Shown here piece after piece: positions 1 through 64,000 of a stretch of DNA of 64,000 nucleotides (positions are counted from its first letter, which is position 1; each line of letters opens with the position of its first letter). A model generated the notes under the pieces. That model was not told the DNA's origin. It saw only the letters and a list, made by a program, of their open reading frames with translations, and did no database searches. A program made the position numbers and the translations under genes. Origin of the DNA: Tetracentron sinense (taxonomy: Eukaryota; Streptophyta; Magnoliopsida; Trochodendrales; Trochodendraceae); assembly GCA_015143295.1 (NCBI GenBank), contig CM026570.1, positions 21,087,250-21,151,249 of the forward strand, read 5' to 3'.

Positions 1-802
1 TAGCAGTTCTCTACTTTAGGAAACTACTAAGTTTGAATTAAAACCCAAATTTAGAAATTAATTAATCTGCCTAATTAACTGAATGTTGTCTGTAACCCCT
101 TAAAGGCACCTTCCAAAAATAATTCTCAATCACGTGTCCTATAATTTATTGTGCACCAACTTGTGCGCAGGATTGCGATTGTGAGTAGGGAGCCAAAGCT
201 TGTGGATACCCCTCCTTACTCCAAAGAGGATACCCCGTGGCGTGGCCTACGGGAGGTGATTTTTTGAAGGGTGATTTGTTGAAAATTGTGGTGATTGTTT
301 ATTTGCTTTTAATACAACTATTCCGAACTGCGTGGATGATCGAAATTTAATTTAATTAAAAAGAGCACAACTCAACTCTATTTGAAACTGGTGAGATTTC
401 ATCACCCACCTCATCACTCCAGCTTGTGTGATCCCTAGCTCCATATAATAAAATGAATTAACTCTTTAGAGCCCAATTCTAGATCGGTGTTCATAGGACT
501 TTCATAATTAGTGACTCCATCAATTTCTGAGTTGAATAAGTCCACGAGCGTGGGTCAATGTTTACAAACATACCCACAGATCCCTGCTACTTCAGTACAC
601 TGAGCTCACTAGTGGCCTCTTTGGATTTTCAGTGGTTAGCTTGTTATTGAAAATAGGAACACAAACTAGCCCAATTTAGTCTTTTAGGAATACACTTGTC
701 AAATTGCTTGATTGATCCGGCTAGCCTAGGATGTATTTAAGATAGCCATTGTGCTAAACGTCTATCAAGGCTATGGATTATCTCGCAATTAACTCATGTT
801 AG
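1..802. other. Flank left of element A, no gene seen
   Basis: No open frame or known domain is visible. The last five bases (GTTAG, 798-802) are the left target-site duplication of element A, so this sequence was originally continuous with 10695 onward. It may be the 5' LTR or leader of the Athila-like element to the right, but I could not match it to that element's putative 3' LTR (21042-22440), so it is left unclassified. Confidence 0.5.
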
Positions 803-1015
803 TGTAGCACCCCGGACTTTTTCATCCTTAATGAATAGCACCTTCGTAGCTAATTGGCCGTTTTTGTAGTCTAATTAATAAATAAGGGAGAAATCGGAAA
901 TTCCGAAATGTCAGAAATGTTCGTTTTCGAAAGACGGATCCAACGCAAGTTGAATCATCGAAATCCGACGAGCGAGTCAAAAGATATGGTCAAAACAGTC
1001 CAGACATACAGAGCA

Positions 1016-1198
1016 CCGATCGCTCGGTCCAGTCAGCGATCGATCGGTCCATAACCGATCGATCGGTGGCTATCGCACGGTCAGAAATTTTGTATGGGGA
1101 AATTTTCCAGAGAGTGAGTTTTTGACCGATCGATCGGTCAATAACACCGATCGCTCGGTAGGCAACCGATCGATCGGTCATAACCACCGATCGCTCGG
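1016..1198 (+). promoter_or_regulatory. Phased palindrome cluster in the U3 of LTR A
   Basis: Seven sites fit CCGAKCGMTCGG (one has a G first). Starts are 1016, 1036, 1055, then 1126, 1147, 1166, 1187, so neighbours lie 19-21 bp apart, about two helical turns. CCGATCGATCGG is a perfect palindrome; CCGATCGCTCGG is the near-palindromic form. The two groups are separated by a spacer containing GGCTATCG, GTATGGGG and CCAGAGAG. The same cassette recurs at 8560-8742, 12813-13051, 40387-40569, 50443-50620 and 52676-52857. Its place ahead of the leader suggests promoter or enhancer sites for a dimeric DNA-binding protein; that role is inferred. Confidence 0.8.
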
Positions 1199-2019
1199 TC
1201 TTCGCGTTTTTGCAGAAATTTCAGTAAGGGCGTTTTCATCTTTTGGGTGTTAAACCCTTACCCATAAGGGTTTGCTCGACCCTTTGAGCCCTCATTCACC
1301 TCACTTAGAAGGTTTTGAGAGAGAAGAAGAGAAGAGAAGGGGGATTTACATCTAGGGTTTTCCACTTGAGAGAATCAAGGGTTTTAGAACCCTAGAACCG
1401 TTCTAAAGGCTTGGATTCTCCAAATCCAACCTCAAGCTCGTGTGGAGTACCTCGTCCAAGCTAGGGCAGCATTTCTACATCATCCTCAAGGATTTTCTTT
1501 CCCTTTCCAAGGTTAGTACACTCTTCCTAGTTACTTTGGTAATAACCTAGGATTTTTTTTTAAGAAAATGTGTTGGATCTTCCCCATTGCTCCCTTGTGT
1601 TGGTATATGCTAAATCCCTAAAACATAAACAAGATAATACAAACAAATGGTGGAATGTATGAATGGATGAGGAGTGGAGGCGATTGGATGTCATGTTGTG
1701 ATGTGTTGAATGATGGGAAAAATGGTGGAAGGGCATATTATGCATAATGAACACACCCCAAGTGTTGATGAAATGTTCGAATGAGAAAATATGAAATAAC
1801 TAAAGGTAAAAAGGTTGAATACCACATGTTTGATAGAATGCATGAACAAACTAAGATTTGAAAGCATGAGTCACATAAATATTCCCCATTTGGTAAGTTG
1901 TATGCATGTGTTTATTTCGCTTCTTAAATTCTCATGTGAGTTGGGAATTGTTAAAATGCTATATGTCATCATAATTTCACGATTGCTATGCACGAGCACA
2001 TATGTAGATGGAGGATATT

Positions 2020-2561
2020 GTCAGGGAGGTTGGTAGCCCAGGATTATGCGGGTGCTAACCTCTGGCTCATAAGAAACGTATTGTATTGTCAAGGGGGTTG
2101 GTAGCCCAGGGATCATGCGGGTACTAACCCCTGGCTCATAAGAAAGGACTCGGAAATGTTGCACTGTCAAGGAGGTTGGTAGCCCCGGTTAAGGGTGCTA
2201 ACCTCTGGCTCATAAGAAAGGAAATGATATTGTCAAGGAGGTTGGTAGCCCCGGTTAAGGGTGCTAACCTCTGGCTCATAAGAAGGGTAATGTACTGTCA
2301 AGGGGGTTGGTAGCCCAGGGATGTGCGGGTGCTAACCCCTGACTCATAAGAAAGGTATTGTACTGTCAAGGGGGTTGGTAGCCCAGGGATGTGCGGGTGC
2401 TAACCCCTGGCTCATAAGAAAGGTATTGTACTATCAAGGGGGTTGGTAGCCCAGGGATGTGCGGGTGCTAACCCCTGGCTCATAAGAAAGGTATTGTACT
2501 GTCAAGGAGGTTGGTAGCCCAGGGATATGCGGGTGCTAACCTCTGGCTCATAAGAAATATT
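2020..2561 (+). repeat. Eight-unit tandem hairpin array in LTR A
   Basis: Eight direct repeats of about 60-78 bp, each beginning near GTCAAGG and ending GGCTCATAAGAA. Each unit has GG(A/G)GGTTGGTAGCCC and, after a short loop, GGGTGCTAACC(T/C)CT. As RNA this pairs into a stem of about 12 bp with G-U pairs. Units 1, 3, 4 and 8 have GGAGG with CCTCT; units 2, 5, 6 and 7 have GGGGG with CCCCT, so the paired positions change together. The direct repeats are not CRISPR: units vary and there are no unique spacers. Confidence 0.9.
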
Positions 2562-2752
2562 AAAAGGACAACTCAAAGAGGAATTGTATGATGCATAGAC
2601 ATTTTTTAGTTGCATAATAATTATGACTTGATAAAATGTTTATGTATGAGGTTGCTAGAAATGATTATGAACTATACTCCTCCCATTACTTGTATATGAT
2701 GTTGTTCGTTATTACCATTTTTAGTTAGGGGCTTGTACTCGCTGAGTATTCC

Positions 2753-2926
2753 ATGCTCAGCCGTACTTTCATGTCGGCAGGTACCCGAGTCCCTCTCGAC
2801 ATTTGTGATCCGGGTCCTTGGATAGAGGAGGACTATGGCGAGGAGGAACCTTATGAGGATCTAGTAGTCGAGCCTCAGGCGGAGGCGAGAGACTTAGACC
2901 ACTGGCCCCACGGGGATGGCTATTGA
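2753..2926 (+). CDS. Conserved small acidic ORF inside LTR A (57 aa)
   Basis: An ATG at 2753 (alternative ATG 2771, within ATGTCGGCAGGT) opens a frame to TGA 2924-2926. The product is acidic: a proline-tryptophan pair followed by IEEDY, a run of Glu, then DLDHWPH near the end. It resembles no domain I know. The same frame and core recur in LTRs B, H and I, with a broken copy in G (in-frame TAA) and a decayed one in H'. Differences in A, B, H and I fall largely in third positions, which suggests peptide-level conservation. A GAG...CTC hairpin lies directly ahead (2743-2761). Translation is unproven; the GGCAG|GT inside the N-terminus could also be a splice acceptor. Confidence 0.5.
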   Translation: MLSRTFMSAGTRVPLDICDPGPWIEEDYGEEEPYEDLVVEPQAEARDLDHWPHGDGY

Positions 2927-3215
2927 GCGAGACAGAGTTGTATTTTGTCTTTTGTATTTTGTTAGGTGGGCCTGTCCACCTTAGACTGAGACGTGTTTTG
3001 TATTTATGTTAACTTGGAATACTACATTTTGGATCATTATAAAGAAAATAAAATTTTAGTTTTCGCTTCCGCAAATTATGTTTAGCCTCTGCGCTCTGAT
3101 TATCATTGTTTAGTACCTTATTTATCTTGTTCGTCACAGGATGGTTTGGCAGGTTTGTATAGTCCACCTAAAGTATCCCTAAACTCCTAGGGGGTATTTT
3201 GGGGCGTGACAGAGG

Positions 3216-3227
3216 TGGTATCAGAGC
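3216..3227 (+). other. Primer binding site of element A (tRNA-iMet)
   Basis: TGGTATCAGAGC lies five bases after the 5' LTR end. It is the standard complement of the initiator methionine tRNA 3' end used by many plant Ty1 and Ty3 elements. Confidence 0.95.
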
Positions 3228-3548
3228 TCTAGGCATTAGAGTCCCTAGGGTCGCTTAGTACTAGATACCATAATTGAACAAGGCATTAGGTGTAGGAAAG
3301 AGTTGTATTCCAAGTATAGACTAACAAGTTAGTCTTAGTCAAAATAGGTTGAACTTCAACCAAACTTAGAATCCTACGCTAGGAACACGATATGTATGTT
3401 ATGATATGATGCTGTATACCATGTGTGCATAAATTGTGTTGTGCTTATTAAATATGTCTGATGAATATGTATTAAGTGAATTGCGAAATTGTATTAAATG
3501 CGTATCCAAGTTAGACTCATGTGGTACTGTCGTTCTCAGGATCACATC

Positions 3549-4803
3549 ATGAGACGCGGTGCTCGGGGTCGCGGATACAATACGAGGGGAAGTGGAAGTG
3601 ATGCCCCTTCCGGTGACGAGCAACCCGATTTTGCCCAAGCTTTTGCATCTATAGCCGAGACCTTGGCTATGTTAGCAGCAAGGCCGGTTGCCGTTACTCC
3701 TTCTACGCCTCCGCCACCTCCGGCACACCATGCTTCAGGATTGGAGGCATTTAGGAGATTGCGTCCTCCTACCTTCTTCGGTACTACTGACCCCATGGTC
3801 GCCGAGGCATGGGTGATGCAATTGGAAAAGATTTTTAGAGCGCTCCACTGCACGGATGAACAGAGAGTGGACTGGGCCACCTTCGTGATGGAAGGTGCGG
3901 CCGAGCATTGGTGGAGAGCCGCACAGAGACAGAGGGAGTCCACCAGGGCGGGGGGAGCCGTGGACATGGCCGGAATTTTTGGATGTCTTCTATAAGCAGT
4001 ATTTTCCAGCAGCTGTCAAAGAACAGAAGGAGATTGAATTCATGACTCTTGAACAAGGAGAGTTGAGTGTGGCCGATTATGAGGCTACCTTCGTGGAGTT
4101 GTCGAGATTCGCACCTCACCTAATTGCATCGGAGCATATGCGAGTCAGGAAATTTGAGCGGGGATTGAAACCCTCCATTAGAGACAGGGTCTCGATGTTC
4201 CAGGTGGCTACCTGGGGAGAGGTTGTGAGCAAGGCGAAGCTTGCCGAGAAGAATTCGGAAGAATTCTTCAAGAGAAGGGATGTGGCTCGAGGCCAATCGA
4301 GTAGTTCGGGGTCAGCAGAGAAGAGGGCTAGGGCAGCCCCATATCAGGCATCCAAGCCGATACGGTCACAGAGGCCTCCCTTGACATCACAAGTATCTCG
4401 GCCTACCATTACACCGGTACCTCGTCCCACACTTTCACAGGCCACCCGATATGTTCCACCTTCATCCTCATCAGCATTTGAGGAGTGCTCCTATTGTGGT
4501 CGGAGTCACCGGATTGGTGAATGTCGGAGGATTTTGGGTGGGTGCTTTCACTGTGGAGATGTGAATCACATGGTCAGGGATTGCCCACGCAGGCAGCTGC
4601 AGCCTATCCAACCCCAGGGGAGTAGGCCCCCAGTTCGACAGGATTCCCAGCCGGGATCCTCACAGGCTTCTGCGTCTAGACCTTCACGACCCACGTTATC
4701 CACTCCACAGCCTCGTAGGGCAAACCAGGGTCAAGTTTTTGCCTTGTCGGAACGGGATGCACGTGCATCTGACGATGTCGTGCAAGGTACACTATCATGC
4801 TAA
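3549..4803 (+). pseudogene. gag of element A, one frameshift
   Basis: Encodes the Ty3 capsid/nucleocapsid protein. ATG 3549 is preferred over 3498 because the Arg/Gly-rich N-terminus begins there. The capsid region includes RLRPPTFFGTTDP and GAAEHWW; after a one-base shift in the G run 3950-3955 it continues as EPWTWPEFLDVFYKQYFP. A zinc knuckle follows ([10 protein letters not shown]4-C near 4540-4590), preceded by a partial Cys cluster CSYCGRSHRIGEC. Unspliced, the frame ends at TAA 4801-4803, inside the candidate intron; spliced, it runs into protease. Except for the shift the frame is intact, so the break is recent or an assembly error in a homopolymer. Confidence 0.85.
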
Positions 4804-4922
4804 AGTTTCGAGTTGTAATTGGCTATTATTATGTAATGTGATTGCTTATATGTATGACATGCTACCTATACTTATGTGTTATTGCGTGAAATCTATTAAC
4901 GTGAATTTAATTAATCATACAG
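4787..4922 (+). other. Candidate GT-AG intron between gag and protease
   Basis: 136 bp, AT-rich, starting GTACAC after CAAG and ending CATACAG before GCGTGTTA. Removing it joins the gag frame (codon 4783-4785, then G4786) exactly to the pol frame (GC 4923-4924, next codon 4925). A branch-like TATTAAC sits at 4894-4900, about 22 bases from the acceptor. The retained segment supplies the gag stop TAA 4801-4803. This would make unspliced RNA encode Gag and spliced RNA encode Gag-Pol. The pol frame is also open across the segment, so a +1 ribosomal shift cannot be excluded, but the peptide that would result looks like noncoding sequence. Confidence 0.65.
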
Positions 4923-7900
4923 GCGTGTTATTAGTGAATGAATGCCTAGCCCGAGTGTTGATCGACACAGGATCCACTCATTCCTTTGTATCGCCTAGCT
5001 TTGCGAAAGGATTTCCAACCAAGTCCAGTCAGTTGAAGCATGAATTAACCATCTCCACACCGCTCGGCAAGTCAGTGGACACGGACCGTATATACAGGGA
5101 CTGTGTAGTCCAAGTGGGACAGAATGAGTTGTTAGCCGACCTCATCATCCTGGACTTCCAAGACTTAGATTTTGATGTCATACTTGGTATGGATTGGCTA
5201 TCGGCTCACCACGGACATGTGGCATGTTTCGAGAAGATGGTGAACTTTGAGCCGATGGGAGTTAAGCCATTTCACTTTCGAGGGTTGAGGGAAAGAGACA
5301 TTGCTCGCCTTGCAGCTTTGAGCTTAGCAAACCCAGAAGCACAAAACTCCTCGGTCATTCCGGTCGTGAGTGAGTTCTTGGATGTGTTTCCGGAGGAACT
5401 TCCCGGATTGCCTCCGGATCGGGAGATTGAGTTCGCTATAGAGCTTACTCCAGGCACAGCTCCGATTTCAAGGGCACCGTATAGAATGGCCCCAATAGAG
5501 CTTGAGGAATTAAAGAAGCAAATTGAGGAGTTACAACAACTTGGTTTCATCCAACCAAGTGTGTCACCATGGGGAGCTCCGGTCCTCTTTGTGAAAAAGA
5601 AAGACGGGTCAATGAGAATGTGCATAGATTACCGGCAGTTGAACAAGATAACTATTAAGAATCGTTATCCTTTGCCTCGGATAGACGACTTGTTTGACCA
5701 ACTGAAGGGAGCGAGATTTTTCTCCAAGATTGATCTTAGATCGGGGTATCATCAGTTAAAGATCAAGGCGGCAGATGTTCCGAAGTCGGCTTTCAGGACT
5801 CGGTATGGGCACTACGAGTTCCTTGTTATGCCTTTTGGGCTGACGAATGCACCGGCAGCATTCATGGATTTGATGAACCGGGTGTTCCGATCGTACTTGG
5901 ATCGATGTGTGATTGTGTTCATAGATGACATTTTAGTGTATTCCCAGACATGGGAAGATCACACACGAGACCTTCGTCTTGCTCTGGAGATATTGAGAGA
6001 GCATAGGCTATACGCTAAGTTAAGCAAGTGTGAATTTTGGTTGGAGAAGGTGGCGTTCCTAGGCCACGTAGTGTCGGCCGAGGGTATTTCTGTTGACCCG
6101 GCAAAGATAGAGGCAGTTATGATATGGGAGAGACCCAAGAGCGTCACGGAGATACGTAGTTTTCTCGGGTTGGCAGGCTATTATCGGAGATTCGTGGAGG
6201 GATTCTCCAGTTTGGCTGCACCTCTCACTTACCTGACGAGAAAGAATGCTAAGTTTAGTTGGAGCGACAGATGCGAAGCGAGCTTCCAAGAGTTGAAGAA
6301 ACGCCTCACCACGGCCCCCGTCCTTAGTGTGCCATCCGGGAGTGGTGGTTTTGTGGTTTATAGTGATGCCTCGCACGTGGGGTTGGGATGTGTACTTATG
6401 CAGCACGGCAAAGTCATTGCTTACGCCTCCAGGCAATTGAAAGAGCATGAGAAGAATTATCCCACTCACGATTTAGAGCTCGCCGCGGTTGTGTTTGCCT
6501 TGAAGATTTGGCGACATTATCTCTATGGGGAACAGTTCGACGTATTTACGGACCATAAAAGCTTGAAGTACCTGTTCTCCCAAAAGGAATTGAATTTAAG
6601 GCAGAGGAGATGGGTAGAGTTTTTGAAGGACTACGAATGTTCCATTCAATATCATCCGGGCAAGGCGAACGTTGTAGCCGATGCTCTTAGCTGGAAGCCC
6701 ACTGGACTTTTGGCGCACATGATGCTGAGGGAATGGAGGTTGTTAGAAGATGCATCCAACCTCGACATCAGTTTTAGTCTCCCTACTTTTGGGCCAGTAA
6801 TGGCTAACATCACAGTTAGGCCATATATCCTAAGCATGACCAGGGAGTTGCAGGGAATGGATGCCGAGCTACTGTCTTACCGAGACCAGTCAGTTAAAAG
6901 TGGCAGCAAGGATTTTGCGGTGAGGGATGATGGAATTATCACTTTCAAGGGAAGAGTATGTGTCCCAGCCGACGAGAAGCTTAAGCGAGAAATCTTGTAC
7001 GAGGCTCACCGGTCCAAGTACACCATTCACCCCGGGGGTACCAAGATGTATAGGGACTTGAAGAAGCACTTTTGGTGGCGGAACATGAAGTGAGAAATAG
7101 CGGGGTACGTGTCCCGATGCTTGGTGTGCCAACAAGTCAAGGCCGAGCACAGGAGACCAGCGGGTCTGTTGCAGTCTCTCCCTATTCCCGAGTGGAAATG
7201 GGAACATATCTCTATTGACTTCATCTTGGGGTTGCCAAAGACAGTTAAAAAGACTGATGCGATATGGGTTGTGGTTGACAGACTCACGAAGTCCGCCCAT
7301 TTCTTACCGTACCGGACTATATTCAACTCAAATCAGTTAGCTGCCTTATACATCAAAGAGATAGTCCGATTGCACGGAGTGCCAGTGAGCATTGTCTCAG
7401 ACCGGGATCCAAGGTTCACATCCAGGTTTTGGAAAAGTTTTCAGGATGCCATGGGTTCCAGACTAGACTTTAGCACGGCCTTCCATCCACAGACGGATGG
7501 GCAAACCGAGCGAGTGAATCAGATTATTGAAGACATGCTCCGTGCATGTATGCTAGACTTCAAGGGAAGTTGGGAGGATCACCTACCTTTGGTGGAATTC
7601 GCCTACAACAATAGTTACCAGGCAAGCATACAGATGGCACCCTTTGAGGCTTTGTACGGAAGGAGTTGTAGATCTCCGTTGTATTGGGATGAAGTGGGAG
7701 AAAGAAAAATTTTGGGCCCCGAGTTGATTGAACAAACTGCGGATAGAGTCAAGCTCATCCAGGAAAGGTTGAAGACCGCACAAGACCGACAGAAAAGCTA
7801 TGCCGACAACCGAAGGAGGGATCTTGAATATCGAGTTGGTGACTTTGTTTTTGTCAAGATTTCACCAACCAAGGGGGGTTATGAGATTCGGGAAAAGAGG

Positions 7901-8255
7901 CAAGCTTAGCCCGAGATATGTGGGTCCATTCGAGATCATTACTCGAGTTGGTGAGGTAGCTTACCGAGTTGCCTTGCCCGCTCACATGGCGGCGATCCAC
8001 AACGTATTTCACATCTCCATGCTTCGGAAGTATATCCCGGATCCTTCTCATGTCATCGAGCTTGATCCGATAGAGATCCGAGAGGACCTCACCCTAGTTG
8101 AACAACCGGTGCAGATCTTGGATAGGCGAGATCAAGTCTTGCGCAACAAGACCATTCCCTTGGTCTTGGTAAGATGGCAACACCATTCAAGGGAGGAAGC
8201 TACTTGGGAACGAGAAGCCGAAGTACGAGAAAAGTACCCCCATTTATTTGTTTAA
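4923..8255 (+). pseudogene. pol of element A: protease, RT, RNase H, integrase, chromodomain
   Basis: Aspartic protease with DTGSTHSF (Asp codon 4964-4966); reverse transcriptase with [28 protein letters not shown] and catalytic FIDDILVY (Asp codons 5924-5929); RNase H with [10 protein letters not shown] (near 6358) and the DHKSLKYL block; integrase HHCC finger (about 7004-7135), then Asp near 7217, Asp near 7400 and Glu near 7508 of the D,D-E core; GPY/F module (YVGPFEII); C-terminal chromodomain (about 8101-8255) with LVRWQHHSREEATWE. Breaks are a TGA at 7091-7093 inside the zinc finger (a C-to-T change in an Arg codon by comparison with the family) and a one-base insertion in the G run 7873-7878. 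Confidence 0.92.
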
Positions 8256-8333
8256 GGCCTTGACATTCCCTTGTATTTTGTTATAGTTTTACGCATGTAT
8301 GTATCGTCCAAATTTCGGGGACGAAATTTTTGT

Positions 8334-8346
8334 AAGGAGGGGAGAA
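8334..8346 (+). other. Polypurine tract of element A
   Basis: AAGGAGGGGAGAA lies directly before the 3' LTR start TGTAGCACC, where plus-strand priming occurs in LTR elements. Confidence 0.9.
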
Positions 8347-8559
8347 TGTAGCACCCCGGACTTTTTCATCCTTAATGAATAGCACCTTCGTAGCTAATTG
8401 GCCGTTTTTGTAGTCTAATTAATAAATAAGGGAGAAATCGGAAATTCCAAAACGTCAGAAATGTTCGTTTTCGAAAGACGGATCCAACGCAAGTTGAATC
8501 GTCGAAATCCGACGAGCGAGTCAAAAGATATGGTCAAAACAGTCCAGACATACAGAGCA

Positions 8560-8742
8560 CCGATCGCTCGGTCCAGTCAGCGATCGATCGGTCCATAACC
8601 AATCGATCGGTGGCTATCGCACGGTCAGAAATTTTGTATGGGGAAATTTTCCAAAGAGTGAGTTTTTGACCGATCAATCGGTCAATAACACCGATCGCTC
8701 GGTAGGCAACCGATCGATCGGTCATAACCACCGATCGCTCGG
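8560..8742 (+). promoter_or_regulatory. Phased palindrome cluster, 3' LTR of A
   Basis: Same seven-site layout and 19-21 bp spacing as 1016-1198. Two sites have one C/G-to-T/A change each, as expected from deamination of methylated CpG. Confidence 0.8.
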
Positions 8743-9502
8743 TCTTCGCGTTTTTGCAGAAATTTCAGTAAGGGCGTTTTCGTCTTTTGGGTGTTAAACC
8801 CTTACCCATAAGGGTTTGCTCGACCCTTTGAGCCCTCATTCACCTTACTTAGAAGGTTTTGAGAGAGAAGAAGAGAAGAGAAGGGGGATTTACATCTAGG
8901 GTTTTCCACTTGAGAGAATCAAGGGTGGAGTACCTCGTCCAAGCTAGGGCAGCGTTTCTACATCATCCTCAAGGATTTTCTTTCCCTTTCCAAGGTTAGT
9001 ACACTCTTCCTAGTTACTTTGGTAATAACCTAGGATTTTTTTTTAAGAAAATGTGTTGGATCTTCCCCATTGCTCCCTTGTGTTGGTATATGCTAAATCC
9101 CTAAAACATAAACAAGATAATACAAACAAATGGTGAAATGTATGAATGGATGAGGAGCGGAGGCGATTGGATGCCATGTTGTGATGTGTTGAATGATGGG
9201 AAAAATGGTGGAAGGGCATATTACGCATAATGAACACACCCCAAGTGTTGATGAAATGTTCGAATGAGAAAATATGAAATAACTAAAGGTAAAAAGGTTG
9301 AATACCACATGTTTGATAGAATGCATGAACAAACTAAGATTTGAAAGCATGAGTCACATAAATATTCCCCATTTGGTAAGTTGTATGCATGTGTTTATTT
9401 CGCTTCTTAAATTCTCATGTGAGTTGGGAATTGTTAAAATGCTATATGTCATCATAATTTCACGATTGCTATGCACGAGCACATATGTAGATGGAGGATA
9501 TT

Positions 9503-10044
9503 GTCAGGGAGGTTGGTAGCCCAGGATTATGCGGGTGCTAACCTCTGGCTCATAAGAAACGTATTGTATTGTCAAGGGGGTTGGTAGCCCAGGGATCATG
9601 CGGGTACTAACCCCTGGCTCATAAGAAAGGACTCGGAAATGTTGCACTGTCAAGGAGGTTGGTAGCCCCGGTTAAGGGTGCTAACCTCTGGCTCATAAGA
9701 AAGGAAATGATATTGTCAAGGAGGTTGGTAGCCCCGGTTAAGGGTGCTAACCTCTGGCTCATAAGAAGGGTAATGTACTGTCAAGGGGGTTGGTAGCCCA
9801 GGGATGTGCGGGTGCTAACCCCTGGCTCATAAGAAAGGTATTGTACTGTCAAGGGGGTTGGTAGCCCAGGGATGTGCGGGTGCTAACCCCTGGCTCATAA
9901 GAAAGGTATTGTACTATCAAGGGGGTTGGTAGTCCAGGGATGTGCGGGTGCTAACCCCTGGCTCATAAGAAAGGTATTGTACTGTCAAGGAGGTTGGTAG
10001 CCCAGGGATATGCGGGTGCTAACCTCTGGCTCATAAGAAATATT
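9503..10044 (+). repeat. Tandem hairpin array, 3' LTR of A
   Basis: Eight units as in 2020-2561, with the same GGAGG/CCTCT and GGGGG/CCCCT pairing classes. Unit 7 has one C-to-T change (GGTAGTCC). Confidence 0.9.
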
Positions 10045-10235
10045 AAAAGGACAACTCAAAGAGGAATTGTATGATGCATAGACATGTTTTAGTTGCATAA
10101 TAATTATGACTTGATAAAATGTTTATGTATGAGGTTGCTAGAAATGATTATGAACTATACTCCTCCCATTACTTGTATATGATGTTGTTCGTTATTACCA
10201 TTTTTAGTTAGGGGCTTGTACTCGCTGAGTATTCC

Positions 10236-10409
10236 ATGCTCAGCCGTACTTTCATGTCGGCAGGTACCCGAGTCCCTCTCGACATTTGTGATCCGGGTCC
10301 TTGGATAGAGGAGGACTATGGCGAGGAGGAACCTTATGAGGATCTAGTAGTCGAGCCTCAGGCGGAGGCGAGAGACTTAGACCACTGGCCCCACGGGGAT
10401 GGCTATTGA
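10236..10409 (+). CDS. Small acidic ORF, 3' LTR copy
   Basis: The 57-codon frame of 2753-2926 is kept intact in the second LTR copy. Because the LTRs are nearly identical this is not independent evidence of selection; the comparison with other LTR families is. Confidence 0.45.
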   Translation: MLSRTFMSAGTRVPLDICDPGPWIEEDYGEEEPYEDLVVEPQAEARDLDHWPHGDGY

Positions 10410-11078
10410 GCGAGACAGAGTTGTATTTTGTCTTTTGTATTTTGTTAGGTGGGCCTGTCCACCTTAGACTGAGACGTGTTTTGTATTTATGTTAACTTGG
10501 AATACTACATTTTGGATCATTATAAAGAAAATAAAATTTTAGTTTTCGCTTCCGCAAATTATGTCTAGCCTCTGCGCTCTGATTATCATTGTTTAGTACC
10601 TTATTTATCTTGTTCGTCACAGGATGGTTTGGCAGGTTTGTATAGTCCACCTAAAGTATCCCTAAACTCCTAGGGGCTATTTTGGGGCGTGACAGTTAGT
10701 ACTGGAAGGTTAGCTTGTGAGTGAAACCTTTGTGAGAACCAAGAGTGCAAGTCAGTCTAGCGGATTAAACAAGATAAAATCAGTGGTCCTGCCCACTGTC
10801 ATAACCTGCTTTCCAACAAAGATAACAAGATAACTCTAAGAAAAATGTTGATTTTCTAGCACTGGCTTAGGGTTATCCTTGTGTTTCCTTGTGCATCATT
10901 TAAAGTCACTCAGGTTAGTGTCCCTATTGACAACTTTTTGCTGAGTCTAGGGCGTGTTTTTTCAAGTATATGCCTTTGTTGGGTCTGATCCAACAAGAGA
11001 TTGATTCGATCTGAGAGTCATTCAATTCTCCTGTAATCATTTCCAGAGTCTTCATCTCCCTCCTCCCTTCAAATTACC

Positions 11079-12306
11079 ATGGTAGTAGAAAGGTCCCTCA
11101 TTGAGACCTATGCACCCATTTCTGCTAACCCTCCTAACTGTATTGTACTTCCACCAATGGATGTGGCTCAATTCGAAATTAAACCGTATACAGTACAAAT
11201 GCTACCTACCTTTCATGGTCTTCCCAAAGAAGACCCATACACTCATCTCAGGAAGTTTCTGAATATCTGCACATTATTCAAAAATCAACATTTGGATGAA
11301 AAAATGTCAGATTGAGAGTATTCCCATTCTATCTCCAAGTTAAAGCCTCTGCATGACTATATTCCCTCCCTGTTAATTCCATTACTCCATAGGCCCAGTT
11401 AGTGACAAAATTCATGTCAAAATTTTATCCCATGTCTACGACAAATGAGATGAAACAAATCATCCAAGACTTCCGAAAGAAGTCTGATGAGAAATTTTAT
11501 AAAGCCTAGGATAGATTTCAGGATTTTCTTACCAATTGTCCCCATCACAACTTTGACATGGGGAGTCTGGTTCACCTTTTCTATAAGGGACTTATTGATG
11601 AATCCCGGATGATGCTAGAGTCCATGTGTCAAGGCAAATTCATGCATAAGATTCCTACGGATGCCGATGAATTCTTAATAGAATTAGGAGAAAATTCCCA
11701 GCATTAGACGACAAAATCCAAATTTAGTCATACTACTCTACTCTCTAGGACTTCCACAGGAAATGAGGTCAAAAATGATCCAGAGGTAAAATCCCTGATC
11801 CTAGAACTGACAAAATCTGTCTCTGCCCTAGCTGTATCGGTTCAGAAACCAATACCATCAAATTTTGTCATGCATATGGGTCAGGATAACCTTATCGTGC
11901 ATTATAACTTCTGTTTGTAGAATACTCATTCCACTTCTACATGTCCTTTAAATGAAGGATGTGCCCCACAAATCGAAGAAGAGGTCTGTAACTTCAGTAC
12001 CTTTAAACCTCTCACTCCGAATTCCTATAGCCAGACTTACCATCCCGATACTAAGAATCATCCTAATTTTTCTTGGAAGCAATAGTCTGCCCCACAGCAA
12101 CGACCGCAACAGGGCACTTATCCTTCTGATTTCCCCAACCCAATAGGTCATATCATGGGTAGTACTTGTAGCAGCAGTACCATCAGTATCAACAACCTCA
12201 CCAAAATTCTTATTCCAGATAGCAGAGTGCCCCTCCACATCCACAAAATCAGCAGTTAGTACTAGTAGCACCTCAATCCTACAATTACTCTGCCCCTCTG
12301 AGCTTC
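11079..12306 (+). pseudogene. Athila gag, N-terminal part
   Basis: The open part 11079-11315 encodes FEIKPYTVQMLPTFHGLPKE and PYTHLRKFLNIC, the start of the Athila capsid. A stop follows, but capsid-like sequence continues out of frame: KFYPMSTTNEMKQIIQDFR near 11430-11480, SLVHLFYKGLID near 11565-11600 and a damaged Cys-rich stretch near 11900-11950. At 12307-12311 (AATAG) the gene is split by solo LTR B and resumes at 14789. Too many stops for a product. Confidence 0.8.
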
Positions 12307-12812
12307 AATAGTGTAGAGACCCGAATCTTTTTCATGTCTTTATTACAAGTATTAGGGGTATTATAGTCCTTGTGATGTTTTATTGTTTATGTATTTATAT
12401 CTAATTGGTATAGTGTGATTAAGGCTTAATCAAACTTGTAAACGGAGAGATGTCATATCACACCCTGACCTTTAGGAAGCTCTAGTTTTGGCATCATTTA
12501 TTAGAATTGAGTGATTCTTGAACCAATAGAAATGTATTAGAACCCTCTTCGAGGTTCATGTTTAATGTTTTTTGCATATTTTTAGTCTAAGCTAAGTCAA
12601 AAGTGGGTTTTCCGATGTTTTGTCTGATGGAATTACAGATCAGTCAACTTTGGAGACAATTTGGTCCATAAATGAAAGGGAATTTGGAAATTCTAAAATG
12701 CAAGAAATGCTCCTTTTCGAAAAATGAATCCAACGCAAGTTGAATCGTCGAAATCCGACGAACGAGTCAAAAGTTATGGCCAAAACAATAAAACGGGTCA
12801 AAATCTGCAGAG

Positions 12813-13051
12813 CACCGATTGCTAGGGATCGCTCGGTACAAAACTGATCGCTCGGTCAGAATTAGCCATCGATCGGTCCAAAACTGATTGATCGGTAGCT
12901 ATCAACTGGTTAACTTTTTTGTATGGAGAATTTTTCCAGAGAGGTTGTTTTTGACCGAGAGCTCGGTGAAGAACACCGCTCGCTCGGTCATAACCACCGG
13001 TCGATCGGTAGGCGACAGATCGCTCGGTCATAACCACCGATTGCTTGGTCT
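12813..13051 (+). promoter_or_regulatory. Palindrome cluster of LTR B
   Basis: Diverged CCGATCGATCGG-type sites on both sides of the common spacer (TAGCTATCAACTGG, GTATGGAG, CCAGAGAGG). Sites are less perfect than in A (GCTCGCTCGG, CCGGTCGATCGG, CCGATTGCTTGG) but spacing near 20 bp is kept. Confidence 0.7.
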
Positions 13052-13112
13052 TTCGTGTTTTTACAGAATTTCATTAAGGGCTTTAGGTCTTTTGGCTCTC
13101 AAGCCTTAGGAC

Positions 13113-13120
13113 TATAAATA
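13113..13120 (+). promoter_or_regulatory. TATA box of LTR B
   Basis: TATAAATA followed by GGGG, about 60 bp after the last palindrome and just ahead of a GAGA-rich, ATG-poor leader. This places the palindromes upstream of transcription start. Confidence 0.7.
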
Positions 13121-14017
13121 GGGGTCCTATTTCGGGGTATTAGAGTACCCTACCTATTTTTAACCTAATTTGGCAAAAAGGGAGAGAAAACCTAGGGTTT
13201 TGGGAGAAAGATTGCTTGGAGAAGAAGGAAATAGCTTGGATATCGCTAGGAAAGCTTGGAGATTGTCCTCAAAGCTTCCCCAAATGATCTTGGGAGCGAT
13301 TTGGATCCAAGGGAAGGATCCCTAAGGTCGATATACTATCCAAATCAACCCTACTATGATATTTTTGAATGTTAATATGATAGAAATGATAGAAATAGAA
13401 ATTAAATATGTTTTTCCCTGATTTTGTATGAATTAAGCTATCATGGATGGAATATGGATTAATGATGAAGGATGGGAATATGTATGGAGGATGGGAAATA
13501 CTATGGAGGATGGGATTAATATGTGGATGTTGATTGTAATTAGGTTGTATGGATGAATTATGGTTTGACGAAATGTTTGAAATGTGGAAAGGGAAATAGG
13601 TTCATGATCTACGTACCCAAGGTATTTGTGAAAATGCTTGAGAGGATAAATACTAATATATTACTACGGAATTGTAAGAAATTGACTATGAATTGTGCTA
13701 AGAAACATGATAAGATATGTATATGTGATTATTTGTTAAGTATGTCTAATTACTTGCATGGAAATTGATAGTCGGGAAGGTAAGAACTTAAAGGAAAATC
13801 TCTCAAACTGGGAATTCTCTAACTATTTGGTATGAGACAGTATAGTGGAGTTTCCATGGTAGGAGATTGGAATCTAAGCAATTACCAACTCGAATGTTAA
13901 TTTTGACACTTAAGCACAGATGGACGTGTATGTTAAGATAAGAGTCTCACAAGTCACACATGTGGACCACAAGCATAAGCATGGCATACATATGACATTC
14001 TGAATAAGCATAAGCAT

Positions 14018-14100
14018 GGCATGGTCCGTATCCGCCAAGAACGGCATGTCCATTTTATAATTTCTTAGGCATGGTCCGTATCCGCCAAGAACGGCATGTC
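14018..14100 (+). repeat. Tandem hairpin units in LTR B
   Basis: Two identical 33-bp units (14018-14050 and 14068-14100, period 50). Each has CATGGTCCGT and ACGGCATG around an 11-base loop, so CATG pairs with CATG and CCGT with ACGG. Surrounding sequence repeats CTCATAAGCATAAGC and CTCACAAG, like the tail of the units in A. Confidence 0.7.
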
Positions 14101-14372
14101 ACATCACTATATGATCTGAATAAGTGCATAAGCATAAGCATCTCACAAGCACGTGGTCTCATAAGCATAAGCATCTCATAAGTATATTTTCTTCTAAGTC
14201 GAAGGTTCTCACAAGTACACGAGTCAAGGTGATGATATGTTGTGTCTGAGCACATGTTCTTCCACACTCTGACTATGTTATTATGCTATTGGATATGATT
14301 CTAACTAAGTGCAGGTTTACTACGTTGTTGGTTGGATTTTATATACACCGAGTACTTTTGTACTCAGTCGGA

Positions 14373-14502
14373 CTTTGTCTTGGCAGGTTTAGAGCAAGAG
14401 CACACGGCGGAGCCGTGGATTGAGGAGGCATACGTTGAGGAAAGAGGTGAAGGTGAGCCTTCGAAGGAGGAAGCCAGGGATTTTGATAGTTACCCATACT
14501 AG
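14373..14502 (+). other. Acidic open frame in LTR B, counterpart of the A micro-ORF
   Basis: Open to TAG 14500-14502, with the same phase relative to GGCAGGT as in A and the core EPWIEEAYVEE, ending RDFDSYPY. The ATG used in A is GTC here, so no start codon is seen close by. A perfect hairpin GAGTAC-TTTT-GTACTC (14350-14365) sits just ahead. Confidence 0.45.
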
Positions 14503-14788
14503 TTATGTTTTGTTTGGTTTAAGAGTTTTGTAATAGACCTTTTTAGATGATGTTGCTCATTCGATTATTTTACAGTTGGATGTTAGACTATTGTTTATCG
14601 TAGGAGGTTATGTTAAGCATAGACTTGAGCAGGATGACTTGGTTTTATATAAATTGAAAGTTTATTATCCTCATTTTGGAGACTCGTGTAGGAAGCCTTG
14701 TATGCATGGGTTTTAAGCAGGTTAAGGGAATGTGACGATTCCAAAGTCCTATTTTAGCCTTGTAGGATTTTGGGGTCATTACAAATAG

Positions 14789-15291
14789 AGAGTTGGTGCA
14801 ACAGCTTCCCTTAGCTGGACCTCAATATTCTACTCCTAAACCAGGTCTAGAAGACTTTCTCTCTCAATTTATCACTCAACAAGAACATTCATTCCAATGC
14901 CTAGAGCAACGTCTAGGTCAATTAGAGGCTGAGAGAGAAAAAGGCAAGTTCCCTAGCCAACCTATTGCTAATCCCAAGGGAAATGCCAAGGAGGTAGTCT
15001 ATGAAGTCGGTTCACAACCTATGAACCAAAACTTTCAGGGTGAGGTCCAAGCTTTTACCACACTCTGCTCGGGTAGAACTGTGGACATGGGAGTGAAACC
15101 AAGCTCGGTGCCATCAAAAGCACCATCTACTAACTTAGAGGAACCCAGCTCCAAAGCTACTGCCTCTCCCTCTACACCTAAATCTACTATTTCTGTGCAG
15201 AAACCTCAGGCTATGGACAAGCCAATTTGTCAGTTGAAGCCACCTTTCCTAGAAAGGATTGTCTAGAATAAACGGGATCAATAATTCTCAG
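14789..15291 (+). pseudogene. Athila gag, C-terminal part
   Basis: Continues the gag split by LTR B. The open part 14793-15266 encodes a Gln/Glu-rich stretch (FLSQFITQQEHSFQCLEQRL, coiled-coil-like) and a Ser/Pro/Thr-rich linker, then the motif before protease (KPPFLERIV). Stops follow. Confidence 0.7.
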
Positions 15292-15439
15292 AGATCATGA
15301 AAGTCTTTAAAGACTTATAGATCAACATCCCGTTCCTTACTGCTATCAAGCAGATTCCACCCTATGCTAAGTTCCTCAAGGACTTATGCACTCTCAAGCG
15401 GCGTACTCATGTTCCTAAGGATGCCTTTTTGGTCGAGAA

Positions 15440-18400
15440 GCCACTGCGTTCATTCAACGCAATGACATTATAAAATTTAAGAATCCTGGAAGCCCTATCA
15501 TTCCATGCAGAATAGGGAATGATTTCACTTGCACCGCCTTGCTCGATTTAGGAGCTAGTGTGAAACTACTGCCTTACTCTGTTTATCAATAGCTAGGCTT
15601 AAAGGATATGAAGCCTACTAGGGTCACTCTGAAGCTCGCTAACTAATCAATTAAAATCCCTGGGGGAATCATTGAGGATGTCCTTGTAAAAGTGTCAGAC
15701 TTTTACTATCCAGTCAATTTCATCATTCTTGACACTGAACTTTGTCTAGATAATAGGATCCCAGTCATCTTGGGTAGACGATTCCTTACCAGTGCTGATG
15801 CACACATAGGGTGTAGGAATGAAAACATGTCAATCTCTTTCGGCAACCTCAAGGCAGAGGTAAACATCTTTCGCTTAATGCACCAACCTACCGATATCGA
15901 CATGGTTGAAGAATTATGTGCTGTTGAGAGTCTAACTCAGGACTCTCATGAAGACATACTCCATCAGTGTCTCAAACACTTTGGGGCTGATTTTCAATCT
16001 AAAATAGTCATTTCTGAAGTCAGTGATCTCTTAGAGTCTGCTCTATTGATATCTACTCCTACTCTACTTAATGAGTTTGAGCCCTTGATCACGTTGGAAA
16101 AAGAACTACCTTCCATCCTCTCTGTATCCATTGATGCCTCAGTGCCTAAGCTTGAAATGAAGCCTCTTCCTTCCGAGCTCACATATGCCTACCTTGGCCC
16201 GGAGAAAACGTATCCCATCATCATCGCATCCACTCTCTTAGAATTCCAAAGAGAGCAACTTTTAAAGCTCTTGAAAAAGCACAAGACCACCATTGGCTGG
16301 ACGATTGATGACATTTGTGGGATAAACCTCTCTATGTGCCAACACCATATCTATTTGGAAGATGATTCTAGGACTTCTAAGGAGCCTCAAATGAGGCTAA
16401 ATCCTATTCTGAATGAAGTTTTCCGGGATGAAATCCTTAAATTGCTGGATGTAGAAATCATCTATCTAATCTCGGACAGCAAATGGGTTAGTCCTATCCA
16501 TGTTGTGCCCAAGAAAGTAGGATTCAAAGTGGTGGAAAATGAGAAGAAAGAAATTATCACCCAACGACTAGAGAAAGGTTGGAGAGTCTGTATTGATTAC
16601 AAAAAACTCAACACTAACACTAGGAAAGACCATTTTCCGCTGCCCTTTATTGATCAGATGTTGGAAAAACTAGCTAGTCACTCCTACTATTTCTTAGATG
16701 GATACTCAGGGTACAATCAAATACCCATCGCCCTTGAGGACCATGAGAAAACAACTTTCACCTGTCCTTTCGGCACTTTTGCCCGTCGTCGCATGCCATT
16801 TGGCCTTTGCAATGCACCAACGACTTTTCAAAGGTGCATGATGAGCATTTTTAGTAACATGGTGGAGTGATTTCTTGAAGTCTTTATGGATGAATTCTCT
16901 GTCTTTGGATCATCTTTTGATGAGTGTCTCCATCATCTCAATCTAGTCTTAGAGCGGTGTCAAGACAAACACCTTGTCCTAAATTGGGAGAAATGCCACT
17001 TCATGGTGAGAAAGGCATAGTTTTGGGCCATGTGATATCCAATCAAGGGATGGAGGTTGATAAGGCAAAGATCGATGTTATCTCTACTCTACCACTCCCT
17101 AAGTCTGTTCGTGACATTTGATCTTTCCTAGGACATGCTAGTTTTTATCAGAGATTTATCAAGGATTTTTCTCAAATCACTCATCCCCTGTGTAGTCTCT
17201 TGGCTAAGGATAGCCCTTTTGACTTCAACACCGAGTGTATGACTGCATTTGAACACCTCAAATTTGAGCTCACCTCTGCTCCTATCATTCGTCCTCCGGA
17301 TTGGACCCTTCCGTTCGAAGTGATGTACGATGCCTCTAATTATGCCTTAGGTGCAGTTCTAGGGCAGAGAGTCAACAAGCTACCACATGTCATATACTAT
17401 GCCAACAAAACCTTAAATTCAGCACAACAAAATTATTCCACCACAGAGAAAGAGTTCTTGGCTGTGGTGTTTACCTTGGATAAATTTAGATCTTATTTAC
17501 TTGACATTAAGGTCATAGTCTACTCAGATCATGCAGCGCTGCGCTATCTTCTTTCCAAGAAGGATACCAAACCCAGACTGACTCGTTGGATTCTTTTATT
17601 ACAAGAGTTTGATCTAGAAATTTGGGACAAGAAAGGAACTGAGAATGTGGTCACTGACCATTTATCTCGACTGACTGTAGAGTTCATTTCTAAACCTCTA
17701 CCCATCCATGAGACATTTCCTGATGAACAACTGTTCACGGTCTCAGAATCTCCATGGTATGCTAACATTGTCAACTACCTCATGAATGAAGCCATTCCTT
17801 CCTACTGGTTCAAACAAGATAAACATCAATCCTTGGCCAAGGTGAAGAATTACTCGTGGGATGACCCTTATCTTTTTAAGTATTGTCCAGACTAGCTCCT
17901 TCGTCTGTGTGTCCCCGAGTCTGAGCAATTGAATATTCTCTCCTCCTGTCATGATCAACCCTGTGGTGGTCATTTCAGCACTAAAAAGACTGTAGAGAAA
18001 GTTCTATATTGTGGATTCTACTGGCCATCTCTCTTTCGAGATGCGCATATCTACTCCAAGGCTTGTTCGAATTGTCAACATCTAGGCAGAATTTCTCAGA
18101 GAAACATGATGCCCCTCACACCTATTCAGGTTGATGAGATTTTTGATATTTGGGGCATCGACTTTATGGGACCATTTCCTCTCTCACATGGTTTCCAGTA
18201 TATTCTCCTTGCGGTTGATTATGTCTCTAAATGGATAGAGGCAATTCCCACAAAAACCAATGACCATAGAGTTGTGGTCAGATTTCTTAAAGAGAACATC
18301 TTCGCTTGATTTAGAGCCCCCAAAGCTATTATCAGTGATGGGGGGAAACATTTCTGCAGTAAAATCTTTGAGCAACTTCTGGAAAAGTACGAGGTCACCC

Positions 18401-19045
18401 ACAAAGTCACCCTTGCTTATCATCCTCAAACAAGTGGTCAGGTAGAAGTCTCGAACAGTCAGATAAAGTAAATCCTTGAGAAAATAGTCAATACTACTCG
18501 TAAAGAATGGTCCATCTTACTGTCTCTCTTTGGGCCTACCGTACCACCTTCAATACTACTCTGGACATCTCTCCGTATCGATTGGTTTTTGGGAAATCAT
18601 GCCACCTCCCTATAGAGTTAGTGCATTGTGCCCTCTGGGCCATTAAAAAGCCAATTTTGACTTAGACTCTATAGGCGATGAGAGGAAACTGCAACTCAAT
18701 GAGTTGGATGATTAATAAATGATGTTTATAGTTTGTTGAAGCAATATAAAGAACAAATGAAAAGGATTCACGATAGGAGCATCCTTAGAAAAGAGTTACA
18801 CCCAAGATAAAAGGTACTTCTGTACAATTCTAGACTCCACATCTTTCCTGGGAAATTAAAATCTAGATGGTCTGGTCCATTCATTGTTACTGAGGTTAAG
18901 CCCTATGGGGCTGTCACTATCAAGGATCCAAAGGATAATTCAATTTTCCAAGTTAATGGTTAGCGTCTAAAATAGTTCCAAGAACTTGACTTAACAACCA
19001 TTCCAATAGTTGAGATTGATCTAACCAATCCTATCTATGAAGACT
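15440..19045 (+). pseudogene. Athila pol: protease, RT, RNase H, integrase
   Basis: Protease with LLDLGASVKLLP near 15540 and VILGRRFLTSADA near 15760. RT open from 15692 to 16870 with WRVCIDYKKLN, FPLPFIDQMLEKLA and FGLCNAPTTFQRCM. After a TGA (16868-16870) comes FMDEFSVFG, where the second catalytic Asp is Glu (16892-16894). RNase H is intact over 17200-17895, ending before a TAG. Integrase HHCC (17940-18090), [10 protein letters not shown] with the first Asp near 18158, ISDGGKHF near 18335 and [12 protein letters not shown] near 18425, all with interspersed stops. Non-functional. Confidence 0.88.
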
Positions 19046-21041
19046 GATGACTCACTCAGCTCCGTGTTTCTAATTTTTTTGAGGGTGCTTTTATGTACCC
19101 TCGTTGTGTCTGGCTAAAGACGTTAAACTTAGCACTATCGGAAAGGCGATTCTGAGATTCCTAGAGTCACATGAGTCGCATGCTTATTTTGTATATCTTA
19201 TTGCAGTATTTTCAGGTTGTACAGATATCATCACTTCTGCAGATCATCAGATACCCAACACTGTACAATTTCTGTCAAGCTGGTAATATTCTTCCTCAAC
19301 TTTTGCATCTTGTAGTCCACATTCATATCTTTTTGTCCTGGTCATGAGCACCGAGGACGGTGCTATCTTTTGTTTGGGGGTGGGTATTTTCCAAAACTCA
19401 TGTTTTCCTTTTGAAAAAAAAATAAAATCTTTTGGTAACTCTTTGGAGCTTTAGAGACTGTGAAAGCTTCCGGCCTGTCCCGTACGCTGCTTAAGAGGTA
19501 GAACTCTGGGTTTTGCGGGTAGGATATATAGGCTTATTTTCTTTTTATTAAAAAAAATGAGTTTTCTAGTACTTTCAAAAATGTTTTCAAGTACCTTTAC
19601 AATGATGAGACAAAAACTAACTGTTAGTCTACTTATTGAAAACGATATCATCTTTTGAAATACATGTTAGCACTTAGTTCAGTACTACTATGGATTAATA
19701 TACATAGAAAATTCAAATTCAACACAAATTGCACAAAATCAACATCAAAGTCATCCAAAGTTCAGATTCTCTAGAGATCCAAGAAGATAGTTGTGGAGAG
19801 CTAACCTAGTGAGCTTTTTGAGCATTTCATCATTTCAGAGGGTTATACAAAAATTCCAAGTCACAAGTTGACTCACAATTTCTTTCAACCCATACTTATT
19901 CCTTTGAAAGATCTCATTAATTCTTGATTTGATCATTAAACTTGGAATGATATCAAATATTGGACTATTATGAAAAAACTTTCTTTGTATCCATTCAAGA
20001 CATAGGACATGAGAGTGCAACCCTAGAAAGTGATTTAGGCCATGTTTGTAACCTTTCAGACTTTTTAGCTTACCTGAAATCCACATCTTTGGAAACCCTT
20101 TTGAGCCTTTAATGAAAACTTTTTCTTGTTAACCCATTCACTGAATACCCAATCCAGTTAAGAAGTATGACTCATAACCCTACTTCTGAGAAGGGTAAAA
20201 GAGTAATTGGTATGGGTGAACCATGAAAATTAGAAATTGAGAAAAGAAAGAAAAACTAAGTGGGTTCAAGTTGAAAAGAAAATATGGATAGAAAGAAAGA
20301 TGAAAAAAAATTGAGCAATCTCAAAAAGATCAAAAAAAAATATGAAAGATGAAAGAAGGAAAAGTAAAAGAAACTAGTGTTATACCCTCAGGAAAAATAC
20401 CGAGACATCCTCTCAGAAATTTGAATCCCTGTATCCCCCTATTTTCCTAAACTTATCCCAAGCCTCAATACAACCTAGTAAAGTCCTACTTGATTTCGGT
20501 TAGCACAATCATAGGATGTGGAGAATGGAGAAAGAGAAACTATAGAGTTTGATCTAACGTTCCGAGTGACATGATATTCCTATCATAAGATCTTCTGATT
20601 TTCTAATGTCCTCCTTTTCTAGACAATATATGTGAGATATTTGCTTGTTTTCATCATCATATCTCCTCACATATAACTTGAGAGAAAAGAAACAAAACAA
20701 TTTCTGAGTGATTTACTTCTGAGTGGTATACAAGTAAGAATTGAGGTCAAGACATACAATCTTAGAGGTAATCTGAAAATCTTTGATGTCGGATAATGAT
20801 GATGTTGAGCACACACACACGCTAAATCTAACTTTTCTTTGTGCTGAGTGTCCATCAGTATTTTTACTGCAACTTACTGACTGAATTCTAACTTGTAAAT
20901 ATTTTGTTACATCCTTGAAATAATTTGACAAATGGAGTTTTCTCTTAATAATGAGAAATAGTGTATAGCCTGTGCTAAGCCCTTTCAAGCTCCATTTTCT
21001 CACACAAATTGCCAAGGACTGGCAATATGCTGGTTGGGGAT
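19046..21041 (+). other. Noncoding 3' internal region of the Athila element
   Basis: Contains the GAGGACGGTGCT...TTTGGGGGTGGG motif (19352-19384) that usually follows integrase in Athila elements. Downstream, where Athila members may carry an env-like ORF, I see no frame worth reporting. The end (TGGTTGGGGA, 21031-21040) looks like a purine tract before an LTR start at 21042. Confidence 0.55.
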
Positions 21042-22440
21042 TGTGATATTCACTTAAAAGTGCTTATTTTCACTATTATTCTTTTAAGTCTTATCGAACT
21101 CTCTTAGGTAAAACCTTCATTTTTATTGACTTTTCTTGGTAAGAGTTTTCTCCATTGCATAGAACGCACTTTTCTGGTCAAAATAGTATATTAGCATGGA
21201 TTAAACACATTTATGAAAATCTAGATACAAAGTTTTTTCGATGAACTCTCATTACGTGTTTTAATTGTCTTAGGAACCGTGACTGCATGATTCTCAAGAA
21301 CCTGAGGTCGTAATTAAGCACTAAAGCCTATCACCAAAGACTAAAGAGCCAGTAGGCTATGCTAGTAGGTTACAGGTCAAGTATGAGATGAGACAGAGTC
21401 AAAACGAAGAGCAAGAGAGTAGAGAGTCAGTATCCAAGAAGAGAGACCAAAGTATTAAAATCTGCAAGACTAGACATAAGGTGTTAGTTTGCTCAGTTGA
21501 TGAGACTTATGGGAGAGACTAGTGTTCAAGACTCTTGCTTCTCTTTTACTTTTATTGTCTACTAGCCGCCACCTCATTCTCCCAAAACCCTAACCACTTT
21601 ATTTTATCTCTTACAAAATCCTAATATCTAAAGAGAGTAGTAGCTGCACCTCAAATCTCTCTCTCATTTTCTAAACCCTAGCCTTCCACTATGCTAAACC
21701 CTAATCTACTCCAAACCCTAGCTTCCCCTATATATATCTCTGTCTCTTCCACCAATACCTCACATCCATAACAGTTCCCCCCCCCCCTCTTTTCTCATTC
21801 TCACCTCTCTCTCTCTCCTTAACCTAAAAAAGAGTTCCAAGACCTAGGACCTCCATATCTCCTCACATCTCTTTGTGGTGGCCATACCACACACCTCTCT
21901 TTTCTCTCTCTCTATCTCACTTCTCACCTTTTATTCTCTTTTTATTTTCTCATCTTGAGTTCTAACCTTACATTCTCTCTCACTTCTCCCTTTGGTGTTC
22001 GGTTTACAGAAGCATCTCTTGCATTAGAGAAAGTGAAGATCACCATGGCAATGCTCCTCTCACTCTTGGATTTACAACTTGTTTCTTTCTTTTAGATTTT
22101 CTTGCATTATTTCTAGTGCAAGCTTTCTAAGTGGTATTTTTAATTTTAATGATAAATTTCCTTTCATCATTGTTATTTTATGTTTCTACATCTTTCATTA
22201 ATATGTTTCAAGCTATTCGTTTCATGGTAATTAGTAGATCTTAATACCTCTTCCCAAATTTATTTTTTTTGAAATTGACTCCACTTTTCTCATCCCTCCA
22301 TCTTTCTCTAAGCATCCCATGTTTTATTTCTTTTATTTTGCACTTACCTAACTAACCTGAGTGAGGAATCGACATCTGACATACCATTGTGCATTGCATT
22401 GCATTTTGCAGGAATTTAAAGAATCGGATTCAAGAAAAAT
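21042..22440 (+). repeat. Putative 3' LTR of the Athila element
   Basis: Begins TGTGATATTCACTTAAAAG after the purine tract. Contains a pyrimidine-rich leader (21640-21990, including a C run at 21778-21787) and TATATATATC near 21730. The right boundary is a guess, set where the Tat/Ogre-like internal sequence on the other strand begins. No matching 5' copy was identified. Confidence 0.5.
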
Positions 22441-22482
22441 ATTGTGAAATAGGGTGATTCTAGATGACGGAAAAGCCTTGTT

Positions 22483-22935
22483 TCACTGATCCTCAAGATA
22501 GCTTATAGGTATCCGATTGTAAGAGCCATTAGGACCATCTTGCAAGCAAGCAGACTTGATATGCAAAAACCTTGAGAGGTCTACCTTGTATATTGTCTTG
22601 TAGCGTGGTACTATGACTTCACCAACCATGGTTAAGCCCAGAATGCACTGCATTTCTTTCAATATTGGACATAGTTCGTTCTTACCAAAACGGAACACCA
22701 TGTATGATGGGTTCCAACACTGGATATCGGCATTTATGAGGCCCCAATTTGGTTTAACCATGGATAAGTCTAAGATGAACCTCATTTTGTAATACTGAGC
22801 CCAAATAAAACATTGACTAGGAGTGAGAGCTTCAATTATTTTTTGGAGGTTGTCATCACATGCCACCTGAGAGGTCAAATGTGCAGGCCGTGATAGTTGA
22901 CCAATTGATTTAACAATCCCTGAAGGTCCTACCAT
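22483..22935 (-). CDS. DUF7745-like ORF1 fragment of element D (150 aa)
   Basis: Open from ATG 22935 to 22483. The centre (WNPSYMVFRFGKNELCPILK, residues about 73-92) matches the pattern of a plant-specific domain often annotated DUF7745, met in ORF1 of Ogre-like elements and in transposon-derived plant genes. Family members are several hundred residues, so this is an N-terminal fragment. Function of the family is unknown. It follows the primer site in the order expected for Ogre ORF1. Recognition is from memory of the motif only. Confidence 0.5.
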   Translation of the reverse strand: MVGPSGIVKSIGQLSRPAHLTSQVACDDNLQKIIEALTPSQCFIWAQYYKMRFILDLSMVKPNWGLINADIQCWNPSYMVFRFGKNELCPILKEMQCILGLTMVGEVIVPRYKTIYKVDLSRFLHIKSACLQDGPNGSYNRIPISYLEDQ

Positions 22936-23783
22936 CTACCTGGACAAAGACAAACTCTGTGTAAGTATATTGTGTATGCAAATGCAAAGATGCTAATGAT
23001 GATTATTGTATTTTTTATTTTTTATTTTGAAGGGGTGTGACAGGGCACATGTGAACCGATAGGGCAGTCGGATAGAGGTTCAACCTGCTTTACCCGGGTT
23101 GTTGGGAACTGGGGGCCTATCAGGTCAATATTGCTGGGGATAAGTCTTGTGAAGACCTGTTTACCTGGGATTTGGACCCCATATGCGATGTCAGGACATA
23201 GGGTCGGATGTGTTTTATTACAAGCACAAGTATGACTCATTACGTGCCCCTAGATGGGCACTTACCTGGGTAAGACTGCCCTAATAGTCAATCATGATTG
23301 AGGACAGGTATAAAGTGCAAGTAGCTTAGGGTTTAAAGTATCCGTCTAGGTGGGCTGCTTGTAAACTATACCTTACCCTATTCTATATGTTGAATGCTAG
23401 GGTAATGCAGGTGTTTCTAAAATGATTAGTCACTTAATACCATATATGCGACTCACTGGTATAGAACACACCTGAAAAGGGACGATTGGCGCAAGCAGGA
23501 ACATTCAGAATCCTTCCTTGAAGATAATCATCCAACAAGTGTAATTCCGCGGACCTCCGAGACTGTTAAGCTTCTAGCTGAGGATATTCATCAAGTAGCC
23601 GTAAGCATATTAAGTCTATCTATTGCGTTTTCACGGGTCATTACACTACTATGATATGCAACGTAAAAAAATACACCCAAAGAGATGAAAGAATTAGTAT
23701 TAGGTTAAAAACTTAGGCATTTGAATAATTTTGAGGTTTTATTTGGCTTAAACTTAGGTTCTGGGTTGAACCTTAAATAAGGA

Positions 23784-23801
23784 TCCCCAACGGAGTCACC
23801 A
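23784..23801 (-). other. Primer binding site of element D
   Basis: On the minus strand TGGTGACTCCGTTGGGGA, four bases after the LTR end (TGCTCACA). TGGCGACTCCGCTGGGGA-like sites are common in Tat/Ogre elements and are usually assigned to an Arg tRNA; the exact tRNA was not checked. Confidence 0.6.
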
Positions 23802-24549
23802 GAGCTGTGAGCACGAATTTTAGTACCCACATTTGGTTTGAGATTAGGAGTTGCCACTTATTAATTCAGAAGGGATAGGTTCCGAATATGGATAAAGTCT
23901 TATAATTTACATGAGAGTCTAGGTAAGAGATTCGATTAAGCCCTAGGGACGGTGTTAGGCACCCTAGGACCCCCATTTTACAATGGTTAACTACTCCTTA
24001 GGTATAAAGCTAAATTAATGTCAAATTTTATTCAAAATGCCTGAGTTTTAGACTATACTAATCTCAGAAAGAAAAAATCCTAACTAGGGTCGAACCTGTG
24101 TTGGGTTGCCTACGTACTCACATGGGGTGAGATCAGACCGAGCGTAGTTCTGGCACATGAGCCCGTGCCGAGGCTAGGGGAGTGTGTGTGTGCACCGGGG
24201 TGACTAAGGGTCTACCCTGGGGCTAGGGGTGGTTGACCAGGTTGGTCAAGTGTATGGTCTGGAGGGTTTGGGCCCGAAGGTCAAGGATTGAGCTTGAAGG
24301 CTTGGGATTGGCCTAGGGCTAAGATCACATGTTTTTTGGTATTTTTGAATTTTTTAGATGTTTTTAGGACTTTCTTATGCTTTTCCCAAGTTAGGTATGT
24401 CTAACCATGGTTGGAAGCTAACTGGGGTTAAGTTTAACCATGGTAAAGGTTCTGGTCTAGTCAGAGAAGGGCCCAGAGAGTACGGCAGGGCCTACAATGG
24501 CCTCCTACCAGGTCTGGGTCTTGGAAGACCACTGTTTTATGAAAATAGT

Positions 24550-24623
24550 GGAATTGGTGGGAGTAATCCCCGCCAATTCCATTTCTTTGCAGAATGGAAT
24601 TGGCGGTAGTTATTCTACCGCCA
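24550..24623 (-). repeat. Two strong inverted repeats in LTR D
   Basis: 24550-24580 pairs GGAATTGG with CCAATTCC around a six-base loop with more G-C pairs inside. 24601-24623 pairs TGGCGGTAG with CTACCGCCA around TTATT, a perfect 9-bp stem. The 14-bp palindrome TTAACCATGGTTAA lies nearby at 24844-24857. Confidence 0.8.
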
Positions 24624-26576
24624 CTACTGCTATTTTCTCAATAGTGGCTTTGTAGCCAAGGTGAAGGTTAGGGGTGAACCAAAATGGGTCAAGAGACTCA
24701 GGGTAGGTTCAGGGGACTTGTCATGAGTCCTGGGCCTGACCTGGGGGTAGGCCCACAGTGGTCATTTACAGTGAGAAGCAGAATACCCAGAATATCAGTG
24801 AACTGTTTATAGACATTTTGGACAGTATTTGATTTTGTTTATTTTAACCATGGTTAAGCTAACCCGGGGGACATGGAAGCACCAGGGATGATAGAGGGAG
24901 GTCTCAGGGACATAAAACAAGCCTTGGAATGGACTAGGCACCCACTATACGAGGCCTAGAGCCACCGAAATGGGAAAGCCCAGAAATTGTGGTATTATGT
25001 TTACCACCATTTTTGTATTTTTTCAGAATTCAAAATTTTTCCCATGGCACTACACCATTATGCTTCCCAGGGATCCCTTATGGATTGAGGGTTCCCTAGA
25101 AGGTTAGGGGATGGTCTGCCTAAATGGTGAGGATATGCACCAAAGCTCTCTATCCTTGAGGGGGTAAGAGGAAGGTAAGGCCCTTGCTCTTGGGTTCGCA
25201 ACAAAAAGAAAATGAACAAAGTCCCCTACAGTAGGACCAGGGGCTCACAAGGCTTTAAAGAAGTAAAAAAATAAGAAGGGTAGGGGAGGACCTTACCCTG
25301 CTATTTTTCTTTCGATGGAGGAGGTGACGGCTGTTGTGGTGGTGCTCAGCTAGAGAAGGGACCTAGGGTGGTTCTTTCTGAATTCGTGAATGAAGGTCCT
25401 CACCACAATTTGAAACAGAGGAGATAAGGGGCCTTTGTTGGGAATTTCAGATTTTCAGAGCTTTTACAGGGAGGTTTTGGCATGGGGGAGTGTCAGACAT
25501 GATGCCCAGAAAAGTCATTTAGATTGTTAGACTCTTATTAATTTGATTAATAAAGACTTCTTCTTAATCTATATTCATTATGGGTAATTGACCATGACCA
25601 TGAGATGATCTATATGATATGAGATATCAATAAAGGTTCATAGGATATATTGTAGGAAAGTTATGTGATTGGATTATCACAGGTAGATATAACTTTCCAG
25701 TTCCTTATACCTTATATAGTCACAGCTGTGGGTGAAGCTGGGGTACTTCACTTATATGGCTGCCAGAATGCTAAGACATTCTCAATAATTGAGATATAGT
25801 TCTATCTCGAACTATTGTAGTGGAGACTACACATCGGCATATGGGTGCTTAAATGTACACTGACTGATTGCATTCAATGAGAGACCTCTTGCATAAACAT
25901 ACTATCAGATAGTTGGTCTCTCATTCACATTGAACGGTTTCTATGATCCTTAGCTCTGATGAGTTCATCTATGACTGAGCAGTGACCTGAATGTTTTGAT
26001 TCCACCAACGTATTTTCTAACTTAGGAAATACAATATAGTGACAGTTGGATAATCAGAAAGCTGTTTCGAGTCATGATGAATTTCAAACAAGAAATTCAT
26101 GCTCATTAATTTGAGAGATTATTCAAGTTCCGAGTAAGACAGTTGATTAAGTTCAAATCTTGCGCAGGTGATTTTGAAAACAAAATAAGTTTTGAAATAT
26201 ACTTTTACTAAAAGGTATCATACTTATAAAAGGATTTTCTCAAAATGTTTTTATAAAAAATTGTTTCTCATGGCTTAATCATAAGTCTTGGAAACCGGAT
26301 GATTTGCAATAGGCTATAAGTTAGATAGTATGTCAATCTTGAAGGCCTATTAGGGATAATGTATTTGGAAGGATAAATCGAATGTAAAAGTTCATGTGGT
26401 GGGATCCGTAATTGTTAATGTTCATACACTGGGATTCAATTATAACATGGATATCTCACGTCACTTGCAATTCTGATGTAATTCCTGTTTAGGGTTAATG
26501 GGATAACATTGGGTAAGCCAGGATAAGAATGTCCCAGAGTAATCTGTGGAGGTGCTCACATAAAAAATACAAGCTC

Positions 26577-26682
26577 AATAATTGATTAAAACTTAATCAA
26601 TTATTTAAGTGATTTAAAGTTAATCATTAATTAAATAGATTAAAAGTTAATCTATTGTTTAAATTAATTGTTAATTTAAACT
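26577..26682 (+). repeat. Four consecutive TTAA-core hairpins in the copia E LTR
   Basis: Each has the form N-TTAA-3 nt-TTAA-N'. Stems include ATAATTGATTAA/TTAATCAATTAT, AATAGATTAA/TTAATCTATT and GTTTAAATTAA/TTAATTTAAAC. The second (TGATTTAA/TTAATCA) is one base off perfect, but its copy near 34028-34046 is perfect. Outer arms differ from hairpin to hairpin yet remain self-complementary. Confidence 0.85.
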
Positions 26683-26995
26683 AAGGGATTATTTTAGTAA
26701 TTATTTGATTAACATAATTAAAAGATAAATGGGTTTGACCCATATCCATAAACCCATTAAAATGGACCTTTAATATGGGCCAAAGTCCATGGGTTTAAAC
26801 CCTAGGGTGGGGCACCCACTTGAGGAATCCTAATTGGATTAGGATTATGTTAATTGAATAATTGTTGAAAGATAATTCCTATAGTTATGGAATTAAAATC
26901 CAATTGTTGGATTGCAATAAGGATGAGGATAAGTTGTAATTGGATTACAACTTGGAGTGTTTAACTCCTCAAACTCCACGCCCCCTTGAAGCTCA

Positions 26996-27016
26996 CCCCC
27001 CCCCCCCCCCCCCCCC
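26996..27016 (+). repeat. 21-base poly-C run
   Basis: Uninterrupted C run in the 5' LTR of E. The 3' LTR has an interrupted version (C6, T, C6 near 34420). Run length may be affected by sequencing. Confidence 0.9.
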
Positions 27017-27254
27017 TCTTTGGTTTAGGTTTCCTAGTTTGACTAGGATTCCTCTCTTGTGTTGGATGTTGACTTATCCCTTTTAATTAAGGAATCCTCT
27101 TTTAATAGAGACTCTTTAATTTGTAGGATTACTATAACTAAAGTAGTTATAGATTTAGTAGGAGTTTAATTAATTAATAGTAAGAGTTATTATTAATTAA
27201 TAATTCCTACTAGATAAGTTGTAGTTGGAATAGGATTAGGATAGGATCCTAGTC

Positions 27255-27262
27255 TATATATA
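27255..27262 (+). promoter_or_regulatory. TATA box of the copia E 5' LTR
   Basis: TATATATA followed by CCCCAAC and then a CT-rich leader; the same at 34670-34677 in the 3' LTR. Confidence 0.65.
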
Positions 27263-27723
27263 CCCCAACAACCTAGACCATTAAGTACTTTTTTCCAGAA
27301 TTTTTCTCTCCTCTCCTCTCTCTCTCCAAACAGTGAGACCCTAGGGATCCCCCTAGGGATTTTCGTGAGCTTCTAAGGTGGAGCAAGTTGGGTTTCGTTT
27401 ATTCTAGGGTTTTGAACCTTAGTACTTTTGGTGATAGAAGGTTTACACCATTACTCTATCTTCTTCCTCTTGCTTCTATAATTCCAAAGGAGATTCTAAA
27501 GCTTCGAGGGGATAGCGAAGAACAAGGATCAAGCTTCTAGTATTTTTTCAGAGAAATCTCTACAAAGAGTTCTGACGGTTCGAGTGGATTAAGCTTCACC
27601 GGTGAACATCATTCATCGAGTTGATATGACTAAAACTCTTAGATAATTTTGTTGCTTTCTATGGTGTTAAGATCTAAGGGGATCCAGTTTCCGCATAAAT
27701 TTTTATCCGGATCCTCCTTTAAG

Positions 27724-27735
27724 TGGTATCAGAGC
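27724..27735 (+). other. Primer binding site of copia E (tRNA-iMet)
   Basis: TGGTATCAGAGC directly after the 5' LTR end. Confidence 0.95.
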
Positions 27736-28921
27736 TCATGGTTAGGAGTATTTTTTGTTTATTTTGATACGGTAATTAAATGAATAAATTTATTCATGAG
27801 ATGAATTTAATTTAGATCTATTTAATATTGCTCGTAGTTTTTATTATTTTATTTGTTCATGAGATGAATGAATAAATATTTATTATGTTATTGAATGAAA
27901 TTTGAAAATTAAATAAAATTTTAAAACTAATATTATATGTGATATAATTAAATTCAAAATAAAGAGTTTAATTTGAAATTCCTTTTAATTGATTTGATCA
28001 TTTAATATATATTTATTAATTGCTTAAAATAGTTAATAAAGGGCAGATTCATTCGGTTTCCCTAAAAAAGGGCGAATGAAATACTGGCTTTTCTAAGGCC
28101 ATTTAAATTCTGTTTAATGCATTGGTGGCGATGCTGTTAAGGAGGATGTTGCGATGTGATCTCGATAAGATGATAAAGGAAGGGATCGCGAAGGAGTTTG
28201 CGAGCTGCCTTTATTCTTATCTCATTCTATTACATCCATTCATTTTAATTTATTGATCTGTAGCAATTAATCTCGTATATTATTGTTTTTATTATCATGA
28301 GATGATAGTTGTTTATTTTATTATGAGATGATATCTATTTATATGTTTAATTATTATGTTGAAATAATTGCCCTTGATATATCATGTGTATATAAGACTG
28401 GGGACAAGTCCCTACATATTATGATCTTCTGCCATACACTATGTGATCCTATAGAGGGGAGTGTGAGTAAGCTGACAGGCCAAAGCCAGGCCCAATCCCT
28501 CTCACCTATGTGTGAACATGGTGAAAATTGAATAAACAAATAGTGGGAGCAATAACGCCAAAGCGTGAGCTTTCGCTAGGTGTTTATTAGTTTCATGGTA
28601 GGTGGGCACATGAATAAGAGATATTATACAATAACGCCAAAGCATGAGTATAACATCCCTTATAGATCAGACAGTAGATCGAATACTCCTAAATTCACAA
28701 GATGAGATCTATGAAATTGGAGAAGATAGTTTCTATCTGCCTATTCAAGGTGATATGATGATGTGCCCAAAGGCAGGATTACATAAGCCAGTGTCTAGGT
28801 TTTCGATGCCAATTGATTCTTCCCAAATTGGCAATACCATTAGAAATAGACCCATAATCTAATAGGTATTAATGAATACAATAGATCCCTAATACTGTCT
28901 ATTTTTTCATTTGATTAGATC
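27736..28921 (+). other. Long AT-rich leader of copia E
   Basis: About 1.2 kb between primer site and gag ATG. AATAACGCCAAAGC(G/A)TGAG occurs twice (28550 and 28631 areas). Small frames at 28328-28531 and 28644-28862 show no domain and are not called as genes. Confidence 0.5.
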
Positions 28922-29770
28922 ATGACAGGCCTACACCCATTGACTGAAATTCTTTGTGATGAAAAGTTAGTTGCAGCTAACTATGTAGACTGGAAAAGAA
29001 AGATTAGAATTGTATTTGCCGTGGATAACCTTGACCTATGTCTTAAGACACCTAAGCCCGAAATTCCTCCAGATGCTTCATCGGCCCAAATGGCTGAGTT
29101 AGAGCAATGGGAGAGGTCCAATCAGATGACCAAATGTTACATACTGGCTTCGATGTCTAACATTTTGCAAAGCCAGCATGAACACATGGATAAGGCTTCT
29201 GACATTTTGCAAAACCTTCATGAGATGTTTGGTGAGCAAAATAGGTCAGCTTGACAAGTAAAGTTGAAATCCCTTGTTAACACCAAGATGGCTGAGGGGA
29301 CTCCAGGCAGGGAGCACATCATAAAGATGATGGGCTTATTGAATGAACTGGAAATTCTTGTTGGAGAGATGGATGCCATCACTCAAGTTGACATTGTTTT
29401 GCAGTCATTCCCTTTGTCCTTCAATTCGTTCGTATTAAATTATAATATGAACAAGAGTGAAATGTCACTTAGTGAGCTTATAAACTCACTTGTGGCTATA
29501 GAAGATTTGATCAAAAAGTCAACTAAAGGTGAAACTTTAATCGTCAATAAACCTGATACCTCTAAGAAATCTAAAAATTTAGAAAATGGAATAAGGCAAA
29601 AGAAAGTTTAAAGACAATAAGGGTAAGGCAAGAGTTGCCAAAGGTTCTTCAGGGAAAGCTGGCAAGGAAAACAAAGGCAATGGAAAGTGTTTCCACTTTG
29701 GTAAAATAGGCCACTAGAAGAGGAATTGTAGGACTTACCTCACAACTCTTAAGAAGGGTGGCGGAAGTAC
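28922..29770 (+). pseudogene. copia E gag
   Basis: Open 28922-29254 (TGLHPLTEILCDEKLVAANY, then VDWKRKIRIVF), an in-frame TGA at 29255-29257, then open again in the same frame 29264-29611. This is the copia capsid (UBN2-like) region. A zinc-knuckle remnant near 29685-29730 reads C-F-H-F-G-K-I-G-H-stop-K-R-N-C: the second Cys is Phe and a TAG interrupts. Not functional. Confidence 0.85.
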
Positions 29771-29777
29771 TCAAGGT

Positions 29778-32700
29778 ATGAGATGCTTTGAAGTACTTAT
29801 TACTATTGAGTCTAACTTTCTAGACGGTCCTCCTAACTCATGGTGCATGGATTCTGGATCCACTATACACATTTGCAATTGTTTGCAGGGGTTCAAGGAA
29901 ACCAGAAAGCCGACCAAACAGGAGCAGAAGCTTAAAGTTGGCTCCGGTGCAAATGTTGTAGTGAAGTCAATCGGCTTGTTTACTCCTTATTTACCTAATG
30001 GAAAGACATTAATTTTAGAAGACTACTTTTATGTGCCTTCTGCACATCGTAATTTGATTTCAGTATCTAGACTCTTATTTTATGGATTCTCTATCAATTT
30101 TAATTCAATTGTTGAAATTAAGAAATATGGAATGGTCTTGATAACTAATAATCTCATTAATGGCCTTTATTTAATATTTCCATTGGTAAATAATGAATGT
30201 CTGCAAAGTAACAATGTCTCATCATCTAGAATGTCTGGAATAAAGAGACACTGCATTGAGTCTACTTATCTTTAGCATAAGAGACTTGGTCACATTAATC
30301 TTGATAGGATCAAGAGGTTAGTAATAGATGGTCCCCTTAACTTCCTCAAGGTAGAACCACTCTCTACTTGCGAGTCTTGTCTCGAAGGGAAGATGACCAA
30401 GAAGCCTTACCCTCAAAAAGGTAGGAAGAGCCGAAGAAAAGTTAAGACTAATACATAGTGATGTATGTGGTCCATTTAACATTGTTGCACGAGGTCAATA
30501 CCGGTATTTTGTCATATTTACCGATGATTATTCCAGATATGGATATGTCTATTTAATGCAACACAAATCTGACACCTTTGAAAAGTGTAAAGAATTCAGA
30601 TTAGAAGTTGAGAATCAAACTGTCAAATCCATACAGACACTTCGATCAGATCGAGGTGGTGAATACGTCACCAACGAGTTTATGGATTACTTAAGGGATA
30701 ATGGGATTATCTCGCAATGGACAAGTCCTGCCTCTTCTCAACAAAATGGAGTTTCTGAAAGAAGAAATCGGACCTTATTAGATATGGTTCGCTCTATGAT
30801 GAATCATGCCGATGTTCCTTCATATCTTTTGGGATGTGCTATACAAACTGTAATTTATATTCTGAATTGGGTTCCATCTAAGTCTATTCCGGTTACACTC
30901 TATGAATTGTGGACTGGGTGAAAACCTAGTTTACAACATCTAAGGGTATGGGGTTGTCCTGCGCATGTTCGCAAACTCGAACCCACTAAGTTGGAATCTA
31001 GGATAGAGAAATGGAATTTTGTAGGATATCCAAAAGAAACTAAGGGTTTCTATTTCTACTCCAAGGCAGACCAAACAATAGTTGTTAGGCTTCATGCCAC
31101 TTTCTTGGAGGAAGAAATGGATCTCCTTAAAAAGGTTAAATTTTATGAGATGAAAGACAACACAACCAGTATCCAACCTGAACCTAATCCTTCCACTTTA
31201 ACTTCTCCTAATTTTGTTCCACTGAGAAGGTCTGAAAGAGATTCTAGACCATCGGATAGACTTCAGTATTACAATAATGAAGTTTATCTAGTTACCCCTG
31301 ATGATGAGGATATAGATCCTAATACTTATTAGGAAGCTACATTGGATGTAGATGCATCTGAATGGAATAAAGCCATGAATGCTGAAATAGATTCCATGTA
31401 TGACAATGGCGTCTGGACTTTAGTAGATTCACCAGATGGTATAAGGCCAATTGGATGCAAATGGATTGACAAAAGGAAGAAGGGTGCCGATGGTAACGTG
31501 GAGACCTATAAAGGTAGACTTGTTGTAAAAGGTTATACTCAAATTCAAGGAGTTGATTATGAGGATACCTTTTCACCTGTAGCTATGCTCAAATCCATTA
31601 GGATATTCTAGCTATAGCTGCACACCATGACTATGAGATATGGCAAATGGATGTCAATACTGCCTTCCTTAACGGAATGTTAGATGAAGACATCTATATG
31701 AAACAACAAAAGGGCTTCATTGCTCCTAACCAGGAGAACATGGTATGCAAACTCAACAAGTCGATATATGGTTTGAAACAAGCTTCAAGAAGCTGGAACC
31801 AAAGATTTGATCTTTCCATCAAAGAATTTGGATTCCAAAATAATTTAGAGGAATCTTGTATATTCAAGAAGGATAGTGGGAGAGCGGTAGTATACCTAAT
31901 TCTTTATATAGATGACATCCTACTCATTGGGAATGATGTAGGGATGTTGTCATCAGTCAAGATATGGCTTTCTCAGCATTTATCAATGAAAGATTTGGGA
32001 GAGGCATCTTATATTCTCGGAATAAAGATTCTAAGAGATAGGAAATGCCGAATGTTGGGATTAAGCCAAACTTCCTACATGGACAAGATTTTGTCTAGGT
32101 ACAGTATGAGTGATTGTAAGACAACACTCATTCCTTTTAGACATAGTGTCATTTTGTCTAAGAAGATGACCCCTATATTAACTGATGAGATCGAGCAGAT
32201 AAAGAGGTGTCCTTATGCTTCGGTTGTTGGGAGCCTCATGTATGACATCTTATGTACTGGATCGGATATCTGTCATACAATGGGAGTTGTTAGTCGGTTC
32301 CAAAGCAATCCAGGTGTTAATCATTGGACTGTAGTGAAGCACATTATGAAGTACCTGAAAAGGACTAGGGATTATGTGCTTACCTTTCAATTAGAAGATT
32401 TAGTTGGACTGGGTTATAATGATTCTGATTTCCAATCTGATCAGGACAATAGAGCTTCTACATCTAGGTATGTGTTCACACTAGGTGGTGCTGCTGTCAG
32501 TTGGCGCAGCATAAAACAGAAGAGTATTGCTGACTCCACCACAAAAGCAGAATATATTGCAGCTTCAGAAGCAACAAAAGAAGAAATCTAGTTCAAAATG
32601 TTTTTGCAAGAGCTAGGAAATGTTTCTTCAGCACTCAAACCTATCACTCTCTTCTGTGATAGTAATGGTGCAGTAGCCCATAGCAAAGAACCTAGGAACC

Positions 32701-32885
32701 ACAAAAAGATGAAACATGTGGAGCGGAAGTATTATCTCATTCGAGAGATCATTAATAAGCAAGATTTAGTGGTTACAAAGATTAGGTCTCAACTTAATTT
32801 TGCTGATCCGATGACCAAGGCTTTCTCAGATAAATTATTTGTAACACACTTAGATAGTATGAGAATGAAATATATGGCACAGTGA
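29778..32885 (+). pseudogene. copia E pol: protease, integrase, RT, RNase H
   Basis: Protease with WCMDSGSTIHICN near 29845; pre-integrase with HKRLGHINLDRI after a TAG at 30273-30275; integrase with IHSDVCGPF, TDDYSRYGYV, LRSDRGGEY and SSQQNGVSERRNR (30440-30780); RT with WQMDVNTAFLNGMLDEDIYM, YGLKQASRSW and an intact catalytic pair in YIDDILLIG (Asp codons 31911-31916); RNase H with STTKAEYIAASEATKEEI and CDSNGAVAHSK. Stops at 30919-30921, 31330-31332, 31609-31611 and 32589-32591 break it; several are TGG-to-TAG or CGA-to-TGA type by comparison with the family. Confidence 0.88.
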
Positions 32886-32890
32886 CTTTT

Positions 32891-32906
32891 AGGGAAAGTG
32901 GGAGAA
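32891..32906 (+). other. Polypurine tract of copia E
   Basis: AGGGAAAGTGGGAGAA immediately before the 3' LTR start TGTTAGACATG. Confidence 0.85.
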
Positions 32907-35133
32907 TGTTAGACATGATGCCCAGAAAAGTCATTTAGATCGTTAGACACTAATTAATTTGATTAATAAAGACTTTTTCTTAATCTATTGTGTATTCATT
33001 ATGGGTAATTGACCATGATCATGAGATGATCTATATGATATGAGATATCGATAAAGGTCCATAGGATATATTGTAGGAAGGTTATGTGATTGGATTATCA
33101 CAAGCAGATATAACTTTCCGGTTTCTTATACCTTATATAGTCACAGCTGTGGGTGAAGCAGCGCACTTCACTTATATAGTTGCCAGAATGCTAAGATGTT
33201 CTCAATAGTTGAGATATACTTCTACCTCGAACTATTGTAGTGGAGACTACACATTGACATATGGGTGCTAAAATGTACACTGACTGATTGTATTCAATGA
33301 GAGACCTCTTGTATAAACATACTATCAAAGAGTTGGTCTCTCATTCACATTGAACGATTTCGATGATCCTTAGATCTGATGAGTTCATTTATGACTGAGC
33401 AGTGATCTGACTGTTTTGATTCCACCAACATATTTTCTAACTTAGGGAATACAATACAGTGACAATTGGATAATCAGAAAGCTGTTCGAGTCATGATAAA
33501 TTTCAAACAAGAAATCCAAGCTCATTAATTTAAGAGATTATCCAAGTTCCGGGTAAGATAGTTGATTAAGTTCAAATCCTGCGCAGGTGATTTTGAAAAA
33601 AAAATAAGTTTTGAAATATATTTTTATTAAAAGGTATTATACTTATAAAAGGATTTTCTCAAAATGTTTTTCATGAAAAATTGTTTCTCAAGGCTTAATC
33701 ATAAGTCTTGGAAACCCGGATGATTTACAATGGGCTATGGGTTAGATGGTATGTCAATCTCGAAGGCCCATTAGGGATAATGTATTTGGAAGGATAGATC
33801 AAATTTAAAAATTCATGTGACATGAGCCGTAATGGTTAATGTTCATACACTGGGATTCAACTACAACATGGATATCTCACATCACTTGCAATTCCGATGT
33901 AATTCCTGTTTAGGGTCAATGGGATAATATTGGGTAAGCTAGGGTAAGAATCTCCCAGAGCAATCTGTGGAGGTGCTCACATAAAAAATACAAGCTCAAT
34001 AATTGATTAAAAGTTAATCAATTATTTAAGTGATTAAAAGTTAATCATTAATTAAATAGATTAAAAGTTAATCTATTGTTTAAATTAATTTTTAAGTTAA
34101 ACTTTGGGATTATTTAAGTAATTATTTGATTAACATAATTAAAGGGGAAATTGGTTTGACCCATATCCATAAACCCATTAAAATTGACCTTTAATATGGG
34201 CCAAAGCCCATGAGTTTAAACCCAAGGGTGGGGCGCCCACCTGAGGAATCCTAATTGGATTAGGATTATGTTAATTGAATAATTGTTGAAATATAATTCC
34301 TATAATTATGGAATTAAAATCCAATTGTTGGATTGTAATAAGAATGAGGATAAGTTGTAATTGGATTACAACTTGGAGTGTTTAACTCCTCAAACTCCAC
34401 GCCCCCTTGAAGCTCATGCCCCCCTCCCCCCTCTTTGGTTTAGGTTTCCTAGTTTGACTAGGATTCCTCACTTGTGTTGGATGTTGACTTATCCCTTTTA
34501 ATTAAGGAATCCTCTTTTAATAGGGACTCTTTATTTAGTAGGATTACTATAACTAAAGTAGTTATAGATTAAGTAGGAGTTTAATTAATTAATAGTAAGA
34601 GTTATTATTAATTGATAATTCCTAATAGATAAGTTGTACTTGGAATAGGATTAGGATAGGATCCTAGTCTATATATACCCCAACACCCTAGACCATTAAG
34701 TACTTTTTTTCAGAATTTTTCTCTCCTCTCCTCTCTCTCTCCAAACCGTGAGACCCTAGGGAACCCCTAGGGATTTTCGTGAGCTTCTAAGGTGGAGCAA
34801 GTTGGGTTTCATTTATTCTAGGGTTTTGAACCTTAGTACTTTTGGTGATAGAAGGTCTACACCATTACCCCATCTTCTTCCTCTTGCTTCTATAATTCCA
34901 AAGGAGATTCTAAAGCTTCATGGGGATAGCGAAGAACAAGGATCGAGTTTCTAGTATTTTTTCAGAGAAATCTCTACAAAGAGTTCTGACGGTTTGAGTG
35001 GATAAGCTTCACCGGTGAACATCATTCACCAAGGTGATATGACTAAAACTCTTAGATAATTTTGATGCTTTTTATGACGTTAAGATCTAAGGGGATCCAG
35101 TTTTCGCTTAAATTTTTATCTGTATCCCCCTTT
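32907..35133 (+). repeat. 3' LTR of copia E
   Basis: About 2227 bp, colinear with 25501-27720 including the four hairpins (about 33999-34106), TATA box and leader. End set at the last base shared with the 5' LTR. Confidence 0.88.
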
Positions 35134-35291
35134 GAGAAGAGTTAAGGAGACCTTGGATTTATAGGTAAAGGGTTTGGGGACCTAAAGGGGATTAGGACGG
35201 AGGTTGGTGAGGTCGTAGGATGGAGTTGCGTGGCCAGAAGGCATGCCTAATGCATTGGGGAGAGCAGGTTTTGAGTAAAACGTAAACTTCA

Positions 35292-35470
35292 GGAATGACG
35301 GTAATTCCAGTACCACCATTCCATCTCAAGGCAAAAAAGATAATGGCAGTAGAATAATTACCGCAATTTCTGAATTTTTTCAGAAAAATGTCTGCCCAGA
35401 GTTAAATTCTCATACACGCACTATGATTTTTAGTACCAAAGGAATGTCGGTAATTGGACTACCGACATTC
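35292..35470 (-). repeat. Further inverted repeats in LTR D
   Basis: 35292-35322 pairs GGAATG...GGTA with TACC...CATTCC. 35442-35470 pairs GAATGTCGGTA with TACCGACATTC around seven bases, a perfect stem. Same GGTA/TACC core as at 24601-24623, on the other side of the copia insertion. Confidence 0.75.
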
Positions 35471-36071
35471 TGAGATTTTTTGAATTTCAGGGCTTGGGCC
35501 CCCTCCTAGGACTTGGCTAGGATTTGTGGGCCCTGTATGGGCCCAAGGGTATTTGTCTACGGGTTTTAGGCCTTAGGGGCCTTGGGTAAGTGTTACATGG
35601 GCCTTGGGCCCATTGTCACGACCATTCGTCCAACAATGTTTGCATGGCCTTGGTGGTGGCACTATTTTTGTATGTCTTTTGATCTATTGTAAAAGGATAG
35701 TTTAGTCGCCAAAGTCTTAGTGGCATTTTTGTAATAAGGGAGTATGACTCCACCAGCACATAGGATGTTTCCTTTTGCCAAATGGTAAAAGGTTTATTTT
35801 CCACCTTGTAGGGGAGGTGATAGTTCACTTGAGTGGGTTGTCTTTGCACCATCTTTGATCACCTGCTCCCCTAGTGTCTTTTATTTCCAGTACCTGTATA
35901 GTGTCTTGTAACCTTTCCCTTTATGCAATAATATTGATCTTTGCTTCTTTCTTGTGCATTGTGGTGTGCTTTACTCTTGTTCTTAGGTAACTGTTTGAGT
36001 AGGCTGACTTGATCAACGGATTGATCTAGTGCCGCACGGGATTTACCTGGCAACGTAAATTGCCCGTGACA

Positions 36072-36330
36072 CCATGCCCTAGGTTTGTAGGGTTGGACTG
36101 GGGCTAGGCTAGGGCTAGCTAGGGTTCATCTAGGGTTTAACTACAGTTAACCTAAGGTTTAACTAGGGTTAGACCTATGGTTGACTTAGGGTAGACCTAG
36201 GGTTTACCTATGGTTTGACTAGAGTTGACCTAGGGTTTGACTGGGTTGACCTAGGGTTGACTCAGGGTTTTCCTAGGGTCTTACTATGGTTAATTACGGT
36301 TAAAGAGTTTAACTATGGTTAGGGGGGTGT
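36072..36330. repeat. Degenerate CTAGGGTT-type tandem repeat
   Basis: Irregular copies of GACCTAGGGTTTAACTA-like sequence with a period of roughly 16-20 bp. It lies next to the start of LTR D. Resemblance to the plant telomere unit TTTAGGG is partial and units are not 7 bp. Confidence 0.6.
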
Positions 36331-37024
36331 AAAAATTGGGTGCATACATAGGGTTTTATTGTGGATTGGAAAATAAGAATATTTAAGTGATTAAGTTGTA
36401 TGAATTCAATGGAAATTATAATGTAAATAATTCTATGTTTAAATAAATTGAATTAAGTGTGATTAATTGACCTAAATTAAGTGATAAATTTGTAAGATTA
36501 TGATTGTATGAATTTAGGCTATGAACTATGATCTGTTTAATGCTCTCTATGTTTATAATGAAAATGAAATGCATGAAATGATGGATGATGTATGTATGTC
36601 ATGATTTACTCTTTGGGTAAACAAGCCTTGAATTACAATCTTGTTGCTTAGATTATTTATCATAGTGATATGAGATGCTATGATGGATCCCCAATGACAC
36701 TAGATTGGTAATCTGGGTTTATTTTAATTGAGGTTTTTCACTTTCACCTCACAAGTATGATATATAAGCCCACAAGAATTTTCATAAGCCTCACAAGTAA
36801 GCTCACAAAATATGTATGTATATATGAATGTATGATTGAGTTTTCAAAAGTTGTGAGTACTAACACTGTCTAAGATTATAAGGGTATTTGTACCTATTAC
36901 TTAAGTATGCTAGTACCTAGCTAACAAGACTAAGAAATTAAGGGTACATAGTACCTGGCTCACAAGTAGAATGATGGATACTAGTTATCTGGCTTACAAG
37001 AATCCCAAGTGCATTGACTAGTGC
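36331..37024 (+). repeat. Truncated Ty3 LTR (I), left part
   Basis: Middle of a Ty3 LTR of the same general type as A, B and G; its U3 and promoter are missing. Has hairpin units GGGTATTTGTACC (36882 area), GGTACATAGTACC (36943 area) and GGATACTAGTTATC (36976 area), the latter two followed by GGCTYACAAG. Ends at AGTGC, the insertion site of G. Continues at 53156 after G and F. Confidence 0.7.
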
Positions 37025-37558
37025 TGTAGAACCCTGGATCTTGAGGGCTTGGTGTATGATGTTTGATGACATGTATTAAAGCCTTAATAATATTTTCTTA
37101 AGTTTATATGTGTTATGATGAAGGAGTAAGAGTATAAAATACTCTTAAGGGTCAACAAAGGTTATGCCTTAGCATTACCCTCAACTTGAGAAGCTTTAGT
37201 TTTGTCACCGCACATCGGAATCAAGTGATTTATGAATTTTTGGAAAGGTATTGAAACCCTCTTCAAGGTTCATTTTTATCAATTTTTCAGATTTTGAGTC
37301 AGGGTTAGGTTAAAAGTTGGATTTCCGGAGTCGGTTACGATAAAAATCTGGGCTACTGAAATCCATTTCCAGACTAGTCGGCTTTAGAACCCTTTTAGGT
37401 AATTGAAAACTCAGAATTTATATTTGTCCATTAGAAACAAAATTATTTCCCTTTGAATGACAAGTCCAACGCAAGTTAAATCATCAAAATCCGATAGGCG
37501 AGTAAAAAGTTATGGCCGAGATAGCAAAGCGAGAAAATCTGGAAAGTTTCTGTTAGAG

Positions 37559-37706
37559 TTATGATAGTTCGTAAACAACCTACAAAAGTTCATAGAAGGC
37601 CTATGAACGATCGTACAAAGTCTACAAATGATCGTAGAGTCCCAAAAACTGGGCAAACTCTCTAGAAAGTCTATGATCGATCGTATAAAACCTACGAACG
37701 ATCATA
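37559..37706 (+). promoter_or_regulatory. Phased palindrome cluster of LTR G (second sequence type)
   Basis: Sites of the form CTACGAACGATCGTA start near 37559, 37580, 37601 and 37622, then 37671 and 37692: spacing is 21 bp in both groups. The spacer retains CTCTCTAGAAAG. The site sequence differs from CCGATCGATCGG but shares the CGATCG centre, and the layout is the same. Confidence 0.7.
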
Positions 37707-37760
37707 GTCGTGCGACCCAATTTTTTGGTGCGGGATTTTTAGGTTTCTACCCTCTTGGCC

Positions 37761-37768
37761 TATAAATA
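37761..37768 (+). promoter_or_regulatory. TATA box of LTR G
   Basis: TATAAATA then GGGATCC, about 55 bp after the last palindrome; GAGA-rich leader follows. Confidence 0.7.
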
Positions 37769-38554
37769 GGGATCCAAATTGGGGGTTTGGGTTAACCTAA
37801 ACCTAAAAAGAGACTTTGGGAGAGAAAGCGAGAAAAGCGGGGAATCCAAAGAGGGTTTTGTTGGAGATCAAGTGGAGATCAAATTCAAGCTTCCACAAGC
37901 TTAGATTATCTTCCTTGGGCGTGGATCTCCAATTCTAAGCTCGAGTTAGTGTCTAAGCATCCTCCCAAGCTAAGACTTAGTCTTTGAAATGTTAGTACAC
38001 CCTTCCTAGTTAACTTAGTAATAACCTAGGTTTTCCCTTAAAAAAATAATTATGCTTTGATTTGGTATTTCAAAATTTGAAAGGAACTAAGGTTTCCTAA
38101 AAATGCATAATATGATTAAGTAATGATGTGATAGATGGTGTGTGATGGAAAATGGTGGAAGGGCAATGTACACATAATACACGCACTCTTGATGTTTGAT
38201 GAAATGTGTGACAAAAAAAAATGGGAAATTTCTAACTATATAAATGATGAATGCTAAGTGCTTGATGAAATGCATAAGTGAGGAATAATGAATGACTGTA
38301 ATGGAGACTACGAAACTATAACTTGTGGAGTTTTCCTAAACGTGAAATCGAGCATCTACTCTATGTGTTTTATTAAATTCTCATTTAACTATAGAAGCCT
38401 TAAAATGTTATGCGTTATTCCTTGAATCTCTCATGTCATCATGATTACCACAATTGCTTCACACAAGCACACATGCATGCATGAATTGTGACTTCCTAGT
38501 ATATGAATATGAGAAAACAACCAAGAACATGAAATGTGATTTACGAAACGATTG

Positions 38555-38890
38555 ATAAAGCTAGACATCGGGTCGGTCAAGGATAGGGCATATCCAAGGA
38601 TATGTCATATATGGTTCACAAGAAAACAAGCACGTATGATAAAGCCGAACATTGGGCTGGTCAAGGGTAGGGAATATCCCCGAAGTCATACCTAGCTCAC
38701 AAGAAAACAAGACAAGTTGATAGTGCCAAACAGAGGGCCAGTCAAGGATGTTGGTGTCCCTTTTCTATTTCGTTGAAGGATACTTATGTATCCGGCTCAT
38801 AAGTTGCTTTTCTATGTTTCGCTAAAGGATACTTACGTATCGGGCTCACAAGTCGCTACAAGAGTACTAACATCTGGCTCACAAGTTAAG
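38555..38890 (+). repeat. Hairpin unit region of LTR G
   Basis: Includes GGATAC-TTAT-GTATCC (38778-38793, perfect), GGATAC-TTAC-GTATCG (38827-38842) and CATATCC-AA-GGATATG near 38592-38607. Several units end in GGCTCAYAAG, the tail seen in LTR A. Confidence 0.7.
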
Positions 38891-39651
38891 CATGACAAGG
38901 CAAGTCAAGACAAGCATGATTCCAAACAAAAACAAGACAAGACATGTATGATTCTCACAAGACAAGAACAATAAAATAATGGGTTTTAACACGACAAGCA
39001 ATTTTTGAAAACCACGAAAAGCTATGTTCAAGATCAAGTCATGAATTTTAAGTATGGGTTTTATCGGAGTTTTCGCATTTGTTTCATGCATGTCACGAAC
39101 ATTGTATTGCTTTAAGTATGATGTTATGAATTGTATTTAGTTATTACTGTTGTATTTCGTTATTACTATTGTTAGCTAGTAGCTTGTACTCGTTGAGTAT
39201 TCCATACTCAGCCGCACATTTCATGTCAGCAAGTCCGGTTGATACCTTCAACCCTGAGCCTTGGGTTGAGGAAGAGTAAGTCGAGGAGGAGGCACCTATT
39301 CCACTACAGCCTCAGGAGGATAGAGACCTAGATAGGTGGCCCTATCTAAAATATTGTGAGTAGTGTGATATGGAGAGGGAGAGAGACTGATCTATTTTGT
39401 ATTTTGATGGTGGGCATGTCCACCTTTACTTGATGCATTTTGTATATAAGCTTGGAATACAGGTTATAGAAAAAGGAAAAAAATTGGTCATGCTTCTGCA
39501 CTGCTATAAGCTTTCGCACTCTGTTTTGTATCGCTATTGTATTATGTTTTGCCTTGTTCACTGTACAGGATGGTTCGCCAAGTTATGTATAGTCAAACCT
39601 AAAGTTCCACCTAACTCCTAAGGGGGATTTTGAGGTGCGAAAAGTGCAATC

Positions 39652-40867
39652 TGAAATTACCCTGATCAATGATCTCTATGACCTAGAGGAGGGGTGAATA
39701 GGTCTATCTAAGAACTTCTAACCAAATTTTAGTTTTTCAAATAATTAGTTTAGAAATCAATAAACAATTCACACCAACAATCCACACAAGTCAAACACAG
39801 CAGATTTTTTACGTGGAAAACCCTTACGGGAAAAAACCACGGGACCGCGTCCAGCAACAAACTTCACTATAAGAAGAATCCAAGTACAAGACAAGACCTT
39901 ACCCAAACTGGACTCGACGTTCCTAGATACAGAATCTTACTCTTGATTTCCACGAACCAGCAAGTTCGATCTCCGCCGTAGCAGCTTCGGTTCCTGACCG
40001 ACCAAATCTTCTCAAGCTACTTCAATACCACGATAACACACGATCAATCTCCTTCCACGAAGGCTCCGGATCATACACCGGACACACACACAAAGTGTAG
40101 GGTTGTGAATCAATTTAGAAAGCTTCAAACCCTAGAGGAATCTCATACAGATCTGAGATCATACAATGCAAGATCAAAAGTATAGATCTATACTTACATT
40201 CTCTAGGATGATTGAAAAAGGAGGGATCACTAAAGATCTATGAGGAATAATGGAAAAAGCCCTAGAAGGGTTTCTCAGACCTCTACTCTTTCAAAAATAA
40301 ACAAAGATACGAATTAGGTCTCCAAAAAGTTGTTTATATAGGGTTTAGAAAAGAGTCCAGAAAAATAAAAATTATGTTTACGAGGACCGATCGATCGGTG
40401 CTTATAACCGATCGCTCGGTCCAAAACCGATCGATCGCTATTTCCACCGAGAGATCGGTTAAAAATTACCTCTCTGCAAAAATACCCCATACAAATTTTT
40501 TGACCAGTCGATAGCCACCGATCGCTCAGTAGGCCACCGATCGATCGGTCTCAACACCGAGCGATCGGTTGAGACAGAATTTTAGCCAAAACAATTTTCT
40601 TTTATTTTTGTTTGATTCAAATAAGACCAATAGACTTTGTTAGGCTAAAAACTATCCTCCTAGGTATGTTTAGAGTTATCTAAGTCAAATCGAACCTAGG
40701 TAGGGGTCTCTAAGTCCATTAACTGTTTAGATCCGGAGTAGAAGCTTTTTCTTCAATATCTTCTATCTTCTCGAAACTTTAACTCTTCCGACAAGTTGAA
40801 CAAGACACAACACACATGACCTATCTAATGATCACGGAATTTGCCAACACTTATTTAGGGATTTACA
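39652..40867 (-). repeat. 3' LTR of F
   Basis: 1216 bp; on the minus strand TGTAAATCCC...GGTAATTTCA. Contains the palindrome cassette (40387-40569) and a TATA box (TATATAAA on the minus strand, 40333-40340). Confidence 0.93.
40387..40569 (-). promoter_or_regulatory. Palindrome cassette in the Ty1 LTR (3' copy)
   Basis: Four plus three CCGATCGATCGG-type sites around the same spacer as in Ty3 LTRs A, B and H, in the same orientation relative to the element. The minus-strand TATA box at 40333-40340 lies about 47 bp downstream. Confidence 0.8.
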
Positions 40868-40881
40868 ATCTCCCCCTTTGG
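40868..40881 (-). other. Polypurine tract of F
   Basis: On the minus strand CCAAAGGGGGAGAT, directly before the LTR start TGTAAATCCC. Confidence 0.8.
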
Positions 40882-41490
40882 TAATTCCGGGACAAAACAA
40901 GACTAACTCACATACTAGGTTCAAATTTTCCCAAATGATTCAAAAATGAAAAATTAAACCTTTACACGGCTTAATAAAAAATTTCATGACAGTCAATTTG
41001 TCATGTTTCACCAATCTTAGAACCTGTTTGCCTGCACAAGCTCAACCAAAAACCTGTGAAGCATGGGAAATAAAAGATTTCATAATAGGTTACAAGTGCA
41101 TCCATAACAAGTTCATCATGTTCAACCATATATCATAGTTCCAAAATATTTCATATTATATACCATACCTGCATACCTTCACTCTCCTCCTTTTTGGCTC
41201 GAAATGTCGAAGGTAGAATGGAAATAAATGAATTGAGGTAAAATGATCATATGAGATGAGATAACAAAAAAAATCAGAGTAAAAGTGCAAACATCATCTC
41301 ATAGAGAATAATCAACATCCAAGACAATACCATTCATAAACATCCAAGTCAATATCATCCATATGTGGTATGTACTGAGTACAACCAAGAGAAAATACAT
41401 CCAATGTCTCAAAATAAACTAAGACCACAGTAAACTCCTAAACATAAATACATGAAACATAAGGAGTAGCCTAGTACATCAAACTAACTC

Positions 41491-42834
41491 TCACTCCTCT
41501 TCATCAGAAGTGAGATGGGACTCATAATATTCTCTAAAATCACGAACATCCCGCTGGACACTCAGCACTGCTGCATCAAGTGATCCAAGTCGACCTCGGA
41601 TCTCTGTAGTGAATTCCTGGTAAGATGAAACATGAGTCTGGAGATCCATCTGCATCTCCCGCATCATTCTGGCAAGATCATCAATCGAGGCAGGAGGTGG
41701 ATGAGAGGACCCGGTACCAACTTCTGCTTCCTCCTCAGTATCTCGAACTGAAGCATGTGAGAAACTCTGAGCTATGGTCTTTTTGTTGATTGGACCCTTC
41801 GGATTACGAGTAGGAACACCAGGAGGAGCAATGACCCCTTGAGAACTAAGGAGTTTAGTGATCAGGGAACCAAATGGAAGAGCTCCAACTACAATTTGAG
41901 TTTGATGGGCTTGAATCATTAAATCAATAATGTGTGCGGCAAGATCAATATCATGTCCACGAAGGAGACTAAACAAAAATCATGCTCTATCTTCCCTAAG
42001 GTCCATAGTATGAACCTTTGGGTGGATATTGGCATTCATTACTAGGTTTACAAGTCTTGCATCCCTAGTGAGTTTAGACACTTCAATGAAGGAACCAACC
42101 CAAAGTGTAGGAGCACCACAAAGAAAGGTGACTACATTGTTCATGAATTCTTTATCCTCATCATTCTTATATTTATAAGGATAATAAGCATCAGAAACTT
42201 GAGGACAACCAAGAAATTTAGCAATGACATTAGGATTTATCAAAACAGATTTTTCTAAAGCTCGAGATTTAAAAGACCAGGTTTTAGAGTTGATTTCAGA
42301 AAAATTTGAGTAAAATTCCTGGACTAATTGAATAGGAGCAGGACCGGATAAAGTGAGAATACCTTCCCATTGACGATCGGTAATGAGCTTAGGAAGGTGA
42401 TAATCACCAAAATCGGAAATTCTAATACCCCTTTCAACCATAACAGCCTTCTTGCTAAAATACTCACTATAAAGCCGAGCAACAGTAGGGCTAATGAAGG
42501 GACCCAATAGAACATTCGAGGACGAACGAGCTTTTCCTTTCGGTTTCTGGGTTTTATCTGCCAAAGACTTTCGGCAATTTTCAGAAGTAGAATCAACCAT
42601 TCTATGGATTGGTCTATCCCCTATTGAAATCCCATGACCTATTAGAGTGAAAGAGTAAGGCTCATTGAGATCCTCTTCCTTGAGAGGGTTCTCTTGGTTG
42701 TTGAGGACCAATCTCCAGCGTTTAGAGACACCGGACATGAGGAATGCAAGAATAACTAAGGAGAAGGAGAAAACCATCACGAATTTTTGATGCCCTAGAT
42801 GTGAAAAGTAATCCAAAATCAAGAAAAGCAACAA
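41491..42834 (-). pseudogene. Third ORF of F (env position), plant-transposon-protein-like
   Basis: One frame from ATG 42834 to stop 41491, interrupted only by TGA 41980-41982 (probably a changed Trp codon). The first 35 residues are hydrophobic, but a later Met (MSGVSKRW) may be the true start. The middle (VERGIRISDFGDYHLP, LVQEFYSNFSEINSKTW, VIAKFLGCPQVSDAYYPY) follows the pattern of the family named putative plant transposon protein (PF20167-like; from memory). The C-terminus, after a Ser/Pro linker, is heptad-like (LARMMREMQMDLQTHVSSYQ) and suggests a coiled coil. No glycoprotein features beyond the N-terminal hydrophobic stretch. Role unknown. Confidence 0.6.
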
Positions 42835-42981
42835 AGTTTACCTTTTTAGATGCTTGGAAACCCTTGGAGTAGAAAGAAATGACCGTAAGAGGGATTTGAA
42901 TCGAGAGATCGCTCTGGAGCTCGGAGAACAAAAGAATAGTAAAATGAGAAATGAGGGTTTCATAACCCTGTTCACGAAAGA

Positions 42982-43014
42982 CCGATCGATCGGTCAATAA
43001 CACCGAGCGATCGG
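42982..43014 (-). promoter_or_regulatory. Two phased palindromes upstream of the third ORF of F
   Basis: CCGATCGATCGG at 42982-42993 and CCGAGCGATCGG at 43003-43014, 21 bp apart, as in the LTR cassettes. On the minus strand they lie about 150 bp before the ORF start and are followed by ATGAAACCCTC and a pyrimidine-rich stretch like an LTR leader. They may mark an internal promoter. Confidence 0.6.
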
Positions 43015-43079
43015 TGGTCTGGAAAATTTTTTGAAAATTTTGACTTAAAACCATTTTTCTCCCCCTCAACCAAAGCAAG

Positions 43080-44164
43080 AGTTAAACTCATTTTCACCTC
43101 AAAATCACCTAATGACTATGCACTTATGCAGACATTTATTTCATCAAAATCATAAAGAATATTCACCCAAGAATTTATATTATAGAATAGTTATGAACAA
43201 GGATTATGTAAATAACTTTTAGTTTCCATAAGTAATCAATTATGATTTTTGCATCAAATTCACATTTAGAGTCAAGAAACGCTCAGAAGTAATGTGTGTG
43301 TAATATTAAAAATTCATAACATGACTCTGAGGATTGGTTTCATCCACAAAACAAGATTTTGACATTATAGCATAAAAGGTACTCTAGAATGTTCAAAAAC
43401 TAGTATTAAAACCAAGAGGCATCCATAGAATTATGATGAGCAATGTTTACCCCAAATTTAATCAATAAAGTCATTTCATTTTATAATCAAATTTTACACA
43501 TTATCTGTTCTTTGGACACTGGTGACTTTCACACAAGTGAGAAGGTAGCCCTCTCTAATGACAGTGGGGGCTTTCACACTAGCAACCCATATAGATACCT
43601 ACTGTTTGTCTAGGTAGCCATTACTCACTGTTTGCATTCACTAAAAGCTATCACACAAACTCACAGGTAGTCCTTTCCATGTCAATAATTTTTAAAACAA
43701 GGGGGCTCACCTTATGGAATTTTAATCACATTGGTTATACTAGATTTGATTAAACTAGTGAACCATATGATATAATATTAGAATCTATAAATAAGAACTA
43801 ATATCATCTCAAGAATCAGTTAGAGTGCATGTGCAACACATAACATCTTTGTTTACTCAACTCTAACTGAGATTAGTGATTATGACAATTTTAAATCACT
43901 AGATAGAACTAATAGTTGAACTATCCTTATTTACTCAATCCTATGAAAAATTTAACCTTGGAATTAATATTCAATTATGATTTTAAGGAAATAAATTTAT
44001 GCATAACGATAGGAAAGAAGGTCATACAAACACACTATTTTTTGCAACATTTTTCAAATTTTTGAATGTTTTTTTTTTTTTGGATTTTTATTAATTAAAG
44101 AAAACAAAAAAATAGCTCTATGACTTAAATGAAACAAGAAGAACACATAGGATATGAAGAAAGC
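43080..44164 (-). other. Noncoding gap between pol and third ORF of F
   Basis: AT-rich, no open frame of note. Includes a T run at 44069-44080. Similar spacers separate pol from the extra ORF in SIRE-type elements. Confidence 0.5.
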
Positions 44165-47100
44165 ACACCATCCCTCAACTCCGCACAAACCAATGGATTT
44201 CCTAAGGAACTCAAACCTAAGGGAATCTAAGGGTTTTGTGAGAATGTCTGCAAATTGTTTCTCTGTTTAGACATACTCAATACACACAATATTTTGCTCA
44301 ACTAAATCACGAATGAAGTGATGCCTAATGTCAAAGTGTTTTGTGCGAGAATGTTGAACGAGATTTTTGAAAATATTGATAGCACTTGAATTATCACAAT
44401 ACACAGTCGTAGTGCCCTGTTCAATCCCCGTAATCATGCAACATCTGCTTCATCCACAGAAGTTGAGTACAACAACTGCCAGCTGCTATGTACTCAGCTT
44501 CGGCAGTGGACAATGAAATTGAATTCTTCTTTTTGCTAAGCCAAGCAACTAAGCAGTTTCCAATATAGAAACACCCTCCGGAGGTGCTCTTCCTATCATC
44601 AGTATTTCTGGCCTAGTCGGCATCGGAATATCCAACTATTGGGCTCGCTTGATAGCGGGCACATGCTCCAACACTAAAGGCAATGTCTGGTCTAGTGGCA
44701 GTTAGGTAAAGCAAACTACCAATCATGCTTCTGTAAGAAGTTTGATCAACATCCTTGCCTGAAGTATGTTTACTAAGTTTTGTTGTAGAACTCATAGGAG
44801 TCCTAGCATGCTTAGCAGAGCTCATACCAAATTTCTTCACCAGATTTTTAGCATATTTGATTTGAGATACTGAGATCCCAGAATCTAATTGCTTGATCTG
44901 AAGACCAAGGAAGAAACTTAGCTCACCAACCATGCTCATTTCAAATTCATTTTTCATTTATTCAGCAAATGATAGAGCATGTAAGTCTAATGTGGAACCA
45001 AACACAATGTTATCAACATATATCTGGGCGATGACAATATCACCTTTCACATTCTTTATGAAAAGGGTTCTGTCTACTCCCCCTCTCGAAAATCCATTTT
45101 CCAAGAGATAAGTAGTCAACCTCTCATACCAAGCTCTTGGAGCTTGCTTTAAACCATAGAGAGCCCTTTTTAATCGATAGACTTGATCAAGGTGATGTGG
45201 ATCTTCAAACCCTTTTGGTTGTTCCATATAGACTTCTTCCTGTAGAATGCCATTCAGAAAGGCACTCTTAACATCGATTTGAAAAAGCTTGAATTTCATA
45301 TGGTAAGCTACAGCTAGAAGAATTCTGATTGATTCTAGCCTGGCAACAAGAGCAAAGGTCTCATCGAAGTCAATGCCTTCAATTTGGGTGTATCCTTGTG
45401 CAACTAACCTAGCCTTATTTCTTATGATAGTACCTTTTTCATCAGATGATGATTTGTTCTTGAAAATCCATTTGGTACCTATCACATTTGTATTGTTAGG
45501 CCTAGGTACTAAATACGAAACATCATTCCTAGTAAACTGAAGTAACTCTTCTTGCATTGCATTAATCCAATTATCATCTGCAAGGGCTTCAGCTACATTC
45601 TTGGGTTCAAAAGATGAAGTATAGCAAATGTAGCTAACTTCATTTTCAATTTGTTTCCTTGTTCTCACTCCACTTTCAAGATCACTAATAATATCTGTGG
45701 AGGTGTGAGGACTTATGACCCTTGGATGTGTAGGTTTTAATGGAGATCATTGCTTAGTAATAAGTGGAGTTGAAGAAGTTTTAACATTTTCATTTCCAGC
45801 ACTATCATCATCCTCAAGTTGCACATTTTCAACACTGGAGTCATCCACAACTACATTGATGGACTCCATAATTGTAGAGGTTCTCAAGTTATACACTCGA
45901 TAAGCTCTACTATTTGTGGAATACCCAAGAAATATCCCTTCATCACTCCGGGATTCAAATTTTCCCAGTTGCTCTCTATCCTTAAGGATATAGCATTTAC
46001 TTCCGAATTCTCGAAAGTACTTGACACTGGGTTTCTTGTTATTCCACAACTCATATGGGGTTTTCTTTGTTCCAGGCCTTAGAAAAACTCGATTAACTAT
46101 ATAGCAAGCAGTGTTAACTGCTTCAGCCCAGAAATAAGAAGCTAGATTGGTGCTATGAAGCATAACTCTAGCCATCTCTTGGAGAACCCTGTTCTTCCTC
46201 TCCACAACACCATTCTGCTGAGGTGTAATGGGTGCAGAAAATTCATGTTTGATACCCGACTCATCACAAAAGTCGTTGTACTTAGAGTTTTCAAACTCAT
46301 TTCCATGATCACTTCGAATTCGAGTGATTGGGCATCTTTTCTCATTTTGAATTTTCAAGCAAATACTTTTGAAATTTTCAAAAGCGTCGGATTTCTCTCT
46401 TATAAATGTCACCTATGACATTCTGGAGAAATCATCAACCATGACTAGGATATATCGCTTTCCACCTAGACTTTCAGTTCTTGTAGGACTCATAAGATCC
46501 ATATGAATTAATTCCAGTGGATATGAAGTAGCAATACTTAAAGTCTTCTTATATGGGGTTCTAATTTGTTTACCAATCTGACATGGCCCACACACAGCAG
46601 TAGAAGGCTTTCCTAGTTTGGGCACACCTCTCACAAGTTCTTGCTTTGAGATTTTGTATAGGTCTTTGAAGTTCATGTGACCTAGCCTTCGGTGCCACAA
46701 ATCAACTTCCTCAATTTTAGCCCTATTACAGACATTTGAGAAATTAGAACTAGGGATTAAGCCGTAGCAATTGTCAGTGGTTCTCAACTCTTCTAGAACA
46801 CACTTACCTTTACCATTAATCACTAAGCATTTATTTAGGGTAAAGTGCACAGCATGGTTATCATCACATAGTTGACTTATGCTAATCAAATTAGCTTTCA
46901 GTCCTTCAACAAACAAGGTATTTTTCAATTTTGGTATGCCTGGTGAATCGATGATACCTTTCCCTTTAACTAATGACTTGCTTCCATCACCAAAAGTAAC
47001 AGTCCCATCTGGACAGTCCTCAAATTGACTAAATAGGGACTTGTTACCTATCATATACCGAGAACACCCACTATCGAAATACCACATTTCTGTGTTTTGG

Positions 47101-47645
47101 GCTTTAAAGGCAGTATGAATGACAAGGCACTTAAGGTCATCCTTTCTCACATACACAGTTTTTAAACTTTGTTTAGACATTTGAATATTGTTCTGTGTAG
47201 TAGAGACCTTTTTCTTTTTAGACCTTCTAGAACTCTTTCTGTTCAGTTCAGTTCTAGTATTATGATTTGTCACATTCTTTCCTCTTGTGTAATCATAAGG
47301 AGTGAATGGACCACTTTCATTTCTAGACATTTGAGAAATCCTATTGACATCTTCGCTCAAAATTCTAGATTTTTCAGCCAAAACTTGAATCTGCATTTTA
47401 AGATTCCCTTGACTTTGATTTTGGTTCCATGAACCATTTCGGGGAGCTCTTCTAAACGCATTACAGTTTGGTCGAATGTGACCTCTTACACTACAAAAGT
47501 GACATGTGGGTATGAATCTAGAAAGAGGAGGAGGATTTCTTATAAAATGAATTTGATTCCTCAAAGCATTCACCCTATGAGCTGTATTTCTAGGCTTTAC
47601 AACATTTATATAAGCCTTAGTACTTGATGTAGAAGGTACATTCAC
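44165..47645 (-). pseudogene. pol of F: protease, integrase, RT, RNase H
   Basis: From the left end of gag: zinc knuckle CHFCSVRGHIRPNC, protease with WYFDSGCSRYMIGNKS near 47070, pre-integrase WHRRLGHMNFKDLY, HHCC, IHMDLMSP and MVDDFSRMS, then a TAG (46411-46413 region). Integrase continues with IRSDHGNEF and PQQNGVVERKNR. RT has [20 protein letters not shown] and [14 protein letters not shown]. The catalytic YVDD is YVDN (45009-45020), so the enzyme is dead. RNase H and the C-terminus run with stops to about 44165. A frameshift separates pol from gag near 47645. Confidence 0.9.
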
Positions 47646-48647
47646 TTTGGGATCAGAATGTATTGGTTCAAATTACCAACAACTAAAGGACCAGCTGGTG
47701 TGTCAGCATGTCCTATCCTAGATCTATTAGAATTTGATCCATATTTTCTAACTAATTCATCTAGGCAGCTAGTATTTCCAAACATTCTTACTTCTTTCTC
47801 AAGAGTATAGACCTTCTGAATCAAGTCAGTCTTGTCTTTAAGGGTTATATGATGTTCTTTTTCAAGAAATTTCACCTTATCAACAAGAGAATCTTTTAAA
47901 GATTCCAGCTCCACTAACAGAGTCTTTGACTCTTCAACTTCTTTCAAGGAAGTGTCTCTTTCAACTTCTAATCTTCTGACCACATTAGTCAATGAGACAT
48001 TCTCTTCCAAAAGACACTTAACTTTTTCAACAAAAGCTTCTTTCTCTTTTTCAAGCTGACTAACTAGAGCACTCTTCTCCTTTGCTTCTAGTTTACAAGT
48101 ATCTCTTTCATTTTGAATGATTTTGAGTTTTTTGCTCAAAGAGATTTTTGCTTTAGTCAGTTTCAAACTTTCAGAATACAACTTATGATAAGTTGTTTTC
48201 AAATCTTCATCACTTTCAGAGTCAGTATAACTCTTCTCAGTGTCTCCACTAGACTCAGTGTGACTACTTTCATCACTTTTATCCTTCTCATCAACCACCG
48301 AGGCAATCTCAAGAATCCCAGAAAGGGATACAGTGAAAGCAGTATTGTCGCGACCCAAAACCCACCCTAGGAGTTAGAGTGAATCGTGGACGACTAAATC
48401 ATGACTCACATGACTTGCTTGACAAACCACCTGCAAAACACCCACAGAGCATATACAATAGAGGATAACAACGGAAGCATAACTATAAGACACAACGGAA
48501 GTCTAACAAACCTCTAAGTATATACACATGGTCCAAGTTTTAATACAAAGAAATCAAAACAAAGAAAGTGCGGACATGCCCGCCAAAATACATGGATATA
48601 ATCACTCATGCTCACCCACAGCTAATCCACTTAGAATCTAACACCAC

Positions 48648-48767
48648 CTACTGATAACCCTCTACGGGAGGTTCCTCCAATGGCTCCTCGATGTACTCCT
48701 CCTCCACCCATGAACCAGGAGTACAAACATCAAATGGAGCAGTAGCTCCCTCAGAACCTGCCGACAT
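48648..48767 (-). CDS. Conserved small acidic ORF in LTR H (39 aa)
   Basis: ATG 48767 to TAG 48650-48648. Begins MSAG, as does the ATG-2771 start in A, and has the core SWVEEEYIEEPLEEPP. The hairpin GCTGAGTATTCCATGCTTAGC lies just ahead of it, in two parts GCTGAG and CTTAGC that pair with one G-U. An independent LTR lineage keeping start codon, frame and core supports a real peptide. Confidence 0.5.
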   Translation of the reverse strand: MSAGSEGATAPFDVCTPGSWVEEEYIEEPLEEPPVEGYQ

Positions 48768-49086
48768 AAGAAGTACGGCTAAGCATGGAATACTCAGCGG
48801 GTACTAAATACTAACCAACAGTTATAGCAAGAGATAGCAATGCATACCCAGGAAACAATATAGATATATATGAATCAGGAACAGTTAATATCATACAAAG
48901 AAATAAGGAAATTCATAATCATACTTGCAGTTCATGAAAAGCCAATAAAATTTTTGAAAAACACCATGCACTTGACTTGACTTAAAATACCCTTCGCGTA
49001 ATTGGAAACTTATTTACCGTGTCATGCTTGTCATGCTTGTCATGCTTGTATTATGCTTGCTTATTCGGAATTTAAACATGTTCACA

Positions 49087-49400
49087 TGCCTAGTTGCCGT
49101 TCATAGCCCATCGCAACTAGTATCCTATATGATGAATGATATGCCTAGTTGCCGTTCATAGTACGTCGCAACTAGTACCTTATATGCGGAATGACATGCC
49201 TAGTTGCCGTTCATAGCCCGTCGCAACTAGCATCCATGCAGAATGTGTATGACTAGTTGCCGTTCATAGCCCGTCGCAACTAGCATCCATGCAGAATGAT
49301 ATGCCTAGTTGCCATTCATAGTCCGTCGCAACCAGTACCCTATATGCAGATGGGTATGCCTAGTTGCCGTTCATAGTCCGTCGCAACTAGCATCCATGCG
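49087..49400 (-). repeat. Six-unit hairpin array in LTR H
   Basis: Units start at 49090, 49145, 49200, 49253, 49305 and 49360 (period 52-55). Each carries CTAGTTGC and GCAACTAG around a 15-base loop, an 8-bp stem. The one deviant (unit 5, GCAACCAG) becomes a G-U pair when read in the sense (minus) RNA. ATGC-rich simple sequence follows to about 49510. Confidence 0.85.
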
Positions 49401-50442
49401 TGTCGTGTCATGCCATGAGTGTCATGAAATGCTATGCTATGCATGTCATGCGATGCTATGTCATGCATGTAATGCGATGCCATGCCATGCGTGTAATACG
49501 ATGGGATGGGAGACCCTTCCCTATGCAATGCATAATCATCTTGTCCTTGACAAAAGTGAAGTGAAACATATCGTAGGATATGCCCCACCTCTACATCTCG
49601 TCCTTGAAAACATCTGTAAATCACGTCGTTTCATGCCGTGCTCGTGTAATCGTGTACACACTTGCAATGGAAATTAAATATGACATTTTGGGGAATTCAC
49701 AATACATTGCACATCACCATATATACAAGTAATAAATTAAACAATTTAGGGGAAGCGCGAAAACACACTACCATAACCTTAGCAATTTCCATGAATGTTT
49801 AAGCATGCAATTTCTTTATTTATTATTCATTTCATTCATCTTGGCATTTCATCAAACATGGTGTGTTCATTATTGATTTACCCTACAACATGCTTTTCTA
49901 GATGGGTTTTACTCAAATCATGCATGTATGTTCATTATTGGAACAATGCCCTCCCCATTTTAATCATCACAACACAACCATTGGCATCCAATCGCCCATT
50001 CCATCTCCATTCACCATTCACAACCATCCATCTCATAGCACATGTGTAAATAAAGGAAAATAAAGAGAAATAAAGGGAAAAGAGGAACTATAACTAGGAG
50101 GGTAGCAAGAAGTACCGACCTTGATCAAGTGAGGAAGAAATCCCCTTCCAAAAACGACCGTGAGTTGCTGCCCTAGCTTGAGGAGATGCTCCTCACGAGC
50201 TTGTGCCTTGATCTTGAAGAAAAATGGGCTTGAGTTGAGTGTGGGTTCACAAACCCCTTGATTTCTCTCCAAAATAGAAACCCTAGGTTTAGGAATCGCC
50301 CTCTCCTCTCTTCTTATCTCCCAATCTCTCTAAGTGTCGAAATGAAGTCCTAAAGGCTCGGGTTAAACTCTTAAGGTATGAGTGAACCGATCAAAAGACC
50401 ATAATACCCTTACTGAAATTTCTGCAAAAACGCGAGTAACAA

Positions 50443-50620
50443 GCGATCGGTGTTAATGACGGATCGATTGGTTGCCTACCGATCGATCGGTTTCATAACC
50501 GAGCGATCGGTTAAAATTTCACTCTCTGGAAAATTTTCCCATACAAAAATCTTGACCAGTCGATAGCCTCCGAGCGATCGGTTTTGGACCGATCGATCGC
50601 TCCATGGACCGAGCGATCGG
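50443..50620 (-). promoter_or_regulatory. Phased palindrome cluster of LTR H
   Basis: Sites at 50479, 50499, 50570, 50589 and 50609, plus weaker ones near 50440 and 50459, spaced 19-20 bp within groups. The spacer on the minus strand has GGCTATCGACTGGTC, GTATGGG and CCAGAGAG. Confidence 0.78.
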
Positions 50621-51931
50621 TGGTCTGCAGGTCCAAACTGTTTTGGCCATAACTTTTGACTCGTTCGTCCGATTTTGACGATTCAACTTGTGTTGGGTTC
50701 GTACTTCGAAAACGAACATTTCTGACATTTCGGAATTTCCAATTTCTTCTTTATTTATTAATTATACCTCTTTAAAAGAAAAATGGCAACGAAAGTGTCA
50801 TGCATTAAATGTGAAAAAGTCCGGGGCTCTACAAGTATGATTATCAGTTTCTTCACTTGAAGAAGAACTGTCCGATTCTTCATTCTCGGAATCACTGTCA
50901 TCCCAACAGGCATTCATCACTTGCCCTTGCTCTTCTTCTTGTTAGGACAGTTAGGTGAAATATGACCGAAGCTATGACATTCATAACATTGAACACCTTG
51001 GGATTTCTTGTCGCCACTCTTGGAATTTTTCTTGATTTCCCAGGGCTTAGACTTTGACTTCTCAAAAGATTTTCCTCCCTGTTTAGGATTGAACCTCTTT
51101 TTCGTTCTAGAAAATTTTCAAAATTTTTTAACGAAGAGAGCCATTTCTTCCTCATCCATCTATCCATCATTGTTATCCTCATCCAAAGATTCCTTAATTG
51201 ATTTCAAGGCTAAAGATTTGGTCTTCTTGGATGGTCGAAGATTGAGTTCATAAGTTTGGAGTGAACCAACTAATTCTTCAATCTTCAGAGAGTCAACAAT
51301 TTTACTCTCTTCAATAGCACTGACCTTGGGTTGAAATCTCTCAGGTAGAGATCTAAGGACTTTTCTAACTATCTTAGACTCAGTTAATCTTTCACCTAAG
51401 TTGAAACTAGCATTAACAATGTTACTAAGTTTTGCAAAAAATTCATCAAATGTGTCATCGTCTTCCATTTTCAAATATTCAAATTTGGTGGTTAACATTT
51501 GGAGTTTTGAGATTTTAACAGTGGTGGTACCCTCATGGGTAATCTCAAGAATGTCCCATGCCTCCTTTGCTGTTTCACATGAAGAAATTCGTCTGAATTC
51601 CTCAGCTGTGACTGCAGTAAAGATAGCATTGAGTCCTTTAGTATTCCAACCACTTGTCTCAAGCTCTTCTCTGGTCCATTCATTAGAATAATTGACGACA
51701 GTTAAATCACCTAGAGTTTTCATAGGCGTAGTCCAACCATTTTGAATAGACATCCAAATTCTCTCGTCAATTGATTTGAGAAAGGCTCTCATACGGGCTT
51801 TCCAATATGCGTAATTATTCCCATCGAACAGTAGGGGACGAGAGACTGAACCGCCCTCTCTTAGAGTACTCATAATCACAGAGTAAGATATACAGGATCA
51901 CACTAAAGGGTTTAGTCTTAAAGGTGAACCT

Positions 51932-51943
51932 GCTCTGATATCA
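51932..51943 (-). other. Primer binding site of F
   Basis: On the minus strand TGATATCAGAGC, two bases after the 5' LTR end; one base different from the usual iMet site TGGTATCAGAGC. Confidence 0.85.
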
Positions 51944-51945
51944 AT

Positions 51946-53155
51946 TGAAATTACCCTGATCAATGATCTCTATGACCTAGAGGGGGGTGAATAGGTCTAT
52001 CTAAGAACTTCTAACCAATTTTTAGTTTTTCAAATAATTAGTTTAGAAATATAAACAATTCACACCAACAATCCACACAAATCAAACACAGCAGATTTTT
52101 TACGTGGAAAACCCTTACGGGGAAAAACCACGGGACCGCGTCCAGCAACAAACTTCACTATAAAAAGAATCCAAGTACAAGACAAGACCTTACCCAAACC
52201 GGACTTGACGTTCCTAGGTACAGAATCTTACTCTTGATTTCCACGAACCAGCAGGTTCGATCTCCGCCGTAGCAGCTTCGGTTCCTGACCGACCAAATCT
52301 TCTCAAGCTACTTCAATACCACGATCACACACGATCGATCTCCTTCCACGAAGGCTCCGGATCATACACCAGACACACACAAAGTGTAGGGTTGTGAATC
52401 AATTTAGAAAGCTTCAAACCCTAGAGGGATCTCATACAGATCTGAGATCACACAATGCAAGATCAAAAGTATAGATCTATACTTGCATTCTCTAGGATGA
52501 TTGAAAAAGGAGGGATCACTAAAGATCTATGAGGAATAATGGAAAAAGCCCTAGAAGGGTTTCTCAGACCTCTACTCTTTCAAAAATAAACAATGATATG
52601 AATTAGGTCTCCAAAAAGTTTTTTATATAGGGTTTAGAAAAGAGTCCAGAAAAATAAAAATTATGTTTACGAGGACCGATCGATCGGTGCTTATAACCGA
52701 TCGCTCGGTCCAAAACCGATCGATCGTTATTTCCACCGAGAGATTGGTTAAAAATTACCTCTCTGCAAAAATACCCCATACAAATTTTTTGACCAGTCGA
52801 TAGCCACCGATTGCTCGGTAGGCCACCGATCGATCGGTCTCAACACCGAGCGATCAGTTGAGACAGAATTTTAGCCAAAACAATTTCTTTTATTTTTGTT
52901 TGATTCAAATAAGACCAAAAGACTTTGTTAGGCTTAAAACTATCCTCCTAGGTATGTTTAGAGTTATCTAAGTCAAATCGAACCTAGGTAGGGGTCTCTA
53001 AGTCCATTACCTGTCTAGATTCGGAGTAGAAGCTTTTTCTTCAATATCTTCAATCTTCTCGAAACTTTAACTCTTCCGACAAGTTGAACAAGACACAACA
53101 CATATGACCTATCTAATGATCACGGAATTTGCCAACACCTATTTAGGGATTTACA
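51946..53155 (-). repeat. 5' LTR of F
   Basis: 1210 bp, colinear with 39652-40867. TATA box on the minus strand at 52622-52629. Confidence 0.93.
52676..52857 (-). promoter_or_regulatory. Palindrome cassette in the Ty1 LTR (5' copy)
   Basis: Sites start at 52676, 52697, 52716, 52736, then 52807, 52826, 52846: spacing 19-21 bp. The spacer on the minus strand has GGTGGCTATCGACTGGTC, GTATGGGG and GCAGAGAGG, clearly homologous to the spacers in the Ty3 LTRs. Confidence 0.8.
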
Positions 53156-53834
53156 CAATCGTTGGTTATTCAGTATGAATAATATATCGTAGTACTCTAT
53201 TCACATATATGGTATTGAGTTATTTTAAGTTATCTCAAGATTTTATGCAAGTTGAATGTGCTCACAAGTTAAGTAAGATAAGATGCTCATAAGTAAGATG
53301 ATATGTTCACATGTTTCGCACTCTGATGAGTGTAAGTTTGTTAAGTTATGTTAAGAGAAGTATGATAAGCATGATTTATGTTAATGTTTATGACCTTGTT
53401 AGCTAATATTTTATGTCTACTGAGCCACATGTGCTCAACCGATATGTTTTTTGTCGACAGGTTTAGATTTTGAGATTGTAGCTAAACCTTGGGAAGATGA
53501 GGAATATACTGAGGAAAAAGAAGGTGATTTCATGGAAGATGAGAATGATTTGGATAAATATCCATATTATTGAAGTTTAAATTATTGGACTTTGGTTTAA
53601 ATTGAAGGGTTGTAATAAGTTCTTTTAATGGAGGTTTTACGGTTATGTTTGATATCACTTTATATGTAGTTATTGATTTTGAGATTGATGTTAATTCAAG
53701 AATTCTCAAGTTTATATTTTAGTATGCCTTATAAGCTCATGTTAAGATAAAAAGTCTCGATAAGAGATTCTAGGATAATGTAGTGTCATGAGTCAAAGTA
53801 CATTTTGACCTAGATGGGATTTTGGGTCACGACA
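53156..53834 (+). repeat. Truncated Ty3 LTR (I), right part
   Basis: Continuation of 36331-37024 after G and F. Has the hairpin TGAGC...GCTCA (53421-53437), TGTCGACAGGT, an acidic open frame to TGA 53571-53573 (core KPWEDEEYTEEKEG, ending DKYPYY; no ATG) and the LTR end TTTGGGTCACGACA. Confidence 0.7.
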
Positions 53835-54674
53835 ATTGGTACTCCCAAATATACTCCCGAATCCTAACTGCCTTTGGCTAACCACTAAGGGTCAGGATGT
53901 AATGCCCCAAAATACCACCTAGGAGTTTTGATACTTTGGCGACGTCACTTATACTTGAAACTATCCTGCAAAGGCATATAAGGCAAGCTAAATAGTGAAT
54001 TGAAAATTTTTTTAATAACTTAACTGTATTCCTAGGGCAATTGTTTACAATAACTGAATATGAACTAAGACATGTACAAAAAAAATCATTAGCTTGAGTT
54101 ATCAACTCAAAGTGATACAATATCCCAAGAAATAAAACCCAAAATACATGTCTCTCCCTCTGTATCACTCAACCATAAGATCATATGTCAAGACCCCTAT
54201 CATCCTCAAGAACATCCCAAGAAGGCTCCTACCCTCCATAATCTATCTCGATCTAATGCCCAGGGATACAATGTCGAATGAACCTACCGACATAAAATGT
54301 ACGGCTGAGCATGGAATACTCTGCGTATACATACTACTAACTAACCATGTTACGATACATTAACATGCTATACAAGATACGGTTCATCAAAGTATATGCA
54401 TGATCAGAGTGTGGAAGTTAAAACAAGATAACAGTTGCATAATCTTAAAATAATACTTCAAATCCTACATTAAGTTCGTGCTTTAACAATACGTATTTCA
54501 TGTATCTTACAAGCCTTGTGAGTTCCTTATGCATTTTATGAGGTTCTTAGCTTGTGAGGTCATTCTTATCACTTATCTTGTATTATGTTGAGACATACGC
54601 TTTCTTGTGAACTTTCTTGTGAGTTTCTTGTAAGCTTGCTTGTGAGTTCTTGTGAGCTTGCTTTCATAGAAACA

Positions 54675-54880
54675 GATGTTAATGCCCGTACCTGGTCTTA
54701 GTACATTAACATCCTTTCGTATTTATCTTATAAACATATACTAGTGCCCGTACCTAGTCTTAGTACACTAGCATACTTTCATATACTTGTGACCTTATGA
54801 ACTTTTGAGCATGTGAACTTGTGAGCTTGTGAGCCTTGGAAACAGATACTAATGCTCGTACCTGGTCTTAGTACACTAGC
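54675..54880 (-). repeat. Three hairpin units in LTR H'
   Basis: Unit 1 (54675-54713) pairs GATGTTAATG with CATTAACATC, 10 bp perfect. Unit 2 (54738-54774) and unit 3 (54845-54882) have different arms. As sense (minus) RNA, all differences between arms are G-U wobbles, so all stems stay paired; on the other strand they would be A-C mismatches. Confidence 0.75.
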
Positions 54881-56011
54881 ATCCTTCCATATACTTGTGA
54901 CCTTCCTCTTGTGAATATTTCCTTCTTGTCTTATAAGCTTCCATTTGTTCCTTACGCGTTTTCTTTCCTTTCCTTAAGAATGTTCTTATGATCTTTACTT
55001 ATAATTTGATTTTCTCCTTGTCTTATGAACTTTCTTATAATTCTTCGTATACCTGTACTTATGAACTGGACGTACATACTAGCGTCTATCTTTCTTACCG
55101 TACTTAAAATCTTATCCTTGTCTTGTAGAAATTTACTCTTGTCTTGTTCTTATTTCATGGAAATCACTCTTGTCGTGTCTTGGTTTAATTCCATATGATT
55201 ATATTTCAAAAAAACTAGGTTCCTACATGAATACGTGCTTGTGCATAGAGAATGGTGAACATCATAATGTCATGAGAAGATTGAAATACCATCATGTCGC
55301 ATTTCCCAACTTTCTATAAACATACGAGATTTTAAGGAAACACAAAAAGCATACTAGCATAATTACCAAATTTTGGGAAAATCCCTAATTCATATTTCGT
55401 CAAGCACCTTGCATTCAACCTTTCCTTAAGGCTTTTACTTACATTTTCATCATCCACATTTCATCAAACATCTTATATGCATTTCTTATGAGTACATTAC
55501 CCTTTCCCATTTTCCATCATACATCAACCATTACATTCATAACATTTAATTTATTATAAACCTATTAAACTACACATCTTAATATTGTCTCAATATGATT
55601 TACATCTTGATTTTCACCAAAGGATCACTAAAATTGAATGTATATCAAAGCATTGTAACAAGGGAGGTTAATAGAATGTATCTACCTTAGGGAATAAAAT
55701 CTCTTTGATCCAAGGCTTGAGAAAGCTTGAGGGAGCTTGTAGAAGAGGAACCCAAGCTTGAGGATGAAGATCCAAGCTCCAATGGCGTGTGGTAGCGTGA
55801 TCCAAGCTTGTGGAAAATCCCAAACCTTGATTAGTCTTCACTTGATCTTCAATCCAAAACTCCTCCTTGAAAATCCTCAATCTTCTCCCTTCTCCTTCCA
55901 AGATCTTCCTTAGGTTTAGGTTCACCAAAAACCCCCCAAAAAGATCACCTATTTGTAGGCCAAGGAGTGAAAACCCCAAAAATTACGCTCTAAAAAAGTT
56001 GGTTCGTGCAC

Positions 56012-56134
56012 CTACAATCATTCGTAGGCTTCCTACGATAAATCGTAGGTTGCCCAGTGAGTTTACAGTATTTCAGGGGCTTTACAATCGTTCGTAGCTA
56101 CGATCGTTCGTAAGGTGTTTACGAACGATCGTAA
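56012..56134 (-). promoter_or_regulatory. Palindrome cluster of LTR H' (second sequence type)
   Basis: CTACGATCGTTCGTAG-type sites start at 56012, 56033, 56082, 56098 and 56119; mostly 21 bp apart within groups. Same type as LTR G. Confidence 0.7.
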
Positions 56135-56932
56135 CTTTTGCAGAAACTTTCCAAATTTTTCCCACTTTGGTATTTCGGCCATAACTTTTGACTTGCTTAT
56201 CCGATTTTGACGATTTAGACTTCTCATTCAAAGGGGAACAATTTTGTGTCTAATAGAAAAATCCTAATTCTGAGTTTTTAATTACCTAAATGGGCTCTAA
56301 AGATGACTGGTCTGGAAATAGATTTCAGTAACCCATTTTTCAACAAACCTGGTTTTGGAAATCCAACTTTTAACTCAACCCCGACTCAAAATATGAGAAA
56401 ATGGTAAACATGAACCTCGAAGAGGGTTCCAATACCTTTCCAAAAATTCAAGAATCACTTGATTCCAAGTAACGGTGACTAAAATAGAGCTTTATAAATT
56501 TGAGAGTATGTTAAGACATTTCCTTTTTAACACTTAGAACATTTCGAGTGCTTTCACACTCTTTTCCCTCGGGTCCAAAAACCCTATTCACACCTCATGA
56601 CTCGTTACCCCATAGGTTTGTAACCCACCTAGGTGACCATTGAATTCACACCAATATGCATGAGAGGCCCCGGCCTCTTTATGCTTCGTGCACTAGCACT
56701 ATTCACCGCACTATTCACTTACAACCCATTAAATACTTAGGGTATTTTATACCCTTGCATTTACCCACATAGATTATACTTATACTCTCTTTTTGAGACT
56801 CAAAAACTCACCTAAAACCCTCACTTGACTCACCCCACTACCAAGAACAAAATGGGAGACCTTAGGCCTTTACACTATTCACTGACACTATTCATGGCAT
56901 GGTGAACTCGGGTTCCGAGGTTCTATACAGGA

Positions 56933-57879
56933 TTTGGCTTGGCTTATTTTATCATTTGTAATGCCACGTCAACTCTAATTTTGACCCTTTAAGAACTGAA
57001 TTCAATGGTTAGGATTGTGGAGGTTATTTGGGGGTATACATTAGGAGTAATGATAGATTAATTCAATGCAATATGCTTGTTCCCTAAGGCTATTAACAAC
57101 TTCCAACTTAAATCTTAAAATAACTTTAAAAATATCTGAATTACATCTCAAAAAAGAAGATTCCGAAAATGGATTAAAAAGAATATAAATTTTGAGAAAA
57201 TAGAAAAAATAAATAAATACTATTTGTTGATCGCTGTTAGGAAAATATGAAGTTTTTTCAAAAAAAAATTATTCTCCTTTCATAAATTCTTTCTCCCGAA
57301 GGTTGTGTGTGCGTGTGTGTTGATTTGTGTGTTATCTAAAAAAAGATTAGCTGTATTATTAGACTTGATAGATTGGTATACATTGTTATTCCTTTATGCA
57401 CTGTAGCTTTTGGCCTACAACAAATAATTTCAGGGTAGCATGACTAAAGTGATGTGAATTTGTTATTCTAAGAGCCTTAAGTGAACCAATTTTTTTTAAA
57501 GTAGTCATAGTTGATGAAATATTTTTTTATATAGTGAATCTATCACAATTCCGATTTATGGTTAAAGGAAAGGTTTTGGATAATGTTGAGAGTGGGAAGA
57601 AGAAGAATGACCTTAAAAGAAGTTACATTTGGTAATTTGGTCACGTTGTTAAATAAATTTGGATGAAAATTTGTTGGGATTATTAAGATGAGAAATGTTA
57701 ACCCATATGAGAAAGGTTAACTTCCGAAATCTCATGGTGGTAGCAACAACTCTCGCTACTTTTTTGAAAAATTTTATTTTCTTAACATGTTGAAGGGTAG
57801 CAATCATCGGAGAGCTTAAAAAATTGAATTTTACATTTAGGACTAACACTAATCTAATTTAGATGGGATGGGATGGCTA
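56933..57879. other. Intergenic DNA, nothing recognised
   Basis: AT-rich sequence with a GT-rich stretch near 57304-57332. The minus-strand frame 57649-57849 shows no domain. Confidence 0.4.
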
Positions 57880-58003
57880 ACAGGATGTCAACGAGTAAAG
57901 TTTGGGCCTCAGAACCCCTTATAGAGGGTGAGCTCAGGCTGCTGGGCCTATTCAAAAATACAAAAACCCATACCCAAGCCCAAGCCAGACCCATTGGCAT
58001 CCT
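57880..58003. mobile_element. Possible small MITE
   Basis: Ends CAGGATGTCAACGAGT (left) and ACCCATTGGCATCCTA (right), which are imperfect inverted repeats. The inside is rich in GGGCC and CCCAAGCC, as in non-autonomous hAT-like elements. The flanking duplication is unclear (ATGG shared only). Confidence 0.4.
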
Positions 58004-58057
58004 AATGGATATAATGGTATTAAGAGCCATCCTAATGGATATAATGGTATTAAGAGC
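57998..58057. repeat. 30-bp unit repeated twice
   Basis: CATCCTAATGGATATAATGG followed by TATTAAGAGC occurs twice in perfect tandem. Confidence 0.9.
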
Positions 58058-58152
58058 CGTGTTAGCCTTGCTCTGAACCAAAAACCAACACCTGCCTTGT
58101 TTTCAACAAAAAATAGAATACGTCCTTGCATAAGCTTGCTAACTGGCTCAAT

Positions 58153-58189
58153 ATAATAATAATAATAATTATTATTATTATTATTATTT
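58153..58189. repeat. AAT/ATT microsatellite, palindromic
   Basis: A run of AAT units turns into a run of ATT units, giving a self-complementary simple repeat. Confidence 0.9.
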
Positions 58190-59475
58190 ATTTCAGCAAG
58201 TTTACTTAAACTTGTTGAAATCTTGTTGAAATGAGATATACCCTAGCAATAGTTAAAATAGAAAACATTTGGAATTATTAATTTTTCAAAAATGCTAGAC
58301 TAGGCTTTCTCATACTAAGGTGGTGGCAACAAGTATCAGACCATCTACTTGTCGTGTTGCACCAACTTTGTGTATGTGGAAAAAGCACTAGCACTTCTCT
58401 TAATTTTCAAAAAATATAAGTTTAGTTAAGCATTAACTTTAAAATTTTATTCCAACCAAATTGAATTAAATTAGACTCGTATATTCTTGTAATTATCAAA
58501 GATTTCTCTCTGCAAGTGCCATGAAAATCCTGTCTTTGGTAGATGTAGGGAGGCATATGGACTGGCTCGGCCGGACCAAAAGAGACATCTATAAACTGCC
58601 ACATGTAATCTAACTCGGATCTCCTGAGTATATTAATTGGAAAATAATCACCTAATCAGTCGGTGACGTGAGAAGGGACGTCTCGTCTCCCATTTTCTTG
58701 CCATTTGTCCCATTTCTAACCCTATTTAATTGTGGTTAAGATTAATCCACCCTTAGGATTCACCCACCTACCCTTAGTTTTTTTTAAAATAAAATAAAAT
58801 TAATTAATTAAAAGGTTTAAAAAAACTAACCCTAGTTAATGGAAGTTGAAGGTCGGCTATTTGAGAGCGAGGAGGGATAGTCCACTCCTCGGCTGACGAG
58901 GGGACTATTGCTCCTATTATTAATGTGGCCGGCTTCAGCTGAGCTGGGTCAATGCTCAATAACAACACCAAAAGATCACCATTTATTAGACTGATGATGG
59001 AATGCTCCGAACTCATTGCCCCTATAAAATGAAGTCCCCATATGGGACTGTTGAGTAAAGTCGTTTCATAGCCAACGACGCTCTGTGTTGTTTTTTAGTT
59101 GTGGAGCTCACAACGCATGTCCCTCTATGACTAGCCCAATGCAGCAACCCCACGTTAAAGTCTGACAAAGATGCTTCTTTAGTCGGTTACACACAAAAGT
59201 TTGAAAAAGACGTGGCTCTCACTATCTTTATTTATTTATTTTTTGGCCCCATAGGAGCTCTTCCTAGGCGGTTAAGACAAGGGAAGGTATACTACCGCTG
59301 CACCAGAGTATATACATGTCTTCTTACTTAGAAGTAGCTTGCGAGGCCCGGACTTGAAGCGAAGTTGGAAAGGTAACGTAAGTACCATCGATACACATCA
59401 TGTTGTGTTCACTCTGATACAACCAACCAGACATGCCTAATTGAGGGGTTGGGTGAATTTGGCTAAACCCATAGG
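58190..59475. other. Intergenic DNA, no gene seen
   Basis: AT-rich to mixed composition. Small minus-strand frames (58422-58604, 58804-59016) have no recognisable motif. Confidence 0.4.
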
Positions 59476-59891
59476 TTGGGATGGCAACGGGGTGGGTTTG
59501 GGTCGGGGTGCCCCTATCCCGACTCACCCCTAATGGAAAAATCCTACCATAAACCCGTCCCAAACCCGGGGCAGAGCGGGGTACTTAAAATTTTTGAAAA
59601 CAATTTTTAAACCCATCCCCGCCTCATCCCGTCCCGTTAAGCACTAGATGGGGCGAGCCGGGACGGGCTGGGGCTATATTAATAAAAATTAAATAATTTT
59701 TATATTAAAGAACGGATAAAATAGTGATTTGACATTATAAACAGGATGGGACGCCTAAACCCATCCCGGCCCGAACCCCACTCAGGTTTAACTTCAAATT
59801 CCCAAATCGGTCTCTACCCCATTTAAATGGTCCCCAAACCCATCCCAATAAGGGCGGGTTACCCAGTTAGCCCGGCCCGTTGCCATCCCTA
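59476..59891. mobile_element. hAT-type MITE with 8-bp duplication
   Basis: Inverted ends TTGGGATGGCAACGG and CCGTTGCCATCCCTA, 416 bp, flanked by CCCATAGG on both sides (59468-59475 and 59892-59899). Ends like TAGGGATG and an 8-bp duplication are marks of hAT elements. The inside is rich in GGGTCGGG/CCCGTCCC; no transposase. Confidence 0.85.
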
Positions 59892-59899
59892 CCCATAGG

Positions 59900-61078
59900 G
59901 CAACGGTAATGTGATAATGAGCCGTGCTCGGTTCGGATTGATCCGATACATAACTAATGAGCAAACATCCAACCCTAGCCCGGAAGAGAAATGCTAGGTT
60001 AGTGAGATTAGGTGGTTGTTAACCAGCCGAGTACTCGCCCCTATCATTGATTAGTTTTAGGTATACCAACCTATCCTCCCAAAGACACCAGGGCACTTGG
60101 CATGTTGGGTTGTTTGATCTTCTTTCATTATGCCATCATCGTCAATACTGTATCTCAAAGACTTGGTGTCATGTTCTCTCGTTATGTTGTACTAAATGTC
60201 ATAACTTGAATGAGATAGTGCGTTCAAATCTTTCCTCACTCTCCCTTCATGCTATTTTACTCTCCCTTCATGCTATTTTTTTATTTTTATTTTTAAACAT
60301 TTTCTTTCCCTATTAGAGCATTCAAAGCATTCAACTTGTACTATTACACTTTTTCTCACTACAATCATATTAGTCTTTGTTGAATGTGTTCATGCCATTT
60401 TAATCCATTTTATCACCTAGTAACTCTGGTTGCGAGTCTTTAGCTTACCTCTTTACCCAAAAAAAAAATTTACAGAACATACTGATATTATCTTTCATTC
60501 TCGTTCGATTCATCCACATCAACAACTCGGCAACATTAATTTTATGAGTATGATGTTTCATAAAGTGTAGCTTATCCTATCAATTGACATATTATTATCA
60601 AAAAATATTTATTAGAATGCATTGGTCACATTGTCGGGGAAGAACATCTCCACTTAAGCCACTCCACTCTAACTCTATAAACATTATCTTCCTCAATCTC
60701 TTAATTGGTATAAACAATTAAGCCAAAATATCGAAACTAGTCCCTAATCATTGATCTTAAATATTGTCTGGATCCTATTCGTGCTCTTTACTGAAGTTGA
60801 ATTCCATCTTACTCGGTCATAAAATACACAAACAGCTCCACATTTTCAGGGCCGATAAGCTGCCCCAGCTCATGACATTCCCTTATACAATTTTCAACAA
60901 AAACTTGTAGACTAAGCTTATCCGACTATGGTAGACAGATGTTTGACAAGAGAACAATTTAAGATGGTCATTTATTATGAAAATAAAGCATATTAACAAA
61001 ACTCCTGTCCTTTCAGTGTTTTTAGGTTTACACACTAAACACAAGCACACACCATACTCAACGCACACACCCTAACAC
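59900..61078. other. Intergenic DNA, no gene seen
   Basis: AT-rich. ACTCTCCCTTCATGCTATTT is duplicated near 60240-60280. No convincing reading frame. Confidence 0.4.
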
Positions 61079-61394
61079 GAGATCTAATCACAGTTGCAAT
61101 TGAATTCGAGAGAGTTCGGTCGCATCCACAGGCCAACATGGGTTCCTTTTAACTCCTATTAACTGTGTTAAGATTCACTAACCCTTGGATTTCAGTAATA
61201 TAACTTTGGTTTTTAGGAATTTTTTTTTGAACTCCAGTTAAAATAATTTATAAAAAAACTAAAGCTATATATTGAACTCCAAAGGTTAGTGAATCTTAAT
61301 CATACTTAATAGGAATTAAAATGGACACGTGTTAGCTTGTGGGTGCGATTGAATTTTTCCTAAATTCAATCGCAATTGGCTGTGATTCGATCTC
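61079..61394. mobile_element. Foldback MITE
   Basis: Left arm from GAGATCTAATCACAG and right arm ending CTGTGATTCGATCTC are inverted copies over about 140 bp each; inside, AAGATTCACTAACC pairs with GGTTAGTGAATCTT. 316 bp. Flanks CCCTAACAC and CTCAAACAC agree at 7 of 9 positions, compatible with a 9-bp Mutator-like duplication. Confidence 0.7.
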
Positions 61395-62032
61395 CTCAAA
61401 CACACACACGCGCCCAGGCCACTAGGCCATTGCACCCAAAACCCCTGTCCTTGTCATTTTTCTTTTGGTAGTAAGTTATCACTTCAAAGGTCTCATTATT
61501 AGGAAACCAAACAGCCAATTCATCTAATAATCCAACATGAAGGTTCCCACAAACAAAGCAACCTCCACATGCATATAGCACTCCATATCTTTAGCTACTT
61601 TTTTTCAACACCACCACATGTGCCTTCAAATGGTCTCTCCTCCCATGTGAGATATCAGCTTCAACCCCACCAAACACATATCCATAAACATAAAATAATA
61701 GAAAGACCAACAAACTAAATGTCCTCTCTGCCAGGTTAAATCGGCTCCATTCTTGAAGTATTTTCAACTCCAAGTAGGTATAAAATCTTGCTGGCAAAGA
61801 AACAATCCTTATTTCTAATTCTACACAGCCTGCAAAATCATTCAAACAGATGAAAACTAATAATGAATCTGTGTATCCACCCACCAGATATAATTCAAAG
61901 CAAGAGAAATAAATAAACCTTTAATGATAACAGTAGCATGTGATCCAAATGATCTGGTGACCTGGAAAAAAACTAAAGTATCATACAAATCTATCTTCTT
62001 TTACTTTTTGATTCAACATCTCCACCATTATC
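61395..62032 (-). other. Region downstream of the TMK-like gene
   Basis: CA-rich start, then mixed sequence. Minus-strand frames of 61 and 97 codons (61396-61581, 61591-61884) have no recognisable domain and are not called. Confidence 0.35.
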
Positions 62033-62268
62033 AAACCAATCTTCTATACAGGAAAGAATCCAATAAAGAAACAGACAGCTCTCTTGTTTCAGGATTGAAC
62101 ATAATAAAGTTGGGAAGAACAGATGCAAAGGCCAGATAAATGTCGAAACCAAACCAATCTTCTATACAGGAAAGAATCCAATAAAGAAACAGACAGCTCT
62201 CTTGTTTCAGGATTGAACATAATAAAGTTGGGAAGAACAGATGCAAAGGCCAGATAAATGTCGAAAAG
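62033..62268. repeat. Perfect 118-bp tandem duplication
   Basis: The 118 bp beginning AAACCAATCTTCTATACAGG occurs twice with no visible difference, just downstream of the TMK-like stop codon; it probably lies in or near the 3' UTR. Confidence 0.93.
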
Positions 62269-62389
62269 AAAATTAAAGTGAAAAAGAAAAAAAAAAAACT
62301 GTGTTCCTCAATGACCCTATCTTCCATTGGATGAACCAGTTGGAAATCTGTCTTTCTTCTTCTCTCGGTATTTTCTTCTCACTCTCTCG

Positions 62390-64000
62390 TCAGCGGCAAT
62401 CCAATGAATCAAATGTGTTGGGAAACCCAGAAGGCTTCGCGGGTATGCTTGATTGGGTGCGGCTATTGTAGAGATCATCTACCATTGTCGAAGTACCTTC
62501 ATCAGCCTGCCATCTCTGCATGATTTGAGGGAGGCTCATGTGGTCAGTGCTAAAGCTATCTTCTTCTCGATGGCAAGAAGGTTTCCACTGCTCTACAAGA
62601 GGACCCAAGATGTTAACAGCATGCCCCATATCTGGCCTCTGAGATGGCTCGCGAGCTGTGCAATGACCTGCTAGCTCTGCCACCTTGCAGATGTTTCCAT
62701 AGGTCTCATCATCGGGGTTCAGGGTGGAGTCAATAGCTTTTCCAATGTTGTCTTTGTTGATGAGGACCCTTCTGAACCATGTGACCAAATGAGATCTATC
62801 CTCTGGCATGGTCTCGTCTAATGCTTTTCTACCCGTGATCAGCTCCATCAAGACTACGCCAAATGCATAAACATCAACTTTTGTCGTCACCCTTCCTGTA
62901 GCTGTTATGAAACAGGCATCGTGAGTTCAACATGTATAAAATTATATATACCTATGGAACTAAGAGTTACAACAACTTTAAACTTGGAAGGAAAAAAGCA
63001 ATTTGCAACCCACAATTACACAAAACTATACCAAGGTTAAATGCTTTTAGCATGGATTTACCATAGAAGAACACAAGTTCGTGTGCGTGTCTTGAGTGAC
63101 TGATATCAAATTCAAAAAGAAAGAAGCAAAGTAAAACTATAGATTTGATCGAACAAAATATTAGAATAGGTTGAAGAAAGGTTTTGTCTACATGATTCCA
63201 AGTCTGATTAATGGAAAACAAACATTAAGAGAGAAATCATTATCATCAAGACCTTATCCCAACCATTTGGGGTACGGCAACATCCACAATGCGAATTCAA
63301 TTCTGGCATTCAATTGGCTGCTATCAAATATTTTCTCATTATCTCCATTCACATCATTGTTGGCATTTTCTCGGTCTTTTAGATCTTTAACTTTCAACAA
63401 CTCACTCCTCGTTAGCGGGGTCGTTTGTCTTAGTTGAATGTTTCCAAACAATCTTAGTCGACTCTTTCATTTTATCACCTATAGGAGCTACTTCCATACT
63501 CTCTCGAATGCAACCATTTTTGATATTATATATCATTCGCAAGCTACTCCATTATACTCGACCCCTATGGCTACGTCCAACATTCCAAACTAGATATAAT
63601 TGTCAAACACAAAACATGCTACAATAGTGTTCTGAAAATTTAAAAGGAAAAAGAAAATAGAAACGGGAAAAGGTTGGCACATATTGAGAGAAGGAAAATG
63701 TATTGAAAATCCTCAGCACTTGAGGTAGGAGTATTAACAAAATATTGTTATATGGTGAAAATGTAAAGTAATCCTATCTAGGATTGTTCTGAGGTTTGTT
63801 TCCAAGCATCAGATTATGGCATGAATAGTTGAAATACGTATATTTTAAGCAGACATCAGAATGATTCCAGCAAATTTACTTACAAGAAGAAAATCAAAGG
63901 CTGTACTTACCAGCATACTCAGGTGCAAGATATCCAAATGTTCCTGCCAGCCGTGTCTCCAGGGAGTACTTCCCATCAGGTGCATTTTTGACCAAACCGA
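62390..64000 (-). CDS. TMK: TMK-like receptor kinase, last two exons, partial
   Basis: Coding parts on the minus strand are 64000-63911 (partial at the window edge) and 62901-62390, separated by a GT-AG intron (63910-62902, 1009 bp; GTAAGTAC donor, ACAG acceptor). The first exon encodes the kinase activation loop ([20 protein letters not shown], then APEYA); across the junction the frame reads [20 protein letters not shown]. The last exon gives kinase subdomains IX-XI ([20 protein letters not shown]) and the conserved TMK tail ([19 protein letters not shown], ending SLDCR). TMK proteins are plasma-membrane LRR receptor kinases linked to auxin signalling. The frame is intact; the extracellular part lies outside the window. 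Confidence 0.93.
63197..63560. repeat. Dispersed repeat in the TMK-like intron
   Basis: Contains ATCAAGACCTTATCCCAACC then ATTTGGGGTACGG, and further TCTTAGTCGACTCTTTCATT, both resembling a repeat scattered in many plant genomes (possibly non-LTR derived). Recognition is from memory; limits approximate. Confidence 0.4.

Follow-up and report, generated by a model that had tools for sequence, protein, structure and literature searches.

A palindromic promoter module shared by Sirevirus-like copia and Ty3 chromovirus LTRs in Tetracentron sinense

Both LTRs of a copia retrotransposon, element F, carry an array of palindromic boxes around a conserved spacer, and the same arrangement recurs in Ty3 LTRs within the same 64,000-nucleotide stretch of Tetracentron sinense DNA (the window). 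This is probably one homologous upstream promoter module that was exchanged between Sirevirus-like and chromovirus LTRs, once for a first type of box (type I) and perhaps again for a second (type II). The relevant features of F are as follows.

51946..53155, minus strand: 5' LTR of F, TSD GATTG at 53156-53160 and 39647-39651
52675..52858, minus strand: module of the 5' LTR, seven boxes with starts spaced 20, 19, 71, 20, 19 and 21 bp
52749..52805, minus strand: 57-nt spacer of this module; the core starting TTTGTATGG begins at 52784
52624..52629, minus strand: TATA box of the 5' LTR (TATATA, LTR position 527)
39652..40867, minus strand: 3' LTR of F, TSD GATTG
40386..40569, minus strand: module of the 3' LTR, its spacer identical to that of the 5' LTR (57/57)
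42900..43015, minus strand: second box group, upstream of the 3' ORF; two of its boxes are perfect and lie 21 bp apart, a third has 3 mismatches
41494..42837, minus strand: 3' ORF (Pfam Transposase_32), open in two pieces, where Sireviruses have the envelope-like gene

The module of F is 184 bp long in both LTRs and consists of seven 14-bp palindromic boxes close to ACCGATCGATCGGT, three ahead of the 57-nt spacer and four behind it. A model of the box matched 63 times in the whole window, compared with 3–11 times in 10 dinucleotide shuffles. The modules of F and of the Ty3 LTRs A, B and H were rich in CpG, with observed/expected ratios of 1.41–1.86, compared with 0.46–0.69 in three LTR parts measured outside the modules.

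Element F was assigned to copia, and the Ty3 element A to the chromoviruses, by protein domains. F encodes a copia-type gag and an RVT_2 reverse transcriptase (PF14223 and PF07727), and most of the Sirevirus marks that we tested are present, making F Sirevirus-like. The terminal PPT, AGGGGGAG, is followed by AT and then by the TG of the 3' LTR (AGGGGGAGATTG at 40877, minus strand), and a C-rich integrase signal, TTCACCCCCCTCTAGG, lies close to the LTR end, both as in Sireviruses. The junction of the 5' LTR and the PBS reads CA-ATTGA-TATCAGAGC, one letter different from the Sirevirus CA-ATTGG-TATCAGAGC, which we counted as agreement. The palindromic boxes lie in the LTR upstream of TATA and again before the 3' ORF. 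We use the name Sirevirus-like only, because F lacks the Sirevirus cluster of extra PPT octamers near the 3' LTR and because its boxes have the core CCG-CGG rather than the CGG-CCG of the Sirevirus RM. Further PPT octamers were found singly, one in the linker before the ORF (43066) and one in pol (45084). Searched as protein, the first piece of the 3' ORF had no match at E 1e-3. The boxes at 42900-43015 are a candidate internal promoter of the type proposed for Sireviruses; the first of them, with the preceding CAGACC, is identical to H across 20 letters.

Box arrays of this kind are known in Sireviruses. According to the accessible text of Bousios et al. 2010 (PMC2829016), 13 of 21 Sireviruses have many copies of a palindromic RM box in the LTR upstream of TATA, and nine Sireviruses with an envelope gene have RM boxes upstream of that gene as well, an arrangement that F shares along with the CpG richness. 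There the RM is called Sirevirus-specific, in a comparison among Ty1/copia elements, and most RMs have a CGG-CCG core, unlike the CCG-CGG of the type I box described here. The array of F is thus an expected trait, but its twin in Ty3 LTRs is not. The arrays in Ty3 LTRs of the window are the following.

1015..1199, plus strand: module in the 5' LTR of Ty3 chromovirus A (LTR 803-3211)
8559..8743, plus strand: module in the 3' LTR of A (LTR 8347-10694)
12814..13049, plus strand: longer module in solo Ty3 LTR B (12312-14783, TSD AATAG), its boxes more numerous and more degenerate
50438..50621, minus strand: module in solo Ty3 LTR H (48346-50833, TSD ATACT), nested in F
37555..37710, plus strand: array of other boxes, TACGANCGNTCGTA, in 21-bp steps with one 49-bp gap, in Ty3 LTR E; for comparison, not a copy of the module

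Element A is a full element (TSD GTTAG) that encodes RVT_1 (PF00078), a Ty3-type gag (PF03732) and an integrase with a chromodomain (PF00385; 26.1 bits at a cut-off of 25.1), whereas the solo LTRs were grouped with A solely from the likeness of their LTR sequence (78% over 677 columns for H and 71% over 430 for B). A 59-bp stretch of the 5' LTR of A (1383-1441) is missing from its 3' LTR. LTR B is nested within a Ty3 element at 10700-18300, in which RVT_1 was found and whose protein pieces, judged by eye, appear Athila- or Tat-like. The TACGANCGNTCGTA palindromes form arrays with steps of about 21 bp and one 49-bp gap in related Ty3 LTRs, at 37555-37710 (plus strand) and at about 55990-56140 (minus strand). 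Elsewhere in the window, a 118-bp tandem duplication with 99–100% identity (62032-62267) lies near a kinase-like ORF (62393-62926).

When the window was compared with itself by BLASTN, the 3' LTR of F matched A at 77.4% over 190 columns (E 6e-35), H at 75.1% over 189 columns (E 5e-30) and B at 72.3% over 191 columns (E 1e-18). The spacer of F agreed with that of H at 47 of 57 positions, with A at 45 and with B at 44, and none of 20,000 dinucleotide shuffles per pair reached these values. The boxes of F begin at exactly the intervals found in H (20, 19, 71, 20, 19, 21); those of A differ in one step (20, 19, 71, 21, 19, 21), and B has the same 71-bp gap. The palindromes and the roughly 60-bp spacer that had been proposed as common to F and to A, B and H were thus confirmed, and the spacer likeness survived the shuffled controls. 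The orientation is the same in F, A and H, as had been claimed, with B carrying its longer version.

Other parts of the original prediction fared unevenly. The module itself is present in all of these LTRs, but some of the words listed for it vary by family (H has GTATGGGA; A and H have CAGAGAGT). Its placement relative to the promoter was claimed to be the same throughout; this was shown for F and B only, in which TATA lies about 45 and about 63 bp downstream of the last box, respectively. In A and H, the surroundings of the module yielded no TATA[AT]A. The predicted differences were borne out: the TATGG[CT]C box is present in A, B, H and E and absent from F, and the downstream hairpin arrays of the Ty3 LTRs have no match in F. 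These arrays are family-specific, hairpin-like tandem repeats (2016-2557 in A, with steps of about 68 bp; 49084-49399 in H, with 55-bp and longer steps). Outside the module, the LTRs of F and Ty3 appear unrelated, the 150-bp flanks giving raw local scores of 15–21 between F and Ty3, compared with 44–188 among the Ty3 LTRs. The possibility that the module is a nested insertion in one F copy was rejected, since both LTRs of F and F-like copies elsewhere have it. Published Sirevirus arrays, saturated linkers and a second type of box in both superfamilies had not entered into that prediction.

The likeness between F and A or H is distributed unevenly over the module: 83–89 of 98 positions agree in the boxes and 45–47 of 57 in the spacer, but only 6–9 of 29 in the linkers between boxes. 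For F and H, the linkers agree at 6 of 29 positions, against a shuffle mean of 6.9, whereas A and H agree at 20 of 29; the difference between spacer (47/57) and linkers (6/29) in F and H is significant (Fisher P 4e-8). The linkers between F and these Ty3 LTRs have therefore reached saturation, in contrast to the conserved boxes, spacer and lengths, so that boxes, spacer and spacing look selected, and we infer selection on protein contacts and on helical phase. We considered dating the transfer to the split of A and H, as the F–H and A–H spacers are equally alike, but this was dropped because of the saturation. In one Ty3 subtype (L019, L021, L026 and L047), the first linker contains TTGAG, and F has GTTGAG; this subtype may be nearer to the source of the F module. 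LTR H was rejected as the direct donor to this F: it sits within F, flanked by a TSD of its own, and the two modules differ by 25%.

The saturated linkers also imply that the shared ancestry of the module is not recent, as would be expected if Ty1 and Ty3 elements had both inherited it vertically from their common ancestor. We regard such ancient inheritance as very improbable. The remainder of the F and Ty3 LTRs is unrelated, and on the sense strand the core had no significant match in the other copia LTR of the window (11 of 300 shuffles reached the best score) or in E and Ep among the Ty3 LTRs (283 and 91 of 300, respectively).

The core is abundant in the 1.16-Gb genome to which the window belongs. 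With up to one mismatch, TTTGTATGGNNNANTTTTNCAGAGAG gave 15,832 matches (7862 + 7970), and the 15-mer GGCTATCGACTGGTC gave 1521 + 1448, with 0 matches for the reversed control in either case. An exact core match was not found in a 60-kb stretch beside the window. Together with the spacer shuffles, these controls led us to reject chance likeness. Convergence, in which the same host factors independently selected the boxes and the core in both superfamilies, appears quite improbable: boxes alone would not give such an excess of core matches over the reversed pattern, and the 57-nt spacer aligns in register at 77–82% identity, with F and H also spacing their boxes identically. It does draw some support from the recurrence of Sirevirus box arrays with many different sequences, as described in the accessible part of PMC2829016, and from the arrays of other boxes in E-type Ty3 LTRs.

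We then examined what flanks the module. Among 57 sites sampled from the 15-mer matches on contig C1 (37 + 20), some of which are both LTRs of one element, 13 had F-like flanks (6 + 7) and 44 had Ty3-like flanks (31 + 13). Three 10-kb stretches around F-like LTRs jointly contained copia gag, integrase, RT and 3' ORF at 62–95% identity to F. In total, 77 of 77 sampled sites were flanked by LTR sequence, 18 copia-like and 59 Ty3-like. These sites are a small sample, from contig C1 only, of several thousand places, so that a rare source copy could escape it. Searches of IMG/VR gave 0 matches, also with pol proteins, a single candidate having been rejected as it came without the rest of the module and looked like unrelated coding sequence; GTDB genomes likewise gave 0 matches.

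These data bear on whether copia and Ty3 LTRs independently captured the module elsewhere, the third source being, for instance, a host promoter or a transposon of a different class. In maize, the Copia palindrome is also the commonest motif in annotated Helitrons, according to the portion of PMC10760457 available to us, so a third class can bear motifs of this kind. Nothing in our data points to one, all of the sampled sites being in LTRs, and we consider independent capture unlikely. The original prediction had left transfer and capture from a common source side by side; the homologous module in two superfamilies is supported, but the two alternatives are not fully separable. For the exchange that we prefer, the route would be template switching by reverse transcriptase between co-packaged RNAs, or conversion between nested LTRs, and the module may have spread where copia and Ty3 elements were co-expressed or nested.

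Breakpoints at the array were also seen within Ty3. In two Ty3 LTRs (L031 and L033), the sequence upstream is 91–93% like A, and beyond the array the likeness is to a different type, L022, at about 77%. The array thus marks a breakpoint in these mosaic LTRs too, which suggests that the box array may act as a recombination bridge. At three further places (L053 from 2070 on, in reverse strand orientation, L057 and L064), a Ty3 LTR apparently lies inside a module, with its ends abutting boxes as judged by eye; box arrays might be preferred insertion targets.

In a tree of 42 modules (37 from the genome and 5 from the window), the 8 copia rows stood apart on a branch with support of 100/100. The attachment of this branch to the Ty3 rows was weakly supported (68/88), and the tree is unrooted for direction.

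The modules contain two types of box, and both were found in both superfamilies. Type I is ACCGATCGATCGGT; type II comprises ACCGGTCGACCG and its variants. They were compared at 20 further places from the core list, 15 of them picked for unusual core letters, which biases the proportions of box types: type I was found in 3 copia (L081, L084 and L095) and 12 Ty3 LTRs, and type II in 2 copia (L079 and L080) and 3 Ty3 LTRs (L082, L083 and L088). Some Ty3 boxes are hybrids, half type I and half type II (L083). The L080 LTR aligns with the F LTR from close to its start through to its end, apart from the boxes, with 72–74% identity in the longer pieces, and the L082 element encodes a Ty3 gag with 45% identity to A over 298 columns. 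Relative to the core, box centres lie at -78, -57, -38, -17 and +43 in L080, at -57, -37, -18 and +43 in L082, and at -77, -57, -38, -18 and +43, with one more, in L083 and L088; positions -57, -37/-38, -17/-18 and +43 are therefore common to copia L080 and the three Ty3 LTRs. The arrangement in L079 differs (-37, -17, +58 and +78).

Likeness between groups was then compared in the 33 columns outside the searched core letters, and in the 25 columns outside the 15-mer, among rows with an exact TTTGTATGG (11 of the 42 rows, 1 copia and 10 Ty3, were omitted as lacking it). Over all rows, likeness in 33 columns was 20.9 for copia I and Ty3 I, a value inflated by the choice of rows with the 15-mer, which makes 8 of the 33 columns alike by construction; it was 11.4 for copia I and copia II, and 16.2 for Ty3 I and Ty3 II. 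With the 20 core-chosen rows, the values in 33 columns were 18.7 for copia I and Ty3 I, 16.2 for copia I and Ty3 II, 16.3 for Ty3 I and Ty3 II, 14.5 for copia II and Ty3 II, and 13.0 for copia I and copia II. In 25 columns, the same rows gave 12.9, 14.2, 14.7, 13.0 and 10.5, respectively. A strict dependence of likeness on box type was weakened by this recount (18.7 against 16.2, and 12.9 against 14.2). Copia modules of type I nevertheless resemble Ty3 modules, whether of type I or of type II, more than they resemble copia modules of type II, which supports exchange.

The type II modules hint at a second exchange, resting mainly on one LTR, L080, which agrees with Ty3 II in 17.7 of 33 columns (reached by 1 of 5000 shuffles), compared with 12.3 for copia I. 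Outside the core, copia L079 did not clearly resemble Ty3 II (11.3 of 33; 737 of 5000 shuffles). Two further Sirevirus-like LTRs, S2 (L071) and S3 (L072), have 3' parts in common with F and boxes of the sequence GGGTCGACC. They came from a search of the fetched loci for TTTGTATGG, in which two of four non-module matches were Ty3 coding sequence. Between their boxes, S2 has a core-like word of 16.1 bits (0 of 300 shuffles) and S3 one of 10.6 bits (7 of 300), and neither LTR showed clear likeness to Ty3 II outside the core.

We lean slightly towards a transfer from Sirevirus to Ty3, since Sireviruses have published box arrays and since several of the Sirevirus-like LTR families of this genome contain core-like words. 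The E and Ep arrays, which are without the core, indicate that box arrays, taken by themselves, may be ancient in Ty3 as well. Tentatively, and with rather less confidence than a single exchange would merit, Ty1 Sireviruses and Ty3 chromoviruses may draw on a shared pool of modules with a conserved core and interchangeable palindromes (ACCGATCGATCGGT and ACCGGTCGACCG at least) that crossed more than once, so that, by trading the switch, they would answer to the same host regulators.

As to function, the arrangement suggests protein-binding sites. The boxes, placed about 20 bp or two helical turns apart on both sides of the spacer and presumably upstream of the transcription start, could be read on one face of the DNA by a dimeric host DNA-binding protein. 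A second factor would bind the spacer core, and the two would jointly activate the LTR promoter; in F, they might also drive the 3' ORF. Since the boxes are palindromic and are predicted to fold strongly as RNA (z -3.5 to -8.3), a role in RNA is possible, with the palindromes acting as hairpins or as small-RNA sources for silencing rather than as protein-binding sites. This would agree with the maize Sireviruses, in which palindrome clusters in the LTR cis-region are hotspots of small RNAs (Bousios et al. 2016, as cited in the accessible parts of PMC5311732 and PMC10760457). However, changes in the box arms were one-sided in 19 cases and two-sided in none among 32 boxes, linker lengths are kept though the linker sequence is saturated, and the conserved spacer core is not palindromic, all of which makes the RNA reading improbable. 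The two box types differ by a symmetric pair of changes, which is compatible with reading as protein site or as RNA.

An exchanged module of the kind that we propose has partial precedents. The grape Sirevirus RM, CGGTCGACCG, is the centre of the type II box described here, but the RM report, as far as its text was available, describes neither a conserved spacer core between boxes nor a Ty3 copy (PMC2829016). The maize palindromes form similar clusters, and the same palindrome occurs in Copia and Helitron annotations (PMC10760457), but the available sections mention no module common to Ty1 and Ty3 in which core and spacing are conserved (PMC5311732, PMC10760457). Mosaic LTR elements arising by recombination or template switching have been described in plants; in the portions available, these studies deal with complex insertions, related elements or members of one family rather than with a promoter module common to Ty1 and Ty3 (PMC1950507, PMC5668417, PMC4079200). 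Within this partial coverage of the literature, we found no report of a homologous module with a conserved core common to Ty1 and Ty3. Palindromic LTR arrays of Sireviruses were already known, and the homologous module in Ty3 chromoviruses, with its conserved core, appears to be new within that coverage.

If the exchange is real, control and coding regions of LTR elements would evolve separately even across the deepest division of the LTR retrotransposons, which would explain how unrelated families could be active at the same time. The long-noted palindromes of Sireviruses would gain a testable role, and the thousands of natural promoter variants in this genome could serve to identify the host factor.
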